A DNA stretch of 64,000 nucleotides from Cladocopium goreaui. Taxonomy: Eukaryota > Sar > Dinophyceae > Suessiales > Symbiodiniaceae. The notes under the pieces were generated by a model, which saw nothing but the letters and a program-made list of their open reading frames with translations, did not search any database and had not been told where the DNA came from. The translations under genes were made by a program, and so were the position numbers. Location: contig CAMXCT020003746.1 of NCBI GenBank assembly GCA_947184155.2, positions 382,501 through 446,500 on the forward strand, given 5' to 3'. Below are positions 1 through 64,000 of the stretch, piece by piece; positions within the stretch are counted from its first letter, which is position 1, and the number at the start of each line of letters is the position of its first letter.

Positions 1-2370
1 TGTTTGCCACTGGCCTCGGACTCCATCCCATGACAGGGGCTGATGGACATCTCGAGGGTTCGATCCTCCAATCATGACTGCCCATGCAACCAATCCTGCA
101 GCAGGAAATTCAGGGTAACTTCCTATTCCATGACAAAACAAGCGCATATGTTCCGGCAAAGCTGGCCGAGGAAGTATATTGCTTACTTGAACTCTCGAAG
201 CTGGCATGGCTCTGGACACAACTTGTCACGGCTGAACCTGGTTGCCGGGCAAGAAACATTTGTGTGAAAAACGCTGTACACAGAGCCACAAAACTCGCAC
301 CCTGAAGATCCAGACGCATTGGAATGTTGCAAAGTATCTCCCGTAATGAAGGTCCCACATTGAAGAACCCTGAGCAGGCCTACTTGGTCACGACTTAAGT
401 GTGTGGTCAGGAAGACTGGGCTGAAAACAAACCTGCTGCAAACCTTGAAAGCCTTACCTATAGGCCACTTTTTGCCCACATGATGTTGCCATGCCCGAAG
501 CAGTCTCTCTTTCATCTCCTGAACTGGACTGGCAAAAACATGAACATGTCTTCCCTCTCCGTCAGAAAACCATCCATCATGAATGTACAAACTGACAGGC
601 TCAAACCTCGTGATGATCTAGGCTTACGTTGTTTGGCTGGTGTGCATGCTGCTGCAGAAAGTGTGACATCTACCAAGTCAGGGTTGACATGGCGGCGAAA
701 CTGAATCATCGCGTCCATCAGTGCATGACATTCTAGATCTACCTGGCCATGCATGAGAAACACCAACAAGCGCGTTCTGCTCCTGGACTTGCTTCATCCA
801 TGTGAGCCGGTCAACTGTGGACAATGGAACAAGTATAAAGAGCTGCGGGCCAAGCTTACTATCTTGAGTGATCAGAGTTTTTGGTCAAAGGACGCACGCA
901 TTGCTGCGGGCAAGTCAATGCCATAAAGCAGACAGTTGATTCATTCGCTGGATCAAAAATGCATTTCCTTGCTGGGCATTATATTGAACATGACCCCCAA
1001 GTCTCGTGCAGCACGTGTGGGTGTGATGGACACCGCCCGAAGCTGTTTCTTATCATCGGAAATGCAGGTCCATCTATATGTTTTGGACTCATGCAAACAT
1101 ATATCCATTTTTTTACATATTTGTTGAAGAGTCTGAAGGGCCCTATCAGCAGCATGGACATCGTGCGCAAGCAGCTCATAGTTGTCCCATGGAGACACTG
1201 AGTGGACGGATGGCCCCCTGTCAAATGTGAGTGGATCAACAAGCTGACCACTGCCATTACAAGGCGGCAGCCTTCAACGGAGCCTGTGCATGATCCAACT
1301 TGCTGAGAAGGCTATCCACCTCTAACAACGAAATATCTCTGAAGGCCAACAGCAGCTGTGCTCCGCGTGTCAAAATTTGAGGGTGAATGCCTAAACAAGC
1401 CGCCGCCTGGAAAGTGACCTCTCGCGGCAACATGCTATAAGGCCTTCACCAAGTCAAGCACGATTCCAGGCAACGGCTCTTGGGAAGTCAACGCAAGGTC
1501 AATGCGCAGCTGCAGCGTCAACATTGCTTGCCTTTGACATTGCCAAGCGGTCCTGGTGGTGCAATCTGTGAAAGGTGGGCCAGTGCTTCCCGCTTCGCAT
1601 TGACATTTAAACATTAGTATGCGAACGGCATCACCGTTATAGGATGATAATGTCCAACTCTTTCTGCGTTGGTGACTTTGGCAAGACTGCGGACTCATCC
1701 ATTGAGCCTAGGCCAAATTCCTTTGGTTTCAGCCACCTCACGTATCCAAAAGCTGCTGGTGGAGTGAATCAGGAAACGCCATGAGATCCCGTTTAGAAAC
1801 TGTGTCCAGCCCAACCGTTGAGGATGCCTTCTTGGGTTTAAACGCAGCTTTCCATCGCTCCAAAGTGAGAGGTTGCAACTCCATGGTTTCATAATTCAAA
1901 ATTTCCTTTGTTCGTTCAAGCATCTCAAGACATCTGCCATCAGGCGATCCCATCAAGCAACTCTGTGTGGCGGTCCCATCCAGCTGCCCATGCCTGCGCA
2001 AACTCTGCATGGAATGTATCGATCTAGTTGGCCCTTCATCTCCAACTGACAAGCTCATCGCCTAGGGGGAGGCCATGATGTGTGCCAACCAGACTTGACC
2101 TTCTTCAATGTGAACTCCTTGCCAAGGTGCGAAGGACTATGTCTTGTTTCGAAGACTTTGGCACTGGAAAAAGACACAGCAAGGACCGACCCTTCTTCCA
2201 ACGATTTTTTACGGACTGTCGTGAAGACTTGGCCAACAGCATTTGAACTGGTAGCGGGGCAGGATGTCTGACATCCTTTTATAAATGCTTGGAGTCTTGT
2301 ATCCTGTAGCCTGCTTGGCCCGTGCACTTCCTTGTTTCGAAACTGCACAAAAAGCGTCGCTTGATCCATT
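1..2370 (-). pseudogene. Decayed LINE-like non-LTR retrotransposon (reverse transcriptase remnant)
   Basis: Read on the minus strand, several frames in the right order give pieces of a non-LTR reverse transcriptase polyprotein, broken by stops and frameshifts. About 1870-1740 reads LERWKAAFKPKKAS then GLDTVSKRDLMAFPDS, the segment ahead of the RT palm. About 1420-1265 has AACLGIHPQI. About 1190-960 has PWDNYELLAHDV, then ICLHESKTYRW and ARDLGVMF, matching the D-N catalytic block and thumb region as I recall it from dinoflagellate LINE-type proteins. About 300-235 has a C-x2-C...H...C cluster (CEFCGSVYSVFH then CPA), like the C-terminal zinc motif of such elements. No single frame spans the domain, so it is dead. 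It runs off the left window edge, where an RNase H domain could follow. The family assignment is from memory of motif order, not from a search. Confidence 0.6.
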
Positions 2371-2485
2371 GAAAATCGCGGCGGCAGCCACTTTTGAATT
2401 GCAACAGGGCAGCGGGGAGAGTTCAGTTGCGCATGTCATGTGTGAAACTTGCAGGGTTCAAAGGGATTCATCGAATGGATTGTGA

Positions 2486-3168
2486 TAATCCCGAAGATAT
2501 TTGTTAGTATACCCTCTATAGTCATGGTGAATCTCAGATACCTGCCCAAAAAAACAGTTGGTGAACAACACATGTTGCCATTAGATGGTTAATGCTAAAC
2601 ATATATCCTAAAATCTGTGGTCCCCTAGGGCTTGATTTTTTGACCCGTTCCCATTGAAAAATCACAAAGCCCAGGTCATATGGCAGGGAGATGCTTGGAA
2701 ATGTTGATGGCCATTTCTGATTCCTGCCATATATAAGGCCCATGTAAAGCCTAAGTGCATATACCCGCAATATGTGGCTCTATATGCTTAGTACCTCCAT
2801 TTTAGGGTCCGGAAATTCGTGATTTGATCTCAAGTGGCAAACCATCGCTATTGGAGATAAACCACATATAATCACCCTGACTTAAACAGGGTTCATTAAT
2901 CCGGGGTTGACATTGAATCATTACTACTGTAGTCTAGTAGTAGATATGTAATTACTGTAGTCTATAATAATAATAGTAATAATAATAACTATATAGATAT
3001 ATATACGTGTACATGTAGACAATTTCAAACATATAAATCATGGAGGATACATAAGTGAGAAACAACAATCTTACTGTAATTGTTGTTCAAAATCTCTGCG
3101 TGGACCCAACCAACAGTTGAAATCAGCAGAAGGTGGTGGATTTATTGACTTGTTTTTGCCATGCTTAG
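2486..3168. other. AT-rich intergenic stretch without recognisable gene
   Basis: This stretch has no coding-like frame on either strand. It contains short A/T-rich microsatellite runs (about 2935-3010, with repeated AAT and ATAT) and nothing else I can name. The base composition falls sharply here compared with the LINE remnant to its left. Confidence 0.5.
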
Positions 3169-3240
3169 CTGGTTGGTGGTGCAATAACCATCTTGAAAAA
3201 TATGAGTTCGTCAATGGAAAGGATTATGGTCAGTGCCGGA

Positions 3241-3890
3241 ATTATAGAACGGAAGTTGAGGAGGACGAAGGTACGGTTATTTACCGTACCCTGTTGTTCT
3301 ATAATTCTGTTTTCCTCGGAAGGTATGAAAAAAAATGTATCTGATCTTCCTCCTAATTTTTTTCGTCGTTCTATAATTCTTGTCGGAGCGCTGTTGTTCT
3401 ATAATTCTGTTTTCCCCCATTTTTCTCACATTTCCCATTTTCGTTCTATAATTAATGTTTCCCGGGCCCCGTTCTATAATTAATTTTTCCGTCGAACGGA
3501 AAAATTAATTATAGAACAGAAAAATCAATTATAGAATTATAGAACCTCTTCCGGGGTCCCAGAAATCCTATAAAATCACCATGAAATCTAAGAAAATCAC
3601 CGTGAAATCCCATAAAATTACCATGAAATCTTATAAAATCACCATGAAATCTAAGAAAATCACCTGGTAAATGTGGGAAAAATGGGGGAAAACAAAATTA
3701 TAGAACGGAAGTTGAGGAGTACGAAGGTACGGTTATTTACCGTACCCTGTTGTTCTATAATTCTGTTTTCCTCGGAAGGTAGAAAAAAAACGTATCTGAA
3801 TTTACTCCTAGCTTTTCTCGTCGTTCTATAATTCTTGTCGGAGCGCTATTGTTCTATAATTCTGTTTCCCCCCATTTTTCCCACATTTCC
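3241..3890. repeat. Direct duplication inside the nested element
   Basis: A segment starting ATTATAGAACGGAAGTTGAG at 3241 is repeated with few changes from 3698. Both copies carry the hairpin GGTACGGTTATTTACCGTACC and the run TTCTGTTTTCCTCGGAAGG. The copies are about 170-190 bp long with starts 457 bp apart. The spacer contains short repeats of the type AAATCACCATG and a perfect hairpin near 3480-3510. Confidence 0.65.
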
Positions 3891-3894
3891 CATT

Positions 3895-4345
3895 ATCCTC
3901 ATGTTACAGCATCCTCATTTTATCCTCGTTTCCTCATCAAATCCTCATTTTATCATCATTTTATCTTCATTTCCTTATCAAATCCTCATTAAATCCTCAT
4001 TAAATCTGCATTTTATCCTCATTTCCTCATCAGATCCCCATTAAATCCTCATTTTATCCGCGTTTTATTATCATTTCCTCATCAAATCCTCATTTTATCT
4101 TCATTTTATCTTCATTTTATCCTCATTTTCTCATCAAATCCTCATTAAATCCTGAATAAATCCTCATTTTATCTTTATTTTATCATCAGTTCCTCATCAA
4201 ATCCTCATTTTATCTTCATTTTATCTTCATTTTATCCTCATTTTATCCTCATTTTATCCTCGTTTCCTCATCAAATCTTCATTTTATCTGCATTTTATCT
4301 TCATGTCCTCATCAAATCCTCATTAAATCCTCATTAAATCTTCAT
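3895..4345. repeat. Minisatellite of ATCCTCATTTT-type units
   Basis: About 450 bp of imperfect tandem repeats are built from ATCCTCATTTT, ATCCTCATTAA and TTCCTCATCAA units of roughly 10-12 bp. It is strongly strand-asymmetric (T/C on the plus strand). It lies inside the nested element. Confidence 0.8.
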
Positions 4346-4385
4346 TTTATAGATTGTATATGCACAAATATGCAGTAAATATCAT

Positions 4386-4577
4386 GTCAGTGCCAGAAAT
4401 TATAGAATGGAGCCAGGAGGACAAAAGTACGGTAAAATACCGTACCTTTGTCCTCCTCCCCGTTCTATAATTAAATTTCCCGACTCCGCTCCGAATCGGA
4501 ACCCGGAGGAGGACAACGGTACGGTATTTTACCGTACTTTTGTCCTCCTGGCTCCGTTCTATAATTCTGGCACTGAC
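4386..4577. mobile_element. 192-bp near-perfect palindromic MITE forming the right arm
   Basis: The left end is GTCAGTGCCAGAAATTATAG and the right end is its inverted copy. Each arm carries GGAGCCAGGAGGACAAAAGT followed by a nested hairpin (ACGGTAAAATACCGT). The two arms pair along about 85 bp, leaving a short centre. It could be an independent element or the mobile core of the 1.35-kb unit. Confidence 0.7.
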
Positions 4578-4827
4578 TGTATCCCATATTTTATGGAACA
4601 TAAAAAATGTTCCAAACCATCAACCAGTTACAGGATCAGCCGTGGAGCGCAGCACAACCTTTAGTCCAGTCGCCGTGGAGCTGTACAAAGCACTGTACAT
4701 GAGCAGTTGCGGCTGAACGCGACGGATTGCAGCTGCAAGGGTCCAACGACCTTTGCATTGGAAAGTACTTATTGGTTCTGGTCGATGGTTTATACACCCA
4801 ACTGGAAAAAAACAGAGTAGTTGCAGT

Positions 4828-4946
4828 ACAGTTATGGCCGCCATGGCCCTTAACAGTTGCACATGGAATTATAACTCCTATAACTAAGATTATTAAGTTA
4901 TATATTAGTATAAGCCCAGTTATATCTGTCAAGGGCCATCACTGTA
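4828..4946. mobile_element. Family-B palindromic MITE
   Basis: The ends are ACAGTTATGGCC and GGCCATCACTGT in inverted orientation, with A/T-rich internal palindromic text. It is one of at least eight copies of this family in the window. Confidence 0.55.
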
Positions 4947-5101
4947 GTTGCCAACAGGTATTTTATCATGTGGTTCTGCTGATTTGTTGCTATGGATTCC
5001 CAGGATAGCTATGGCATAGGGTGATATGGTCAATCCCAAGTAAAACCAGTGAGTAGAAGTCCAAACAAATCATAATCACCCAAGAGATGTCTTAATTAAC
5101 C

Positions 5102-5476
5102 CTATTTTAAGGCAAATGATATCTTAACTGTAAAAAATCCATACCTTAAATTGCATCCACTAGTTTTCAAATGATCTTGACCCACTGCTGATAGTTCTAG
5201 CATCTTTGTTCTTAGGGGGTTAGTGACCCCAAACTGGTTGAACAAGAGGACACATTTGAAACCATCAGCCAGGGCGTACAGAGATTTGCAGTTCACCTTT
5301 GCACATGCTCGATCCTTAAAGGTACCATGCTGTTCACACGCAAAATTGAAGAGGATGCCCTCTGGTAATTTCACAGGTTGTTGTGGAACATCACCATTCT
5401 CAAGAACGGTAAACCATCGCACTAGAGCCATGGCTTCTAGTTCGCAAACTGCAAGAAATTCCCGGGTATTTCCCAT
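5102..5476 (-). CDS. Hypothetical protein or exon, 124 residues
   Basis: An uninterrupted minus-strand frame begins at ATG 5476 (MGNTREFLAVCELEAM) and ends at a stop at 5102. It has balanced composition and reads like a folded protein, for example FNFACEQHGTFKDRACAKV and VTNPLRTKMLELSA. I do not recognise a family. The first codons could instead be intron, because a CTTGCAG acceptor lies just inside the frame and would start an exon at VCELEAMALVRW. It may be one exon of a larger minus-strand gene. No promoter or splice leader is visible. Confidence 0.4.
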   Translation of the reverse strand: MGNTREFLAVCELEAMALVRWFTVLENGDVPQQPVKLPEGILFNFACEQHGTFKDRACAKVNCKSLYALADGFKCVLLFNQFGVTNPLRTKMLELSAVGQDHLKTSGCNLRYGFFTVKISFALK

Positions 5477-5524
5477 GATATCCAATTTTTGTGGGTAGTT
5501 AAAACCGTATTAATCACCATGAAG

Positions 5525-5700
5525 TCCCGGTATGGTCTAGTGGATAAGACGCATCCCTCATGCGTCAGACCCGAGTTCAAAACCCGGGTGCAACACTAGG
5601 CGGATAGGCGGGCCACTACCCCACCCCTGCAGAGGGGATGAGCTGGGGTGTGGTTCGTAAGAACACTCACTCAAGTCCCATTAAAAACACATTGATTACT
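5525..5700 (+). mobile_element. tRNA-derived SINE candidate
   Basis: The head resembles a tRNA. It has an A-box-like TGGTCTAGTGGATAAG (5532-5547), an anticodon-arm hairpin ACGCA-TCCCTCA-TGCGT (5549-5565) and a B-box-like GAGTTCAAAACC. The loop would place CCT as anticodon, and the GTGGATAAG stretch recalls tRNA-Arg. However, loop position 33 is C instead of the near-universal T, the T stem carries an A.C mismatch, and the acceptor arms do not pair. A tRNA-unrelated tail follows with a CCCCACCCCTGCAGAGGGG hairpin, ending near an A-rich stretch. This layout fits a SINE better than a working tRNA gene. Confidence 0.55.
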
Positions 5701-6062
5701 GTAAAATCGGAGGATTCCGACTTCCGGTCTTCCACAAATCTCAACTGCTTAGATGGGAGGCTCAAAGTCAAACGATGATCATAAGCAATTTCATCATGGT
5801 TCATTGCAAAACAAAACAAACAAAAACAACGACTGCCTTGTTTCTCTGGATAATATGGGATAAACTAGGGGTTATATATATATGTATAGATAGATAGATA
5901 TTATATATATATGGATCTGTTCAAACTTGGATCCTAAATAATAAGCTTTCGCTGCTTAGATACTCCCATCTCCAACAAGGGCGATGCCGAAATGTCCGAA
6001 AATATTATTGTTGGTGCAATCCCCATGTTTCGACTTGACAATAAACATTAAAATTGATGATA

Positions 6063-6150
6063 TACAATATGATATATAATGTGTATACAATCGTATATAT
6101 ATATATATACACGTATATATACAGTATATAATGTGTATATATATATACCG
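6063..6150. repeat. (TA)n-rich microsatellite
   Basis: Runs of TATATA and GTATATAT occur with little else. A similar tract lies at 7070-7190. Confidence 0.8.
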
Positions 6151-6154
6151 TAGT

Positions 6155-6305
6155 TGTGTTGGTCAATGTTGCACCCCTTTTTGATAGTTGAATCCATCTC
6201 ATTGCTTCTGAACAAATCCCATACTAGTTGCCTTTGCAAGCCGGCCATGAAACTTAAAAGTGAACTGCAAATGTCCATTGGTCGCCGCATTTTTGCGCGA
6301 ACTCA
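6155..6305 (-). CDS. Possible exon, minus strand
   Basis: A minus-strand frame reads KMRRPMDICSSLLSFM then AGLQRQLVWDLFRSNEMDST, flanked by AT-rich DNA. It looks like protein, but neither edge has a splice site I can fix and the plus strand is also open here. The family is unknown. Confidence 0.3.
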
Positions 6306-6369
6306 CTTGGCTTCCTGCAAGGTCACGGCCGAGATTTCAGAAATCGATGGGATGTAACATCAAAATCAT

Positions 6370-6482
6370 GCAGTTAGGGCCCAACTAACAGTTATAATTG
6401 GAATGACATGACTCCTAAAACTAGTTGCTTATATCTCATGAAATAAGCCCACAAACATAATTGTTAGTTGGGCCATAACTGT
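6370..6482. mobile_element. Family-B palindromic MITE
   Basis: The arms GCAGTTAGGGCCCAACTAAC and GTTAGTTGGGCCATAACTGT are inverted copies. The centre is A/T-rich with ATTTC and AAATAAGCCC in opposed halves. Confidence 0.65.
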
Positions 6483-6758
6483 GGTAATTATGAACACCGT
6501 GAAACATGGGGATTAGACCAATAGAAATAGTCGTATACTGCAATTTATATTAATTTCTGGGATGACCAATGCACCAATGGGAATCTTAAACAGCTCCTTC
6601 AGCGAGTTGAAGAGAATGGGTCAAGGAAGCATCAACAGGAAATCAAAGTTTTCTTTCCATGACAGCTGCCCTTTTTCCTTAAACTTAAAACAACGACATC
6701 ATGACATCCTGAGAGAAAGCTGGGAAGCTATGGGTATGAGACATTCTACGATTTTCAC

Positions 6759-6869
6759 CTGGTTGGTGGTTGAGCCTACCCCTCTGAAAAATATGAGTTC
6801 GTCAGTTGGGATGATGACATTCCCAATATATGGAAATTCATAAAATTCCTGTTCCAAACCACCAATCAG
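6759..6869. mobile_element. Family-A palindromic MITE
   Basis: It starts CTGGTTGGTGGTTGAG and ends GTTCCAAACCACCAATCAG. The interior carries the family markers CCCCTCTGAAAAATATGAG and GATGATGACATTCCC. Confidence 0.75.
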
Positions 6870-6879
6870 CCTATGAACC

Positions 6880-8580
6880 ATTATTATCAACCATCATTAT
6901 TAACCATCATTATTGACCATCATTAACCACTAATATTCACCCTCTTCTACTTGTTTGCCCCTTCTACAAAAAGCTGCCGGGATTTTTTGTGACATGTGCC
7001 ATGGTCAGGCGATATACATGGGCTCAATGCGGTTTTAGGTCATGTCATGCGGAAGCCGAACATAATGGATGTATATACATATCATATATACACATACACA
7101 TATGATATCATATATGCTATCTAATATATATATAGATTTACATATATATATACATTTGTATATAAAATTATTAATTATGTATATATAACAAATGTGAATA
7201 AACAAAATATGTATGACAATGAACTGATGACCATCTCCCACTTTGTGGGTAGCCACAATCCAACGTTTGACGCTGGGACACGGCTATCCACAATAGAACA
7301 TTTTGGGATGATAATATACATCAAAAAACAACACAGATTCCGTTTTTGGACAACAATAATACCGTGGGATATTCTAGTCTAGTACCCATCTTGCAAAAAA
7401 GATACAGTCAGTATTTGTTTTGGATAATACCATCATGTACATCCAGAAGAAACTTCATCAGAACGAACCATGATCAGCTCCAGAATCTGGACATGAAGAC
7501 ACCTTTTGGGCTCAACATGGCCCAATGAAGATCATAAAGTGATACTGTGGATGGTTGCGAAATCCTGCACCACCTGGGATGGTAGAAAACCTATAAATAA
7601 TGGGGTAAACCATCTATCAACTAGTGCAGGATTTATTCCATCCACCGTGTCAAGCCAAATGCAGTGGAACCAACCTGGATCCATGGATTCGTACCGATGT
7701 GGTGCCACCCAGCTACAAGTTGGACAAAATAGACCTTGTCTGAACTATGGATCTTAATCTACCACCATGGTCAATCTTTCGTAGTCAACAACAACTTAAT
7801 CGTTTTAAACTAGTTATGGTTATGTTCCATTTATAGCTACACTCTGGTGATTTAACATACCCATGGACAATTACCCATTTGTAAATGATTTATGATGATT
7901 TACCAATTTTGTTCTTGATGATTTTCCAGTTCACTACGTTAAATAACCAAAGGCTACCTATCCGTTGGGGACAAACCCAGTGAGTGAGGCCAAGTAGAGA
8001 TCTGCTCACTTCGGAAATGGTTTATTTCCTGCGAGTCCCAACTCAGTGATCCTGGTTTGCTGCCATAGGACTTTCTAAAGATTTCATACCAACATCCAAG
8101 TTTTATCCAAGAAGATCTGACAAGATCGAATATAACATTGATACAGGAACCTCCTATCACGTGGGCAGGAGTGCGAATTGGGTATCAAAACAAATAGATG
8201 ATGGTGAATACGAACATATACGAAAATGAACAAAATGACGTCCCTCAACCCAGACAAACCCTGCCAAATAATAGGAGGTTGGAAGGGCACATTCATCCAA
8301 AACTGCGCTATTCTCATGTTCTATGTTTAGGTCAGTGTTGGTATATGGGATCTGTGATGTAATTTGTCAACCAGAATTGATGGTTTGGAATTAGTTTAAT
8401 CAACAAACATGTGTTGTATTACTGTTCTTACAAGGTGGGCCCAGTGATAAGTTGGTGTACAAATTTCATTGCCTGTAGTTAATTAATTACCATAGACCCA
8501 ATGGTACGGGTGACTACCCAACTTTGCTATCGTTTTTGGGGCCCCACATTGTAACCGGCCAAAACAGGTCAGCGCGAGGC
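6880..8580. other. AT-rich stretch, no supported gene
   Basis: This stretch holds a (TA)n-type microsatellite (7070-7190) and a palindromic pair around 7560-7630 (CCTGCACCACCTGGGATGGT and a partial inverse). Plus-strand frames near 7506-7757 and minus-strand frames near 7954-8317 stay open for 70-80 codons, but their composition is not convincing. Confidence 0.4.
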
Positions 8581-8587
8581 AGTTCAC

Positions 8588-8649
8588 GCCTCCCGTTGAC
8601 GCAGCACTGCTTGCAGTCTGGCGCCAGCATCTTGCGCGACCGTGCCACC
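8588..8649 (-). CDS. Candidate exon (GGTVAQDAGARLQAVLRQRE)
   Basis: The acceptor is GTCAG at 8654-8650 and the donor is GAGGC|GTGAAC at 8587. This GC-rich island stands in AT-rich flanks; the plus strand has no comparable reading. Confidence 0.5.
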
Positions 8650-11600
8650 CTGACGACAACAGGCTTAGAGGATGCTACAATCATGGGGTAGTGCAGTTAT
8701 GGCCATTTATTCGTTGCAACTGGTTATTTCATGTGATTTCTATCGGATGATAGATTCTACAAATGGGGTTCTCATTACTTTATAACTGGTATTTCAGGCC
8801 ATCACTGTGGGGGCCATTGGGTAATAATTCAGAGGTGATCATTTTTAGGGTCCCCCCCACGGCCCCCACACGACTCTATGATACAAATAGTATGCGCATC
8901 ACAAAGTGCTTGAACAAGATTATATGTTGATGCAAATCTATATCCATCTATATCCAATACATGTTCACTGAAATCTCAAGTACCAACATTTAGGTGTTTG
9001 CGCAGACATTACAGTAATGGCCATTTACCAGTTATAACTGGTTATAAATGGGATTATACATTCTATAAATGGGGTTATAAGTACTTATAACTGATAGATG
9101 ACCATAACTGTACTAATGGAATGTATAGAAAGTTTATGTATCGCGCTCATCGCGCCTTGGCACTGATCAAGGGCAACAGCTCCTGGACGCGGGTCTCAGG
9201 CATGAGGATATCATACGAGGTTTAGAGGTGGGAGGGAAAAAACAGTGAACATATGGTATCCATACTATAGTAGGTAATCCCATATTATCATGATTAGTTT
9301 TGGATTATATAAATCCCACATAAGGTATCTACAAGGTAGGCCCCACTGATAAGTTGCTTTTGTAAATATCATGAACTATAGCTATAACTACCACAAACCA
9401 TAGTGAAGCATCTGAATGTATCCCAGATCAGCAAGATCAACAATTATCAAGCGAAGCTCACGAATCTGCACCAAAAACATGTTTTGCCTAAACTTCATAG
9501 CCAAACATGTTATATAATTATTCACTATGGCTACTGGTTGGTGGTTTCAACCCCTCTGAAAAATATTAGTCAGTTGGGATGATGACATTCCCAACTGAAT
9601 GGAAAAAACAAAATGTTCCAAACCACCAACCAGAAAAAAAGTAATATTCACTATGCATAGTCAAAACATGGCTATTAATTATTCACTATGCATCAGCCAC
9701 AATGCATAGTCAATAGATCAAGCCATTGACCTACCCAACAACTCCGCAACGACCCAGGGCTATTCTGAGCCTGGTCACCTGCAGTGAATTACCGGAAAGC
9801 TCCCACTTTTCACGGTCAAAAGCCATGGTTTACCCAGTGAAATAAGGGGGAGATCAGTGGATATAGCTGATGAATGATGGTTGATTGACTATTTTGGGGA
9901 TTACCCTCTGGTGATGACTGTTACATAGGTATTGAACATGGCTCGTAGAAATAGTTGATTTACCTAGTACAAATGGTGATTTTCCAGTTCGCTATCTCAC
10001 AGTTTACCAGAGGGTATATTACCATTAATCCCCCTTGAGCACCATAAATTGTCATTATTAACCACTATTCATATAGTTTCATATCTATAAAAATCACTAT
10101 GGTAAACTCAACCCCCATACAAGGTGGTGCCAAGTTGGTTTATAACTCCCATAACTATGGTTTATGGCAGATATAACTATAGTTAATGGGGTTTATAAAC
10201 CAACTTATAACTGAGGAGGCTCACATTGTAAGTTGGGATATGAGGCCCCTATAGCTATGATAATGTGTCCACTTGTGGCCACTTATAAGTGGAATTGTAT
10301 TTCCATGTAGAAGTTTAATATTGTCATTTGAGATCATAATCCCATTTCATTGGTGGAATATGTTTTAAACAATGTTTGACTCCACCAAGCAGTTGATGTA
10401 AACCAACATAGCCAATCGCATAACCATTGTTTATCAAGATATGTATACATATATATATATAGTGGTATCTAGCCATTGTTTCTGCTTGCGAGTAGAATCA
10501 TCAAACATATCACCAGCAGTGTTCAAAATCCTTTGTTGTCCCGTTATATTGGCTGGTCAAAATGGGTCATGATAATCCAAAATATATGTGGTAATGTAAC
10601 ACCAGAACTAGTCATCAACCAACAAACTATATAGTTAATTCCCATCAACAGCCAAACAATACAAAAAAAAACTCCATCACATCTAGTTAATATCTAATTA
10701 ACACCTACCCTCCGGCAATCAAACATGGTAGTGGAAAAATACATAGTTTGTATGTGTTTTCCCAGCTAGACACCTCCATGTATATGGACATGTTCCATCC
10801 CCACCTTTTTTCCGGACACCGGAGGGTAAATCCCAGTACTTTTCCATCTTCCCAAAAAAATATCCACGGCCATTCGTCTTTATTGCCGTTGTTCAACCTC
10901 CTTGATTTTCCATAACTGGTTGGTGGTATACCTACCCCTCTGAAAAATATGAAAGTCAGTTGGGATTATGGAATTCCCAATATATGGAAACAAATCATGT
11001 TCCAAACCACCAACCAGATAAAATTATCCCTAAAATTCCCTCACATGTGTGCCACGGTTACTTTCTCTGGGATCCTCATCCGCAGATCTGCAGCGATTTC
11101 GGTGCTCCTCAGCAATGGGCTTCTGTAGATCCGCCTCCAAATCCTTCAATGTCGCTTTCTTTGGCAACACCTGATGCGACGGTGAAAACTTCAGCAGACA
11201 ACGATTTCCGATGCAACTTGATAGGTTTAGTAATTTGTGTGGAAAAGGCTTAGTTCAAAGATATGTGATGTTTGGATTATGTTTGGTGTGTTTGTTTTTT
11301 TCCATCAGGGTTCATGACTATGATTTGCATGGGAGGTGTGGAAACACGAACAAAGGGCCTGGGCCATGCTGGTAGTTCGAACCCATCCCAAAGATCAACG
11401 AGAATCTTCCATTGCAACTCGCTTGGAATAAACACCGCCCAAAAAAAGCCCCAGCAAACCGATCCAGTACAGGGGTACGTATCTTACACCAAGGGGAGAG
11501 GATTGCATTTCTTTTGAATCGAGGAATCAAACTTTCAACTGGTATACAAAACAATTTGATGATGGGACATGTTGGGACCATCCCATCTATTTCTGCTCCA

Positions 11601-14600
11601 GTTTCGAAATTTATTTCAAATCCACAAGATTGAGTTGGGTGGTGTTCCGTCACGAGCTCACCACTCCCTCGCCTCCAAACACATCAGGACTGCGCGCAGG
11701 GGCCTGGGTGGCCGTAAGAAATATAGATTTGATTAATATGGAATAGGGGACGAATTGCCGATGAATCTACGAAAACTGCCAAGAATAATGATGAGTAATC
11801 CAAACAAAAACAATTGGGATTAATTTAAAGATATTTAAAGAATATGGGGGAATAATGATTAATCCAACTATTTATTGGGGATTGACTCAAGAACATGGTC
11901 TGCTGAAAAATCGGCAATTTGGTTCGACGGTGTTCCCAGTAAAAATTGAGGGATACATCTCATCGGAGCATGAGGATGCTATTGGGTTTGAACTGCTTTT
12001 GTTCATCCAACTCCTGCAGTGATGGCCCTTTACAAGTTATGATAAGTACTAAGTCACCCCATTTGTAGAATGTATGATCCCATAGAAATACCCACCTATA
12101 ACTAATAAATGGCCATAACTGTGGCATTTGAGCTCCAACCATCGGAGATGACGAAGACTGTCAGCCATCAGGTCAGTGGCCATTTGGGCCGTCATTCTCG
12201 GCCAGTTGGGGTTCTGTGCTATGCCGTGTTCGCCGACGAGTTCGTTGCCAAACCATGCGAGGTGTACATTAATGCGAGCATGAGCATCGCACCTCTGCCG
12301 GGCTTCTTCCACCAATTCCACACCTGTTGGTTTATAAACCCCATCGAACTATAGATAAATCTACCAGAAACCATAGAATTCACCTAGTGAACTAAACCAA
12401 CTTAGCTATTGTTAGGGGGCATCACCTTGTGGATGTCAACCGATTTGAGATCAACAAATCCATGGTGCTTTCCGCAAGAGGGGAACAACTTTTGACAGTT
12501 GAGGGTTTTCATCCGACGGGACACCACGTTTTGGGTTGGGTTGATCGTTGCCAATCTTACATGCGTTGCATTAAAATGGTTAGTAGATCTTCCTCTTGAA
12601 ATCGCAAAAGGAAATGAAGGATTAAAATATATTAAAATTTAAAATGGATTAAACGACTGTAGCCATCCAGTCGGTTGATCCTGTGATGTATTGAATTCAA
12701 TAGGAACCAGGCCAAAAACGGTGGCAAAGTGATCTCACAGATGTCACTGGATTTTTCCAGCTGGTGACCTGGTGACACCGAATTCGCATGGCAAAGCGTT
12801 TTTTCCCCAATGTTTTGCATCACATCCTCCAAAATGTGCAAACATGCGTAAATTACCTTCTAATTTAGGGACTGCATCCCTCAGCTTACATGGGAACAGC
12901 AACAAACCGGGCGCCGCAAAGATGTCGGAGATCTCTCCTTCTCTTCATCCTTTGGATCATTAATGGCCCTTCATACACAACTAGTTAACAAGTTCCGAAG
13001 AAAAATCCGTCTAGAAGACTCCAAAGCCCCAATTCCAAAGGAATACGTATGTTTCACAGTTTTTAATAGCCACACATATCATGTAATTACCATCATACCA
13101 AGTTTTTTTCTAGCCAAGAACAAATAACTTACAAATAACCAAACAAAATGTTTGCATCCCGGTCGTATCACCATACGGTTTATACCACCATGTTTTGTTG
13201 GCAAATCCTCCATGTTAAAGTATTGTTAAGGTTATTGATACAATCTTATTATATATATATCACCGTTATATCCATTGTTTATTGATTAAATCCCCATTGC
13301 TGATGGTTAAATTCCCAAATTTGTTGATTAAACCCCCTATGTTTTGCCAACAAATGGCTAAAATATGCCAAATTGATTTAATTTCTCCATGTTTGATTTA
13401 AATCCTCACACCTATACTGTCCACTTGGAAAAAATAGAGGGGCCGGTTTGGTATACCATCTATCATCATTTGCTTTTTGGTTGTTAGGGGTGGGGTTGAT
13501 CCCCTCTATTGACCAACCAACCAATGAGAATAGGACATCTATGTCTCCCACTTTGTTGATGTTTAGATCCTCCACTAGTATATCCCCATATCCCCAGTAT
13601 CTGAATTATAAACCCATTACACATCACTACTGTTGATGTTTAAATCCATCATTATTTCTTCGAATGCCACTGACTAGTCCCATAGTTAATATATAAATGA
13701 TTTTTGATTTAACTACAAAAAAAGGCATTGTTCCATTTCGCAAACCGTTAAATACTGGGTAACCTCACTTCGTTACCGCTCCGCGCTACGCCAGGGCACT
13801 TTGTCTCCAGGTGCTCCAGGGCCGCCGCATCAAGAATGCCCTGCAGCTCACGTTCTGCGCGCTCCGCACGCGGGAGGAAGAGGAACCTGGCGCTGGTGTA
13901 TCCCATGGTTCGTAAATGGATGTATGAAATATTCCTAGTTATAACCCATAATATATATATATATACAAATAAATAAAAGGTATCAAAGCTAAGGGCTTTA
14001 TAAACCATATATAGCTAAGGGTTGGTAGGTATATGTAAGCTATATATATATATATATATTATGGAAATATTTTTCCCAGTATACCCCTAGTTGTACATGG
14101 ACTATTCCCAAGTATATCGGTTATAAACCTCTTACGTGCCTGAGATGCGCATCCAACGGTTGGTGGAAATCATCCAATGTTTTTCACAGGGGCTGATGTC
14201 AACAGAAACGGGAATATGATCCCCAACAAATACTTAAAGATGATGTTGGTTTATGTTAACAGTAAAAACATGCAACTTATATCTGGGGGGCACCACCTTG
14301 TGTTTAATGTGTTTTCAATGATTGTTAGTAATCATCACTATCGTTGACACACATTGTTTTTGAATTGGTATTTAAGGGTGTTGTAAAATGTTCCTGATGG
14401 TTTTTGACGCTTGCCATGTTTTGAAACAACGAACATGCGCAGGGAAACTGCATAAACAGCGTGCATGTCTCTCAATTAAAGCACCATTGTTGATAGTTAA
14501 ACCACCGTTTTTGATGGTCCTGGATGGTAAAGTATCACTTCTAATGGATAAACCACGATTTTTGGTGGTTAAATCATGTTCAAACCCGACGTCCATCCAT

Positions 14601-17600
14601 ATTGCAGCCCCTGGGCCTTACTGCCTCGCTTGAGATTTCAAGGGCATCCACATCCACGTCCTAGGGGGAGAGGGCCCACTAAGGGAAGGATGGATCTGGA
14701 TAAAATTCTCACGAATCGACACTGGGTAATGTGACATGTGGTAAACCCAACAATATCACAATAATATACAACTCGCTACCATGTTATAATCGAAGGAAGT
14801 TTGAAAGTCAAACATGCGACAATATGGACAGATGGAAAATGCAGAGGTGGGAAGACTCAGAGAAGAGAAAGAGTCAGTAGAAACAAGATCAAGGCGCGCG
14901 AAAGGGTAGAAAAGTCGGGTAAACTGTATTTTTTCCAATGTTTTGTGGCTCCGGAGAATCGAAAAGTAAGCTCGCTAAAGCGGCGGGTGGATGCGGAGCC
15001 ATCTGGGGAGATGAGAGATCAAAAATTGCACGCTGTTGTGGCGCGAAGCACATTTCCAAGTCATTAAAATGGTGAAAACACCACATGTTCGAACCAGTTT
15101 TGGACGTTCACGGCACGAATACAACTACAACTAGAATTATACAACTACAACTACAACTACACTACAACTGCAACTACAACTATAACGACATTGCACTATA
15201 CTACATCTACAACTGCAGCTGCAACTACAACTACAACCACGACTTCAACCACAACTACAACTACACTATACTAATTACACTACACTACAGCTACAACTAC
15301 AACAACCACTACAACTACACTACACTAGACTACTCCAATTGCACTACACTACAAATACAGCTCCACTACACTACACTACAACTACAGCTACAACTACGAC
15401 TACAACTACAACTGCACTGCACCACACTACATCCAGCAGTTGTGGTTGAGGTGACCACTGCAACCACTCAAATTACTTTACTTCGTGTGATCCCCACAAT
15501 GACATTTATACATTTTGTTACTCGCAAATCTTCTGGCATTCTATCTGACATATCTTCTGGCATATGTTCTGGCATTCTATCTGGCATTCTATCTGGCAAA
15601 TCTTCTGGCATATAATCTGACATATATTCTGGCATTCTATCTGGCATTCTATCTGGCATATCTTCTAGCATATGTTCTGGCATATCTTCTGGCATATCTT
15701 CTGGCATTCTATCTGGCATATGTTCTGGCATTATTTCTGGCATATCTTCTGGCATTCTATCTGACATATCTTCTGGCATATGTTCTGACATATCTTCTGG
15801 CATATGTTCTGGCATATCTTCTGGCATATGTTCTGGCAAATCTTCTGGCATTCTATCTGGCAAATCTTCTGGCATTCTATCTGGCAAACATTCTGGCACT
15901 TTATCTGGCATATCTTCTGGCATTCTATCTGGCATATGTTCTGGCATTCTATCTGGCATATCTTCTGACATTCTATCTGACATATCTTCTGACATTCTTT
16001 CTGACATTCTTTCTGGCATTCTATCTGGCATATCTTCTGACTTTCTATCTGACATCTTTTCTGGCATTCTTCCCGTTGAGGTCCGGCAGTGCCCACTGCG
16101 ATCTGGAAGTCGCGGTTGAGGTCCGGCAGTGCCCACTGCGATCTGGAAGTCGCGGTTGAGGTCCGGCAGTGCCCACTGCGATCTGGAAGTCGCGGTTGAG
16201 GTCCGGCAGTGCCCACTGCGACTGCAACTCGCGGTTGAGGTCCGGCAGTGCCCACTGCGATCTGCAACTCGCGGTTGAGGTCCGGCAGTGCCCACTGGGA
16301 TCTGGAGCTCGCGGTGGAGGTCCGGCTGTGCCCACTGGGATCTGAACTGCGAGGAGGAGGCGGCGGGTGAGGAGGCGGAGGAGACAGAGGAGGCGGAGGA
16401 GGCGAAATCTAACAACCCTCACCTGGCAGGTGGGGAAAAAACACAAATCCAACCACCTTTCGATCCATCAGTGGATTCGCTCTGCCATCCGTGCTTCACA
16501 ACAACCAACCTCTCCTATAGATTTCCTATCTCTTCAACTTTGAGACTTGCTGGCCTGACTTCAGCTTAAGCAATGTTGGACTCACCGAGTTTCTTTTTAA
16601 ACGTGTTTCCCGTCTTCTACCATGTTGGGTCACAAGAAACCCATCCTGAATCATTTGGTGCTGATTCTTGCTAGAGAAATCCTCGTATTGATTACTTGTA
16701 ATTACATTTTGTTGCCTGCCAGTAAATATGACCCATGTTGTTGAATCTTGTTGACCCCAGTTCGAACATCCCCTGTTTTTTATTTTGACAACCCCATTGT
16801 TGATGGAAAAGTCAGGTTAAATCCGTATTTGTTGATTGTTGATTTGGTTGAAACCCTGCTGTGTTGATGATTCTCGTTCTGCTTGATTGTATATCTGGCT
16901 GAAATGCAATAATCCACTAAAGTTATGACTCTGAACAGTTATAAATGGGCTTTATAGTGATATATAATCTTATTTAAAGGAGTTATTTCATTCCATTTAT
17001 AAGTGTATTCAGAGTTATTTCATTCCATTTATATTAAACATTATATAGTTGGGCTAGTAAAATGCCATGTAGACTACCCCCTGGTAATTTAACATAGCTA
17101 TTGAAAATTTGCCATTTATAGTGGATTTTCCCATTAAACATTGTGATTTTCCATAGTTATGTTAGTTTACCAGAGGGTAACCGGGTAACCTGAAAATTTT
17201 CGCTCAGGTTACCCCATGATGTGCCTCTGGGATGGCGTCGACCCATCCTCGTCGTCCACGAAGCACCCTGGGTGTCGGACCCAGGTGCTGCTGCCCCTAG
17301 ACTAGTGAATAAATATCTATAAATATCCATAGATCAGAAAGAAATATCTACCGCAAATATCAATAAATCATAGCTAACCTAGTGAACTAAACATTTATAA
17401 ACCAACCTACAGTAGCTAAATACGGGGCACCCCCTTGGCATTTTAATAAAATATGGGTTTATCATGGTTTATCATTGCTTTACTACAATGTGGGGCCCCC
17501 TACTTGTAAGTTGGTCAACAAACCCCCCATCTATAACTAGTTCGATATATCTACCATAAACCATACTTATATAATCTAGGCAGTTATACACCAACTTAGC

Positions 17601-20600
17601 GAAAACGGGGCCCTAGCCGCTTTGTAACATGCGTTTCCTGCCAGCCACAAACGCGATGCCAAAAAAGTTGGTGAACTTCCCTGTAACAAGCTCTACCCTC
17701 TGGTGACGTGGGGGATTCTCAAAGGCCAGCCAACCCTTTCATGAGAGAGGTAACATCACAAGTTTGCAAATATAAACAATGTTACAGATATATCTACAGG
17801 TTGGTTTATGAAGATAGCTTGATGTTATCAACCAAATGTTAACAGAATGCTGAAAAATGTCTTGTAATCTACCAGGTTACCATAGACCTAGACTAATATA
17901 GTAATTTACCAGAGTATTCAACATTTATGATCATTTGCTATTACTAAATGTTTAATATATTGACTATTATAGATAGTTACTGTTATAACTTATAATCTAG
18001 AGAGTATTGTAATATTTCACTTGGCGGCTCATCCCACTTGAGCGATCTTCAAAACTTCAAATAAAAACTGAAAGGACGTAATTCATGCTAGGTTACGTGG
18101 TTCACCCTAGATATAAGTAGATCAAGTGATTAACTCTACTTATCCCACTTATAGCCAGGGACATAAGCTACTTAGTAAGTGGATTATGAAAATCTTGCCA
18201 TAAACCCTCGCTCCGCCCCTCAAGCTTCAGTGTTTGACCAGGTGCTGAAAGACTTTTGCCATGGAGTGGTTCTTCAACTCCTGCAGATGACTTGCGCAGT
18301 AGCCAAACGAATTCCAGGGAAAAATGGAGGTTTGAATGGGGAAATCCACTTAAAATGGAAAGTCTGATGCAGTTTTAATCGGAAAATCAACTTAAAAAAG
18401 GAGGATTGAAATGCCTTGATGGTGGATTTTCTACAAATGGGCATCTATTTTTAATGGGAACATCATCGAACTTGCTGCGGAATGTGCAATTTCCTATTTC
18501 TGGTACTTGGATATAGTTGGACGGATGGATCAACACTGAGGATTGATCAAGAACCGCAGTTTGAACCATGGAAACTACCCTCTGGCAACTTAACAATTTG
18601 CTATGAAAAATAGCATATTTTGCTCGATGAATCACCTTTTTGAAAGTATTGGAGATTGTGATGTTCCATAGTCATATGAGATTATATACCAAACTCAGAG
18701 CATGTGTTTTTGCCTGGTGAGTGGCAAAATTCGCAAAACCACGAGTCAAAGTACATCTGGGTTAGTCCGAACATGGGGTAGCCAAAAAAAAAGAACCCAA
18801 TGGTGTATCATCTGTTCCCCGGTGGAATCGTCCGAAGTTGGCATTTTTTGCCTCGCGAAATTGCACTTGGAAGAGTAATCATTCCGAACATTCCATCTTC
18901 GATGCATTTTTTGTGGGTAGGGTAAACATGCTCCTTGTGATGGCGGATTAATCCGTGCACAGAACCTATATCCGACATATCCCTATTGTTGATGGCAAAA
19001 CTTTTGCCATAGGATTCAACATACCCTCTGGTAAACATACAAAAAGCAATGGAAAGATCCACCATTTTGTAGCTGGGTAAATCCACTATTTCTATGGCCA
19101 TGGCTTCAATAGCTGGTGAAACCTCGATGACTCGGATGGGTTTCAAACCCCCCAGCCAATTTGGTGATGTCCTTTTAAGGTAAAAATCGGTTGGGGCCGG
19201 AAGCTGGTTAATCCATGAAAAATCCCATCTATCATCATAGAAACCTCTTGTTTTTCAGAGGTAAACCTGAAGAACCCCCTCTATTTTCATCAACCAATAT
19301 CAACCAACCAATGGGAATTTGGGACATCTATGCCCCCAGCAATCCATCCCGCCTTCAAGGATTGGTTGCGGGTCTCACGAAGAGCCTGTCGTGCATCCTT
19401 CTTGCATTCCTGCGCAGAATGGCGAAAAAACAGAGATGGAGAATTTGGATGATCTTGTTATGATTGGACTTCTTGGATACACTATGTGGGTAAAACAATG
19501 CCATGTTTACCCTCCCCCAGTCATCAGTATTTATTTTGGTGGTATGTTTACCATTCCCAAATTGGTGGTTTATGACATTGTTTTACCCACACAGAGCCAC
19601 TCCGGGTATGCTCCCAGTTGGTATGTTCAAACCATCCTTTAGGGCCTCTTGGGATGCTGTGATTCTACAGTGGATAACTGCATATAACATTATACAACAT
19701 TATATACTGCAACTATCCAACTATAAACAACTACCTATCACGTATGAAAGTGAATAGTTGAATAGTCACTTAAATCGCCTTGCTATAACTAGTTGTGAAT
19801 AGTCAAAATCTCACCACTTGGATAGTAACATTTGCTGATCGGCTGTTCCACGGAGCCAAAGAGCAACACCGTGAAAAACATCGGGCTAAAAATGGTAATG
19901 TCCACAATGTCCACAGTTATGGCCCAACTAACAGTTCTTTTTATGGGTTTATTTCATGATATACAACCAGCTAGTTATAGGAGTTATTTCATTCCATTTA
20001 TTACTGCTAGTTGGGCCACAACTGCAGGATGGTCTGAAAGGTATACATGGAATTGCTGTCGGATACTTTATATAGGGCCGTCAAAATTGGTCAAAATCAT
20101 GGAACTTTGCAGTAGCTACTATAGTTTGTTGCAATAACTCAAGTCTGCAGTATGCAAATTTTGATCTTGTTTACATCAATAGGGGATGATGATTCCCAAT
20201 ATATGGCAATATATGGAAAAATAAAACATGTTCCAAACCACCAACCAGTAATGTAATCACAATAGAAATGGGGGTTGCCTAAAATAGGGACAACCCCCAG
20301 TCATCGTCCAAGTCATGGAAGACCAGACCCACCAGCCTCGTAGATCGGTCGAAGTTGATCTAGAAGGGCCTGGCGGAAATTCATGGCTGGTTGGTGGTTG
20401 AGCCACCTACCCCTCTGAAAAATGATGGAGTGAAAGTCAGTTGGGATGATTATTCCATTCCCAACTGAATGGACAGTCATAAAATTCCATGGTTCCAAAC
20501 CACCAACCAGAAGAGGTTTCAACAATCAAATGAGGGAAATTGGATGCAAAAAGAGGGGAATCACGTGACAAACATATCAAGAACATGCTTCATAACAATG

Positions 20601-23600
20601 GGACGCTTGTTGATTTAGCAAGACCTAAGTATCCAAATTATGTATCATTTACAACAGAAATCAACATCTACCAACAAGAACGGACGTATCTTCCTGGGCA
20701 GCCTGGGATGAGGAGAACCAACACTATACAGTTTCTGGTTACAGTTGTCTATATAAACATTGGTAGGGAAAAAGCAAGTTCTTGCATGTTCCTGCCTTAG
20801 TGGGGAAGTGATCTATTTCTATGTCCCTGTGTTTTCTGGGCAGATGTGGACATGGTTTAACCCCGGGGAGGAGAATCCATTTTTAAGACACGAGTTCCAG
20901 TGTTGTTTGTTGTGTCAGTTCATGATATACCGAATCTCCATCTCCATTTATAAGACATCATGTTTGTTGGTCATATTATCACTTGGATCCGCTATAGTCT
21001 GTGCATCATGTTTTCATGTGAATAGGTTCCATCTCCGGTGGTTTGTTCATGTCTGTTCAACCCAAATGATCATTGTCTATTATATTTACCGCCAAACACT
21101 GTTGCCAAACACATCATTTCGCCCAAATCAACTTTAGGTTTCCAATTTCGCAGTGTTTAAGACTTGTTCTTTTTCGAGGGTTAGGTCTTTTGGTTTTAGG
21201 GTTTTCCATGGTTTTGAGGGTGTAGGGCCTGGGTTTGAGATTTGAGGTGTTACGGTGTTCGGATTCAGGATGCTTTGCAATGATGCGCAGGTCCCCTGCC
21301 TGAGCTTTTCAGGAATGCCAGCATGGAAATGCCAGAATGACCCACAGTTTTAGCCCTTAACAGTTATATATATATATAAATGGGCTTATAGTGATATATA
21401 ACCTTAGTTATAGGAGTTATAATATGTTATATCTAATTCCATTTAGAACTGTTAGGGGTCATAACAGCACTATTTATATTATGTTGAAGGCGTTTGGCCA
21501 TATCTTTACCCATACAGAGACCATTAGCAGCTGACTAGACTAGCACCATTTCTGGGATGTGTTCCGTTCCACGGTGGGGCTCCCAATCGATAGCGATTGG
21601 TTGGGGCAAATAACTAGGGTTTATGGATGTTTATGGCAATCATGATGATGTTTTTTGGTGGTTTATGAACCAACACTAGAAACTGGGGGGCCACCTTGTA
21701 CCTATATGATCACCATGGTTTTTGGCATCATCCATCATCCACGCGCCTTCAGGGCATCGGCGTTCTGGTTGCGCTTCTCGGTTGCACAGGGACCACAAAG
21801 ACATTCACGGATGCTCTCGAATGGCACCTGGAGGGCCGATGCGGAGCCCTTTTCCTACAATGTGAGGCCCCATAGACAGCTAAGTTGGTTTATAAGTCCA
21901 ATAACTATGGTTTATGGTATTTATCACTATAGTTAGATGGGCTTATAAACCAACTTATCACTGGGGGGGCCCACATTGTACTTACAATGGGAAACAAAAA
22001 ACATGGGAAAACCATGGAAATGGGTGCTGTTTTTGTTAACCCCATGAATACTGTAATTGGTATACTATAGTAATATCCTGCATAAACCTACACGTTAACC
22101 AAGTTATAGGTCATTGTTGCTGAAAAGGCCCACCTTGCACAGGCCACACGAGAAGATCGTATGCCAGAGCACTTGAGTTATCTTAATAAAGCATAGGCTC
22201 AAAATAGTTAGGAGATGTCTCAATAAAACCTACTATCCAAATTCAATAGTACTTTTAGTACTTCTACATGTACTATATGCATCTATATGCCACAACAATA
22301 ATTTATTTCAACAAAACATACATCAAACATCATCAAACCATCAAGGCTACGAGATCACAGTCTGAAATTTGTGTATGGATTGGAATTCATTGGTCACCCC
22401 AGGAGGAGCCAACATGCAACCCTTAAAAAACACATATCATGAATCTTGAAGATTATTTTGTTACCAAACATATCCAAAATCACTATGTTATTCATTTTTG
22501 GTGGCTCCAGTAGGTTTATCTCCAAGTCAATAATACTGAATTCATAAGACTCTGCATGATTGCAAACAAGAACCTGGTTGATTCCCGTGGAATCACTATA
22601 AACCCCTATAATTCCTATGAATCCCCGTAATAAATCCCTAAAAATCACTATAAATCCCTTTTATTGCTTATAAATCCATATCTTTCTTGCTAAAATGTCC
22701 CACTCTTTGGGCTGTTCTCTGCCTGGTTGATGCGGGCGTCTTCCAACAAAGGCAACATGGTCTTGACGGAGATACGGTTGGACCACCAGGCGTGGATCAT
22801 GTTCCAAACCTAGAGCTGAAAGCAGCTGTGTGTGAAATTCTTATCTATAATCATGGTACCCACCATATACATACAAAGTATGTATACATATGTATATATA
22901 TATATATATGTATATGTATGTATATTAAATACATATAGATATGTATATATATATATATATACAAATAGAGAGAAAGATAGAAAGAAACAAAGAAGGAAAG
23001 GAAAGGAAAAAGGGAAGGGAAGGGAAGGGAAAGGAACGGAAAGGAAGACATAAATAGCAAGAACTAGCAAGAGATAGAAAGAAAGACAAAAATAGCAAGA
23101 TCCCCAGGTGACCCATGAAAATGCATAGGCAATGACTATTTTACCCCAACTCAGTCATACTCAGTCATGTCATGTTTGACCCTCTAGACGCTGGATTATT
23201 CTAAAGCAACCCACAGATAGAAATGTGTTTCCAGGATGGCGATGCCTTTTCTACATGGTGTGGACAGAGATATCTTTTGGAACGTGAGACTGGGGGAGCC
23301 AGACAGGCGGTTTCAGGAAATGATCGGGTCCAGTTTCACTAATTAATTTATACTGCTGAAACCGCATCCAAATCGAAAGCTATGAAAAATCTCCATCTCT
23401 ATCCCCATCTCTATCTCAGTTGAAACTCTATCTATATCTCTAACTACCCATCTATAGCCATCAAAAAGACAATTCCATCAAAATCGAGTCTAGTTTTCCC
23501 TAATAAAGTCCACCCACCAGGAGTGAAAACAGCATGGCTTGGGGGTCGCGAAATCAATCGCGGCCTCATCGTAGTGTAGGGCATCAAACGTCACTGGAAG

Positions 23601-25465
23601 GCTCTCCAGGTCCACTTCATCAGGAATTTCCTGGATCTCCAATTTCCAGCAGTTCAGAAAATGATCATTGGATGATAGAAATGTATATACATCTATACTA
23701 CTTGTTTCAATTCAATGAATCCAATTTATGGATAGTATTGGATAGTTGTTTCTATCACATGGATTCATTGAAAGTTGAGGGAAATCCCAGCTGAAAACCT
23801 GCTGCCAAATTGGAGATCCAGCTGCTTCAAACCATCCTCTCTGATTGCGAATGTACCTCAGCTGTCAGGGGGAGCCATGAGCCCCGTGATGACTGTATGG
23901 ATAGATATGGAGGTTTCCGGAGTCATGGGGGTACTCCCCAATCATCCAAATTTGACCAGTTTAGAATCGAAATTCATGGCTATATCTATATCTATATTTA
24001 TCCATATCTATATTCATCGAGATCCATATCTATCTCTATATATATTTAAATTATAATCATTGATTGGATATGCCGAAATAGTCCTTGATGAGGGTGGTAT
24101 TTTATAGATGTGCATAACAGGATACAAAAGGTCTATAATGTTTATATATATATATATATATCGATTCAAAAAAGTCACATTCATAGAAAGGAACACGCCG
24201 GTATGGATACTGTTAATCTGTGGCAGTTCAACATAGCCAATCATGGAAGATAACCAGTTTGCAGATGATTTACAGTGATTTATCCATTACAAAATGGAGA
24301 TTTCCCATACAAGGTGGTGCCCCAGTTCGTTAGCTAAGTTGGTGCAAATAACTCCCATTTCACTATGGTTTATGGCAGATATAACGAACCAGTTCATGGG
24401 GTTTATAAACCAACTTCTAACTGGAAAGCACCATCGTGTACTTATGGCACTTAAATTACCCGTTACCCTTCAGCCGAATCGAAAGTAGATTTCCCATACC
24501 ATCGGAACAGGACCTTGGATGCCCCTTAAAAATCACAGCCCCGGTCCGCTAGGTGCGCCAGCTGGGATTGCTTAACTGTTGATCCAACTTTGTTAAGCCA
24601 TGTTAAAAAATATAGTTGTCAAGAGAGTTCATAATAACTCGATATTGGGGATTATATGTGCAGTATCATTTCCACATCAACTCATGTTTCACTTTCCCAA
24701 TCAATATTAAATATTAACCATTCTATATTACTATCCCATTAAAAGATTTTTACGCGGTCAATCTTTGGTATATAGTCCGCAAAACTAATATTGTGATGGT
24801 TATTGCTACTTTCAGTTAAACACTGACGGATGAAACTACCAGTCCAGTTGGTTAGGGATGACTATATATATATATTCCAATTCTATACCCATTCTTATGT
24901 CCATGATATTCCTAACATGTACACAATGTAGATATAGTAATAGATAATACTGGCAACTTATAAACAAAACACATCCCAAAACACCATCAAACCCAGACTC
25001 CAAATGGTTGGGGAGAACTTTCCCAATCAATATTAACCATAATTGACATCCAATTAAAGCATTAAAACTCATTAGTAGCTATTGGGTAACCACTAGGGGT
25101 GCCCCTATTTCAAAATGTGTGGTTTCCTAAATCAAGAACTATTTCCTAAATCATTATTAACAACTAATTAATAACCATTAATGATCATTAATGTCTCATT
25201 CAAATCCCATTAAAACATTTTTTTTCGCCATCACCTCATGGTTCACCAAGCTGCTCCACCACTTTCCCAGCGCTCCCCAACTCCGCCAGCCGCTCCAGCC
25301 GCCAGCCGCGCGTCTCCCGCAGCGTGGATCGCGCTGCGTCGACGCAGACGCCGTGGAAGCGGCGCAACAGGCCGTGGAGGCAGCGGAGCTCGTCGTAGAT
25401 CTGCTCCGGGCGACGTCCTGAACGCGGCACTAGCTGCGAAGCATCTGTGTATAGTCTAAGAAACC
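8588..25465 (-). CDS. Unidentified intron-rich gene (or two) made of small exons
   Basis: Within 17 kb of AT-rich DNA there are about 20 isolated GC-rich islands. In almost every one the minus strand is open and bounded by an AG acceptor and a GT, GC or GA donor. Predicted exons run from 25.4 kb (5' side) to 8.6 kb and are listed separately. The translated pieces are mostly helical and charged (ELKNHSMAKVFQHL, ECKKDARQALRETRNQSLK, VELVEEARQRCDAHARI), with no catalytic motif I recognise. Introns of 0.1-1.5 kb are packed with palindromic MITEs. Exon phases are only partly compatible, so some exons are surely missing and two genes cannot be excluded. Neither start nor stop codon is identified. 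The product is unknown. Confidence 0.5.
8693..8808. mobile_element. Family-B palindromic MITE next to an exon
   Basis: The arms GCAGTTATGGCCATTTAT and GGCCATCACTGTGG are inverted. It lies 43 bp outside the acceptor of the 8.6-kb exon. Confidence 0.55.
9011..9111. mobile_element. Family-B palindromic MITE
   Basis: ACAGTAATGGCCATTTACCA pairs with the inverted right arm ending ACCATAACTGT. The centre reads ATGGGATTATACATTCTATA. Confidence 0.65.
9156..9194 (-). CDS. Candidate exon (TRVQELLPLISAK)
   Basis: The acceptor GCCTGAG follows a pyrimidine-rich run. The donor is AAG|GCGCGATG, the same GC-type donor context as the exons at 19.4 and 21.8 kb. It is short, so the call is uncertain. Confidence 0.4.
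9534..9633. mobile_element. Family-A palindromic MITE
   Basis: It runs from CTGGTTGGTGGTTTCAACC to GTTCCAAACCACCAACCAG, with TTGGGATGATGACATTCCCAA as an inner hairpin. Confidence 0.8.
10113..10231. mobile_element. Family-C palindromic MITE
   Basis: The outer ends are TACAAGGTGGTGCC and its loose inverse GGCTCACATTGTA. The inner arms are AAGTTGGTTTATAACTCCCA and the inverted GGTTTATAAACCAACTT. This family recurs near 12.4, 17.5, 21.9, 24.4 and 42.2 kb. Confidence 0.7.
10916..11017. mobile_element. Family-A palindromic MITE
   Basis: CTGGTTGGTGGTATACCTAC to GTTCCAAACCACCAACCAG, with the shared CCCCTCTGAAAAATATGA marker. Confidence 0.8.
11095..11170 (-). CDS. Candidate exon (VLPKKATLKDLEADLQKPIA then EEHRN)
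   Basis: The acceptor is GCATCAG followed by GTG. The 3' edge is either CC|GAAATC or AATC|GCTGCA. The frame is clean and helix-forming. Confidence 0.5.
11662..11703 (-). CDS. Candidate exon (APARSPDVFGGEGV)
   Basis: The acceptor is CACCCAG and the donor is a canonical GTG|GTGAGC. It is exactly 14 codons in phase 0, isolated in AT-rich sequence. Confidence 0.5.
11965..12013 (-). CDS. Candidate exon (ELDEQKQFKPNSILML)
   Basis: It starts directly after CACTGCAG, which is the terminal sequence of the adjacent family-B MITE. The donor edge is uncertain (GC at ATGCTCC or GA at CC|GATGAG). Confidence 0.5.
12016..12122. mobile_element. Family-B MITE that fills a predicted intron
   Basis: The inverted ends TGCAGTGATGGCCCTTTA and TAAATGGCCATAACTGTGGC touch the candidate exons on both sides (12,013 and about 12,126). 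The predicted intron is therefore essentially the transposon itself. The exact donor cannot be set from sequence. Confidence 0.6.
12126..12323 (-). CDS. Candidate exon, 66 codons
   Basis: It follows acceptor CCAACAG|GT and begins VELVEEARQRCDAHARINVH, with later residues LAWFGNELVGEHGIAQN and MADSLRHLRWLELK. It is one of the longest and clearest exons of this gene. A leucine- and charge-rich helical product is indicated, with no family recognised. A family-C MITE abuts its acceptor side, and a family-B MITE its donor side. Confidence 0.6.
12324..12415. mobile_element. Family-C MITE abutting an exon
   Basis: GTTGGTTTATAAACCCCAT faces an inverted arm AACCAACTTAGC, ending GGGGGCATCACCTTGT. The first bases overlap the predicted CCAACAG acceptor of the neighbouring exon on the minus strand. 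Confidence 0.55.
12913..12949 (-). CDS. Weak candidate exon (DEEKERSPTSLR)
   Basis: The acceptor is CCAAAG and the donor CGGC|GCCCGG. The small GC-rich island reads as a charged peptide. Length is insufficient for certainty. Confidence 0.3.
13777..13886 (-). CDS. Candidate exon, 36 codons
   Basis: It starts after GCGCCAG with FLFLPRAERAERELQGILDA and continues AALEHLETKCPGVARS. The donor is AGCG|GTAACG. High GC stands against a very AT-rich background, and the amphipathic helix pattern supports coding on this strand. Confidence 0.6.
14622..14660 (-). CDS. Candidate exon (DVDVDALEISSEA)
   Basis: It has a strong acceptor (CTCCCCCTAG) and a canonical donor (GCA|GTAAGG) in phase 0. It is 13 codons. 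Confidence 0.5.
15533..16064. repeat. 12-bp minisatellite, about 44 units
   Basis: Units such as TCTGGCATTCTA and TCTGGCATATCT repeat every 12 bp. Because 12 is a multiple of three, several frames stay open. One minus frame gives M-P-[ED]-[DHR] tetrapeptides, and one plus frame gives a hydrophobic LLAxxLA pattern. There is no independent evidence that either is translated. Confidence 0.9.
16072..16330. repeat. 40-bp GC-rich minisatellite, about 6.5 units
   Basis: The unit is GAGGTCCGGCAGTGCCCACT plus GCGATCTGGAAGTCGCGGTT. The left copies are identical and the right ones diverge. Since 40 is not a multiple of three, the minus frame that runs through it rotates through three peptide repeats. 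Confidence 0.9.
17213..17296 (-). CDS. Candidate exon, 28 codons
   Basis: The acceptor is GTCTAG and the donor a canonical ATGGG|GTAACC. All three frames are open; the most protein-like reads WVRHPGCFVDDEDGSTPSQR. Phase is unresolved. Confidence 0.45.
17484..17612. mobile_element. Family-C MITE adjoining the 17.6-kb exon
   Basis: TACAATGTGGGGCCCCCT and an inverted end ACGGGGCCCTAG enclose GTAAGTTGGTCAACAAACC and an inverted ACACCAACTTAG. Its right end contains the predicted GC donor of the neighbouring exon. Confidence 0.55.
17618..17680 (-). CDS. Candidate exon (KFTNFFGIAFVAGRKRMLQS)
   Basis: The acceptor is TTGTTACAG|GG and the donor GCG|GCTAGGG, lying inside MITE-derived sequence. The hydrophobic and basic pattern is unlike its helical neighbours. 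Confidence 0.5.
18239..18280 (-). CDS. Candidate exon (ELKNHSMAKVFQHL)
   Basis: The acceptor is CATCTGCAG and the donor CACCTG|GTCAAA. It is 14 codons in phase 0. Confidence 0.5.
19353..19409 (-). CDS. Candidate exon (ECKKDARQALRETRNQSLK)
   Basis: The acceptor is CTGCGCAG and the donor AAG|GCGGGATG, a GC donor. It is 19 codons in phase 0, strongly helical. Confidence 0.55.
19911..20029. mobile_element. Family-B palindromic MITE
   Basis: ACAGTTATGGCCCAACTAAC and GCTAGTTGGGCCACAACTGC form the inverted ends. Confidence 0.7.
20333..20369 (-). CDS. Candidate exon (ALLDQLRPIYEA)
   Basis: The acceptor is TCCGCCAG and the donor GCTG|GTGGGT. A family-A MITE starts 17 bp beyond its acceptor. Confidence 0.45.
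20387..20510. mobile_element. Family-A palindromic MITE
   Basis: CTGGTTGGTGGTTGAGCCAC to GTTCCAAACCACCAACCAG. A separate right-half copy lies at about 20,193-20,249. Confidence 0.8.
21254..21299 (-). CDS. Candidate exon (AGDLRIIAKHPESEH)
   Basis: The acceptor is AAAGCTCAG and the donor CACC|GTAACA. The coding reading is plausible but short. Confidence 0.4.
21344..21470. mobile_element. Family-B palindromic MITE
   Basis: ACAGTTTTAGCCCTTAACAG and GAACTGTTAGGGGTCATAAC are inverted arms around a (TA)n core. Confidence 0.6.
21747..21854 (-). CDS. Candidate exon, 36 codons, four cysteines
   Basis: It reads EKGSASALQVPFESIRECLC then GPCATEKRNQNADALK, in phase 0 at both ends. The acceptor is CACATTGTAG, which is the end of the adjacent family-C MITE. 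The donor is AAG|GCGCGTGG. The cluster C-x-C-x2-C is the only cysteine-rich part of this gene; zinc binding is possible but not shown. Confidence 0.6.
21857..21975. mobile_element. Family-C MITE supplying a splice acceptor and a GTAAGT donor-like end
   Basis: One end (minus strand) finishes CACATTGTAG exactly at the predicted exon start; the other begins GTAAGTACAATGTGGGCC, a perfect GTAAGT 5' splice-site sequence. The inner arms AAGTTGGTTTATAAG and its inverse confirm the family. Confidence 0.65.
22704..22809 (-). CDS. Candidate exon, 35 codons
   Basis: The best frame reads VWNMIHAWWSNRISVKTMLP then LLEDARINQAENSPK. The acceptor is GCTCTAG and the donor AAGA|GTGGGA. A second open frame exists but is rich in proline and histidine and looks less likely. 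Confidence 0.55.
22868..23075. repeat. (TA)n tract followed by polypurine GGAAA repeat
   Basis: TATATATG runs (22,868-22,968) pass into a 90-bp purine-only tract of AAGAAAGGAAAGG units (22,970-23,050). Such a tract can adopt triplex or other non-B structure. Confidence 0.85.
23534..23630 (-). CDS. Candidate exon, 32 codons, acidic
   Basis: It begins EIPDEVDLESLPVTFDALHY and continues DEAAIDFATPKP. The acceptor is GAGATCCAG and the donor CCAT|GCTGTT (GC type). Clear codon structure and lack of stops support it. Confidence 0.55.
24316..24438. mobile_element. Family-C MITE
   Basis: TACAAGGTGGTGCCCC to CACCATCGTGTA, with ACTATGGTTTATGGCAGATA and GGGGTTTATAAACCAACTT inside. Confidence 0.6.
24540..24561 (-). 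CDS. Very short candidate exon (LAHLADR)
   Basis: A GC-rich 22-bp island follows the acceptor AATCCCAG and precedes a GC donor. Weak evidence. Confidence 0.25.
25247..25465 (-). CDS. Candidate exon, 73 codons
   Basis: This is the longest exon of the unidentified gene. It reads FLRLYTDASQLVPRSGRRPE, then QIYDELRCLHGLLRRFHGVC and VDAARSTLRETRGWRLERLA. It starts at CTGCAG|GG, the terminus of a family-B MITE, and ends at CTTG|GTGAAC. It is an arginine- and leucine-rich helical product with about 70% GC in AT-rich surroundings. The family is unknown. Confidence 0.65.
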
Positions 25466-25466
25466 C

Positions 25467-25582
25467 TGCAGTTGTGGCCTTTTTATGAGTTTTAACTGGG
25501 TATTTCTATGGGATTCAGCATTTTATAAATGGGGTTATAAAAAGTTATAAGTACTTAGAACTGGTAAGGGGCCATAACTGTG
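25467..25582. mobile_element. Family-B MITE at an exon edge
   Basis: GCAGTTGTGGCC and GGGGCCATAACTGTGA are inverted ends. The left end provides the AG acceptor of the 73-codon exon on the minus strand. Confidence 0.65.
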
Positions 25583-25589
25583 AGCCACA

Positions 25590-26100
25590 TAAAAATGAAG
25601 CCACGCGAGTCGAAATTATGACGTTTTTGAATATGAACATTGGGATATCTCATGCAAAGATAGGCCCGAAAGTCAGGAAGTATCCAATCCAGTGGACGAC
25701 GATTCTGCCAGTGAGCCAGCCATATCTGTGCAATCTGTGCCGCAGAACGCACACGAAGTCACATTGACCGAAATACTTTCCGACACAATACAAACACACA
25801 GGACAGGTGGCATAAAACCACAAACCAATTTCTACCCTGTCCTGTCGTTGTCCCAACAAGGACTCCCCACTCCCCCGCCCACGCTCCGGTCGTCTAGCCG
25901 CTAGCTGGAAAATCTATGATTCATTTCGAACATGTTTTTGCCTTTCCCAAAATACAATCAGATTTGAAACGGGAGTTTTCCATTGAAACTATGATATTTA
26001 AATCCCTCATTTATAGATCACATAGGTGATTTTCCTCAACGTTGGAATTCAAAGGGGTACTTGCTTGCACCTGCATCCCGGTTACTAAGTGGGTAATAAA
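25590..26100. other. Stretch between exon island and LTR; possible further exon
   Basis: A minus frame at about 25,715-25,590 reads IWLAHWQNRRPLDWILPDFR and may be another exon, but its phase does not join cleanly to the exon at 25,465. A plus frame (25,692-25,904) is also open. Nothing else is recognisable up to the LTR. Confidence 0.3.
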
Positions 26101-26274
26101 ACTCGAAAAATAGAGGAACTAAAGTGACAAAGAAGTACTGTTTCCGCAAATGTCTGTTTTCCTCTGTCCGCTTGTGACGAAGTCTTGTGTTTACCTAGGT
26201 CGAGCTCTAGAGCCAGAACAGTTACATGGACAACAATGTACCTGAGGCATGGTAGATCATGTACCTTTCAAGTC
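26101..26274 (-). repeat. 3' LTR of the copia element
   Basis: It differs from the 5' LTR at two of 174 positions (26,123 and 26,231). A short purine-rich AGGAGAA (minus strand) lies just inside as a weak polypurine tract. Confidence 0.92.
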
Positions 26275-26319
26275 GGGTGTTCTCCTGTAAGTTGGTAAGA
26301 TGTTGTAACTGGCTCGAGC

Positions 26320-29300
26320 TCAAACTTCAGTATCTGTGCTTGCCAGAGGACGTGTCCCTCTGGTCTTCATGAATTCAGCGGGGTGTAGTCTTCGTACATA
26401 CCCCTTCATTGCACTAATTAGTTGCGACCGATCGATGGAACCTTTGGTCATTCCATCGGCTATCATGTCGCGTGTGTCGACCCAACCTAAAATGCGAATG
26501 ATCTTCGAGGTGGTCAACTGCTTAATCCATGAGATATGAGAGAGTAGTGAATTTTCCGTTGGGTATTTGAAATTTTCATTTTCCACCGCACTGAAAACGG
26601 ACCTGGCGTCTATCCAGACATAGAGTTCGATAAGGTAACCACCATTTTCTCTTAAATTTATACTGGATTGGGGGCTAAGAGGTCCGAAACATATTTCATG
26701 AAGGGTAGTTATGATTATAAAATTTTGATCAACGGATGCTGTGAGTGCCAACAGCTCAGCGGCGAATGTGCTGCGCACCACGAGCTTATGAGATTGAGAA
26801 ACGGCCTCAATCAAATGGCATCTCTTTACTCCTCTCACATCAGTGCCCATTCGAAGGTATATTGCACCTCTCAAAGCGTATCCCTTGTCATTTTCTCTGG
26901 AGAATGCTGAATCAGAATATAGCTCAACAACCCTGCTACAAGTCATTGAGCTATACTCTAATTTCTGGGGACGACGTTGAAGCTCTCGGGTGAGTGCATT
27001 CAGTCTTTTGACATGTGTAACAGTGGGGTTCTGAGTTACACGTTGGAGGGAAATTATGTAGACTAAGACCCACGCCTGTGTTAGGGCGGAATAGGCAACG
27101 GCTCCTAACAAGCTCCAATACAGCGCTCTGAGGTGCTCGGGGCATTGTGCGTCCTTCTGGAGATTGGCATAGTGCTTTGGGTTTATAGGTTTTAATGCAC
27201 TAAGGTATTCTGTCTGATCAAGAGTGATGGTACCATCTGGGAGTCTTTTATGACATATACCACAGTTTGTAAATTCACTTTCTTGATAAGTCAATTTCCC
27301 AAAGTGCCTTTCCAGGGTTTTAACCAAAGAATCTATTTCTGACTTCATACCTGCCATTTTAATATCATCTACATGAACGGTTATGGCTAAGACTAGGGTT
27401 TCTTTCTTATGTAACATTAACAATTGGGGGTCATACAAAGATGCTCGGAACCCTAATTCCTTGAGGATGTTGATTAGCCTCAAGTTGAATGCTCTGGGAG
27501 CGTCTCTACAGCCAGTGCCAGGCTTCAAGCATTTGAGAGCTTCCGTTCGCTCATCAAAATCCTCATATCCTGGGATCCGTCTGAGATGTTTGGCTGTTCC
27601 TGCCGGGACGGTAAAGCTTATGTGTTTCTCGGGCTCTCCAGTCAACTTGTTCATCTCGGAAAAGGTAAGCCCTTGAAGAAATGCTTTACTTATGTCCACA
27701 GCGACAAAACTCCAATCTTTGTGGCAGGCTGCTTCACTGGCTAGAATCTTTTGGGATGTTCTTTGCGCAGTGGCCGAGAAGTTCACCTCATCTTCGGTTT
27801 GCGGTTCCTTGAACCCTCGCAAGGCCAACCGCATCCTGATGATGCGCTTCCCGTCTACATACTTCCACTTAGAAACTAGCTTGGCGTCGATCAGAACTTT
27901 ACACTTCTTTTTGGGGATTCGTTCAAAACAACCATATTTATGCCAGGTTTCATACTCCTTAACTGTTGCTTCATCAACTTCCTTGCGATGGTCAATTAAT
28001 TCCTTAGTTGTGAGCAAGTCAGTATCTCTCTCAATGACTTCTTTCTTAGCTTCTGCATTAAGGAATACTTTCATTAAATTGGGTTTAGACACATCGCGAC
28101 TGTCTTGGAAGCATTCAGTGATGTTTTCTGAGATCAACACTTCAAGGAATGGTTCATCATTTTCATCAAACTCAAAAGTGTGATCATACTCATCGAAATC
28201 TGGACTAACTGTTGGTGGTATTGAATCCCAATCATTATGGTTGTCTGGACTTGTAAAATAACACCAATCATCTTTAATCTCCACATCTGCTGCTTCATCT
28301 ACTGGTTCGTTGAGAACTACCCAGCACAGCTCCTTGAGATCACTTTGGATTTCTTTGGGAGCACCTTCGAAGTGTTGCAAGTACAATGCTTCAACCTCTG
28401 GAGAGTCAATGCTAACTTGAGATTCCTCGGCGATCGTACTGAGCCGCCCATCACTACGACCCACCTCGATCTCTCGATCGAGATGCGCCATAGCCGACGG
28501 ACGGTCCAGCACTCTCTCCTCAAAATCATCAAGTGTCATCCCGACGTCTCTGTCTAGCATAAAACACTGCATTGTTGCGACGAAGGGCTCCTGTGGGCCA
28601 AAGATTTTGTTGATGTTTTGTCTCGGATGATCGGCAACATGTATGAGCATTGCATCTGGGTTGTTCATGTTCCAATTGAAAATCACATTGCGGTATCTGT
28701 CGTTCAAATCTTGCAGCTGTTTGATTTTATGTCCAATTCTTACAGTGCAGATATCATCCATCTGGAGGGAGTTTGTTATGATGAACTCTAGTGCTTTTGA
28801 AATTTTGGGCCATCGCTTGGTGGTTCTCGTCAGTCTGTCATTTACATACCCAAAAACTTCAACACGGCCATCAGGGAGTTCATTCAGAAATTGATGGATG
28901 TATTCCATGGCGTTCAAACAGATATCCGCATTGGTGTGTCCATAAAGAGAAACTGTTGCATAGTATTGTGCTGGGCGTACATCTTGGAGGCGATATGGTC
29001 TGGTCTGTCCATTTATTTTAAGAGCTACAATGCCATCTGCGGCTACACACTCTACGACTTCATATGGACCGGTCCAGCCACTCATGTCTTTGCTCGGGGG
29101 CGTTCGGTATAACTCTACCAAGTCTCCTTTTGCAAAACGGTTTTCTCCCGACAAGGCAGTTTTGGACCCCAAAGCTCTTTTGATACGAGATGCACTCGTG
29201 GCTGAAACCATAGACTGCAATGCAAGTTCGCGGATGCGAGCATCAACTCTCTCTTCCAAGCCGGCGTTGTCAGTGATTGGCGGAAGGCAAGCTGGCTGTC

Positions 29301-32241
29301 TTCCCATCACTACCTGGTAGGGTGTAACTCCTCCTACATGTGTTAGTGCGTTACCCATAAAGACACTATTGGCAAGTAATGATGGGAAGTTGATGTCAAT
29401 ACCTTCTCTTATGGCTTGGGATTCCATCACATGCATTGCATGTCTTAAGATCGCTCCTCTCCTCTCGATGTACCGAGCGTGTTGGTCCTTGCCTCTTACC
29501 TTTAAGACTACACCCATACGCTTCAATCTTGCTTCAGCGCTGGATGAAGTCAAACCAGCTTCACTGTCGGTGACAAGCTGTTGAGGTGGGCCAAAGATGG
29601 ATACCCATGCTGTGTGGAAGTTCGTGATTAATTGGTCTTCTGTTTTGTTAGGAGTTTCCACAGCAACATGCCATCTTGTCGCTCTGCAAATAAAGTGATG
29701 TACAACAAATTCTCGATAGAACATCAAATCGGTTTCTACTACTTCGTTAAAGTTCATGGCCAAAGAAACAGAGGGTTGAGTATCTTTGGCTTTTGGTGCC
29801 CACTTGCGGCATTCACGGCAGGTTGAAATGATGTCAGGAATGTAGCTTATGACTTCTTCAGGTATGCCTGCATTTCTTAAAACGCTAGTCATGTTGGTGG
29901 GTCCTGCATGCCACCATCTTAAATGCAGCTTCCTGAGTGTTCGAATAATTGTTGGTTCATGACTACTTCTCAAGTCTTTGAGACTATGAGTGACATCAAA
30001 TCTAGACCAGTCAGATGGATGTTCACTGCCTGCGGCCGCATCCCGGAACTTTCGATAAGGGCCTCGGAGTCTGCTCTCGGCGGGTTCGCCGTCATCTGGA
30101 TTGTAGGGGACAATCCTATCTTCTACTGGAGGTGCTGCCCCTACGGCTGAACTACTGGCAGCTCCTTCACCGGCTCCCAAATCGGTTCCATCAGGCAGTT
30201 GGGCCTGAGAGTCTTGAACCGGAAGTTCATCAGCCCGCTTGGCTGGTTCTCTGGGATGGTGGCCTTTTCGATGAATGCCCTTACGGTGAGCTATGGTCAT
30301 GTGTTTGCACTCACCTTGGGCATAAGTATGTGAACTGTCACCAGCAGGTTTCATTTTCTTACATCCAGGGCATGTCCATATTACGGGGGCATCTAAAGGA
30401 TATTTACATGTGTCAGGGTCACGAGTGTGCCGTGGATCATTCCTATTTAGATGTCCCTTGCATCCTGGACAAACTGCTGGTCTCTTATCTGGATCTTCAG
30501 CGGGTTCACTGCTTGGCTCGGATGCATCAGTGCTCGTGCCGATAGTTGGATAGGCATACTCTCTGGAGTTGACCAGTTCTCGAAGGTTGGTTATTCCGTC
30601 TACTATAGATGTAGCTAGTTTCCATGCCCACAGTTTACAATGGCTAGCTTTCCCTCCTTCGAGTAATTCATGTTCATGACTTCCATCACAAACATACTTT
30701 GTCAATGGTTCTAAGAGAGTCCTATGGTTAGCGATGAATCTCGTGGGTTTCTTAGCTGGTCCTCCATCAGGGCCCTTTTGGCCTGTCATGCATTGGTGAA
30801 TCACTATGCTGACAGTAGTAGACAATTTTAATACTTCCTGCCACTCGGATTCTTCCCAAAGCTTTGATGGATGTGGTTGTTCTGTTATAAAGAATAAACC
30901 CATCTTTTCAACAAGTAATGCAACACGTCCACAAAATTTTCCATGAGGTCGTGCATAATCCAAACTTCTTTTCCATGACTCCCAATTGACATGTTTAACC
31001 ATATTTGACATGGGTCCATAAGGTGTGCACGTGGGTGCCATGATAGTAACCAATGGTTTGGATTCCTTTATATACTTGATGACTTTGTTTTGATTGGATT
31101 CATCATTCAAGTCACATGAACATATGATGTCAAAGTTGTCTCCAGCTCTCAGTCCTCGGCGGATGGCTACTGTGGTGCATCTGGCTTCACCACCGCAAAT
31201 CTCAATGACATCTAAAGGTGACGAGTCGGCGCTGGCTTGAATCAATGCATGCTCGAGTGATTCAGATTGGCGTACTCTGGAATTGGCATAATTGGTCATT
31301 AAGAAAAGGGCTAAATCTTGGGGGGCTAAGTTATCCTCTTCCATTACATGGGGTCCTAATCCACTAAGATCATTGCCGCAGTCGTCGTAGTGATCCTCAA
31401 TGACAAACTTGCGTTTCTTCGGATTGTGCTTGCCCTCAGCTTTGAGCTTCTTCTCCTTTTCTTTCTGCTGAACTTTCTGCCAAGTGGGATATGCATCCTG
31501 CTGATCCTCTCTTATATGTTCATCGATTTCACGGTCGACCGGCTGGTCTGTACCGTGCAAGTCGGGTGTTCCCTGTGAAGTTGAAGTGCACACCTCACCC
31601 ATGGGATCAATCATCATCTCGGATGCACATTCTTTGAGTACGGCTAACGATATGGAGCGCATGGCATCACATCGCTGCTTGTCACAATATTCTTTTAACC
31701 AGTCCATGTAATGATTGGTCACTTCACATTTACATGAGTGACTGACAATGGACGGTAGACAAAATGACAAGGTCACGATGCATGCACTGGACGGATGCTT
31801 GGAGGAGTGGTCTACTTTCAAACTGAAATGGCATAACCTATGGTAGCACTTCTTCCAGTGTTCGGTCTTGGCAACTTGTTCAATGCCGGGATGTCTCCAA
31901 ATTCCGCCGAAAGCTCCAATCAGGACACAGAAGGTGTTTGACTCCTCGGATGCTAGCAGCAGCTGCCTCACCTCTTCTAAACAAGCACTATACTTATCAG
32001 GAGGGATATGCTTACCTCGAATGGGGGCATTTATCCAAACAAATTTATAGTGGCCGAGCCTAATGTTCTTCGGTGCTTGATGTTTGGTGTACAAGATGGT
32101 CCGAGGGTCAATAACATCTACTTCATATTGGTGTCGTTGAAAATAGGCTGGTACATCGTGATGTTCATCAATGATTAGGGCCTTGGTCGGTGGTTGGAAT
32201 AGTTCATCATCTGCCAGGTATGCGTGTGTAGTTACTGGTCC
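26320..32241 (-). CDS. pol: Copia Pol polyprotein: Rossmann/methyltransferase-like, integrase, reverse transcriptase, RNase H
   Basis: The frame is open from just inside the end of gag (32,241) to a stop at 26,320, with no ATG near its start, so it is probably made by -1 frameshifting from Gag. In order (nucleotides): a Rossmann-like piece with ALIID then FVWINAPIRG (32,180-31,970); a methyltransferase-like domain with VIEICGGEARC (about 31,210), APTCTPYG (about 31,030) and FITEQPHP (about 30,880); cysteine pairs CPGC at about 30,465 and 30,370; integrase zinc H-x4-H (LHLRWWH) and CREC; integrase core with D in VETDL, D in VTDSEAG and E in ERRG; reverse transcriptase with VAVDISKAFLQG and VHVDDIKMAG; RNase H with YSDSAF, AAELLAL and DTRDMIADGMTKG. 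All catalytic residues of the copia enzymes are present. Confidence 0.92.
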   Translation of the reverse strand, partial: GPVTTHAYLADDELFQPPTKALIIDEHHDVPAYFQRHQYEVDVIDPRTILYTKHQAPKNIRLGHYKFVWINAPIRGKHIPPDKYSACLEEVRQLLLASEESNTFCVLIGAFGGIWRHPGIEQVAKTEHWKKCYHRLCHFSLKVDHSSKHPSSACIVTLSFCLPSIVSHSCKCEVTNHYMDWLKEYCDKQRCDAMRSISLAVLKECASEMMIDPMGEVCTSTSQGTPDLHGTDQPVDREIDEHIREDQQDAYPTWQKVQQKEKEKKLKAEGKHNPKKRKFVIEDHYDDCGNDLSGLGPHVMEEDNLAPQDLALFLMTNYANSRVRQSESLEHALIQASADSSPLDVIEICGGEARCTTVAIRRGLRAGDNFDIICSCDLNDESNQNKVIKYIKESKPLVTIMAPTCTPYGPMSNMVKHVNWESWKRSLDYARPHGKFCGRVALLVEKMGLFFITEQPHPSKLWEESEWQEVLKLSTTVSIVIHQCMTGQKGPDGGPAKKPTRFIANHRTLLEPLTKYVCDGSHEHELLEGGKASHCKLWAWKLATSIVDGITNLRELVNSREYAYPTIGTSTDASEPSSEPAEDPDKRPAVCPGCKGHLNRNDPRHTRDPDTCKYPLDAPVIWTCPGCKKMKPAGDSSHTYAQGECKHMTIAHRKGIHRKGHHPREPAKRADELPVQDSQAQLPDGTDLGAGEGAASSSAVGAAPPVEDRIVPYNPDDGEPAESRLRGPYRKFRDAAAGSEHPSDWSRFDVTHSLKDLRSSHEPTIIRTLRKLHLRWWHAGPTNMTSVLRNAGIPEEVISYIPDIISTCRECRKWAPKAKDTQPSVSLAMNFNEVVETDLMFYREFVVHHFICRATRWHVAVETPNKTEDQLITNFHTAWVSIFGPPQQLVTDSEAGLTSSSAEARLKRMGVVLKVRGKDQHARYIERRGAILRHAMHVMESQAIREGIDINFPSLLANSVFMGNALTHVGGVTPYQVVMGRQPACLPPITDNAGLEERVDARIRELALQSMVSATSASRIKRALGSKTALSGENRFAKGDLVELYRTPPSKDMSGWTGPYEVVECVAADGIVALKINGQTRPYRLQDVRPAQYYATVSLYGHTNADICLNAMEYIHQFLNELPDGRVEVFGYVNDRLTRTTKRWPKISKALEFIITNSLQMDDICTVRIGHKIKQLQDLNDRYRNVIFNWNMNNPDAMLIHVADHPRQNINKIFGPQEPFVATMQCFMLDRDVGMTLDDFEERVLDRPSAMAHLDREIEVGRSDGRLSTIAEESQVSIDSPEVEALYLQHFEGAPKEIQSDLKELCWVVLNEPVDEAADVEIKDDWCYFTSPDNHNDWDSIPPTVSPDFDEYDHTFEFDENDEPFLEVLISENITECFQDSRDVSKPNLMKVFLNAEAKKEVIERDTDLLTTKELIDHRKEVDEATVKEYETWHKYGCFERIPKKKCKVLIDAKLVSKWKYVDGKRIIRMRLALRGFKEPQTEDEVNFSATAQRTSQKILASEAACHKDWSFVAVDISKAFLQGLTFSEMNKLTGEPEKHISFTVPAGTAKHLRRIPGYEDFDERTEALKCLKPGTGCRDAPRAFNLRLINILKELGFRASLYDPQLLMLHKKETLVLAITVHVDDIKMAGMKSEIDSLVKTLERHFGKLTYQESEFTNCGICHKRLPDGTITLDQTEYLSALKPINPKHYANLQKDAQCPEHLRALYWSLLGAVAYSALTQAWVLVYIISLQRVTQNPTVTHVKRLNALTRELQRRPQKLEYSSMTCSRVVELYSDSAFSRENDKGYALRGAIYLRMGTDVRGVKRCHLIEAVSQSHKLVVRSTFAAELLALTASVDQNFIIITTLHEICFGPLSPQSSINLRENGGYLIELYVWIDARSVFSAVENENFKYPTENSLLSHISWIKQLTTSKIIRILGWVDTRDMIADGMTKGSIDRSQLISAMKGYVRRLHPAEFMKTRGTRPLASTDTEV
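32232..32241 (-). promoter_or_regulatory. gag-pol overlap, possible -1 frameshift site
   Basis: The pol frame opens right after an in-frame TAA at 32,244-32,242, and gag stops at TAA 32,234-32,232. Only ten bases are shared, and pol is in the -1 frame relative to gag. No classical X-XXY-YYZ heptamer is present. Confidence 0.5.
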
Positions 32242-35200
32242 TTACCCCGTGGTCTCAGTGATCTCACTTCGGACGTCATTCTGACCTCACCTTCTCCCCA
32301 TCCAATTCTCACCCTGGCTTTAGCCTTAGGAGGATGTTCACTTGTTTCAGGGGTCCACCCTGGTGGTGGCCCAGGCGGTTCCTTCGGCTGCATTGGTGGA
32401 GGTCCAGGGGGCTCTTTTGGTGGTGTCACTGGTGCCCTCATGGATGAGGATGGTTCTGCTGGGGGTTCCTTTAACATTGTTCCTGATTCATTAGGGGCCC
32501 CAGGTCTAGGTGGAATCGTTCTAGGAGGTCCGGCTAAGTTAAGAGGGACTGTCGGGGTAGGTACCTCCACCGGCATAGACATGCCTTCAATCCCCACGCT
32601 CATGGTCACCCCAGGCTCCGGGGCCTTTGGAGGTGGTGCCTTACTGGCCGGCGTTGCGCCGGTAACAGTGGCTCCCACCGACCCCCGTGGTGGTCCCTTA
32701 GGCACTGGGCGGGGAACTCGCCTCAGTGCTTTGGCTTTTGCCGCCACTTCGGTGCCGCTAGAGGGTGACCTAACAGGAGATGGTGATTTACTTGGCGTAA
32801 TGCGCGGTGATGTGTGTGATGCTGTTGCTGTTGTTGCTGTAGCAGTGTCCGTGGCTCTTCGTGTTCTTGTAGCTGGTGTTGATGGTTTTGGTGCTGACTC
32901 CTTTGCTCCTGGTGTTGGCTGTGATTGAGGTGTAGCGGCTTTACCTGCCCCGCGCCACGTTCTCTCTGTGGTGGCTTTGGGGCCAGGTGTGGTGGTTGTA
33001 GTTCTTGATGGTTCGGACCGTGTTGGCATTGCTCCCGTCTCTGCCTCCGTAGGCGACCTTGGTCTATTGATAGGTCCTGGGGCTTTTGCCATTGGTAGTT
33101 TTGGTTGTGATGATGGTGTTGGTGCTGGTGATCGGGCTGGCGTTGATTGTTCGGGAGTTGCTGTTGCCGCTGGCTTCGCTGGTGGTGGATGATGTTGCGA
33201 TGGCATCGCCGGAATTGGATGTGGTGGTTGTGATGGTGTTGGTGTCGGCGGTTTTGCAGGTGCTGTTGTTGCGATGGTTGGCGTTGCTGCTTTTGCTGGT
33301 TGTGTGGGTGTTGACATGGTGGTTGTTGGTGCTGCTGTTGCAGGCTCACCAAGTTTCGCCGGCATGGCCTTGATCGGAGTCGTTGCTTTGGCTGTGTCTG
33401 ATTCTGTTGTTGCTGTCATCACTGTTGCCTGTGGTGTTAGATATGTTGGAACTGCTGCTACAGTCGCTTCAGGTGGTGGTGCTGGTGGAAATTCTGTGCT
33501 CTCAGTAGGTGTTGGCATCGATGGTTGAGCTGGTTCTGCTGATGGTGGTTCTGCTTTTGGTATTGGTGATGGTGGTGCAGGTGTTGGTGTTGGTCTTGGT
33601 GCTGGAGGTGGTTCTGATGATGGTTGTCCTGTCTTTGGCAGTGGTGGTGGTGATGCAGGTGATGGGGTTGTTGATGGTGATACTGGAGATGGTTGTCCAG
33701 TTCGTGTTGCACTCCTGGCTGGGGCTTCTGTGGATGATCTGGCAGGTGCTTCTGCTGGGGTTTCGGGGACATCTGCATACGGATTATCACTAGGGGCTAC
33801 GCCAATGGGAACATCTGGAGTTTCTTGGTACTGACGATTCATATGGCTATATAACCCATAGACTGTTGGGGGTAAACCTCCACCTCTCCTGGGAATGCTC
33901 TGGAATGCGTCGGTCCTAAACACAAGATGTCCGCTGGGAGCCCTCTCTAGTGGAATATGTATCGCGTCCGCACCCCAGCTAATGGTATAGCTACCCGTGG
34001 CTGTGAGGGTGAGCATTTCCCTGCCAGGTGCCATTTCCAGCATGGCGTTGTGATTGCTCATGCTCCTCAAGCCAAGTAGTGCCGGGAGGTCACGGCCCTC
34101 CCCTTCTACCATGGGGGTTTCGAAGTTGAATGATACAGATTCGCCCCTAACCAAATGACCCTCACCTTCTTCCGGTTGAGAGCGGGGGTGGATGATGTTG
34201 GGTATTGCTATCGGCAATGTGGCAACATGCGTACAGCTTTGGGTACCCTGTCCTACTCCCCTGACGGCCATTGGGTTGGTCATGGACTTACGCGTCGACC
34301 TCAAGCCCGCATTCCGCGCGGCTGTGGCTTGGCGTTCAGCCCATTGCTGACCTGCTAGATTGGTCCATGCCCCTGGATCAACTACAATTGATTGATGACC
34401 AGGCACTTGGGTGGATGAATGGTATGTGGATGCGGCTCCAGTTGCCTCTGCCATCTCAGGCCACCATGGAAAAGTGGGTGTCCCGTGTGGTGTCCTAAAC
34501 TCATCGTGTTGATCTGCTCTTGGAGATGTGGGTGCCAAGTAGCGATAATGTGCAACTACCTGTCCCCCACCGCGGCAGCATGGGCATGTTGGATTTTCTT
34601 CCCTCAAAAGAACTTCAGTCCAACAATTTTCATGGAAGGTATGCCTGCAGGTCAATCGCACCAGTTGTTCTCCTGCACTATATTCTTCCAAACAAATGCT
34701 GCAGCGGTGTTCATCCCCTAAGTATTCAACATTGGGTTGTCCGACATTTGGAGTTACCATGGGTTCTGTGGGATTATTCGAGGGTGTTACTGTGGGGGCC
34801 GGATTCACCTCACTCCTCGAACCTTCCGATTCACGAGTCCTCATCTCCTGCAGTGTCATCATCGTCCGGTGCTGATGATGAAGAGCACGTACCTGCGGAT
34901 GATTGAATGCTGGCTCACTGACCCTTTCTGATACTCTAGAAGCTATTGGGATCTCACGCAACTGGTTTGCTTGATGAAATTCCCCCACAACTTGACTACG
35001 GATCGTGTCAAGTGTGCTGATAGCATTCTCTGAGACAATCGGATGATAGGTCGGTGCACGCACTTCCGAGGCAGTCCCCTGCAAGAAATTAAACTCGGGC
35101 ATCAATGCCCATCCTGGCAACTCCGGGGTCGGATGTTGTAGGATCACTGTTGGGATCTCCCCTGGTCCCACGATCAGTGGGTGTTGTGGCACTTCGTGCC

Positions 35201-37745
35201 GATGGACCGGTGGTGGTTGCATTGGTGGTGGTTGCGTGGCGTGGGCGACATATGGTTCTTGGATAGTAGTCGATTCTGCAACAGGTTGCTGTAAAAATGG
35301 TTCGCTGGTTACATTTCTGCCCTGTGGATTAGTGGGGTTATTCTGGGGAAGATTATTCATTGGATTAGTGGCTAGTGGGGTGTTATGGGTAAATTGGTTC
35401 ATCATTGGCGGTCCAAAAGATCGTGGTTCTGTGGTCGGATGCATCAGGCCATTCAGGCCATTGAAGACACTCTGCATGTACAAGGATTGATCGGCCATAT
35501 CCACTGCCCGGGTCGTGCGCGGCAGTGGTGGCATTGGATTCACAATCCCCCCAATGACCTGTCTCCCAGTCCTGCTCTCGGTGTACCGCCTCCAAGGATC
35601 ACTATTGGTCCACGGGTCCTGAGGTGCTGCTGGTAATGTGGATGCATTGGATGGGGGTCCACCAGAAACTGTCGACCAATGATCAGTTCCGGATTCTTGT
35701 CCAACATTAGCATCTACTTCATTGACCATGAGGACCGTGGTTGATGTGATTACACCTGGGGGAATCTGGTCGGCGGTGTCCAAGTCTACGAACAAGTTCT
35801 GAGACGAGTCATTGGTTGCAGCCCGTCTTGGGCACTTGGCAACCAGATGATCTTCCGAACCACATTCGTGGCATCTCATCTTACGTCCATCCGGGCCTCT
35901 TGGATTGCCCTTTCTGCCCTTACCCTTGCCACTCCCTGCCCCTTTCTTTCCACCTTTTGCCCTAAAGGCATGGAAAATTTCCATGAGCTGGGATTCATTG
36001 AGTTCGGACAAATAAGATGAAGTATTGATGATCTTGCCTTTGGGTTTTCCATGTTTTGATTTACCACCCTTTCCACCTTTGTAGATGGCTCTGCGGGCAA
36101 ACCTCCGAGCTTTTCGGGTCGGCTTGCCCATGAATGACCTCCAGCGTGCCTTAGCACGAGAATAGGCCCAGTAGAGCTCGGCAGCCTGCTCATTGGCCGT
36201 GGCACCCTCAGCAGCTGGCCAGGCTTCTTCGCCATAGTCACTGCTGGTGTCAGTGTCAGTGCCACTGTCACCCTGGCCCTCTGACAAATACACGTATGGA
36301 TCTTGCGGCTGTGTATAAGTGGGGTATGCTTCGGGTGAATGCCATTGGGATTGCCAAGAACTCGGGTCGTGCCATGAGCTACTGGGTTGGTCATTCTGAG
36401 ATGTGAATACATTTTCATTCCATGACTGCTCGTCCTGAATATGGTAACTGTGTGTTGGATGTTGTCTACCCCGCAACATGTTGGACATGTTTCCTGGTGC
36501 ATTTTCAATGATCCTACCCATACGTCTGATGGAGTCTTTCAACCCTGTGAATTGCTGCTCATCAGCAGGGAGAGCACCACCGAGTGGCTGTAGAAGTTGG
36601 ATCAATTGAGAATCCGAGACACCTACGGCACGGATCAGCAACCAAGAAAGACCAGCATAGCTCAGGGCGAGCCCACCTGTCTCTGCCGCACGCATGCGGG
36701 TAGTATCAAACCTAGTCAGCAGCATGTCGATCCTTTCATTGGATTCCCTTCCAAATGACAACAGATCTCCTACTGCCCCTAGCCGGACTTCCTCACCGAG
36801 CCTGGCAAATCGGGTGCTAAGTTGATACATCAAAAACGTTAGTGGGTCGGTTTGGGTACCATTTACGGTCCCCCCTGTCAGAATGGTCTGCGGCGGAAGT
36901 GTTCTGCTGAATTCCCTGGCTGATCTCTGCAGTTGAGAAATCACACTAGCCGCCTTTCGAGATGCATCCCCATCTGTAGCAATGCTCCAAATTAAGATGT
37001 CCCTAGACCAAGTACTGAAGCTATACTGATGCTCCATTTCTGGGCTCCATGCGGGGGGCAATCTTGGATGGTTACTCCTTCCTGGCACCATGCAAGCCAC
37101 TAATGCACATGTGCTAAGGCCGCCTCCAGCGGCTAGCAATAGTGTCGAATCCGAGAGCGATCTACCATCACGGTGACCAGCGGTCATCGAACCCGAATTG
37201 CCATGGGCTTCAGGAGACTTCACCTTCCGATTGCCTGCTGTGGATCCGGTCATGCATTGGTTCCTGGATCTAATGGCTGCATCTTTCCCATAGACCAGCT
37301 CACAGAGTTCCTTGTGACGAGACTTCAGATGTTTCAGCTTAGAGTCGTACATGTTTAGCATTCTTTCAAACACTAATCTCTGCTGCCGTCTGAGTCGCCT
37401 ACGCAAAAGCTCTGCCCTACGCTGATCCCGAGGGTTCGTTTTGAACTTCCTCCTTGAGTGGTGCAGCCGCACCAGGGTCGAATTCAGCTCCTGCCTCCAC
37501 TGATCCCCATTCACCAGACTGGGCTTGTACTCGCCTTCGGGCCTGGCCTGTACTGGGGCTTTGCGACCATTGCTCGCTGCATACCAGTGTGTAGTGACAC
37601 TGATCGAGCCTGCCCCAACCGTACTGGACTGGATCACAAGAGCGCTGGTATTGCGACTCTTGATCACCAGCCCAGTACTGGCTGAGACAGACCCCACCAG
37701 TGCCACCACTAACACGGCACACAACTTCAGCACGGCGGTGAACAT
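32232..37745 (-). CDS. gag: Giant Gag polyprotein with zinc knuckle, RING-H2 and protease-like region
   Basis: I start it at ATG 37,745, giving 1,837 residues; typical copia Gag is a few hundred. Residues 1-24 (MFTAVLKLCAVLVVALVGSV then SAST) look like a signal peptide. A copia Gag-like helical region follows (about 220-440, with YSFSTWSRDILIWSI). Near residue 622 is a C-x2-C-x4-H-x4-C knuckle (CHECGSEDHLVAKC). At about 1,013-1,055 is a RING-H2 finger: CSIC, then CRHTFHENC, then CPCC. At about 1,122 VDPGAW resembles the retropepsin D-[ST]-G site but with proline. The last 500 residues are a Pro/Thr/Ala-rich low-complexity tail. The frame has no stops. Confidence 0.88.
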   Translation of the reverse strand: MFTAVLKLCAVLVVALVGSVSASTGLVIKSRNTSALVIQSSTVGAGSISVTTHWYAASNGRKAPVQARPEGEYKPSLVNGDQWRQELNSTLVRLHHSRRKFKTNPRDQRRAELLRRRLRRQQRLVFERMLNMYDSKLKHLKSRHKELCELVYGKDAAIRSRNQCMTGSTAGNRKVKSPEAHGNSGSMTAGHRDGRSLSDSTLLLAAGGGLSTCALVACMVPGRSNHPRLPPAWSPEMEHQYSFSTWSRDILIWSIATDGDASRKAASVISQLQRSAREFSRTLPPQTILTGGTVNGTQTDPLTFLMYQLSTRFARLGEEVRLGAVGDLLSFGRESNERIDMLLTRFDTTRMRAAETGGLALSYAGLSWLLIRAVGVSDSQLIQLLQPLGGALPADEQQFTGLKDSIRRMGRIIENAPGNMSNMLRGRQHPTHSYHIQDEQSWNENVFTSQNDQPSSSWHDPSSWQSQWHSPEAYPTYTQPQDPYVYLSEGQGDSGTDTDTSSDYGEEAWPAAEGATANEQAAELYWAYSRAKARWRSFMGKPTRKARRFARRAIYKGGKGGKSKHGKPKGKIINTSSYLSELNESQLMEIFHAFRAKGGKKGAGSGKGKGRKGNPRGPDGRKMRCHECGSEDHLVAKCPRRAATNDSSQNLFVDLDTADQIPPGVITSTTVLMVNEVDANVGQESGTDHWSTVSGGPPSNASTLPAAPQDPWTNSDPWRRYTESRTGRQVIGGIVNPMPPLPRTTRAVDMADQSLYMQSVFNGLNGLMHPTTEPRSFGPPMMNQFTHNTPLATNPMNNLPQNNPTNPQGRNVTSEPFLQQPVAESTTIQEPYVAHATQPPPMQPPPVHRHEVPQHPLIVGPGEIPTVILQHPTPELPGWALMPEFNFLQGTASEVRAPTYHPIVSENAISTLDTIRSQVVGEFHQANQLREIPIASRVSERVSEPAFNHPQVRALHHQHRTMMTLQEMRTRESEGSRSEVNPAPTVTPSNNPTEPMVTPNVGQPNVEYLGDEHRCSICLEEYSAGEQLVRLTCRHTFHENCWTEVLLREENPTCPCCRGGGQVVAHYRYLAPTSPRADQHDEFRTPHGTPTFPWWPEMAEATGAASTYHSSTQVPGHQSIVVDPGAWTNLAGQQWAERQATAARNAGLRSTRKSMTNPMAVRGVGQGTQSCTHVATLPIAIPNIIHPRSQPEEGEGHLVRGESVSFNFETPMVEGEGRDLPALLGLRSMSNHNAMLEMAPGREMLTLTATGSYTISWGADAIHIPLERAPSGHLVFRTDAFQSIPRRGGGLPPTVYGLYSHMNRQYQETPDVPIGVAPSDNPYADVPETPAEAPARSSTEAPARSATRTGQPSPVSPSTTPSPASPPPLPKTGQPSSEPPPAPRPTPTPAPPSPIPKAEPPSAEPAQPSMPTPTESTEFPPAPPPEATVAAVPTYLTPQATVMTATTESDTAKATTPIKAMPAKLGEPATAAPTTTMSTPTQPAKAATPTIATTAPAKPPTPTPSQPPHPIPAMPSQHHPPPAKPAATATPEQSTPARSPAPTPSSQPKLPMAKAPGPINRPRSPTEAETGAMPTRSEPSRTTTTTPGPKATTERTWRGAGKAATPQSQPTPGAKESAPKPSTPATRTRRATDTATATTATASHTSPRITPSKSPSPVRSPSSGTEVAAKAKALRRVPRPVPKGPPRGSVGATVTGATPASKAPPPKAPEPGVTMSVGIEGMSMPVEVPTPTVPLNLAGPPRTIPPRPGAPNESGTMLKEPPAEPSSSMRAPVTPPKEPPGPPPMQPKEPPGPPPGWTPETSEHPPKAKARVRIGWGEGEVRMTSEVRSLRPRGKDQ

Positions 37746-37844
37746 GATGACAATCAATGGAGTAAGGATGAAAAGAAAATGAAAACAGTCGAGTCGACCC
37801 TTAGGGTATAGCAGATACCTTAAATGGGGGTTACTGCCGGGGTT

Positions 37845-37860
37845 CCCGGCTCCGCTACCA
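37845..37860 (-). promoter_or_regulatory. Primer-binding site
   Basis: Directly inside the 5' LTR the minus strand reads TGGTAGCGGAGCCGGG. The TGGTA(T/G)C(A/G)GAG form is typical of copia sites complementary to the 3' end of initiator Met tRNA. It fixes the LTR edge at 37,861. Confidence 0.75.
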
Positions 37861-38034
37861 ACTCGAAAAATAGAGGAACTAAGGTGACAAAGAAGTACTG
37901 TTTCCGCAAATGTCTGTTTTCCTCTGTCCGCTTGTGACGAAGTCTTGTGTTTACCTAGGTCGAGCTCTAGAGCCAGAACAGTTACATGGATAACAATGTA
38001 CCTGAGGCATGGTAGATCATGTACCTTTCAAGTC
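37861..38034 (-). repeat. 5' LTR of the copia element
   Basis: On the minus strand it begins GACTTGAAAGG and ends TTTTTCGAGT. It carries the promoter of the element by position. It lies 41 bp downstream of the stop of the beta-hydroxylase-like gene. Confidence 0.92.
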
Positions 38035-38075
38035 AGTGCCAGAAGAGTCATAACGAATAGTAGAGGATCATAAGT

Positions 38076-39626
38076 TCATAAGGAGTCACCCATCTTCTTG
38101 TCGCAATGGAGCGGCAAAGCAGAAGAATCCTGCGCTGAACTTCTCCAGTGCAAGTCGCAAGGATGACAAATCCACGCGAGCAAGATATAACGAGCCTCAA
38201 TCCCTCGATGACGCACCCCGTGGAAAAATGTATCATCAAACACCACTGCTTTGCCTTCGGACCAAGTCACCGTTTCGTTGGCTACCCACATCTCTGCACC
38301 AGGTGGTGTTATCAATCCCAGGTGAATTGCTAAACTTGGCTCTGTGGCAAAGTGGGGTTTTATTTCAGAGCCCGGAAGAAGTCGCGCAAAGGCAACCCCG
38401 GCATTGGGCACGCGCTCTGAGAAACAGTGCGCATTGATTTCAGGACGCTCTTCCAACAACGCACAGCTTTGCGGAGTGTAAGGACATACTGCAGTGCGGT
38501 TGCCTTGGCGGATCAGATCCAGGAGGCCCCAGTCTTTCGGAAGTGGAGTAAACTCTGTTTGTTGTTCCTGCACTGTTCGGAAAAGCTCATCGTAGTCCAT
38601 ATCAGCAAGTATCAATCTATCAAGTTCAGCACGGAAAATGTGGGCATGTTCTTCCAGGAAGTTGGCAAGGGGTGGCCACGCAGAGCGCGGCCAAACTGGC
38701 CAGTGCTGGGAACTGCGCAGAAGATCATCGTTGTGATTGGCCCTGTAGGGACCTTGACCTGGAAGCAAGCTTCGATGGTGTGCGAAGTAGGGCAACATCC
38801 GCATCGTCTTGAGGTGTGCCTCTGCCAAACGGAAGTGCTCAGCAGCACCCTTCAAATCTTTATAAGCTGCCAACTGCTTGGCTATTTCCACCAGCAACAG
38901 TAGTACGAAGCGCCAGCGCCACGGGCATTTCCTTGCTTCAAATTCTATTTGAGCTATGCCCGGTGAAGAACAGCTTCCAGCCACGCTGGCCGTGTGCAGG
39001 CTGGCAGACAAAGATACAATTTCGATACTTGGACCTAGAAGCCGGTTGTCTTCATCATCTGGCGGGTGTAAGCCCCACCAAAAGTACAGGAAAAGCATTT
39101 GGCCCACACCAATTGCATATTTGAAGTGGTCAGGGCTGGCCAAGCTGAAGCTTGCCAATTCTTTCAGCTGCTTCAAAGTTGATGCCCTCAACTGGAGATC
39201 ACTCGCCAAATAAGGTGGATCTTTCTTCGTGTAGAGCCCTTTCATCCAGGCTGCTAGCAAGCCAAAGCTTAGCTCTTCTTCGTTGGTAGCATCTCCACGC
39301 TGATTTGACTCCCACAATTCATGCACGCACTGAGGTAGAATCTTGATGCACTCGTCCATTTCAGTCACTCCTGCTGCAAGCGTGCCTCTGGCAATGCTCA
39401 ATTGCAGTAGTATGAGGACTAAAGTTAGCATCTTTGCAATATTGCCTGCAGTGCTGAAACCTAACCCATCAATCGCTGGAATTTCACTTCCCAATACGGA
39501 TGTCACACAGGCATAGCCACATGCAAAGCTGGCTTGATCTGGCGTGGCTTGAACCTTTTCATCTCGCAGCATGGGCATTAAGATCCAAGTTATGATGTCT
39601 GATGCACGGAAAATTATCATCATCAT
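38076..39626 (-). CDS. Aspartyl/asparaginyl beta-hydroxylase-like 2-oxoglutarate dioxygenase
   Basis: A single-exon frame of 516 residues starts at ATG 39,626. The C-terminal 130 residues match the aspartyl/asparaginyl beta-hydroxylase fold: SEIKPHFATEPSLAIHLGL, then VVFDDTFFHGVRHRG and the following arginine. The iron ligands would be His425 and His469, with Arg479 binding 2-oxoglutarate; all are present. A hydrophobic stretch at about 66-80 (LTLVLILLQLSIARG) suggests a membrane anchor or signal, as in ER-type enzymes of this family. The middle is helical (FRLAEAHLKTMRML). The substrate cannot be told. Two further Met codons at the start leave the exact start open. The copia 5' LTR begins 41 bp past the stop, which may affect its 3' end. 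Confidence 0.85.
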   Translation of the reverse strand: MMMIIFRASDIITWILMPMLRDEKVQATPDQASFACGYACVTSVLGSEIPAIDGLGFSTAGNIAKMLTLVLILLQLSIARGTLAAGVTEMDECIKILPQCVHELWESNQRGDATNEEELSFGLLAAWMKGLYTKKDPPYLASDLQLRASTLKQLKELASFSLASPDHFKYAIGVGQMLFLYFWWGLHPPDDEDNRLLGPSIEIVSLSASLHTASVAGSCSSPGIAQIEFEARKCPWRWRFVLLLLVEIAKQLAAYKDLKGAAEHFRLAEAHLKTMRMLPYFAHHRSLLPGQGPYRANHNDDLLRSSQHWPVWPRSAWPPLANFLEEHAHIFRAELDRLILADMDYDELFRTVQEQQTEFTPLPKDWGLLDLIRQGNRTAVCPYTPQSCALLEERPEINAHCFSERVPNAGVAFARLLPGSEIKPHFATEPSLAIHLGLITPPGAEMWVANETVTWSEGKAVVFDDTFFHGVRHRGIEARYILLAWICHPCDLHWRSSAQDSSALPLHCDKKMGDSL

Positions 39627-42600
39627 TATGTAAAATTAATATAAATTAGTAACATCCCCGGCACACCTGTCACATTCTTTGAAAGTTTCACAGGAAAAGA
39701 AACATCGCTGGAGGCACGATGTTGAAGCCGCATGCCCCGGCTCACAAGAATCTTCCTCAATCAGGCTAGAGCTACGAGTCTGCCACTGAGAATCTCAAAC
39801 AGACTCCTGGGGCTTCCGGGGCTTCTGGGGCTTCTAGCTTCCAACCAGCGCCGACGCCATCAGCAAAGGTAGGACCAGCTGCCGCTACATCCGCAGGTGG
39901 CCTTGAAATTTTGAGTCCAGGGGCGAAAAGTGCTGAAAATCTCCAGATTCTACACCTGAAACCTGACTGCAAGCATCCTATTGCACCAAGGCTCGGCAGC
40001 ATCTTCCATGGATAGCTTTGGACGGTCTCCTACAGGGCTCCCGTTGCAACTGTAATGGATGGAAAATAAAAAGCACCAGTCACGTTCATAGGATAAACGT
40101 TCCAACATTAAAATGAATAATTTCAAAGTGGTGTAGTGGAATCCTCAGCTTCCGATGCAGGTCTTTTTGACCCTAGGCTATCGTGCTTCAAGAATCAACG
40201 TGGGAATCATGAAATTTGACCGCCGGCCTCTTTTGCTTCCAACTTCATTTGCTTCCTGGCAACTTGTTGGGTGCATGCGACAAAACGGCAAACAAAACTT
40301 GAAGCATGTGGGCGGCAGAGTAGCCCCCATCCAAGCGGTGCACTTTGCTAGCAGGACGAATGCTAAGTAGATTAAGTAACAAGTATAGCAAGTGACTTGC
40401 AAATCTGTTGCCAGAAAGTGCAGCAAAGCGTCTTCCCTGGAATGCACACTGCCTCGGCAAATCTCAGCAAACAGGCGTAGATCGTAGAAGGTCTTTCCGG
40501 AAACAGTCCAGTTAGGCTTGGAGAAAATTGCCTAAATGCAAACCATGGAACTGTCAGTGACCCCAGCAAAGCTGCGACAATGGCAAGCTTCCAAACCCTA
40601 GCCGCATCTATGCCTCCTGAAGCAAAGCCAAAGCTCCAAAGCGATTGACCGTCTGGATGTGGGCAAATGGTTTGTTTCTTTCTGCTTGCCTCCCTTGGCA
40701 TGCCTGGCTGCCCCCGTGCTGCAGGGTGAAAGATCATTCCCTCTGGACTTTACAGTTCAGAGTGTGACTGGGTCAGTGTTGAGGACTGGTGCGGTCCTCG
40801 TCTCATAATGTCATTGGCGGTGCCAAAGTGGGGGTACCTAAGTCCCGCTAAAAAGGATCTGTGTTCCAGAATCTGACTCAGATCTTGCAAAGACTTAGTC
40901 ATTATCAGTCAGTCCTCTCAACACTCCTCTCGTCAAATACGGTGGTCCCAAGGCCAATCAGTTGCAGACGTGATAGACGCTGGCGTGAAATCCTGGACGC
41001 ACTTTCCATTTTGCTTGCAAGGTCTTGTAAGACTCTTGGCTGCAATCAATGTGTTGTGGCCTTGCCATGCCTTGCCTTCAAATCCTGCAATATTTGGCTC
41101 GAAGATTCAGAAACTTGGCTTGAAATAGTGGAGAGAGCGGCTGACTGATGGAACTGTGGAGCTGCCGCCACTGCCACTGATGCCTGGAGAAGCGATTCGA
41201 ATGCCGTTATCGTTCAAAACAGAGCAGCTCGGCATAGCTGGGCAATGCTCGGCACGCCTGGTTGAGAAACAACAGAGCCGTCAGAGCCCATACCCGCCAT
41301 ACCCGCCATCCCTGCACCTCAAGGCACAAAGGGCACAATGATTTTTGGTATCACGTAACGATGTCCGCACCGTGCACTCTTAGCCGTCTTACCTCAAATT
41401 GCCAGGGTGCTGATGATCTCAGGCTGCTAAAAATGATCATGACCTCATCGCAGAACAAGTGCTTCAACCCAAAAATCACAGTAGACCTACAGTAGCTCAA
41501 ATCAGGAACTCATGGCAAAAACGCGGTTTGTGGGAACAAAGTCTGAGGCACTTGAAATGCTTGCAAGCAGCTTCTGCCTTTGAGGAATGTATTTAGTAGG
41601 CTCACCGCAAAAGCTGGCATTCCGGCAGCAAGCATGGCTTGAGCACAAACGTCTGCCTTTCGCAAACCTTCACAAACATCCAACGCACTTTTATTCACGA
41701 TAGAGGCATAGTGGGCCATTGACACTTTCAGGCACTATATGGCACTATACACTCATCACAATCTTGTCTTTTCTATCTGGCATGACAAATACCTTGGAAG
41801 CATTCAAACAAATGAAAGCCTGATGCATGTGCTGCAGCTCCGGACTGAAATTAAGCACATATGCATAGTCGTGCAAAGAAAGTTTAAGGTTTGCAAAAAT
41901 GTGTGAAAGTGCAGCAATCAGCAGAGTCTGCTACTACCTCAGCTTCCAAAACAGATCTTGCAACATCTTTCAACATGATTAAGCATACTTTGCCTGAACA
42001 AGTGGGGCCAGTGGGGCAAGCAGCAGGACAGTGCCCCAGCCCTTCATGGGCTAAAGCAAGTCCTGGAACCAGGTCTCCGAACAGCGAACTTATGAAACTT
42101 GCAAGGTGAGGCCCCCTAGGCCCCTAGGCCCTAGATAGTGAACTTGACATATAACTTGGTTAGCTAGGGTTTGTGGGTGGATATGACTATAGTGACTATA
42201 GTCAATGGGGTTTACAAACCAACTTGCAACCGGGGGGTGCACCTTTCACCTTGTGTGAGGGTGCTCAACATATCATTCCAAACATTCCAAAACACAACAA
42301 TAGTAAATTCATTTCAAGACTGTGCAACGTTGTGATTCTATACTATACTGCATCAGATGTTGCATGGGAAGTCGACAGGGGCTCAAATAGATCCTCAGGA
42401 ATCTGAATTCACTTGAGTGCACGTAGCGGACGTAGCGCATTAGTAAAGACAAACTTGGTCCTGGCCTGGGTGACCAACTGCACCCCACTTGCACGGAGAC
42501 CCGGCTCTGAGACCCGAGAGGCTGCAGTGTTTCACACGTTGCAAGGCTTGGCTTGAGGGCTTGAGGGCTTGAAGGATCTTCATGTTTTCACCGAGCACTG

Positions 42601-44060
42601 CACCAGAGTCCATTGTCCAGGAAAAAAAACATCTATATAATATATCAGTCTATCAGCATCTATCAGTGCATCTATCATGAGCTGAGGGTGGCACGGCATT
42701 GGGCCCTGAACGGGGCCAATGTTGAATGAGAAGACGACTCGCCTCACATTCCAGGCACTGGCTGGCACTGGCTGGCACTGGCTGGCAGCTGCAGTACATG
42801 TGGTTTCCTCTTTGCCAAAATGTCAAAGATGTAACGGGAACGACCAAGCAGACCACAGCGGCGGGGTCCCTTTCGAGTCAGGATTGGTCCTTGGCTCAGA
42901 CTGAATTCAAATGGAAGACGGTCAGACGGGCTCTGGTTCCTTCAGAGGTGGTGATCTCTGGTGATCTCTGGTGACTCTGTATGACTTCAGGATTCAGTCG
43001 TAAGCTGCTTGCTGCGGAGCCGTCACTGTTGCCATGTGACTAAGCCAAGACCTAGTTGTGCTGGGGTTGCAAATGCCACTTGCAAAAAGGCGGCATGCAC
43101 AACACAAGATGTGAAGAGTTCTAAAGCCTCACTGACTGTGTAAAAGGACCATAAACAGAGAACAAGTGCAACAAGTACAAAGACGGAGATCATTGAATCA
43201 CGAACATCATTCCAATTGGAACACTGTCCCCATTTAGACGCTTCAGATGTCACACTTCATGCGGTGTTTGCAGGGTTTTGACTCTCTCACCCTTGTGCCC
43301 CTCACAGTCCCTTTTCCCCACAGGAAACACATCTCCCAAAACGGGGATTCACTGGAATCACCTTCAGAGTGCAGCATTGCTATCTGAGAACACCTTCAAG
43401 TTTCTGTAAGACAAGGGCCTTGGGGGTAACATATGATTCCCAATGATTATAAACTATTGTCAGCCGGGACACTGCCACTTGCAACTGCAAGCTCTATGCA
43501 CTTCATCCAAGGCCCACCCCGTAAGGCATCCAAGGCCCACCCCGTAAAGTGCATGTGCGAGTTCATTCAAGTTCATGCGAATTCAAATCAACATTTACAT
43601 GCCGCCGTATCCCACTAAAATCACAGGGTAGCATCAATAAAGTGCCAGCGGAGATGAATGCTAGCATGCCCCCACCCCACCCTCAGCCAACCTCTCCCCA
43701 TCCCACCCCATTCGTGAGCACGTTTACAGGTTCCGATTAGCGTTGACATGCCCCACCCGAGTCAACGCCACCCAACCGACTTGCGGCATTGAGTACATAT
43801 GCATGCTTAGTGCTGAAGTAGCGAAAAAAAGAAGGATGCATCCATGATCATCCATGATTCCTTCCATTATCTGACAGTCAAACAGAGATGCAATCTGTTA
43901 CCCTCCTCTCCGTTCAGGCTATATAAAGGAGATACTCTCCGAAGGACTCTGATAGCCCGGAGGAAAGTTTCAGCAACAATTGCAATGACAAAATTGACTT
44001 GAATCACCTCATATAAAATAGGTCAAAACATGACTATGGAGGAAATGAAGATTGAAGAAG
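39627..44060. other. Non-coding or unresolved stretch
   Basis: No frame on either strand is convincing. A minus frame near 40,620-40,500 contains a hydrophobic segment (VWKLAIVAALLGSLTVPWF) that could be an exon. A family-C MITE remnant lies at about 42,130-42,255 (GGGGTTTACAAACCAACTT). A small CTGGCTGGCA tandem occurs at 42,755-42,790. Confidence 0.35.
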
Positions 44061-44065
44061 ATTTA

Positions 44066-45521
44066 AATATACATACATACATACATACAAACATACATTA
44101 CATACACACATACACACATACACACATACACACATACACACATACACACACACATGCACACATCCACACATACACACATACACACATACATACATACATA
44201 CATACATACATACATAAAATACCATACCATACATTACATTACGTTACATTACATTACATACATACCATAACAAACAAACACACAAACATACATACATACA
44301 TACATACACATTACACTACATAACATTGCATTGCATGGCATTGCATTGCAAAACATTACATTACATTACATTACACTGCATTACATTACATTACACTACA
44401 GTACATTACATTACATTACATACATTACATACATTACATACATTGCATACATTGCATACATTGCTTACATTGCATACATTGCATGCATTGCATACATTAC
44501 ATACATTACATACGTTACATACATTACATTCATTACATGCATTACATACATTACATACTTTACATACATACCATCCAATACCATACATAGCACACATAGC
44601 ATTCATACCCCCACAAAACGCACAAAACATACATAACACACAAAACACACATAACAAACAAAAATAACATACATAACATAACAAAACATAACAAAACATA
44701 ACACAACAATACTTAACAAAACATAACATAACATAAACACATACATACATACATACATACAAACATTACATTGCATTACCTTACATTACATCACATCACA
44801 TTACATTACACTACATTACATAAATACATACATACCATACATACCGTTACCATACATACCATACATACCATACATACCATACATACCATACATACCATAC
44901 ATACCATACATACCATACATACCATACATACCATACATACCATACATACATACATACATACATACATACATACATACACACATACATACGTACAAACATA
45001 CATACATACATACACACACACATACATACATACATACATTCATACATACATACATACATTACTTACTTACATACATTCTTTACATACACTACTTGCATAC
45101 GTGCATACATACATTACATGCATACACTACATACACATACACACACATACATACATACATACATGCATGCATACATACATACATGCATACGTTACATTAC
45201 ATTACATTACATTGCATTGCATTACATTACGTTACATTACATTACATACATTGCCTACATTACATTACATACATTACATTACATACATACATTACATACA
45301 TACATTACATACTTACATTACATTACATTACATTACATCACATTACATTACATACATACATACATTGAATACATTACATTACATTACATTCCATTCCATT
45401 ACATTACGTTACATTACATACATACATACATTACATACATTACATTACATACATACATTACATACATACATGACGTTACATTGCATTGCATTACATTACG
45501 TTACGTTACATTACATTACAT

Positions 45522-45554
<33 letters not shown>

Positions 45555-46365
45555 GCATACATACATACATACGTTACATTACATTACATTGCATTGCATT
45601 ACATTACGTTACGGTTTGTTACATTACATTACATTACATTACATACATACATACATACATTACATACATTACATTACATACATACTTTACATATATACAT
45701 TACATACATACATTACATGCATTACATTACATTACATTACATTCCATTACGTTACATTGCATTACATTACATTTACATTTACATTTACATTTACATTACA
45801 TTACATTACATTACACACATTACATACATACATTACATACATTACATTACATTACATTACATTACATTACATTACGTCACATTACATTACATTACATACA
45901 TACATACATTGAATACATTACATTACATTACATTCCATTACATTACGTTACATTACATACATACATACATACATTACATACATTACATTACATACATACA
46001 TTACATACATACATGACATTACATTGCATTGCGTTACATTACGTTACGTTACATTACATTACATTATTTACATACATACATACATACATACATGCATACA
46101 TACATACATACGTTACATTACATTACATTGCATTGCATTACATTACATTACATTACAATACAATACATTACATACATACATACATTACATACATTACATT
46201 ACATACATACTTTACATACATACATTACATACATACATTACATGCATTACATTACATTACATTACATTACATTACATTACATTACATTACATTACATTAC
46301 ATTACATACATACATTACATTACATTACATTGCATTACATTACATTACATTACATACATACATAC
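44066..46365. repeat. 2.3-kb array of ACAT/ACATT repeats
   Basis: The array is a mix of (ACATAC)n, (ATTAC)n and (ACATACATT)n blocks, with higher-order duplications: a block around 45,350-45,720 is repeated near 45,890-46,240 with few changes, including TACATTGAATACATTACATT. Long open frames on both strands are artefacts of the repeats. Confidence 0.95.
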
Positions 46366-46369
46366 ATGA

Positions 46370-47085
46370 CGGTTTGCCAACATGTCTTTTCCGGTTTGGG
46401 TTGCTAAATCGTAATTCCTTGCGTGCGGCTTCTTGGCTGGTCTTTCAAACCATGGCTTACCTAAATAGCCTGAAACTCTGCATTTGATCTTTCATGTTTG
46501 AAGACGTAGCTGCGTAGCTAAGACCAGCAGTAAATGCTAGCGCGCGTCTATATGAAGTGGGTGCCGCTGCTAGTTATTAGTGGGTGCGGCTGCTAATTTT
46601 TAGTGGTGGAACTAGAATATCTGCAGGGCTGTCACTGTTGATTTTTTCAACAAACAGGATAAACTACAAGTTCTCTGGTGGCGGCTGGGCCAAGGGTCAA
46701 CCAAAACCGTTTTTTGAAACTTTTGCTGGCGCAATGCTAGCGCGGATCTAGCAGGTAAAATTACGTACAAATTTGCAAAATTGAGCCACAACCGGAAATT
46801 GTTGAGTAGCAAAGAAATTCACTAAGACATCCTTAGGTTTAAGGAGCTAAGTTACATCCTGACTGTTCTTCATGTTGAAAAACAAGCAAACAGGACACAC
46901 AAAAAGAATTCTTGAACATGGGTGTTGAAAAAAACTAGCGCAAACCTAGCGGGTTTGCTAGCCCTGCCTTGCAGGATTGGTGAATGTAGTTGCGTGCCGC
47001 CTGACAACGAAGAGGAAAACCACTAGGTCCACACCAATTAACAACAACTAGTACTAAATGCCTGTCAGCTATTTGTGGCAAAGGG
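46370..47085. other. Unique spacer between two satellite arrays
   Basis: About 700 bp of ordinary composition has no supported gene. It contains several CTAGCG-type words (GCTAGCGCG at 46,536, 46,735 and similar near 46,935). Confidence 0.4.
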
Positions 47086-47087
47086 TC

Positions 47088-47702
47088 ACATACATACATA
47101 CATACATACATACATACATTACATTACATTACATTGCATTACATTACATTTACATTTACATTTACATTTACATTTACATTTACATTACATTACATTACAC
47201 ACATTACATACATACATTACATACATTACATTACATTACACTACACTACATTACATTACATTACATTACCATACATACATACATACATACATACATACAT
47301 ACATACATACATACATACATACATACATACATTACATACATTACATACATTACATACATTACATACATTACATTACATTACATTACATTACATTACATTA
47401 CATTACTTACATGCATACATTACATTACATTACACTACACTACATTATATTACATTACATTACATTACACTACATACATACATACATACATACACACATC
47501 ACATACATTACATAAATTACATACATTACATACATTACATACATTACCTTGCCTTGCCTTGCCTTACCTTACATTACATTACATTACACACATACATACA
47601 TACAAACATAAATACATTACATTACATTACGTTACGTTACGTTGCGTTACGTTACACTACATTACATTACATTACATTACATACATACATACATACATAT
47701 AT
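47088..47702. repeat. Second ACAT/ACATT array
   Basis: The units are the same as in the 44-46 kb array, including the (ACATTT)n block seen there at about 45,765-45,800. The two arrays probably share origin. Confidence 0.95.
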
Positions 47703-48599
47703 TTGTTCAAGCCCCGACCAACTTGCTGAAAGTTGGTCACAGTCAAATGCTGATTGTGGTACGGAGGCCCGGCAGCTGCTGATGGCTGGGCATCTTGCGG
47801 AAAGAAAACGAGGTCACCGGATCTGCCAAACAGAGTAACAGCCCGCGGTCTACACATGACCACAGCAAGGGAAAATCGTGCCTCGGAGAGTGAAAAAAGG
47901 ACCTCCCAAATGGTGGGCTGTGTCCTCAAGTCAGCTAGGGTCACCACCGTCACTTCCGGTCCAAGCTAGACAAATCAGCTGCATCCAATTGTTACAAGAT
48001 CTTGCAAGCTGTGGCAGCTATGGTGAGCTGATGAATTGCAAGAGGAAACCTCTCGGATCCCCGAAGCGAAGTTTCCCGGCAGCTTCACCCGCCTCTCAGC
48101 TGCGCAGATGCGCAGATAGTAGTGCCATGGTGTGACACTATGTGTGACCAAACTTGCAGCCAGCGGCTTTGCTCGAAAAAGGGTGAAGAAAAACACCACT
48201 ATCACCGTGACAATAATCACAACAAATACTTCAAGCAGCTCCCAGCAGGAGCAGCTTCTGCCACTTTTCATGACTCTTCGGCCAAGCTCATCAAAATGAG
48301 CAATTATCGCCGCCTTGTCTGCCTTAGCTTGTCGAAGGAAGTTTGGAAGTCAAACTTCCGACAATATGCACAGATGAAAAGCAGAGATGGGAAGAGTCAG
48401 CGAAGAGAAGAGAAGAGAAGAGAAGAAAGAAGATCAAAAAAGAGAAAGTCTCAGAAGAAAGAAGATCCAGGTGCGCAAAAAGGTAGGAAAGTCGTCGCAA
48501 AACGCTGTGTTTTACGAGTGATTTGTGGCTCTGGAGGGTCGGAAAGTAGGCTCGCTAAAGCGGCGGGTCCGGAGCCATGTGGTCAGATGAGAGGTGAAA

Positions 48600-49010
48600 A
48601 GTTGCACGCCGTCGTGGCGCGAAGCACATTTCCAAGGCAAAATGTGCAAAGCATGTCATGTTCGGACCACTTTTGGAAGTTGAGATGTCGAAAAAGTGCA
48701 CGCTGTTGTGGCGCGAAACACATTTCCAAGTCAAAATTGCACAAAACACCTCAGTGTCGGACCACTTTTGGAAGATGACATGTCGACAAAGTGCACGCCG
48801 TTGTGGTGCGAAGCACATTTCGAAGTCAAAAGTTTAAAAAACTAACGAGTTCGGAGCACTTTTGGAAGTTGAGATGTTGAAAGTGCACGCCGTTGTGGCG
48901 CGAAGCACATTTCGAAGTCAAATGTGTAAAAAACTGACGGGTTGGGAGCACTTTTTGACGTTCAGATGTCGTTTTGCGTGGTAGGCGCGAAGGATTCTGC
49001 ACGTTGCCAG
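48600..49010. repeat. Four tandem copies of a ~94-bp unit
   Basis: The landmark GCACGC...GTTGTGGCGCGAAG recurs at 48,604, 48,698, 48,793 and 48,885, followed each time by CACATTTC and CACTTTTGGAAGTTGAGATG-like text. Confidence 0.85.
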
Positions 49011-49039
49011 AAGTGAGCAAAACGTGAGGGTTTTGTAGC

Positions 49040-49765
49040 ATTACACTACACTACACTCCACTATCCTACAGCTACAACTACCACTACACCTACACTACAT
49101 TCCACTACACGACACTACATTACACTACACTCCACTACACTACACTCCATTACACTACACTACATTACACTACACTACAGACACTACACTACATTACACT
49201 ACACTACATTACACTACACTACACTACATACACTACACTAACTACAACTACAACTATGCTACATTACACTACGCTACACTACACTACACTACACTAATTA
49301 CACTACGCTACACTCCACTCCACTACGCTACACCTACACCTACAACTACAACTGCAACTTCAACTACAAGTACACTACATTACATTACACTGCACTAATT
49401 ACGTTACGCTACACTACATTACACCACATTACACTAGCTACAACTACAACTAAAGCGACAACTACAACTACAATACATTGCAGTACATAACACTACACCA
49501 CACTACAACTACACTACACTAATTACATTACACTACGCCACACTACACCACACCACACTACACTACACCACACCACACTACACTACACTACACTCAATTA
49601 CACTACGCTACACTACCCTACCCTACATTTCATTACATTACACTACACTCATTACACCACCACAAATGCAGCTGCAACTACACTACACTAATTACACTAC
49701 ACCACAACTACAACTCCACTACACTACAACTACAACTACAGCTGCACTACACCACACTACATCCA
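49040..49765. repeat. (ACTAC)n-type array
   Basis: Degenerate ACTAC and ATTAC pentamers with interspersed CAACTACAACTAC. The equivalent shorter array in copy 1 lies at 15,115-15,425. Confidence 0.9.
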
Positions 49766-50589
49766 GCAGTTGTGGGTGAGGTGACCGACCAGGTGACCAC
49801 TGCAACCATTGCAACCACTCCAAAAAACACAGCTCTAACCACCTTTCGGTCCATCAGTGGATTCGCTCTGCCATCCGTGATTCATAACAACCAACCTCTC
49901 CTATAGGTTTCCTATTTTTGAAACTTCCGCCACCGCCTTGTGCGGTACTACTGGTATGTTGAGGTACGAGTAAAACAAACACGAAGGGATGCAGTAGTCG
50001 ACTGTAATAGAATGCAATCGAATGTACTCGAAATCACCAAAAGGCAGGCTACAGTACTGCTGCCCGGAAACAATTCTTCCAATTTCTTCCAAGTTCTTCG
50101 ATTTGATGCGCCTAAAGTATTTGCAAGGCAACGGCTAAGGCCAGGGCAGGCAATGGGTCATTGCAAGTTGCAGCCCTTACAAACTCATCTGCAGATGGTC
50201 GTGGCCAAAGGTCAAAGGAAGCTTGATGGACGACGCTATCGGCAAGACCTCACGGGATGCAACTCCTGCTTCCAACCCCGAGGTTCCATCAATCTCCATG
50301 TCATGAAATTTCCATCAATTTCCATGGTCCTTCCCAGTGGACTTGCCAGAATTGCAAACTTGGCCTTCAGCGTTGCCATCCTCGAAAACGCCAGGGAAAT
50401 TATCTTCGGCATGCCTCACATGAGCCCCAAGAACATGCTCCCACTCTCGTCGAAAAGACTCCTGGCATGAGGGCTCAAACTGGCTTCAACTCCTATCTCA
50501 ACAACTCGCTGAGTAGCTGTGGGGCATGCGTCAAATCTTGGCAATCAAATGCAAACAATCAAAATCAGTGTCAAATAGATCAAATAGAT

Positions 50590-51546
50590 TCAGTCCTCAA
50601 ACTGACTGAGCAAACCAGCATCAGCAAGGGAAGGTTTCCACTCTGCCATGCTTGCACGCGGATATACATCCGCCTTGACTGCCTCCAACTCGTCTTCGGT
50701 GACTTCAGTAGGAATTCGTGGAATCCCCGCGTCCAGAAGGGTCTTCCGCGCCATGGCAACCATCAGCTGTGCCTTGAGGGTCATCAACATATGATTTGCC
50801 ACTGCGTTCATGTCTGCTGACACATAGTGCCAGGACAGCTCCCATCTTTTGCCAAGAACCTCCCGCCACTTCAAATGGAGAGGTGCCACACTTGCATGCA
50901 GAAAGGAAAAAAAGCCAACCTGCTGCCAAAAACGTCCAGCTTCTACGAACTTCTCCATATGAGCCAGATCGTGGAGCAGCATTTCCAAGCAGTCACGGTG
51001 ACCAAAAATCTGTGTAAGCATCTTCGAAGAGATCAATGCGCTAACACACCTGGACCCTTCAGCTTGCATGGCAAGAAGTTCCTCAGGACTGGGTATGCGA
51101 AACATCAGCCTCAGGGGCCGCAATCCAAAATAAAAGCTATCTATACATAGAGCGACATGGTCCGGAATCTTGTGCAAACGGGCTTTCATCCAAAAATCGC
51201 GGACAGTGGCAGACTCTCGATGCAAATGAAGGCGAGCAAGCGCACGGTCACTGATCACATCGCATCCGAGAATTTGTTGAACCTGAAGATCACCTAGTGA
51301 TGCCGAGTCGTAAGGCGATTCATGAGACACTTCAACGAAAGACTCGTTCGGCTGCCTAATGCCAGATACTGTTCTTTCTGGCCCATGTCGAAGAGATAAC
51401 GTGATAAGGATGTACGAAACGCAAACATCCGGCGCAGATAAAATCTTCTTCGCGAAAAAATCCTTGAGGGCTTCCAACTTTGGGAGGAGGTGAGGTGCCT
51501 CTGACAAAGCCCTCTCTTGGAGAAGCGAGGCGCTGCTTTTCACCAT
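50590..51546 (-). CDS. Conserved-looking hypothetical protein, 318 residues
   Basis: An intact frame from ATG 51,546 to TGA 50,590 gives a 318-residue protein with normal composition. Features are an N-terminal helical segment (LPKLEALKDFFAKKILS), the stretch RIPSPEELLAMQAEGSR and a histidine cluster GHRDCLEMLLHDLAHMEKFV that could hold a metal. No membrane segments are evident. I do not recognise the family. The sequence ahead of the ATG contains AATTCAG, so the frame might be the last exon of a spliced gene with upstream exons near 52.1-52.4 kb. Confidence 0.7.
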   Translation of the reverse strand: MVKSSASLLQERALSEAPHLLPKLEALKDFFAKKILSAPDVCVSYILITLSLRHGPERTVSGIRQPNESFVEVSHESPYDSASLGDLQVQQILGCDVISDRALARLHLHRESATVRDFWMKARLHKIPDHVALCIDSFYFGLRPLRLMFRIPSPEELLAMQAEGSRCVSALISSKMLTQIFGHRDCLEMLLHDLAHMEKFVEAGRFWQQVGFFSFLHASVAPLHLKWREVLGKRWELSWHYVSADMNAVANHMLMTLKAQLMVAMARKTLLDAGIPRIPTEVTEDELEAVKADVYPRASMAEWKPSLADAGLLSQFED

Positions 51547-51599
51547 GCTGAATTGTCAGCCATTGTCAGCCTACATGCAAGGGCCCCTTCTGCCCGCTA

Positions 51600-51712
51600 T
51601 TGTGATTTATGAGGATTTATGAGGATTTATCATGATTTATCATGATTTATCATGATTTCTCATGATTTATCATGATTTCTCATGATTTATCATGATTTAT
51701 CATGATTTTGTG
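51600..51712. repeat. 10-bp tandem repeat (TCATGATTTA)n
   Basis: About ten units of ATGATTTATC/ATGATTTCTC lie just upstream of the 318-residue frame. Confidence 0.9.
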
Positions 51713-53331
51713 TATTTAGTGGTGAGTATTGCGTAGTCAGGTTCCGCCAGGTTAGCGGCTGGTTTGACAAGAACATCTGACCCAAATACATGTCGTACAT
51801 GTCATACCTTGCTTCAGTGAGCTTCATTGATTTTGATTTATCTTCATTTATCTTCATTTATCTTCATCCTCACATTGTGCCTCTGTGTTGTTATTTGCAA
51901 TGCTGCTCTTTGGCCACCATCAAGCCAAGGCGGCCACAGCCAAGCACATACTTGGTGATGTCAACCATGTGCACATCTCTCTCTCTCTCTCTCTGTGTTA
52001 TCGATTCCAAAACACTGTGATCCAAGTGTTGCAACTGCTAAAGTAAATCACCCAGATCGATCTATCATAGATTCATATTGTAATGTCAGCAATCTTCAGC
52101 GTGCCTGCGCATAGAAAACTCCAACATGGTACTCACCAACATGGGTATGCGGCCTGTCCATGAACACGGCTGATGCAGGTGAAAGAGGAACTGCTACAAA
52201 GTCGCTACAAGAATTCCAAGATGTTCTAAGGGAAGGACCCGTGGAACTCACCAGGGCCGTGCACGGCCTCCAGCAGTGTATCATTGTGCTAGAAATTGTT
52301 GGCTGTATGCTGCTGTATCGGCTTCGGCTTCTATGTGTGGTCGCTGAGCCAAGTACGGCCCAATTGAAGATGCTGTAATTCAGGTTCTTGGCTGCTTCTG
52401 GTGCCTCACTCATTCACTCTTTCCATAGTTCACCCTTCCTGACGCATCCTGAAACATCCTGAAGCAGTGAAGCAAACGTCTGGTCGCTGAGGATTTGACG
52501 AGCCCGGAGCGAATAAGGTACCTGCACAGGTTCGTCTGTCTTCCTACTCTCTCTTTCAACTTTAAGGCGAGAGTTTATTGATGTTTATTGTGGCATGAAT
52601 AAGGATGCCATGAGCTTTCAAGCGCAATGGATAGATCGGCTCTCTGGTCGTTGCCCCGTCAGTTTTTTTTGCCCACAGCTGCCCGCAGCAACCCCACAAT
52701 AGCGTCGGGCATCACAGAGTCAAGCGCCATCTGTCAGGCACTTAAGATCTAGGAATCTAGGGCTGATCGGCTGCAAATACCCACTTCGCACACAGATATG
52801 GTGATGTCTAATTTAAGTGCACATCACGAGATACAAACCCTCTCTTGTGCCAAATACTGCTACACATGGAAGCCAACAAATGCAGTGCTAGATTTAAGCT
52901 GGAGGCATGCAACTGAAGACCAGCATAAAGCGCAATGAGACGTTGCAGGACGTGGCTCTCAGTCCCCAAACAGCTGAATCCTTTGCTTGTCAATCTTCGA
53001 GCATCCAGATTCCTGAGCTTACCGGCTGATGTGCTGACAGGCCCCACAACAATCCACAACCAAAGAACCCTGCGCAAGCACTACGTATTATCCTGTGATA
53101 CAGTAGCTGGACAAATTATTCAAACCGCACATCCATGAGTTGTAGGCTACCCCCTGTCCCCCCCAAATTTCAACGTTATCATTCCGTATCTTTGTTCCTG
53201 ATCTTAGGGTTTGATTTACGTCCATTCGAAGGAGCGAACCAAGTCAAAAAAAAAACATTGTAATTGGGGGTGTGGGGGGTTATTGGATTACAAGGGTTTG
53301 AGTTTGAATAATTCGTCCATCTACGGTAGGA
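51713..53331. other. Unresolved stretch with possible small minus-strand exons
   Basis: On the minus strand two peptide-like pieces precede perfect GTGAGT donors: HNDTLLEAVHGPG (about 52,287-52,249) and VFMDRPHTHVG (about 52,170-52,139). An ATG at 52,413 begins MSEAPEAAKNLNYSIFNWAV. They may be the 5' part of the gene at 50.6-51.5 kb. The rest shows nothing definite. Confidence 0.3.
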
Positions 53332-53442
53332 CTAGGACTGATAAGAATCATAGAAAGGAAGGATCTCCCGCCAAGCTTCATCTTTATGAATCCGATAGAA
53401 CCAATCGCACACTTGCAGCTGGGCAAGACGATTTACAAACAC
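53332..53442 (-). CDS. RAD50: RAD50 last exon
   Basis: It reads [20 protein letters not shown] and ends SYQS before TAG. It aligns with the conserved FVELL...FYRI end of RAD50. The acceptor AAG|GTGTTT mirrors the donor GAG|GTGTGA of the same intron, a 6-bp direct repeat AGGTGT. Confidence 0.93.
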   Translation of the reverse strand: MFVNRLAQLQVCDWFYRIHKDEAWREILPFYDSYQS

Positions 53443-56400
53443 CTTCCAGCTGGGATTGACAAATGAAGCTGGGGATGTGCAGCATTGTGCGACCATACTT
53501 CCGGAGCAAATGATTTCAATTTCACACCTCATCGTGGGTAATAAGCACCAGCTGGAATCTTGATTGTGCTCGTCTGGCTTCAATAAGAGCAGCAAGGGCC
53601 TCAACACCCACGAGGGAAGTGCTGTGGAGATATGTGGGAGTGGCAAAGTCAGGAAACGCCAAAAGATCCAAAAGGCAAACTTGTGCGAACTTGCTGCATC
53701 TTGCTACAGCTGAACATGCCTCAGCCAATCCTCGAATGTTGGCAGCGTCCAAGTTTGTAGTTGGCTCGTCAAGTGCCAGAACGCCACCTCATCAGCTGCG
53801 CTTCTTGATGTCTCTTCACACATGGACAAGCAATGACAAGCAATAAGCACACCTGACCACAGAAAAGCGCAGACAGGTGACAATTCACACAAAAAGAATC
53901 TGCCAGTGCTAGACGGATGATGAGGGAGCAAAGCACGCGCTGTCCAGCACTGCATCGCCCACCTCAGTGACATCTCAACTCTCAACAGACTCAACAGATC
54001 ATAGAACTTACCCACACTGGTTTGGTCTTTGGCATTTGGTAAAGGTTGCAGAAATACAAATACCATGAAATACCATGAAATACCATGAAAGACCCGCCCA
54101 AATCTGCAACTGCGCTGCTCACTAACAACATCTTGATAAGAGACAGGTTCAGACAGGCAACGCATGTCCAATTCAGCGTCGCCACAGACCATTACTACGC
54201 GGTAATTGTAGGATCGCCTTGGCCAGTGCATGACAAACGCATCACAAAAGAAAAGAAAATGTCTAGAATCAATTAGAATAATACATATTTGGCAATGTCT
54301 TGGCAAGAAATTGAGAGCTTGGCAAAGCCCTTCCAGTTGCACTTGAATCTACTGGACCTGCTTCTCCATCACCCTCTTCCGAATCTGACCTGTCGACTTC
54401 AGGCTGCACGAAGCCGTTCAACGAGTGCTCTACTTTGACTTGTTGAAAACATAGCCACGGACCTTACTGCTACATAGTCGATATCTCTTCCACGGTACAC
54501 CTGAGAGCTCGTGGCAAGGGTGCAGTTCCATCATCTGCGATGGAAGCAGTAACATATTGTATCTCTTGCCAACTGCTTAAACAGAAAGCAGACTTAAAGC
54601 GTGTATGGCGTGTATCGCAGATTTGTAGACGGGAGACTCGCTGCCACAGCTCTTTGATGGTCTTGTTGATTTCCGCCATCTTGAGAGAATGGAATTTCAT
54701 CAAGGCCTTGTCAAGTGCTGAATGGTAGCGGCCCAGGTCCTACAAACGCAGTTACTGATTTCGATTCCTGTGAATAAGTTGCAATGCTTTGCCAACAATC
54801 CCCATCTATGCTGCACAAATACTGTATTGTAAAGGCTTTCGTCCTTGGAAGCGAGGGCTGCAGATTCATGCCGAATGGTGGCTTCGCGGTGACGCTGTTC
54901 CACTCCTTTCTGCAGAGTCATGGGTACTACGAAGATTTCGGGACGGTTTTTGGATACTGAGAATGAAAGCTGTAAGTTGCATACGGTGTTCAATGAGACT
55001 TCCTACCTTGGAGGGTTGTGATTACTACCGTTTGTTCCTGGGTTATGTTCAAAACATACCGATCCACACGCATTTGTTTCAAGTTTCAAGTCTGATGAAT
55101 TCGTTGAAGTCAATGCCTACCCTACCTTGGGGGTCCTGCATACAGCGGAGAAGCAAGCTCCAAATCAAGCGCTCTGATGCTTTCTCGTGTCTGGACAAGC
55201 TCACCTTCGCGAAAAGAACGCTGCTTCTGCAACTCTGTGCTCCTCAATCGGATTGTTGCCAGCTGCTGGCGTAAAGCTTCAACATCTCTGCCGCCCAAGT
55301 CTTTCAACAAAGTATCGATTTCTTGCTGGTGTTGCTGAGCTTCCACTTCAATCTTCTTGAGTCGGATGTTGGCCAGCAATGCCTCTCTCACAGCCTCCTT
55401 CTTCTTCCGTTTGTCTTCTGCGCCCTCGAGTCGTGCACGAAGGCCTTCAAGCTCCCGCTCCGATGATCTCACAGTGTTGTCAGCTGCTGCCAGCTTTGCC
55501 TTCAGTGCATCTGCATTCTCCACCCGGCCCTGCATCACATCAATTGACTTGCTGAGCTCAGTCAACGCATCCACTTCTCTCTGAAGATTGCGCACTTTTG
55601 CGTCCTGAATGTCCAAGTCGTGTCTGAAGCGTGTGACGTTCTGGGAGCGTTCATCGCGAAGCTGCTTGGCTCGAGCAAACGTGGAGTCTGCAGTAGCTCG
55701 TGCTCGTCGGGCAGCCTCGGTGCTTTCCTGTAACTCTACCTTTCGAACAGCCAATTCAGAGTCCACATCGGTTCTTCGAGCAACTTGGGATTGCAAAAGT
55801 TGCATGCGTCCTTTCTGCTCTGCAATCTGCGTTCGCAGCTGCTCCTGCTGCTTGGCAAGCAGATCTCTCTGCATTCGCACAGAGTCTTCCTCCTTTCCAA
55901 GTTCGACCAATTGTTCTTGAAGTGCTCGCAATTGGTCTCTTTCCGCCTACAGCCAGGTCCCGAACAATGAGTTTCTGTTCTCGTTTATGCCATATCAGGC
56001 AATATCATTGGTCAAAATTTGCCCGATGCATCATGTCAACTATACTCGGGCATCCCCTCAGTTTTTGGACGTTTTTGGACACGCCCAAATCCGGGATATC
56101 TGGGCTGCGGGAAGGTGGATGTGAAGAAGTAAATATCGATATTGTTATTCCTATTATTATCATTGTTGAAATAATAATTATCAATCATTATTATTAGTGG
56201 TAGTGGTAGTGATAGTGGTAGTGGTAGTGGTAGTAGTAGTAGTGGTAGTAGTAGTAGTAGTAGTAGTAGTACTAGTATTATTATTGTTGATATATACATG
56301 TCCTTCAAATCTTGTACCATGCGAGCACAGGTGCTACGTCAAAACATGTCAAAACCAAGTACAGAGACAAAACTGAAGAAAATGAAACCTTCACTTACGC

Positions 56401-59400
56401 CTTACGCACTTTAGGTTTTCTTTCGTTCCTTGGAATTGGCCTTAACCAATCCAATGTGGACCTTGTCAGCCATTGTGACGCAATCCTGACATGAAATTGT
56501 CATGCCATTTGCATTGTTAATTTTGAAATTGTCAAGTTCTTGGCAGGTGCGGCCCGCCAAAAAAACTGAAAGACGACTGAAACTTGATGAATGTTTGGCC
56601 ATGTCGGATTGAACCCCCCAGATTTCCGAGCCTGCAGTGAAACGTTGGAGTTGGCACCGAGAAGCCTGGCTTCTTTGCTTCGCACAGCACCTCGCAACTC
56701 CTCCACAGAGTTGAAGAGTCGCCTAAGCGCATGGCCAAGGCTGGCCTCCACGACACAAATCATAGCGATATATTTTTATTTTGTGATATTTATTTGTCTA
56801 TTTATTTATCTATTTATTTATCTATTTATCTATAGTCTAAATATTTATCTCTTCAGTCATTTATTTATCCATACATTTATGTATTCATCTTTACTTGACT
56901 CTATCAGCTGGTGTGACCTGCTGACCCCCCGTTTCGACACGTGTGCCAGGTGCTACTTTGAGCTCGGTTACTGCAAAGCAGAAGCTTCAGGGCGCAATTC
57001 ATGAAGTGCTTTGACCTGACATCGGCAACTCATCTCATAAGTGCTTATGTACAACCTGAGCCAATCTTGAGGGCCCAAGTGTTGGGCCGGCTTGGGCCGG
57101 ATTGGGCCGGAGTTATGAGCAAAGCTTAGATGAAGTTGGCATGCGAAAGATCGACTTTGTCTCTGTCTTTGTGCAAATCTGCTCTGTATGCGTATGTGCA
57201 GACCATTATTGCATGTGCACCAGTTACAGTTTGTGTGCAAGATCAAATTAATGCAATGCAGGATCACGTAGTCCCATCATCTGGTGCAAACCACAAATAA
57301 AATATGACTAGCCACCCAAGTGACGAAATCATGTTTGTGTCTCCATCTATGGATGAGTAGACTACACTGCATGGTGTGTGGCAATGATTGCAGAATATAA
57401 TGTAAGACTATGACAATCAAATATGCATGACGAACAAATTGTATGCAGGTTGTTGCGTATTCGGCGCAGGGTTGCAGCCGGAGCAGCTCGTTCTTCCAAT
57501 CGTCTGCGTTCTCGCTCCTCTGGCTCCAACAGTCTCTGCAAGGATCCTCAATATGATAGAGTGCTTCAAAGCACCCTAGGAAGCAATTCACATCCGGTCA
57601 AAGCCAATGAAAATGACACCCTACATTACTCAGCTAATTATTTTGTATTATACAAGGCATTAAAATGATTATATCCGATGTCCAAGTCCGGCACTCTCTT
57701 CTTCCATGGCTGGTTGCAGCTCTTTCTGGCGCCGTGGAACTTCATCCTTGCGCAACTGCTCCAAGCGGTCCCAGCGAGGACGCTGAGACTCCAAAGCCGT
57801 CTCTTGGGATTGGACTTCATTGAGCTTTTGATGGCTAGACTCCAAGAAGCCTGGGATCTTCGCTATCAACTTCTCCATGGCATCTTCAAAAGTCGCGATG
57901 TCCCCATCTCCACAGAATGCTCGTTTGCAAAACTGGCAAATGTTTTTGGAGCGGGACTTCTCACAGAACTTTTCGTACATGTGTTTGGCACTCTCTGTCA
58001 TGGACACGTCTTTGCGAGCGAGCTCAATCTGTTGCTTCACGTCTTGCAGGCGAGCCTTGAATTCACTTGCTGCGCTGCTGTGACTGGCTCCTGAGGTTGC
58101 TGAAGGCACTCCAAGTTCTGCAGCAATCCGGCCATCTTCTTGTTGGAGTCTCTGAAGCTCAGCTTCAGCTGCGGCTTTCTTTGCAACAGCAACACCAATG
58201 CGATTTTGCATGTCTTGGCACTTTTTGGTTTGTTGCTGAAGGAGGGACTGCGAATCCTGCAGGGCAGCAACAACCTTGGCTTCTGCTTCAGCAGCTTCAG
58301 GCATCTGTCCCAGCAAAGGCACCAGCCCTGCTCGCAAATCTCCAACTTTTTTGCCAAGATCTCCTTCTGCTTCTCGTAAGCGTTGTCGCAAAGCATCCAC
58401 CTCAATTCAGAACTGATTCAATACCTTCAAACCTGTGGGTGGATGATGGATGCCCCGGGGTGGAGCTAGAATCCCTCACAACAACAGACAACAGCCTGGG
58501 CATGTCGTATAGCGAACAGAAGTCACACGGGGAATTTCACAACTAGCGGGTCTGGGTCGCGTAACTCTCTCAGCACGTTTGATCTTGCTTGGACATGTTT
58601 GGCCAAAGTCTGATGGCGACGTATGGACCAACCAAACGGAAGTACATGAGGTGTCAATTCAAGTAACATCAGCAAAACAGAAACAGCAACGAAATACAAT
58701 CGAGGCACTTCTGCATGTACACTGCTCTGCGCTTCTAGCTGTGCAACCTCGCTGCTCTTGCGAGACAAGGAGTACTGCAAGTCGTGTCTGCGCCTTCCAA
58801 TTTCTTCTTGCCGTGCTTCAAGGCGCCGAAGTCGCGCATCATTTCCTTCTGCGCTCAATGCAGCCTCGTTTTCTCGCAAACCGCGAACCAAAGCATCCAA
58901 ATCTGGTGCTGCTCGGGCCAAGGTTTTGGCTTCTTCCTCCAATCGTGAGATGGCTTTTGTCGCATCTTGGATTCTGGATTCATGCTTGGAGGCTTCGAGT
59001 GAGGCCTCTTGCAAGGCACGCTCCGTCGCAGCAATGCTTTCTTCAGCCTGGGAGTCTCGCTGCCTTTGCTCTCGCTCTGCTTGAGCAAACTTGGCCGCTT
59101 CTGAGTCTAGTTTGGCACGAAGGGCTTCAACCGACGGTTCCTTTGCTTGCTGCAAACGGCTTTTCAGGTCAGCCTTGCGAGATGTTAAGAGTTCAGCAGC
59201 CGCAACTGTCTCTCCCATATCTTCACGTAGCTGACGTGCTGCATTCACAGCTGCGTGATAGACAGATTCACCCTTGGCCAATTCCGCTCTGGCCTGTTTC
59301 ACTTGCTGATCACTTTGCACGAGCACACGCTCATTGAATTGCCTGGACTGCTCCTCCAGTTCAGCAAGGGACTCCCTAAAAATGTCTTGCCCTCTTTGCT

Positions 59401-60298
59401 TCATGGCATCAGAGGTTTCCTGCTTCTCCTTCTGACACCTACCTATCAAACCTTTCAGCTCAGCTACACGGATGCCACAACTTTCATATTGTGCTAAATC
59501 TAGCTCTGCCTTCTGCAGTTCGTCGTTGATTCCACCAAGTTTTGAATCCAAGGTCTCCAGCTCGGCCGAAAGTTCTTTGGCAATCCGTTCCCGGTCTTCT
59601 TTTTGGCCACCGAGCTTCCGAGCTTGATCAAGATGGGCCTGAGACAAGTCTGCATCAGCTTTGCGATCCCGGGTAGTTTTGGTCCAATCACGTTGCACTT
59701 CTTTGATGTTTTGCAGAGCATTGGTGTATCGTGTTGCTCCAAATATGTCATCGAAGCGCTTCTTGACACTGCCAGCATCTTGCAAAGGCCATGACGACTC
59801 TTCCTGGTGACAGAAAATCACATTCTCAAGTACAGCACGGGACACGCCCATGAGTTCTGGTACTTGTGTATCCATGTCCGCGCATCTGTGGCTGAGGCTT
59901 GCTTTGCTTCCATCATCTGCAGTGGTCCGCAAAACACTTTCCAAGGCTTTGAAGGTTGGCTTCAAGCGGCCAGCGACTCTGCGATTGCTCAGTTGGTAGG
60001 AGCGAATGGCACAGATTTCCCGGTTCATGTCGACGCCTGCTTTGAAAAGCATTCGGATCTGGCCTTTTACCTCTGGAAGTCTGGCAATCTGAGGGTCATG
60101 AACAAAGCCATGTCCATTCTTGGCATTGGGAGGTAAGATTCCGGCTGAGGCCACTTTGAGACACTCAATGATTGTCGTCTTTCCAGAGCCGTTTGGGCCC
60201 ACGATGAGTGTCAGGGGCTTCTCAAATTCGATGATTTCCATCCGCTCATGGTTGAAGCTCCTTATGCCTTGAATGCCAAGCTTCGAGATGGTCGTCAT
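53332..60298 (-). CDS. RAD50: DNA double-strand break repair ATPase RAD50, 12 exons
   Basis: RAD50 is the SMC-like ATPase of the MRE11-RAD50 complex that senses, tethers and processes DNA ends. Exons read: 60298-58721, 58400-57695, 57546-57447, 56740-56632 (the edges of the junction between the third and fourth exons are tentative), 55946-55140, 54909-54844, 54739-54501, 54217-54162, 53962-53882, 53787-53720, 53599-53528 and 53442-53332. Phases all fit and give about 1,330 residues, close to the human 1,312. All ABC parts are present: Walker [11 protein letters not shown]-loop FCHQEESSW, zinc hook CQFC, signature GRCSAGQ, Walker B with D-loop [11 protein letters not shown], and H-loop ITHDE. 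Long coiled coils separate the two ATPase halves. Donors are GT, GC or GA; all acceptors are AG. Confidence 0.96.
53882..53962 (-). CDS. RAD50: RAD50 signature-motif exon
   Basis: After completing the Arg codon it encodes [20 protein letters not shown] and DSFCVN, the ABC signature helix that contacts ATP on the partner head. Both flanking introns use GT donors, and their acceptors are AG|GT. Confidence 0.95.
55140..55946 (-). CDS. RAD50: RAD50 exon: descending coiled coil
   Basis: There are 269 codons in phase 0 at both ends, starting [20 protein letters not shown] and ending ASPLY. It is uninterrupted heptad-type coiled coil returning from the hook to the ATPase head. It is followed by a GC donor (TAT|GCAGGA). 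Confidence 0.93.
56192..56280. repeat. (GTA/GTG)n trinucleotide repeat in a RAD50 intron
   Basis: AGTGGTAGTGGTAGTAGTAG runs on the plus strand within the intron between 56,631 and 55,947. Confidence 0.9.
56775..56885. repeat. (TTTA)n-rich tract in a RAD50 intron
   Basis: TATTTATTTATCTATTTATC-type repeats of TTTA/TCTA tetramers lie just upstream of the fourth exon. Confidence 0.85.
57695..58400 (-). CDS. RAD50: RAD50 exon with zinc hook
   Basis: It encodes the end of the ascending coil, the hook and the start of the descending coil. The hook reads [17 protein letters not shown]; the C-x2-C pair (CQFC) binds half of the zinc shared between two RAD50 dimers. Most homologues have CPVC, so Q-F is a lineage difference at the two non-ligand positions. 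Confidence 0.93.
58721..60298 (-). CDS. RAD50: RAD50 first exon: N-terminal ATPase head and first coil
   Basis: It has 526 codons, beginning [15 protein letters not shown] at ATG 60,298 (an upstream in-frame GTG at 60,334 is ignored because RAD50 homology starts here). Walker A and the Q-loop region lie in the first 180 residues, and the rest is coiled coil. This one exon is much longer than all the others of the gene. Confidence 0.95.
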
Positions 60299-63200
60299 GG
60301 CCAGATGAGGAAGTGCTAGGAACTGCTCAATCACATGCTACGCTATGCCACACTTGTATTTACGTTGCACTCAAGCTGTCAAGTTGGACGAGGTAAGTGC
60401 TGCAAGCCTACGCATGTAGAGGCTGCAAGATGCTGGAAAACTTGAATTTCTATGAATTTCTCACGATGTGAGACCTGGTGGTTGGTTCTGACAGGCTGTC
60501 ATCTCATTCATCCTGCTTCACTGTCTATGTACTGGGACTTTTGGATTTTCCACCCAAAATCCCAAACCTGAGCCACTCCTTGCAAACACAAGTCAACAAC
60601 CAGCGGAACTTCTGCTGGGAAAGGGCTGAGGCAAGAAACCCTGTGTCAGAGCACGCCCTTTTGAACCGCCGCAGGGTTTGCAAAGCAGTTCACTCTGTGT
60701 TGAGATTTGGCCAGCCTAAGCAGTCGCCCACGCTGATTGCCGGTCTTCCACCAAAATTCTTCTCAACATGACCCCACCTCCTTTTCGCAACCTGCCAGCG
60801 CAGCTTCTTGCAGCTGGATCCTTGCAAACAAATGATATGAGCATGTTTGATCATTTTTGCCCACAGATCCGACGGTCAGTAGCCACTGTATGGAACTGGA
60901 CTGCGGTAAATGCTCTTCACAAAATTCTGATCTCAGGACTCTTGCTGCATTGCAATGCCGGGACTCAGCCAATTGAGAAACGGCTCTTTGTCGGTCGTGG
61001 ACACCATGCCTCACACAACATCCATTGAGTAATTACACTCCTGTGCTGCACTTTGGGCGCAAAAACGTGTGGCATGATTTTAGACGGAGTTGCGTACGAC
61101 TCGTTGCAAGAATGGGTCCATGGTCCATCTGAGGAACTAAAAAATGCAACATCAAGCGGTGTAACTGCTTCATACTGCTTCTACAATCAATGCCTGAGGC
61201 CAGTGGGCCACCCCTCTCTCTCACTCTCTCCCTATCTAGGTGTGTCTGCGTGTGTGCTTGTGCGTGTTTGATCGTGTTTGTGCATCTGCTTCCCCACATC
61301 TGTGGACTTTCTCTGTTGTTTCCCTCCCTCCTTAGGAAGTTGTTCAGGATCCTTCCCGTGGCCTTTCTGCATGCAGGTGCCATGGCTGCTTGAATTCCCA
61401 AGCTGAAGATGCAGGATCCTCCACAGTCCCTGGGGTCACATTCCAGTGTCATAAAACTTCGGCACTTAGTAAGATTTTGACGATCTGGCAGAACTGTTTC
61501 AGCGGACAGGTCTCCATGTTGATTGTTTCAAGAACACTGGAAACATGGAAACATGGAAACATGCAAGATTCTCACAGAACAACGCACCAAGGCCGGGGTG
61601 CCAGAAGCTCTGATCGAAGAACCACAGAGCTCAAGCAAAGCAACTTTAGCTTCGCTACATTTCCTGACTTCAAACGTGGCTAAACTCAGCAAAACCTATG
61701 CAGCCTATGCACATTGCAAGGTGAGACGTTCAAACAAGCAACTAACACAAGCAACTACTGCAACACACGGATACACAAGGCATGCTTTGTCAGTCCTTTC
61801 TGGCGAACCAGCTCGAGTTACCTATCCATGGAGACAGAGCGTGCTGCTGATGAACTTTGGATCACTTTGCACCGAGAGACTGAGGATAGCCCATGATCCA
61901 ACCATTAGAGCTGAGAAGATCCGGATTGATGATCAAACATCTCGACTGCAAGTTCTGTACAACTTACTCACTTTGCCGAACTTACTCTGCTGCAACCACA
62001 GCAGCATCAAAGGATTCCCTGGAAAATTGTAGTTTGGTTTTGACTTGACCGATGTCCATACAATTATTAGTAGGCTGATGAAAAGAGTCTGTTCCAACTC
62101 ACTTCGTATCCTCCAGCCTTCCATCTTTCAGCTGAGTGTGGTCGAGCAGCAGGCGATGACGCAGGCGAGTCATCTTTAAAAATTGCCCTGTAGCAGCATC
62201 AGCAGATATCAGCAGCACACTCCACTCCGTGTGTCTCTCCCCTCGCTCTTAGACTTCCATAGAAAAACGACCCCTTCTGAGTCAGAACTTCTGTCAGAAA
62301 TGTCGGGAATCATTATACCACGCCGGTCTCTCCTCCACCTGGATGGCATGTCTGAAGGCCTTTGCGAAAGTGGTGCATCTGACACCGTTTGTTCTCCGTC
62401 AGGTCGTAATTGCAAGGTCTCTTGCACTTGACCCTTTGGAAGCGTACTTCTGCCAACACGCCTAAGAGGGGGGTCAAGATTGAGTCAAGAAGTCAAATTG
62501 GACAGGACGCTGGACTCATCACGGAATGGTCTCGACAGATCTGACTCTTTTCTTACACCGCATCTTTGAAAGTTTTGCAGTCAAGTAACCGAACATGCGG
62601 TGTGACCTTCGCCGCAGTTGCAGGGACAGTTGGCTGTGATGGTTGTGAAGTCTTGAAGTGAACCTTGCCCGTGCAGCACCGTGCGCCAGCCCATCTTGGG
62701 TCTCATGTAATGAGATTCTGCCCAGCATGAAGCACTTTGAACACATCCATCTTGCACGTGGTTTATGTGAACGTTTATGATGTTTCCTCTCAGCTGCTGC
62801 CAGCACATTGTTCTTGTGAGTGATGGGGTCATAGAGTCATGGCATTCAGCTTTGTGAGAAGTCGGGAAAAGCAGGACGAAAAGCATGACATGTGTCCTTG
62901 TGGCCTTGCAAGTGTTTGCAATTGAAAGCATCCATAGCATCCCAATGCATCGCAGCCACAGAGACTTTGCTGAGCATTTTTGACTTCTTGTCAACCTCGT
63001 CGTTCACGATAGTCACGTGCATCCTTAGCGGAACTCAAGGTGCACAACGAGGTGCACAACTAAGTGCCGTTTCACAGCTGTGGCAAGCAGTGACCAGGGT
63101 CTTGGCTCCTCGGCTGCACCTCCACAACACGCTTTTGCAGAGGCAGAAGAAGTGCATGAGTCATCTACCAGATATGTATATATATATATACGCCCATTTA

Positions 63201-64000
63201 CGTAATATCACGTTACTTTACGTTAGTTGCATTTGTGACTCTGCACGCAAAATTGCCTCTTTCTGGGTGATCTTTCTGTGGGTCAGGATCTGTTCGCACA
63301 GACGAAGCAGGTCCAGAGAGAATTCGAGTGACCTGCAGGGCGCAGTTTTCTCTCGTTTGAATCTGAGATGAAACAAGAAGCACTGGGAGAGCCTTCTGTG
63401 CTGCAGGTGTTCGGGGTCGTGCAACTTTGGGTGGACTGTGTCCTGGAGTCTGCATGATTTCATGTCCACATCAATGAAACAATATGAAAATAAATGTCAT
63501 CTAAGAAAAGTCAGAGGTACAGAATCATTCAGAGCTAGAAAGAGAAAAGCAAGGAAATTAATTTGGAGCGGTGACAGTTGTGCTGGTGTTGTGAGCCTCT
63601 GCGTGCTTCTGTGCCATCTTCTCGCTCCACACAGTCCTGTGTCTGCATGCAAGACACAAAGTGTTCCAAAAAAAGAGTTGTTTCAAGATTAAATTACATA
63701 ATCATCTCGCCTATCGTGCAATCTCCTCCTTTGCCTCTCTTTCTGCCTATTTGCTCCCTTGGTCTTTGTTTTAACTAGTTATCTCATATCTTCATCCGTC
63801 CCTTCAACATTCATCTTGGTCGTCCAGCCCACCTTGAAGCTTTGAACTGGAGGTCGTTCTGCCTGGGGTAGGTCCGCTGCTAGGTGGTTCCACAAGTCTT
63901 TCCCCTTCTTTTCTCAACCCCTTTACCCCGTTGAAACTACGAGGTCAACATCCTGAAGCCCTCCAAAGCCAGGGACCTCCTGGTTGACATTCTAAGGGGA
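60299..64000. other. Region upstream of RAD50, no confident gene
   Basis: This 3.7-kb stretch has near-balanced composition with no long convincing frame. It contains a CTCTCTCTC/TGTGTG patch (61,210-61,275) and a short TATATATATA run (63,175-63,190). A plus/minus pair of overlapping frames occurs at 62,183-62,431. No spliced-leader relic is visible ahead of RAD50. Confidence 0.4.
62581..62886 (-). CDS. Weak candidate: small cysteine-rich ORF
   Basis: From ATG 62,886 it reads MLFVLLFPTSHKAECHDSM and ends NCPCNCGEGHTACSVT before a stop at 62,581, about 101 residues. A short hydrophobic start plus about ten cysteines could mean a secreted peptide. An overlapping minus frame is equally open, so this may be chance. 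Confidence 0.25.
   Translation of the reverse strand: MLFVLLFPTSHKAECHDSMTPSLTRTMCWQQLRGNIINVHINHVQDGCVQSASCWAESHYMRPKMGWRTVLHGQGSLQDFTTITANCPCNCGEGHTACSVT

Follow-up and report, generated by a model that had tools for sequence, protein, structure and literature searches.

Cytosine-5 (C5) methyltransferases have been captured by several kinds of retroelement, and the locus described here raises the question whether a copia-type element of the dinoflagellate Cladocopium goreaui also carries one within its Pol polyprotein, and whether such a domain is likely to be at work. The element lies in a 64,000-nucleotide stretch of contig CAMXCT020003746.1 (hereafter, the window), where the original prediction had recognised C5-methyltransferase-like motifs between Gag and integrase. 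According to the available text of PMC5890265, DNMTs are found in LINE, DIRS and Gypsy elements by means of Pfam profiles such as PF00145, and the Copia superfamily of LTR elements, the most abundant retroelements of Symbiodinium, is said to be without any DNMT domain. One sentence in the accessible part of PMC12344493, with a reference to the 2018 paper (PMC5890265), assigns some DNMT3 members to DIRS and to LTR Copia elements; as far as its available text goes, however, the 2018 paper mentions Gypsy rather than Copia and contains no description of a Copia element of this kind. A search of titles and abstract starts in the open-access literature returned none telling of a methyltransferase in dinoflagellate Copia Pol.

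The element has the hallmarks of the Ty1/copia group, namely LTRs and an integrase placed ahead of the reverse transcriptase (RT) in Pol, an order that is clear although the Pfam scores fall below the curated cut-offs (Table 1). Catalytic motifs of both enzymes are visible in the Pol alignment, and the conserved region downstream of RT is one that we take to be RNase H. The Pol frame overlaps ORF1 by 10 nt in a different frame, from which we infer a -1 frameshift. A Cys/His-rich module of Pol probably binds zinc; in related Pol proteins, too, the methyltransferase-like segment has a constant location ahead of this module and the integrase. No target-site duplication was seen at the LTR ends, and a search of the 64-kb window for the spliced-leader sequence, allowing up to 3 mismatches, gave no match.

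Table 1. Features of the copia-type element, with positions counted from the first letter of the window
Feature	Position	Strand	Basis or remark
Whole copia-type LTR element, 11,935 bp	26100..38034	-	175-nt terminal direct repeats, 2 mismatches
5' LTR, 175 nt	37860..38034	-	direct repeat
ORF1 (Gag-protease), 1841 aa as listed	32232..37757	-	ORF list
CCHC motif in ORF1	about 35823-35876	-	Pfam zinc-knuckle matches below cut-off
RING finger in ORF1	34572-34706	-	above its Pfam cut-off
DPGA protease-like motif in ORF1	34326-34385	-	read by eye
Pol reading frame	26320..32241	-	intact ORF listed as 26320-32094; frame opens at 32241
DNMT3L-like N-terminal domain of Pol: C5-methyltransferase fold (predicted) lacking the catalytic Cys and Glu	31600..32241	-	
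C5-cytosine-methyltransferase-like domain, Pol residues 276-517	30544..31269	-	predicted fold and alignment
DVIEICGGEAR, motif I equivalent	31180-31212	-	alignment; putative AdoMet site
APTCTPYGP (motif IV region)	31012-31038	-	Pol translation
Codon of candidate catalytic cysteine C356 (motif IV, APTC; domain position C81)	31027..31029	-	
TEQPHPSKL (motif VI region)	30859-30885	-	Pol translation
Codon of candidate catalytic glutamate E405 (motif VI, EQP; domain position E130)	30880..30882	-	
Cys/His-rich module, two CPGC pairs	30241..30483	-	between methyltransferase domain and integrase; aligned in 19/19 relatives
Integrase (HHCC region and core)	29278..29949	-	Pfam rve 3.5e-6, below curated cut-off; motifs in alignment
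Reverse transcriptase	27214..27990	-	Pfam RVT_2 3e-6, below curated cut-off; HVDD box in alignment
RNase H region (assumed)	26416..27111	-	position downstream of RT and conservation
3' LTR, 175 nt	26100..26274	-	direct repeat

Structure prediction bears out a C5-methyltransferase-like domain inside copia Pol. The AF2 model of Pol residues 276-517 (pLDDT 88.8) contains an AdoMet-methyltransferase core of C5 type, the SAM-binding Rossmann core on which the original prediction depended, and two comparisons with PDB structures matched C5 enzymes specifically: structures named as C5 enzymes or DNMTs make up 50/50 and 49/50 of the matches listed. The Foldseek listing covers the best 50 of 1075 matches with E <= 10, and its TM-scores are modest (0.33-0.50). 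The segment is described here as a predicted compact C5-cytosine methyltransferase domain. In the model, about 25 residues separate the KKPT strand from the helix at 205, at the place where a target-recognition domain would be expected (motifs VIII-IX). M.HhaI and DNMT3A/3B have the same predicted core fold and the same order of catalytic Cys and Glu, but their identity to the Pol domain is about 10-16%, the target-recognition region seems nearly absent from the latter, and motif I, PC and EN are altered in the window copy.

Searching with Pol residues 240-620 yielded 15 proteins, including one that is almost identical to the window, and a search starting from P0013 added four further relatives. 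The resulting 19 long relatives and the window form the 20 rows of our main alignment over the segment (A1), whose profile retrieved, at E <= 1, another 43 proteins that are shorter or more distant; a 64-row alignment takes in the window and all 62 proteins, with P0051 divided over two rows. The three motifs named by the original prediction, SAM-site-like, P-x-C and ENP-like, are all present in the intact Pol ORF at the place expected, and the cysteine and the ENP-like motif occupy fixed rather than random positions in related Pol proteins. In a pattern scan, 11 of the 15 proteins matched both the cysteine motif and the ENP-like motif, always 52 residues apart. Across the 20 rows of A1, 16/242 positions are invariant, including E23, G26, G27, P79, C81, E130 and P132, and the presence of both C81 and E130 in this set has a hypergeometric P of 0.004. 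In the 64-row alignment C81 is kept in 47/48 covering rows, the exception being a 129-aa fragment (P0048), and E130 in 60/60. Judged from these alignments, motif conservation exceeds chance; the equivalence of the pair to the catalytic residues of C5 enzymes is assigned by order and position in the sequence.

C5 enzymes usually have a proline beside the catalytic cysteine and an asparagine after the glutamate. The window copy has neither Pro-Cys nor Glu-Asn: threonine precedes its cysteine, glutamine follows its glutamate, and in motif I the positions occupied by F, G and G in canonical relatives are C, A and R. The motifs are thus as degenerate as had been thought, and with T-C and E-Q the domain is therefore not classed as a canonical DNMT. 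The relatives show how these changes are distributed, on the basis of 37 rows that cover domain positions 25, 30, 81, 130 and 131. Six of the 37 are in the canonical state F/G/P/N (canonical motif I, PPC and ENP), and another six combine F with T, L or S and carry P before the cysteine and Q after the glutamate (PPC, EQP). In the largest group (22/37), with C and R in motif I, the cysteine is preceded by T, V, E, C or M, or by a gap, and the glutamate is followed by Q in 20 rows, H in one and N in one; the window, with the state C/R/T/Q, belongs here, and its clade has PTC/EQP. Mixed states account for the other 3/37. The active-site changes largely co-occur, and C81 and E130 are kept in all 37 rows. 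With neighbours that co-vary around a constant pair, decay would fit less well than a site that was altered yet is in use.

A second C5-methyltransferase fold, nearest to DNMT3L, is predicted with less confidence at the start of Pol. Its model, of moderate confidence, was scored as having this fold, and the 50 Foldseek matches listed for it mix C5 enzymes with unrelated folds. At the motif IV and VI positions, assigned by strand order, there is no Cys in 6/6 and no Glu in 7/7 covering rows. Compared by sequence with the methyltransferase domain, it gave a non-significant match (hhalign E 0.25, with the observed score reached by 17/200 shuffles), and the claim of an N-terminal duplicate therefore rests on the predicted fold. 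DNMT3L itself stabilises or steers DNMT3A; it shares 9% sequence identity with the N-terminal Pol domain, which differs in being fused in cis to its partner.

We consider it probable, if by a modest measure, that the predicted domain acts inside the virus-like particle, methylating nucleic acid of the element itself (most likely its cDNA) prior to integration. Given its position, the domain would be made within Gag-Pol and would enter the particle alongside integrase and RT. AdoMet would be its cofactor and C356 with E405 its catalytic residues, with nascent cDNA as the putative substrate before integration; the downstream Cys/His module could supply nucleic-acid binding, and the predicted N-terminal fold, which lacks the catalytic residues, may stabilise or steer the active domain in the manner of DNMT3L. 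The presumed benefit is that a new copy would already match a host genome in which CG methylation is heavy, as argued for DIRS elements in the available text of PMC5890265. The CpG observed/expected ratio is 0.59 in the element, 0.48 in the methyltransferase segment and 0.54-0.65 in the flanks, with no clear trace of self-methylation beyond background.

The main rival to this reading, which we judge unlikely, holds that the segment is an inactive C5-methyltransferase fold retained as a nucleic-acid-binding or assembly module of Pol, binding for example genomic RNA or cDNA. The non-canonical motif I, PTC and EQP of the window clade are consistent with such a scaffold, and the second predicted fold upstream, without catalytic residues, suggests that inactive versions are tolerated, but the near-complete retention of the catalytic Cys (47/48) and Glu (60/60) while their neighbours drift, together with the six relatives that keep PPC with ENP, argues against it.

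Pfam and NCBIfam gave no match in the methyltransferase segment of the window Pol, and PF00145 (DNA_methylase), scanned with the threshold at E <= 5, matched 0/20 members; HMMER filters drop most matches above 0.1. The window sequence alone retrieved two unrelated PDB chains and nothing else (E 1 and 1.6). As a 20-row profile, the family had DNMT2 as its sole, weak match in the PDB sequence-profile search (E 0.46), and an 8-row profile led by canonical relatives brought this match to E 0.098. That likeness, the listing of Dnmt2 among the Foldseek matches, and the compactness of the domain, which has little room for a region that recognises DNA targets, are what one would expect of an active, DNMT2-like enzyme acting on RNA, either genomic RNA or a tRNA primer; among the structural matches listed, however, DNMT3 and M.HhaI rank above or beside Dnmt2, and we regard an RNA substrate as distinctly improbable.

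Phage protein families gave independent support at the level of sequence. PHROG families described as DNA methyltransferase match 6/20 and 2/20 members at E <= 5, with best E-values of 1.3e-4 and 3.5e-4, both from P0012, and single matches at 0.009 (P0017) and 0.025 (P0019). A phage Dcm-like C5 family (A3), built from ten named records chosen from 1517 matching, itself has 3/10 members that match PF00145 at E <= 1 (best 0.013). Its profile aligns by hhalign with A1 at E 0.0013 (probability 18.5%), with P-x-C and E-x-P falling in register, and with A2, an alignment of eight mostly canonical relatives, at E 2e-4 (probability 46%). The score against A1 lies above 200/200 column shuffles, and the scores against integrase, RT and RNase H are lower. 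Chance likeness of the motifs in an unrelated Pol spacer, for which the silence of Pfam and NCBIfam might speak, is hardly credible and, along with a non-methyltransferase fold, was rejected on the model's confident and specific fold match in PDB comparisons, the near-invariant Cys and Glu, the canonical motifs of six relatives and the phage C5 profile, with its score above 200/200 shuffles.

A more elaborate version of cDNA methylation is possible, if doubtful: a copia lineage with a self-contained pair of dead and active domains (DNMT3L-like and DNMT3A-like, in cis in Pol) would methylate its own cDNA before integration, and the window clade would have rebuilt the pocket round an unchanged Cys-Glu pair, possibly to serve a different target or chemistry. 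Such a lineage would be missed by surveys based on PF00145, and the failure of this profile on 20/20 members may explain why the survey in PMC5890265 reported Copia without DNMTs. Should the family prove active, with dinoflagellates as its hosts, their commonest elements may also carry methyltransferases invisible to the standard profile, and one possible origin of the unusual CG methylation found throughout the host genome would have escaped notice. The tandem inactive/active layout, if real, would constitute an independent counterpart to the DNMT3L-DNMT3A arrangement.

Comparison with known systems places the element beside SymbioLINE-Dnmt, SymbioDIRS-Dnmt3 and KnitGypsy-Dnmt3 of Symbiodinium and Klebsormidium, which, according to the accessible text of PMC5890265, likewise hold a C5-methyltransferase-like domain within the retroelement frame, conserved like RT. 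Those are LINE, DIRS and Gypsy elements with DNMTs found through PF00145, whereas the window element has the copia domain order and a family unmatched by that profile. The SymbioLINE and KnitGypsy DNMTs produced no methylation in that paper's yeast test, a result that it terms inconclusive. The small phage Dcm-like enzymes (A3; cf. PHROG 2882, 757) are also compact, at about 206-244 aa as retrieved, and in them F-P-x-C, ENP and a K-x-T stretch follow one another as in the Pol domain, but they are free-standing phage genes, unlike the Pol-embedded domain. Searches of viral contigs and of prokaryote genomes, each with one to six short patterns, gave no confirmed relative of the domain, and phage tblastn matches were not significant (E 0.7).

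Within Pol, conservation of the domain equals that of integrase and RT. Among relatives covering at least 70% of each region, identity to the window has a median of 42% for the methyltransferase domain (n=19) and for integrase (n=19), 41% for RT (n=16) and 40% for RNase H (n=15), against 33% (n=16) and 17% (n=17) in two spacer regions. The trees, of 17 rows (P0004, P0007 and P0010, without RT and RNase H, were left out), are largely congruent: methyltransferase and other domains share 11-12 of 14 splits, and integrase and RT share 14/14. This conservation and these mostly shared splits suggest that the domain was for the most part inherited together with Pol, as would follow one early acquisition. 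Between the window and the near-identical P0001, 39 aligned Pol positions differ, and one of these falls within the 211-residue domain core.

The predicted C5-cytosine-methyltransferase-like domain of Pol is accompanied by a Cys/His-rich module whose conservation, among the 19 aligned long Pol relatives, equals that of the integrase, and to which the Pfam scan of the window's Pol gave no name. A dUTPase domain is present in the related Pol protein P0011 (precomputed PF00692), where by eye it appears to be placed between the N-terminal part and the methyltransferase domain.

The Gag-protease ORF of the element (ORF1) also contains an additional domain, a RING finger matching Pfam zf-RING_2 (5e-9, exceeding the curated cut-off), followed downstream by the protease-like motif (DPGA). 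An E3-like domain in a Gag-protease ORF is unusual. The start of ORF1, as listed, is hydrophobic and on visual inspection could pass for a signal peptide or membrane-spanning stretch.

The 5' LTR has at its inner end the sequence TGGTAGCGGAGC, which resembles a primer site to which initiator tRNA-Met might pair by its 3' end. No target-site duplication was seen at the LTR ends (window 26100 and 38034) despite the near-identical LTRs, and recombination or misassembly is a possible cause.

Features in and around the element, with window positions
Feature	Position	Strand	Aligned in relatives
Cys/His-rich module, two CPGC pairs	30241-30483	-	19/19
RING finger in ORF1	34572-34706	-	
Hydrophobic start of ORF1	37671-37757	-	
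Primer-site-like sequence	37849-37860	-	
516-aa ORF	38076-39626	-	
Low-complexity reading frames	44771-46369		
RAD50-like ORFs	55122-60334	-	

Directly upstream of the element, the C-terminal part of a 516-aa ORF appears by eye to be aspartyl/asparaginyl beta-hydroxylase-like, and ORFs elsewhere in the window resemble, on similar inspection, pieces of a RAD50 homologue. Simple repeats form long low-complexity reading frames inside a strongly GC-skewed stretch (skew of -0.46 over window 44001-48000).
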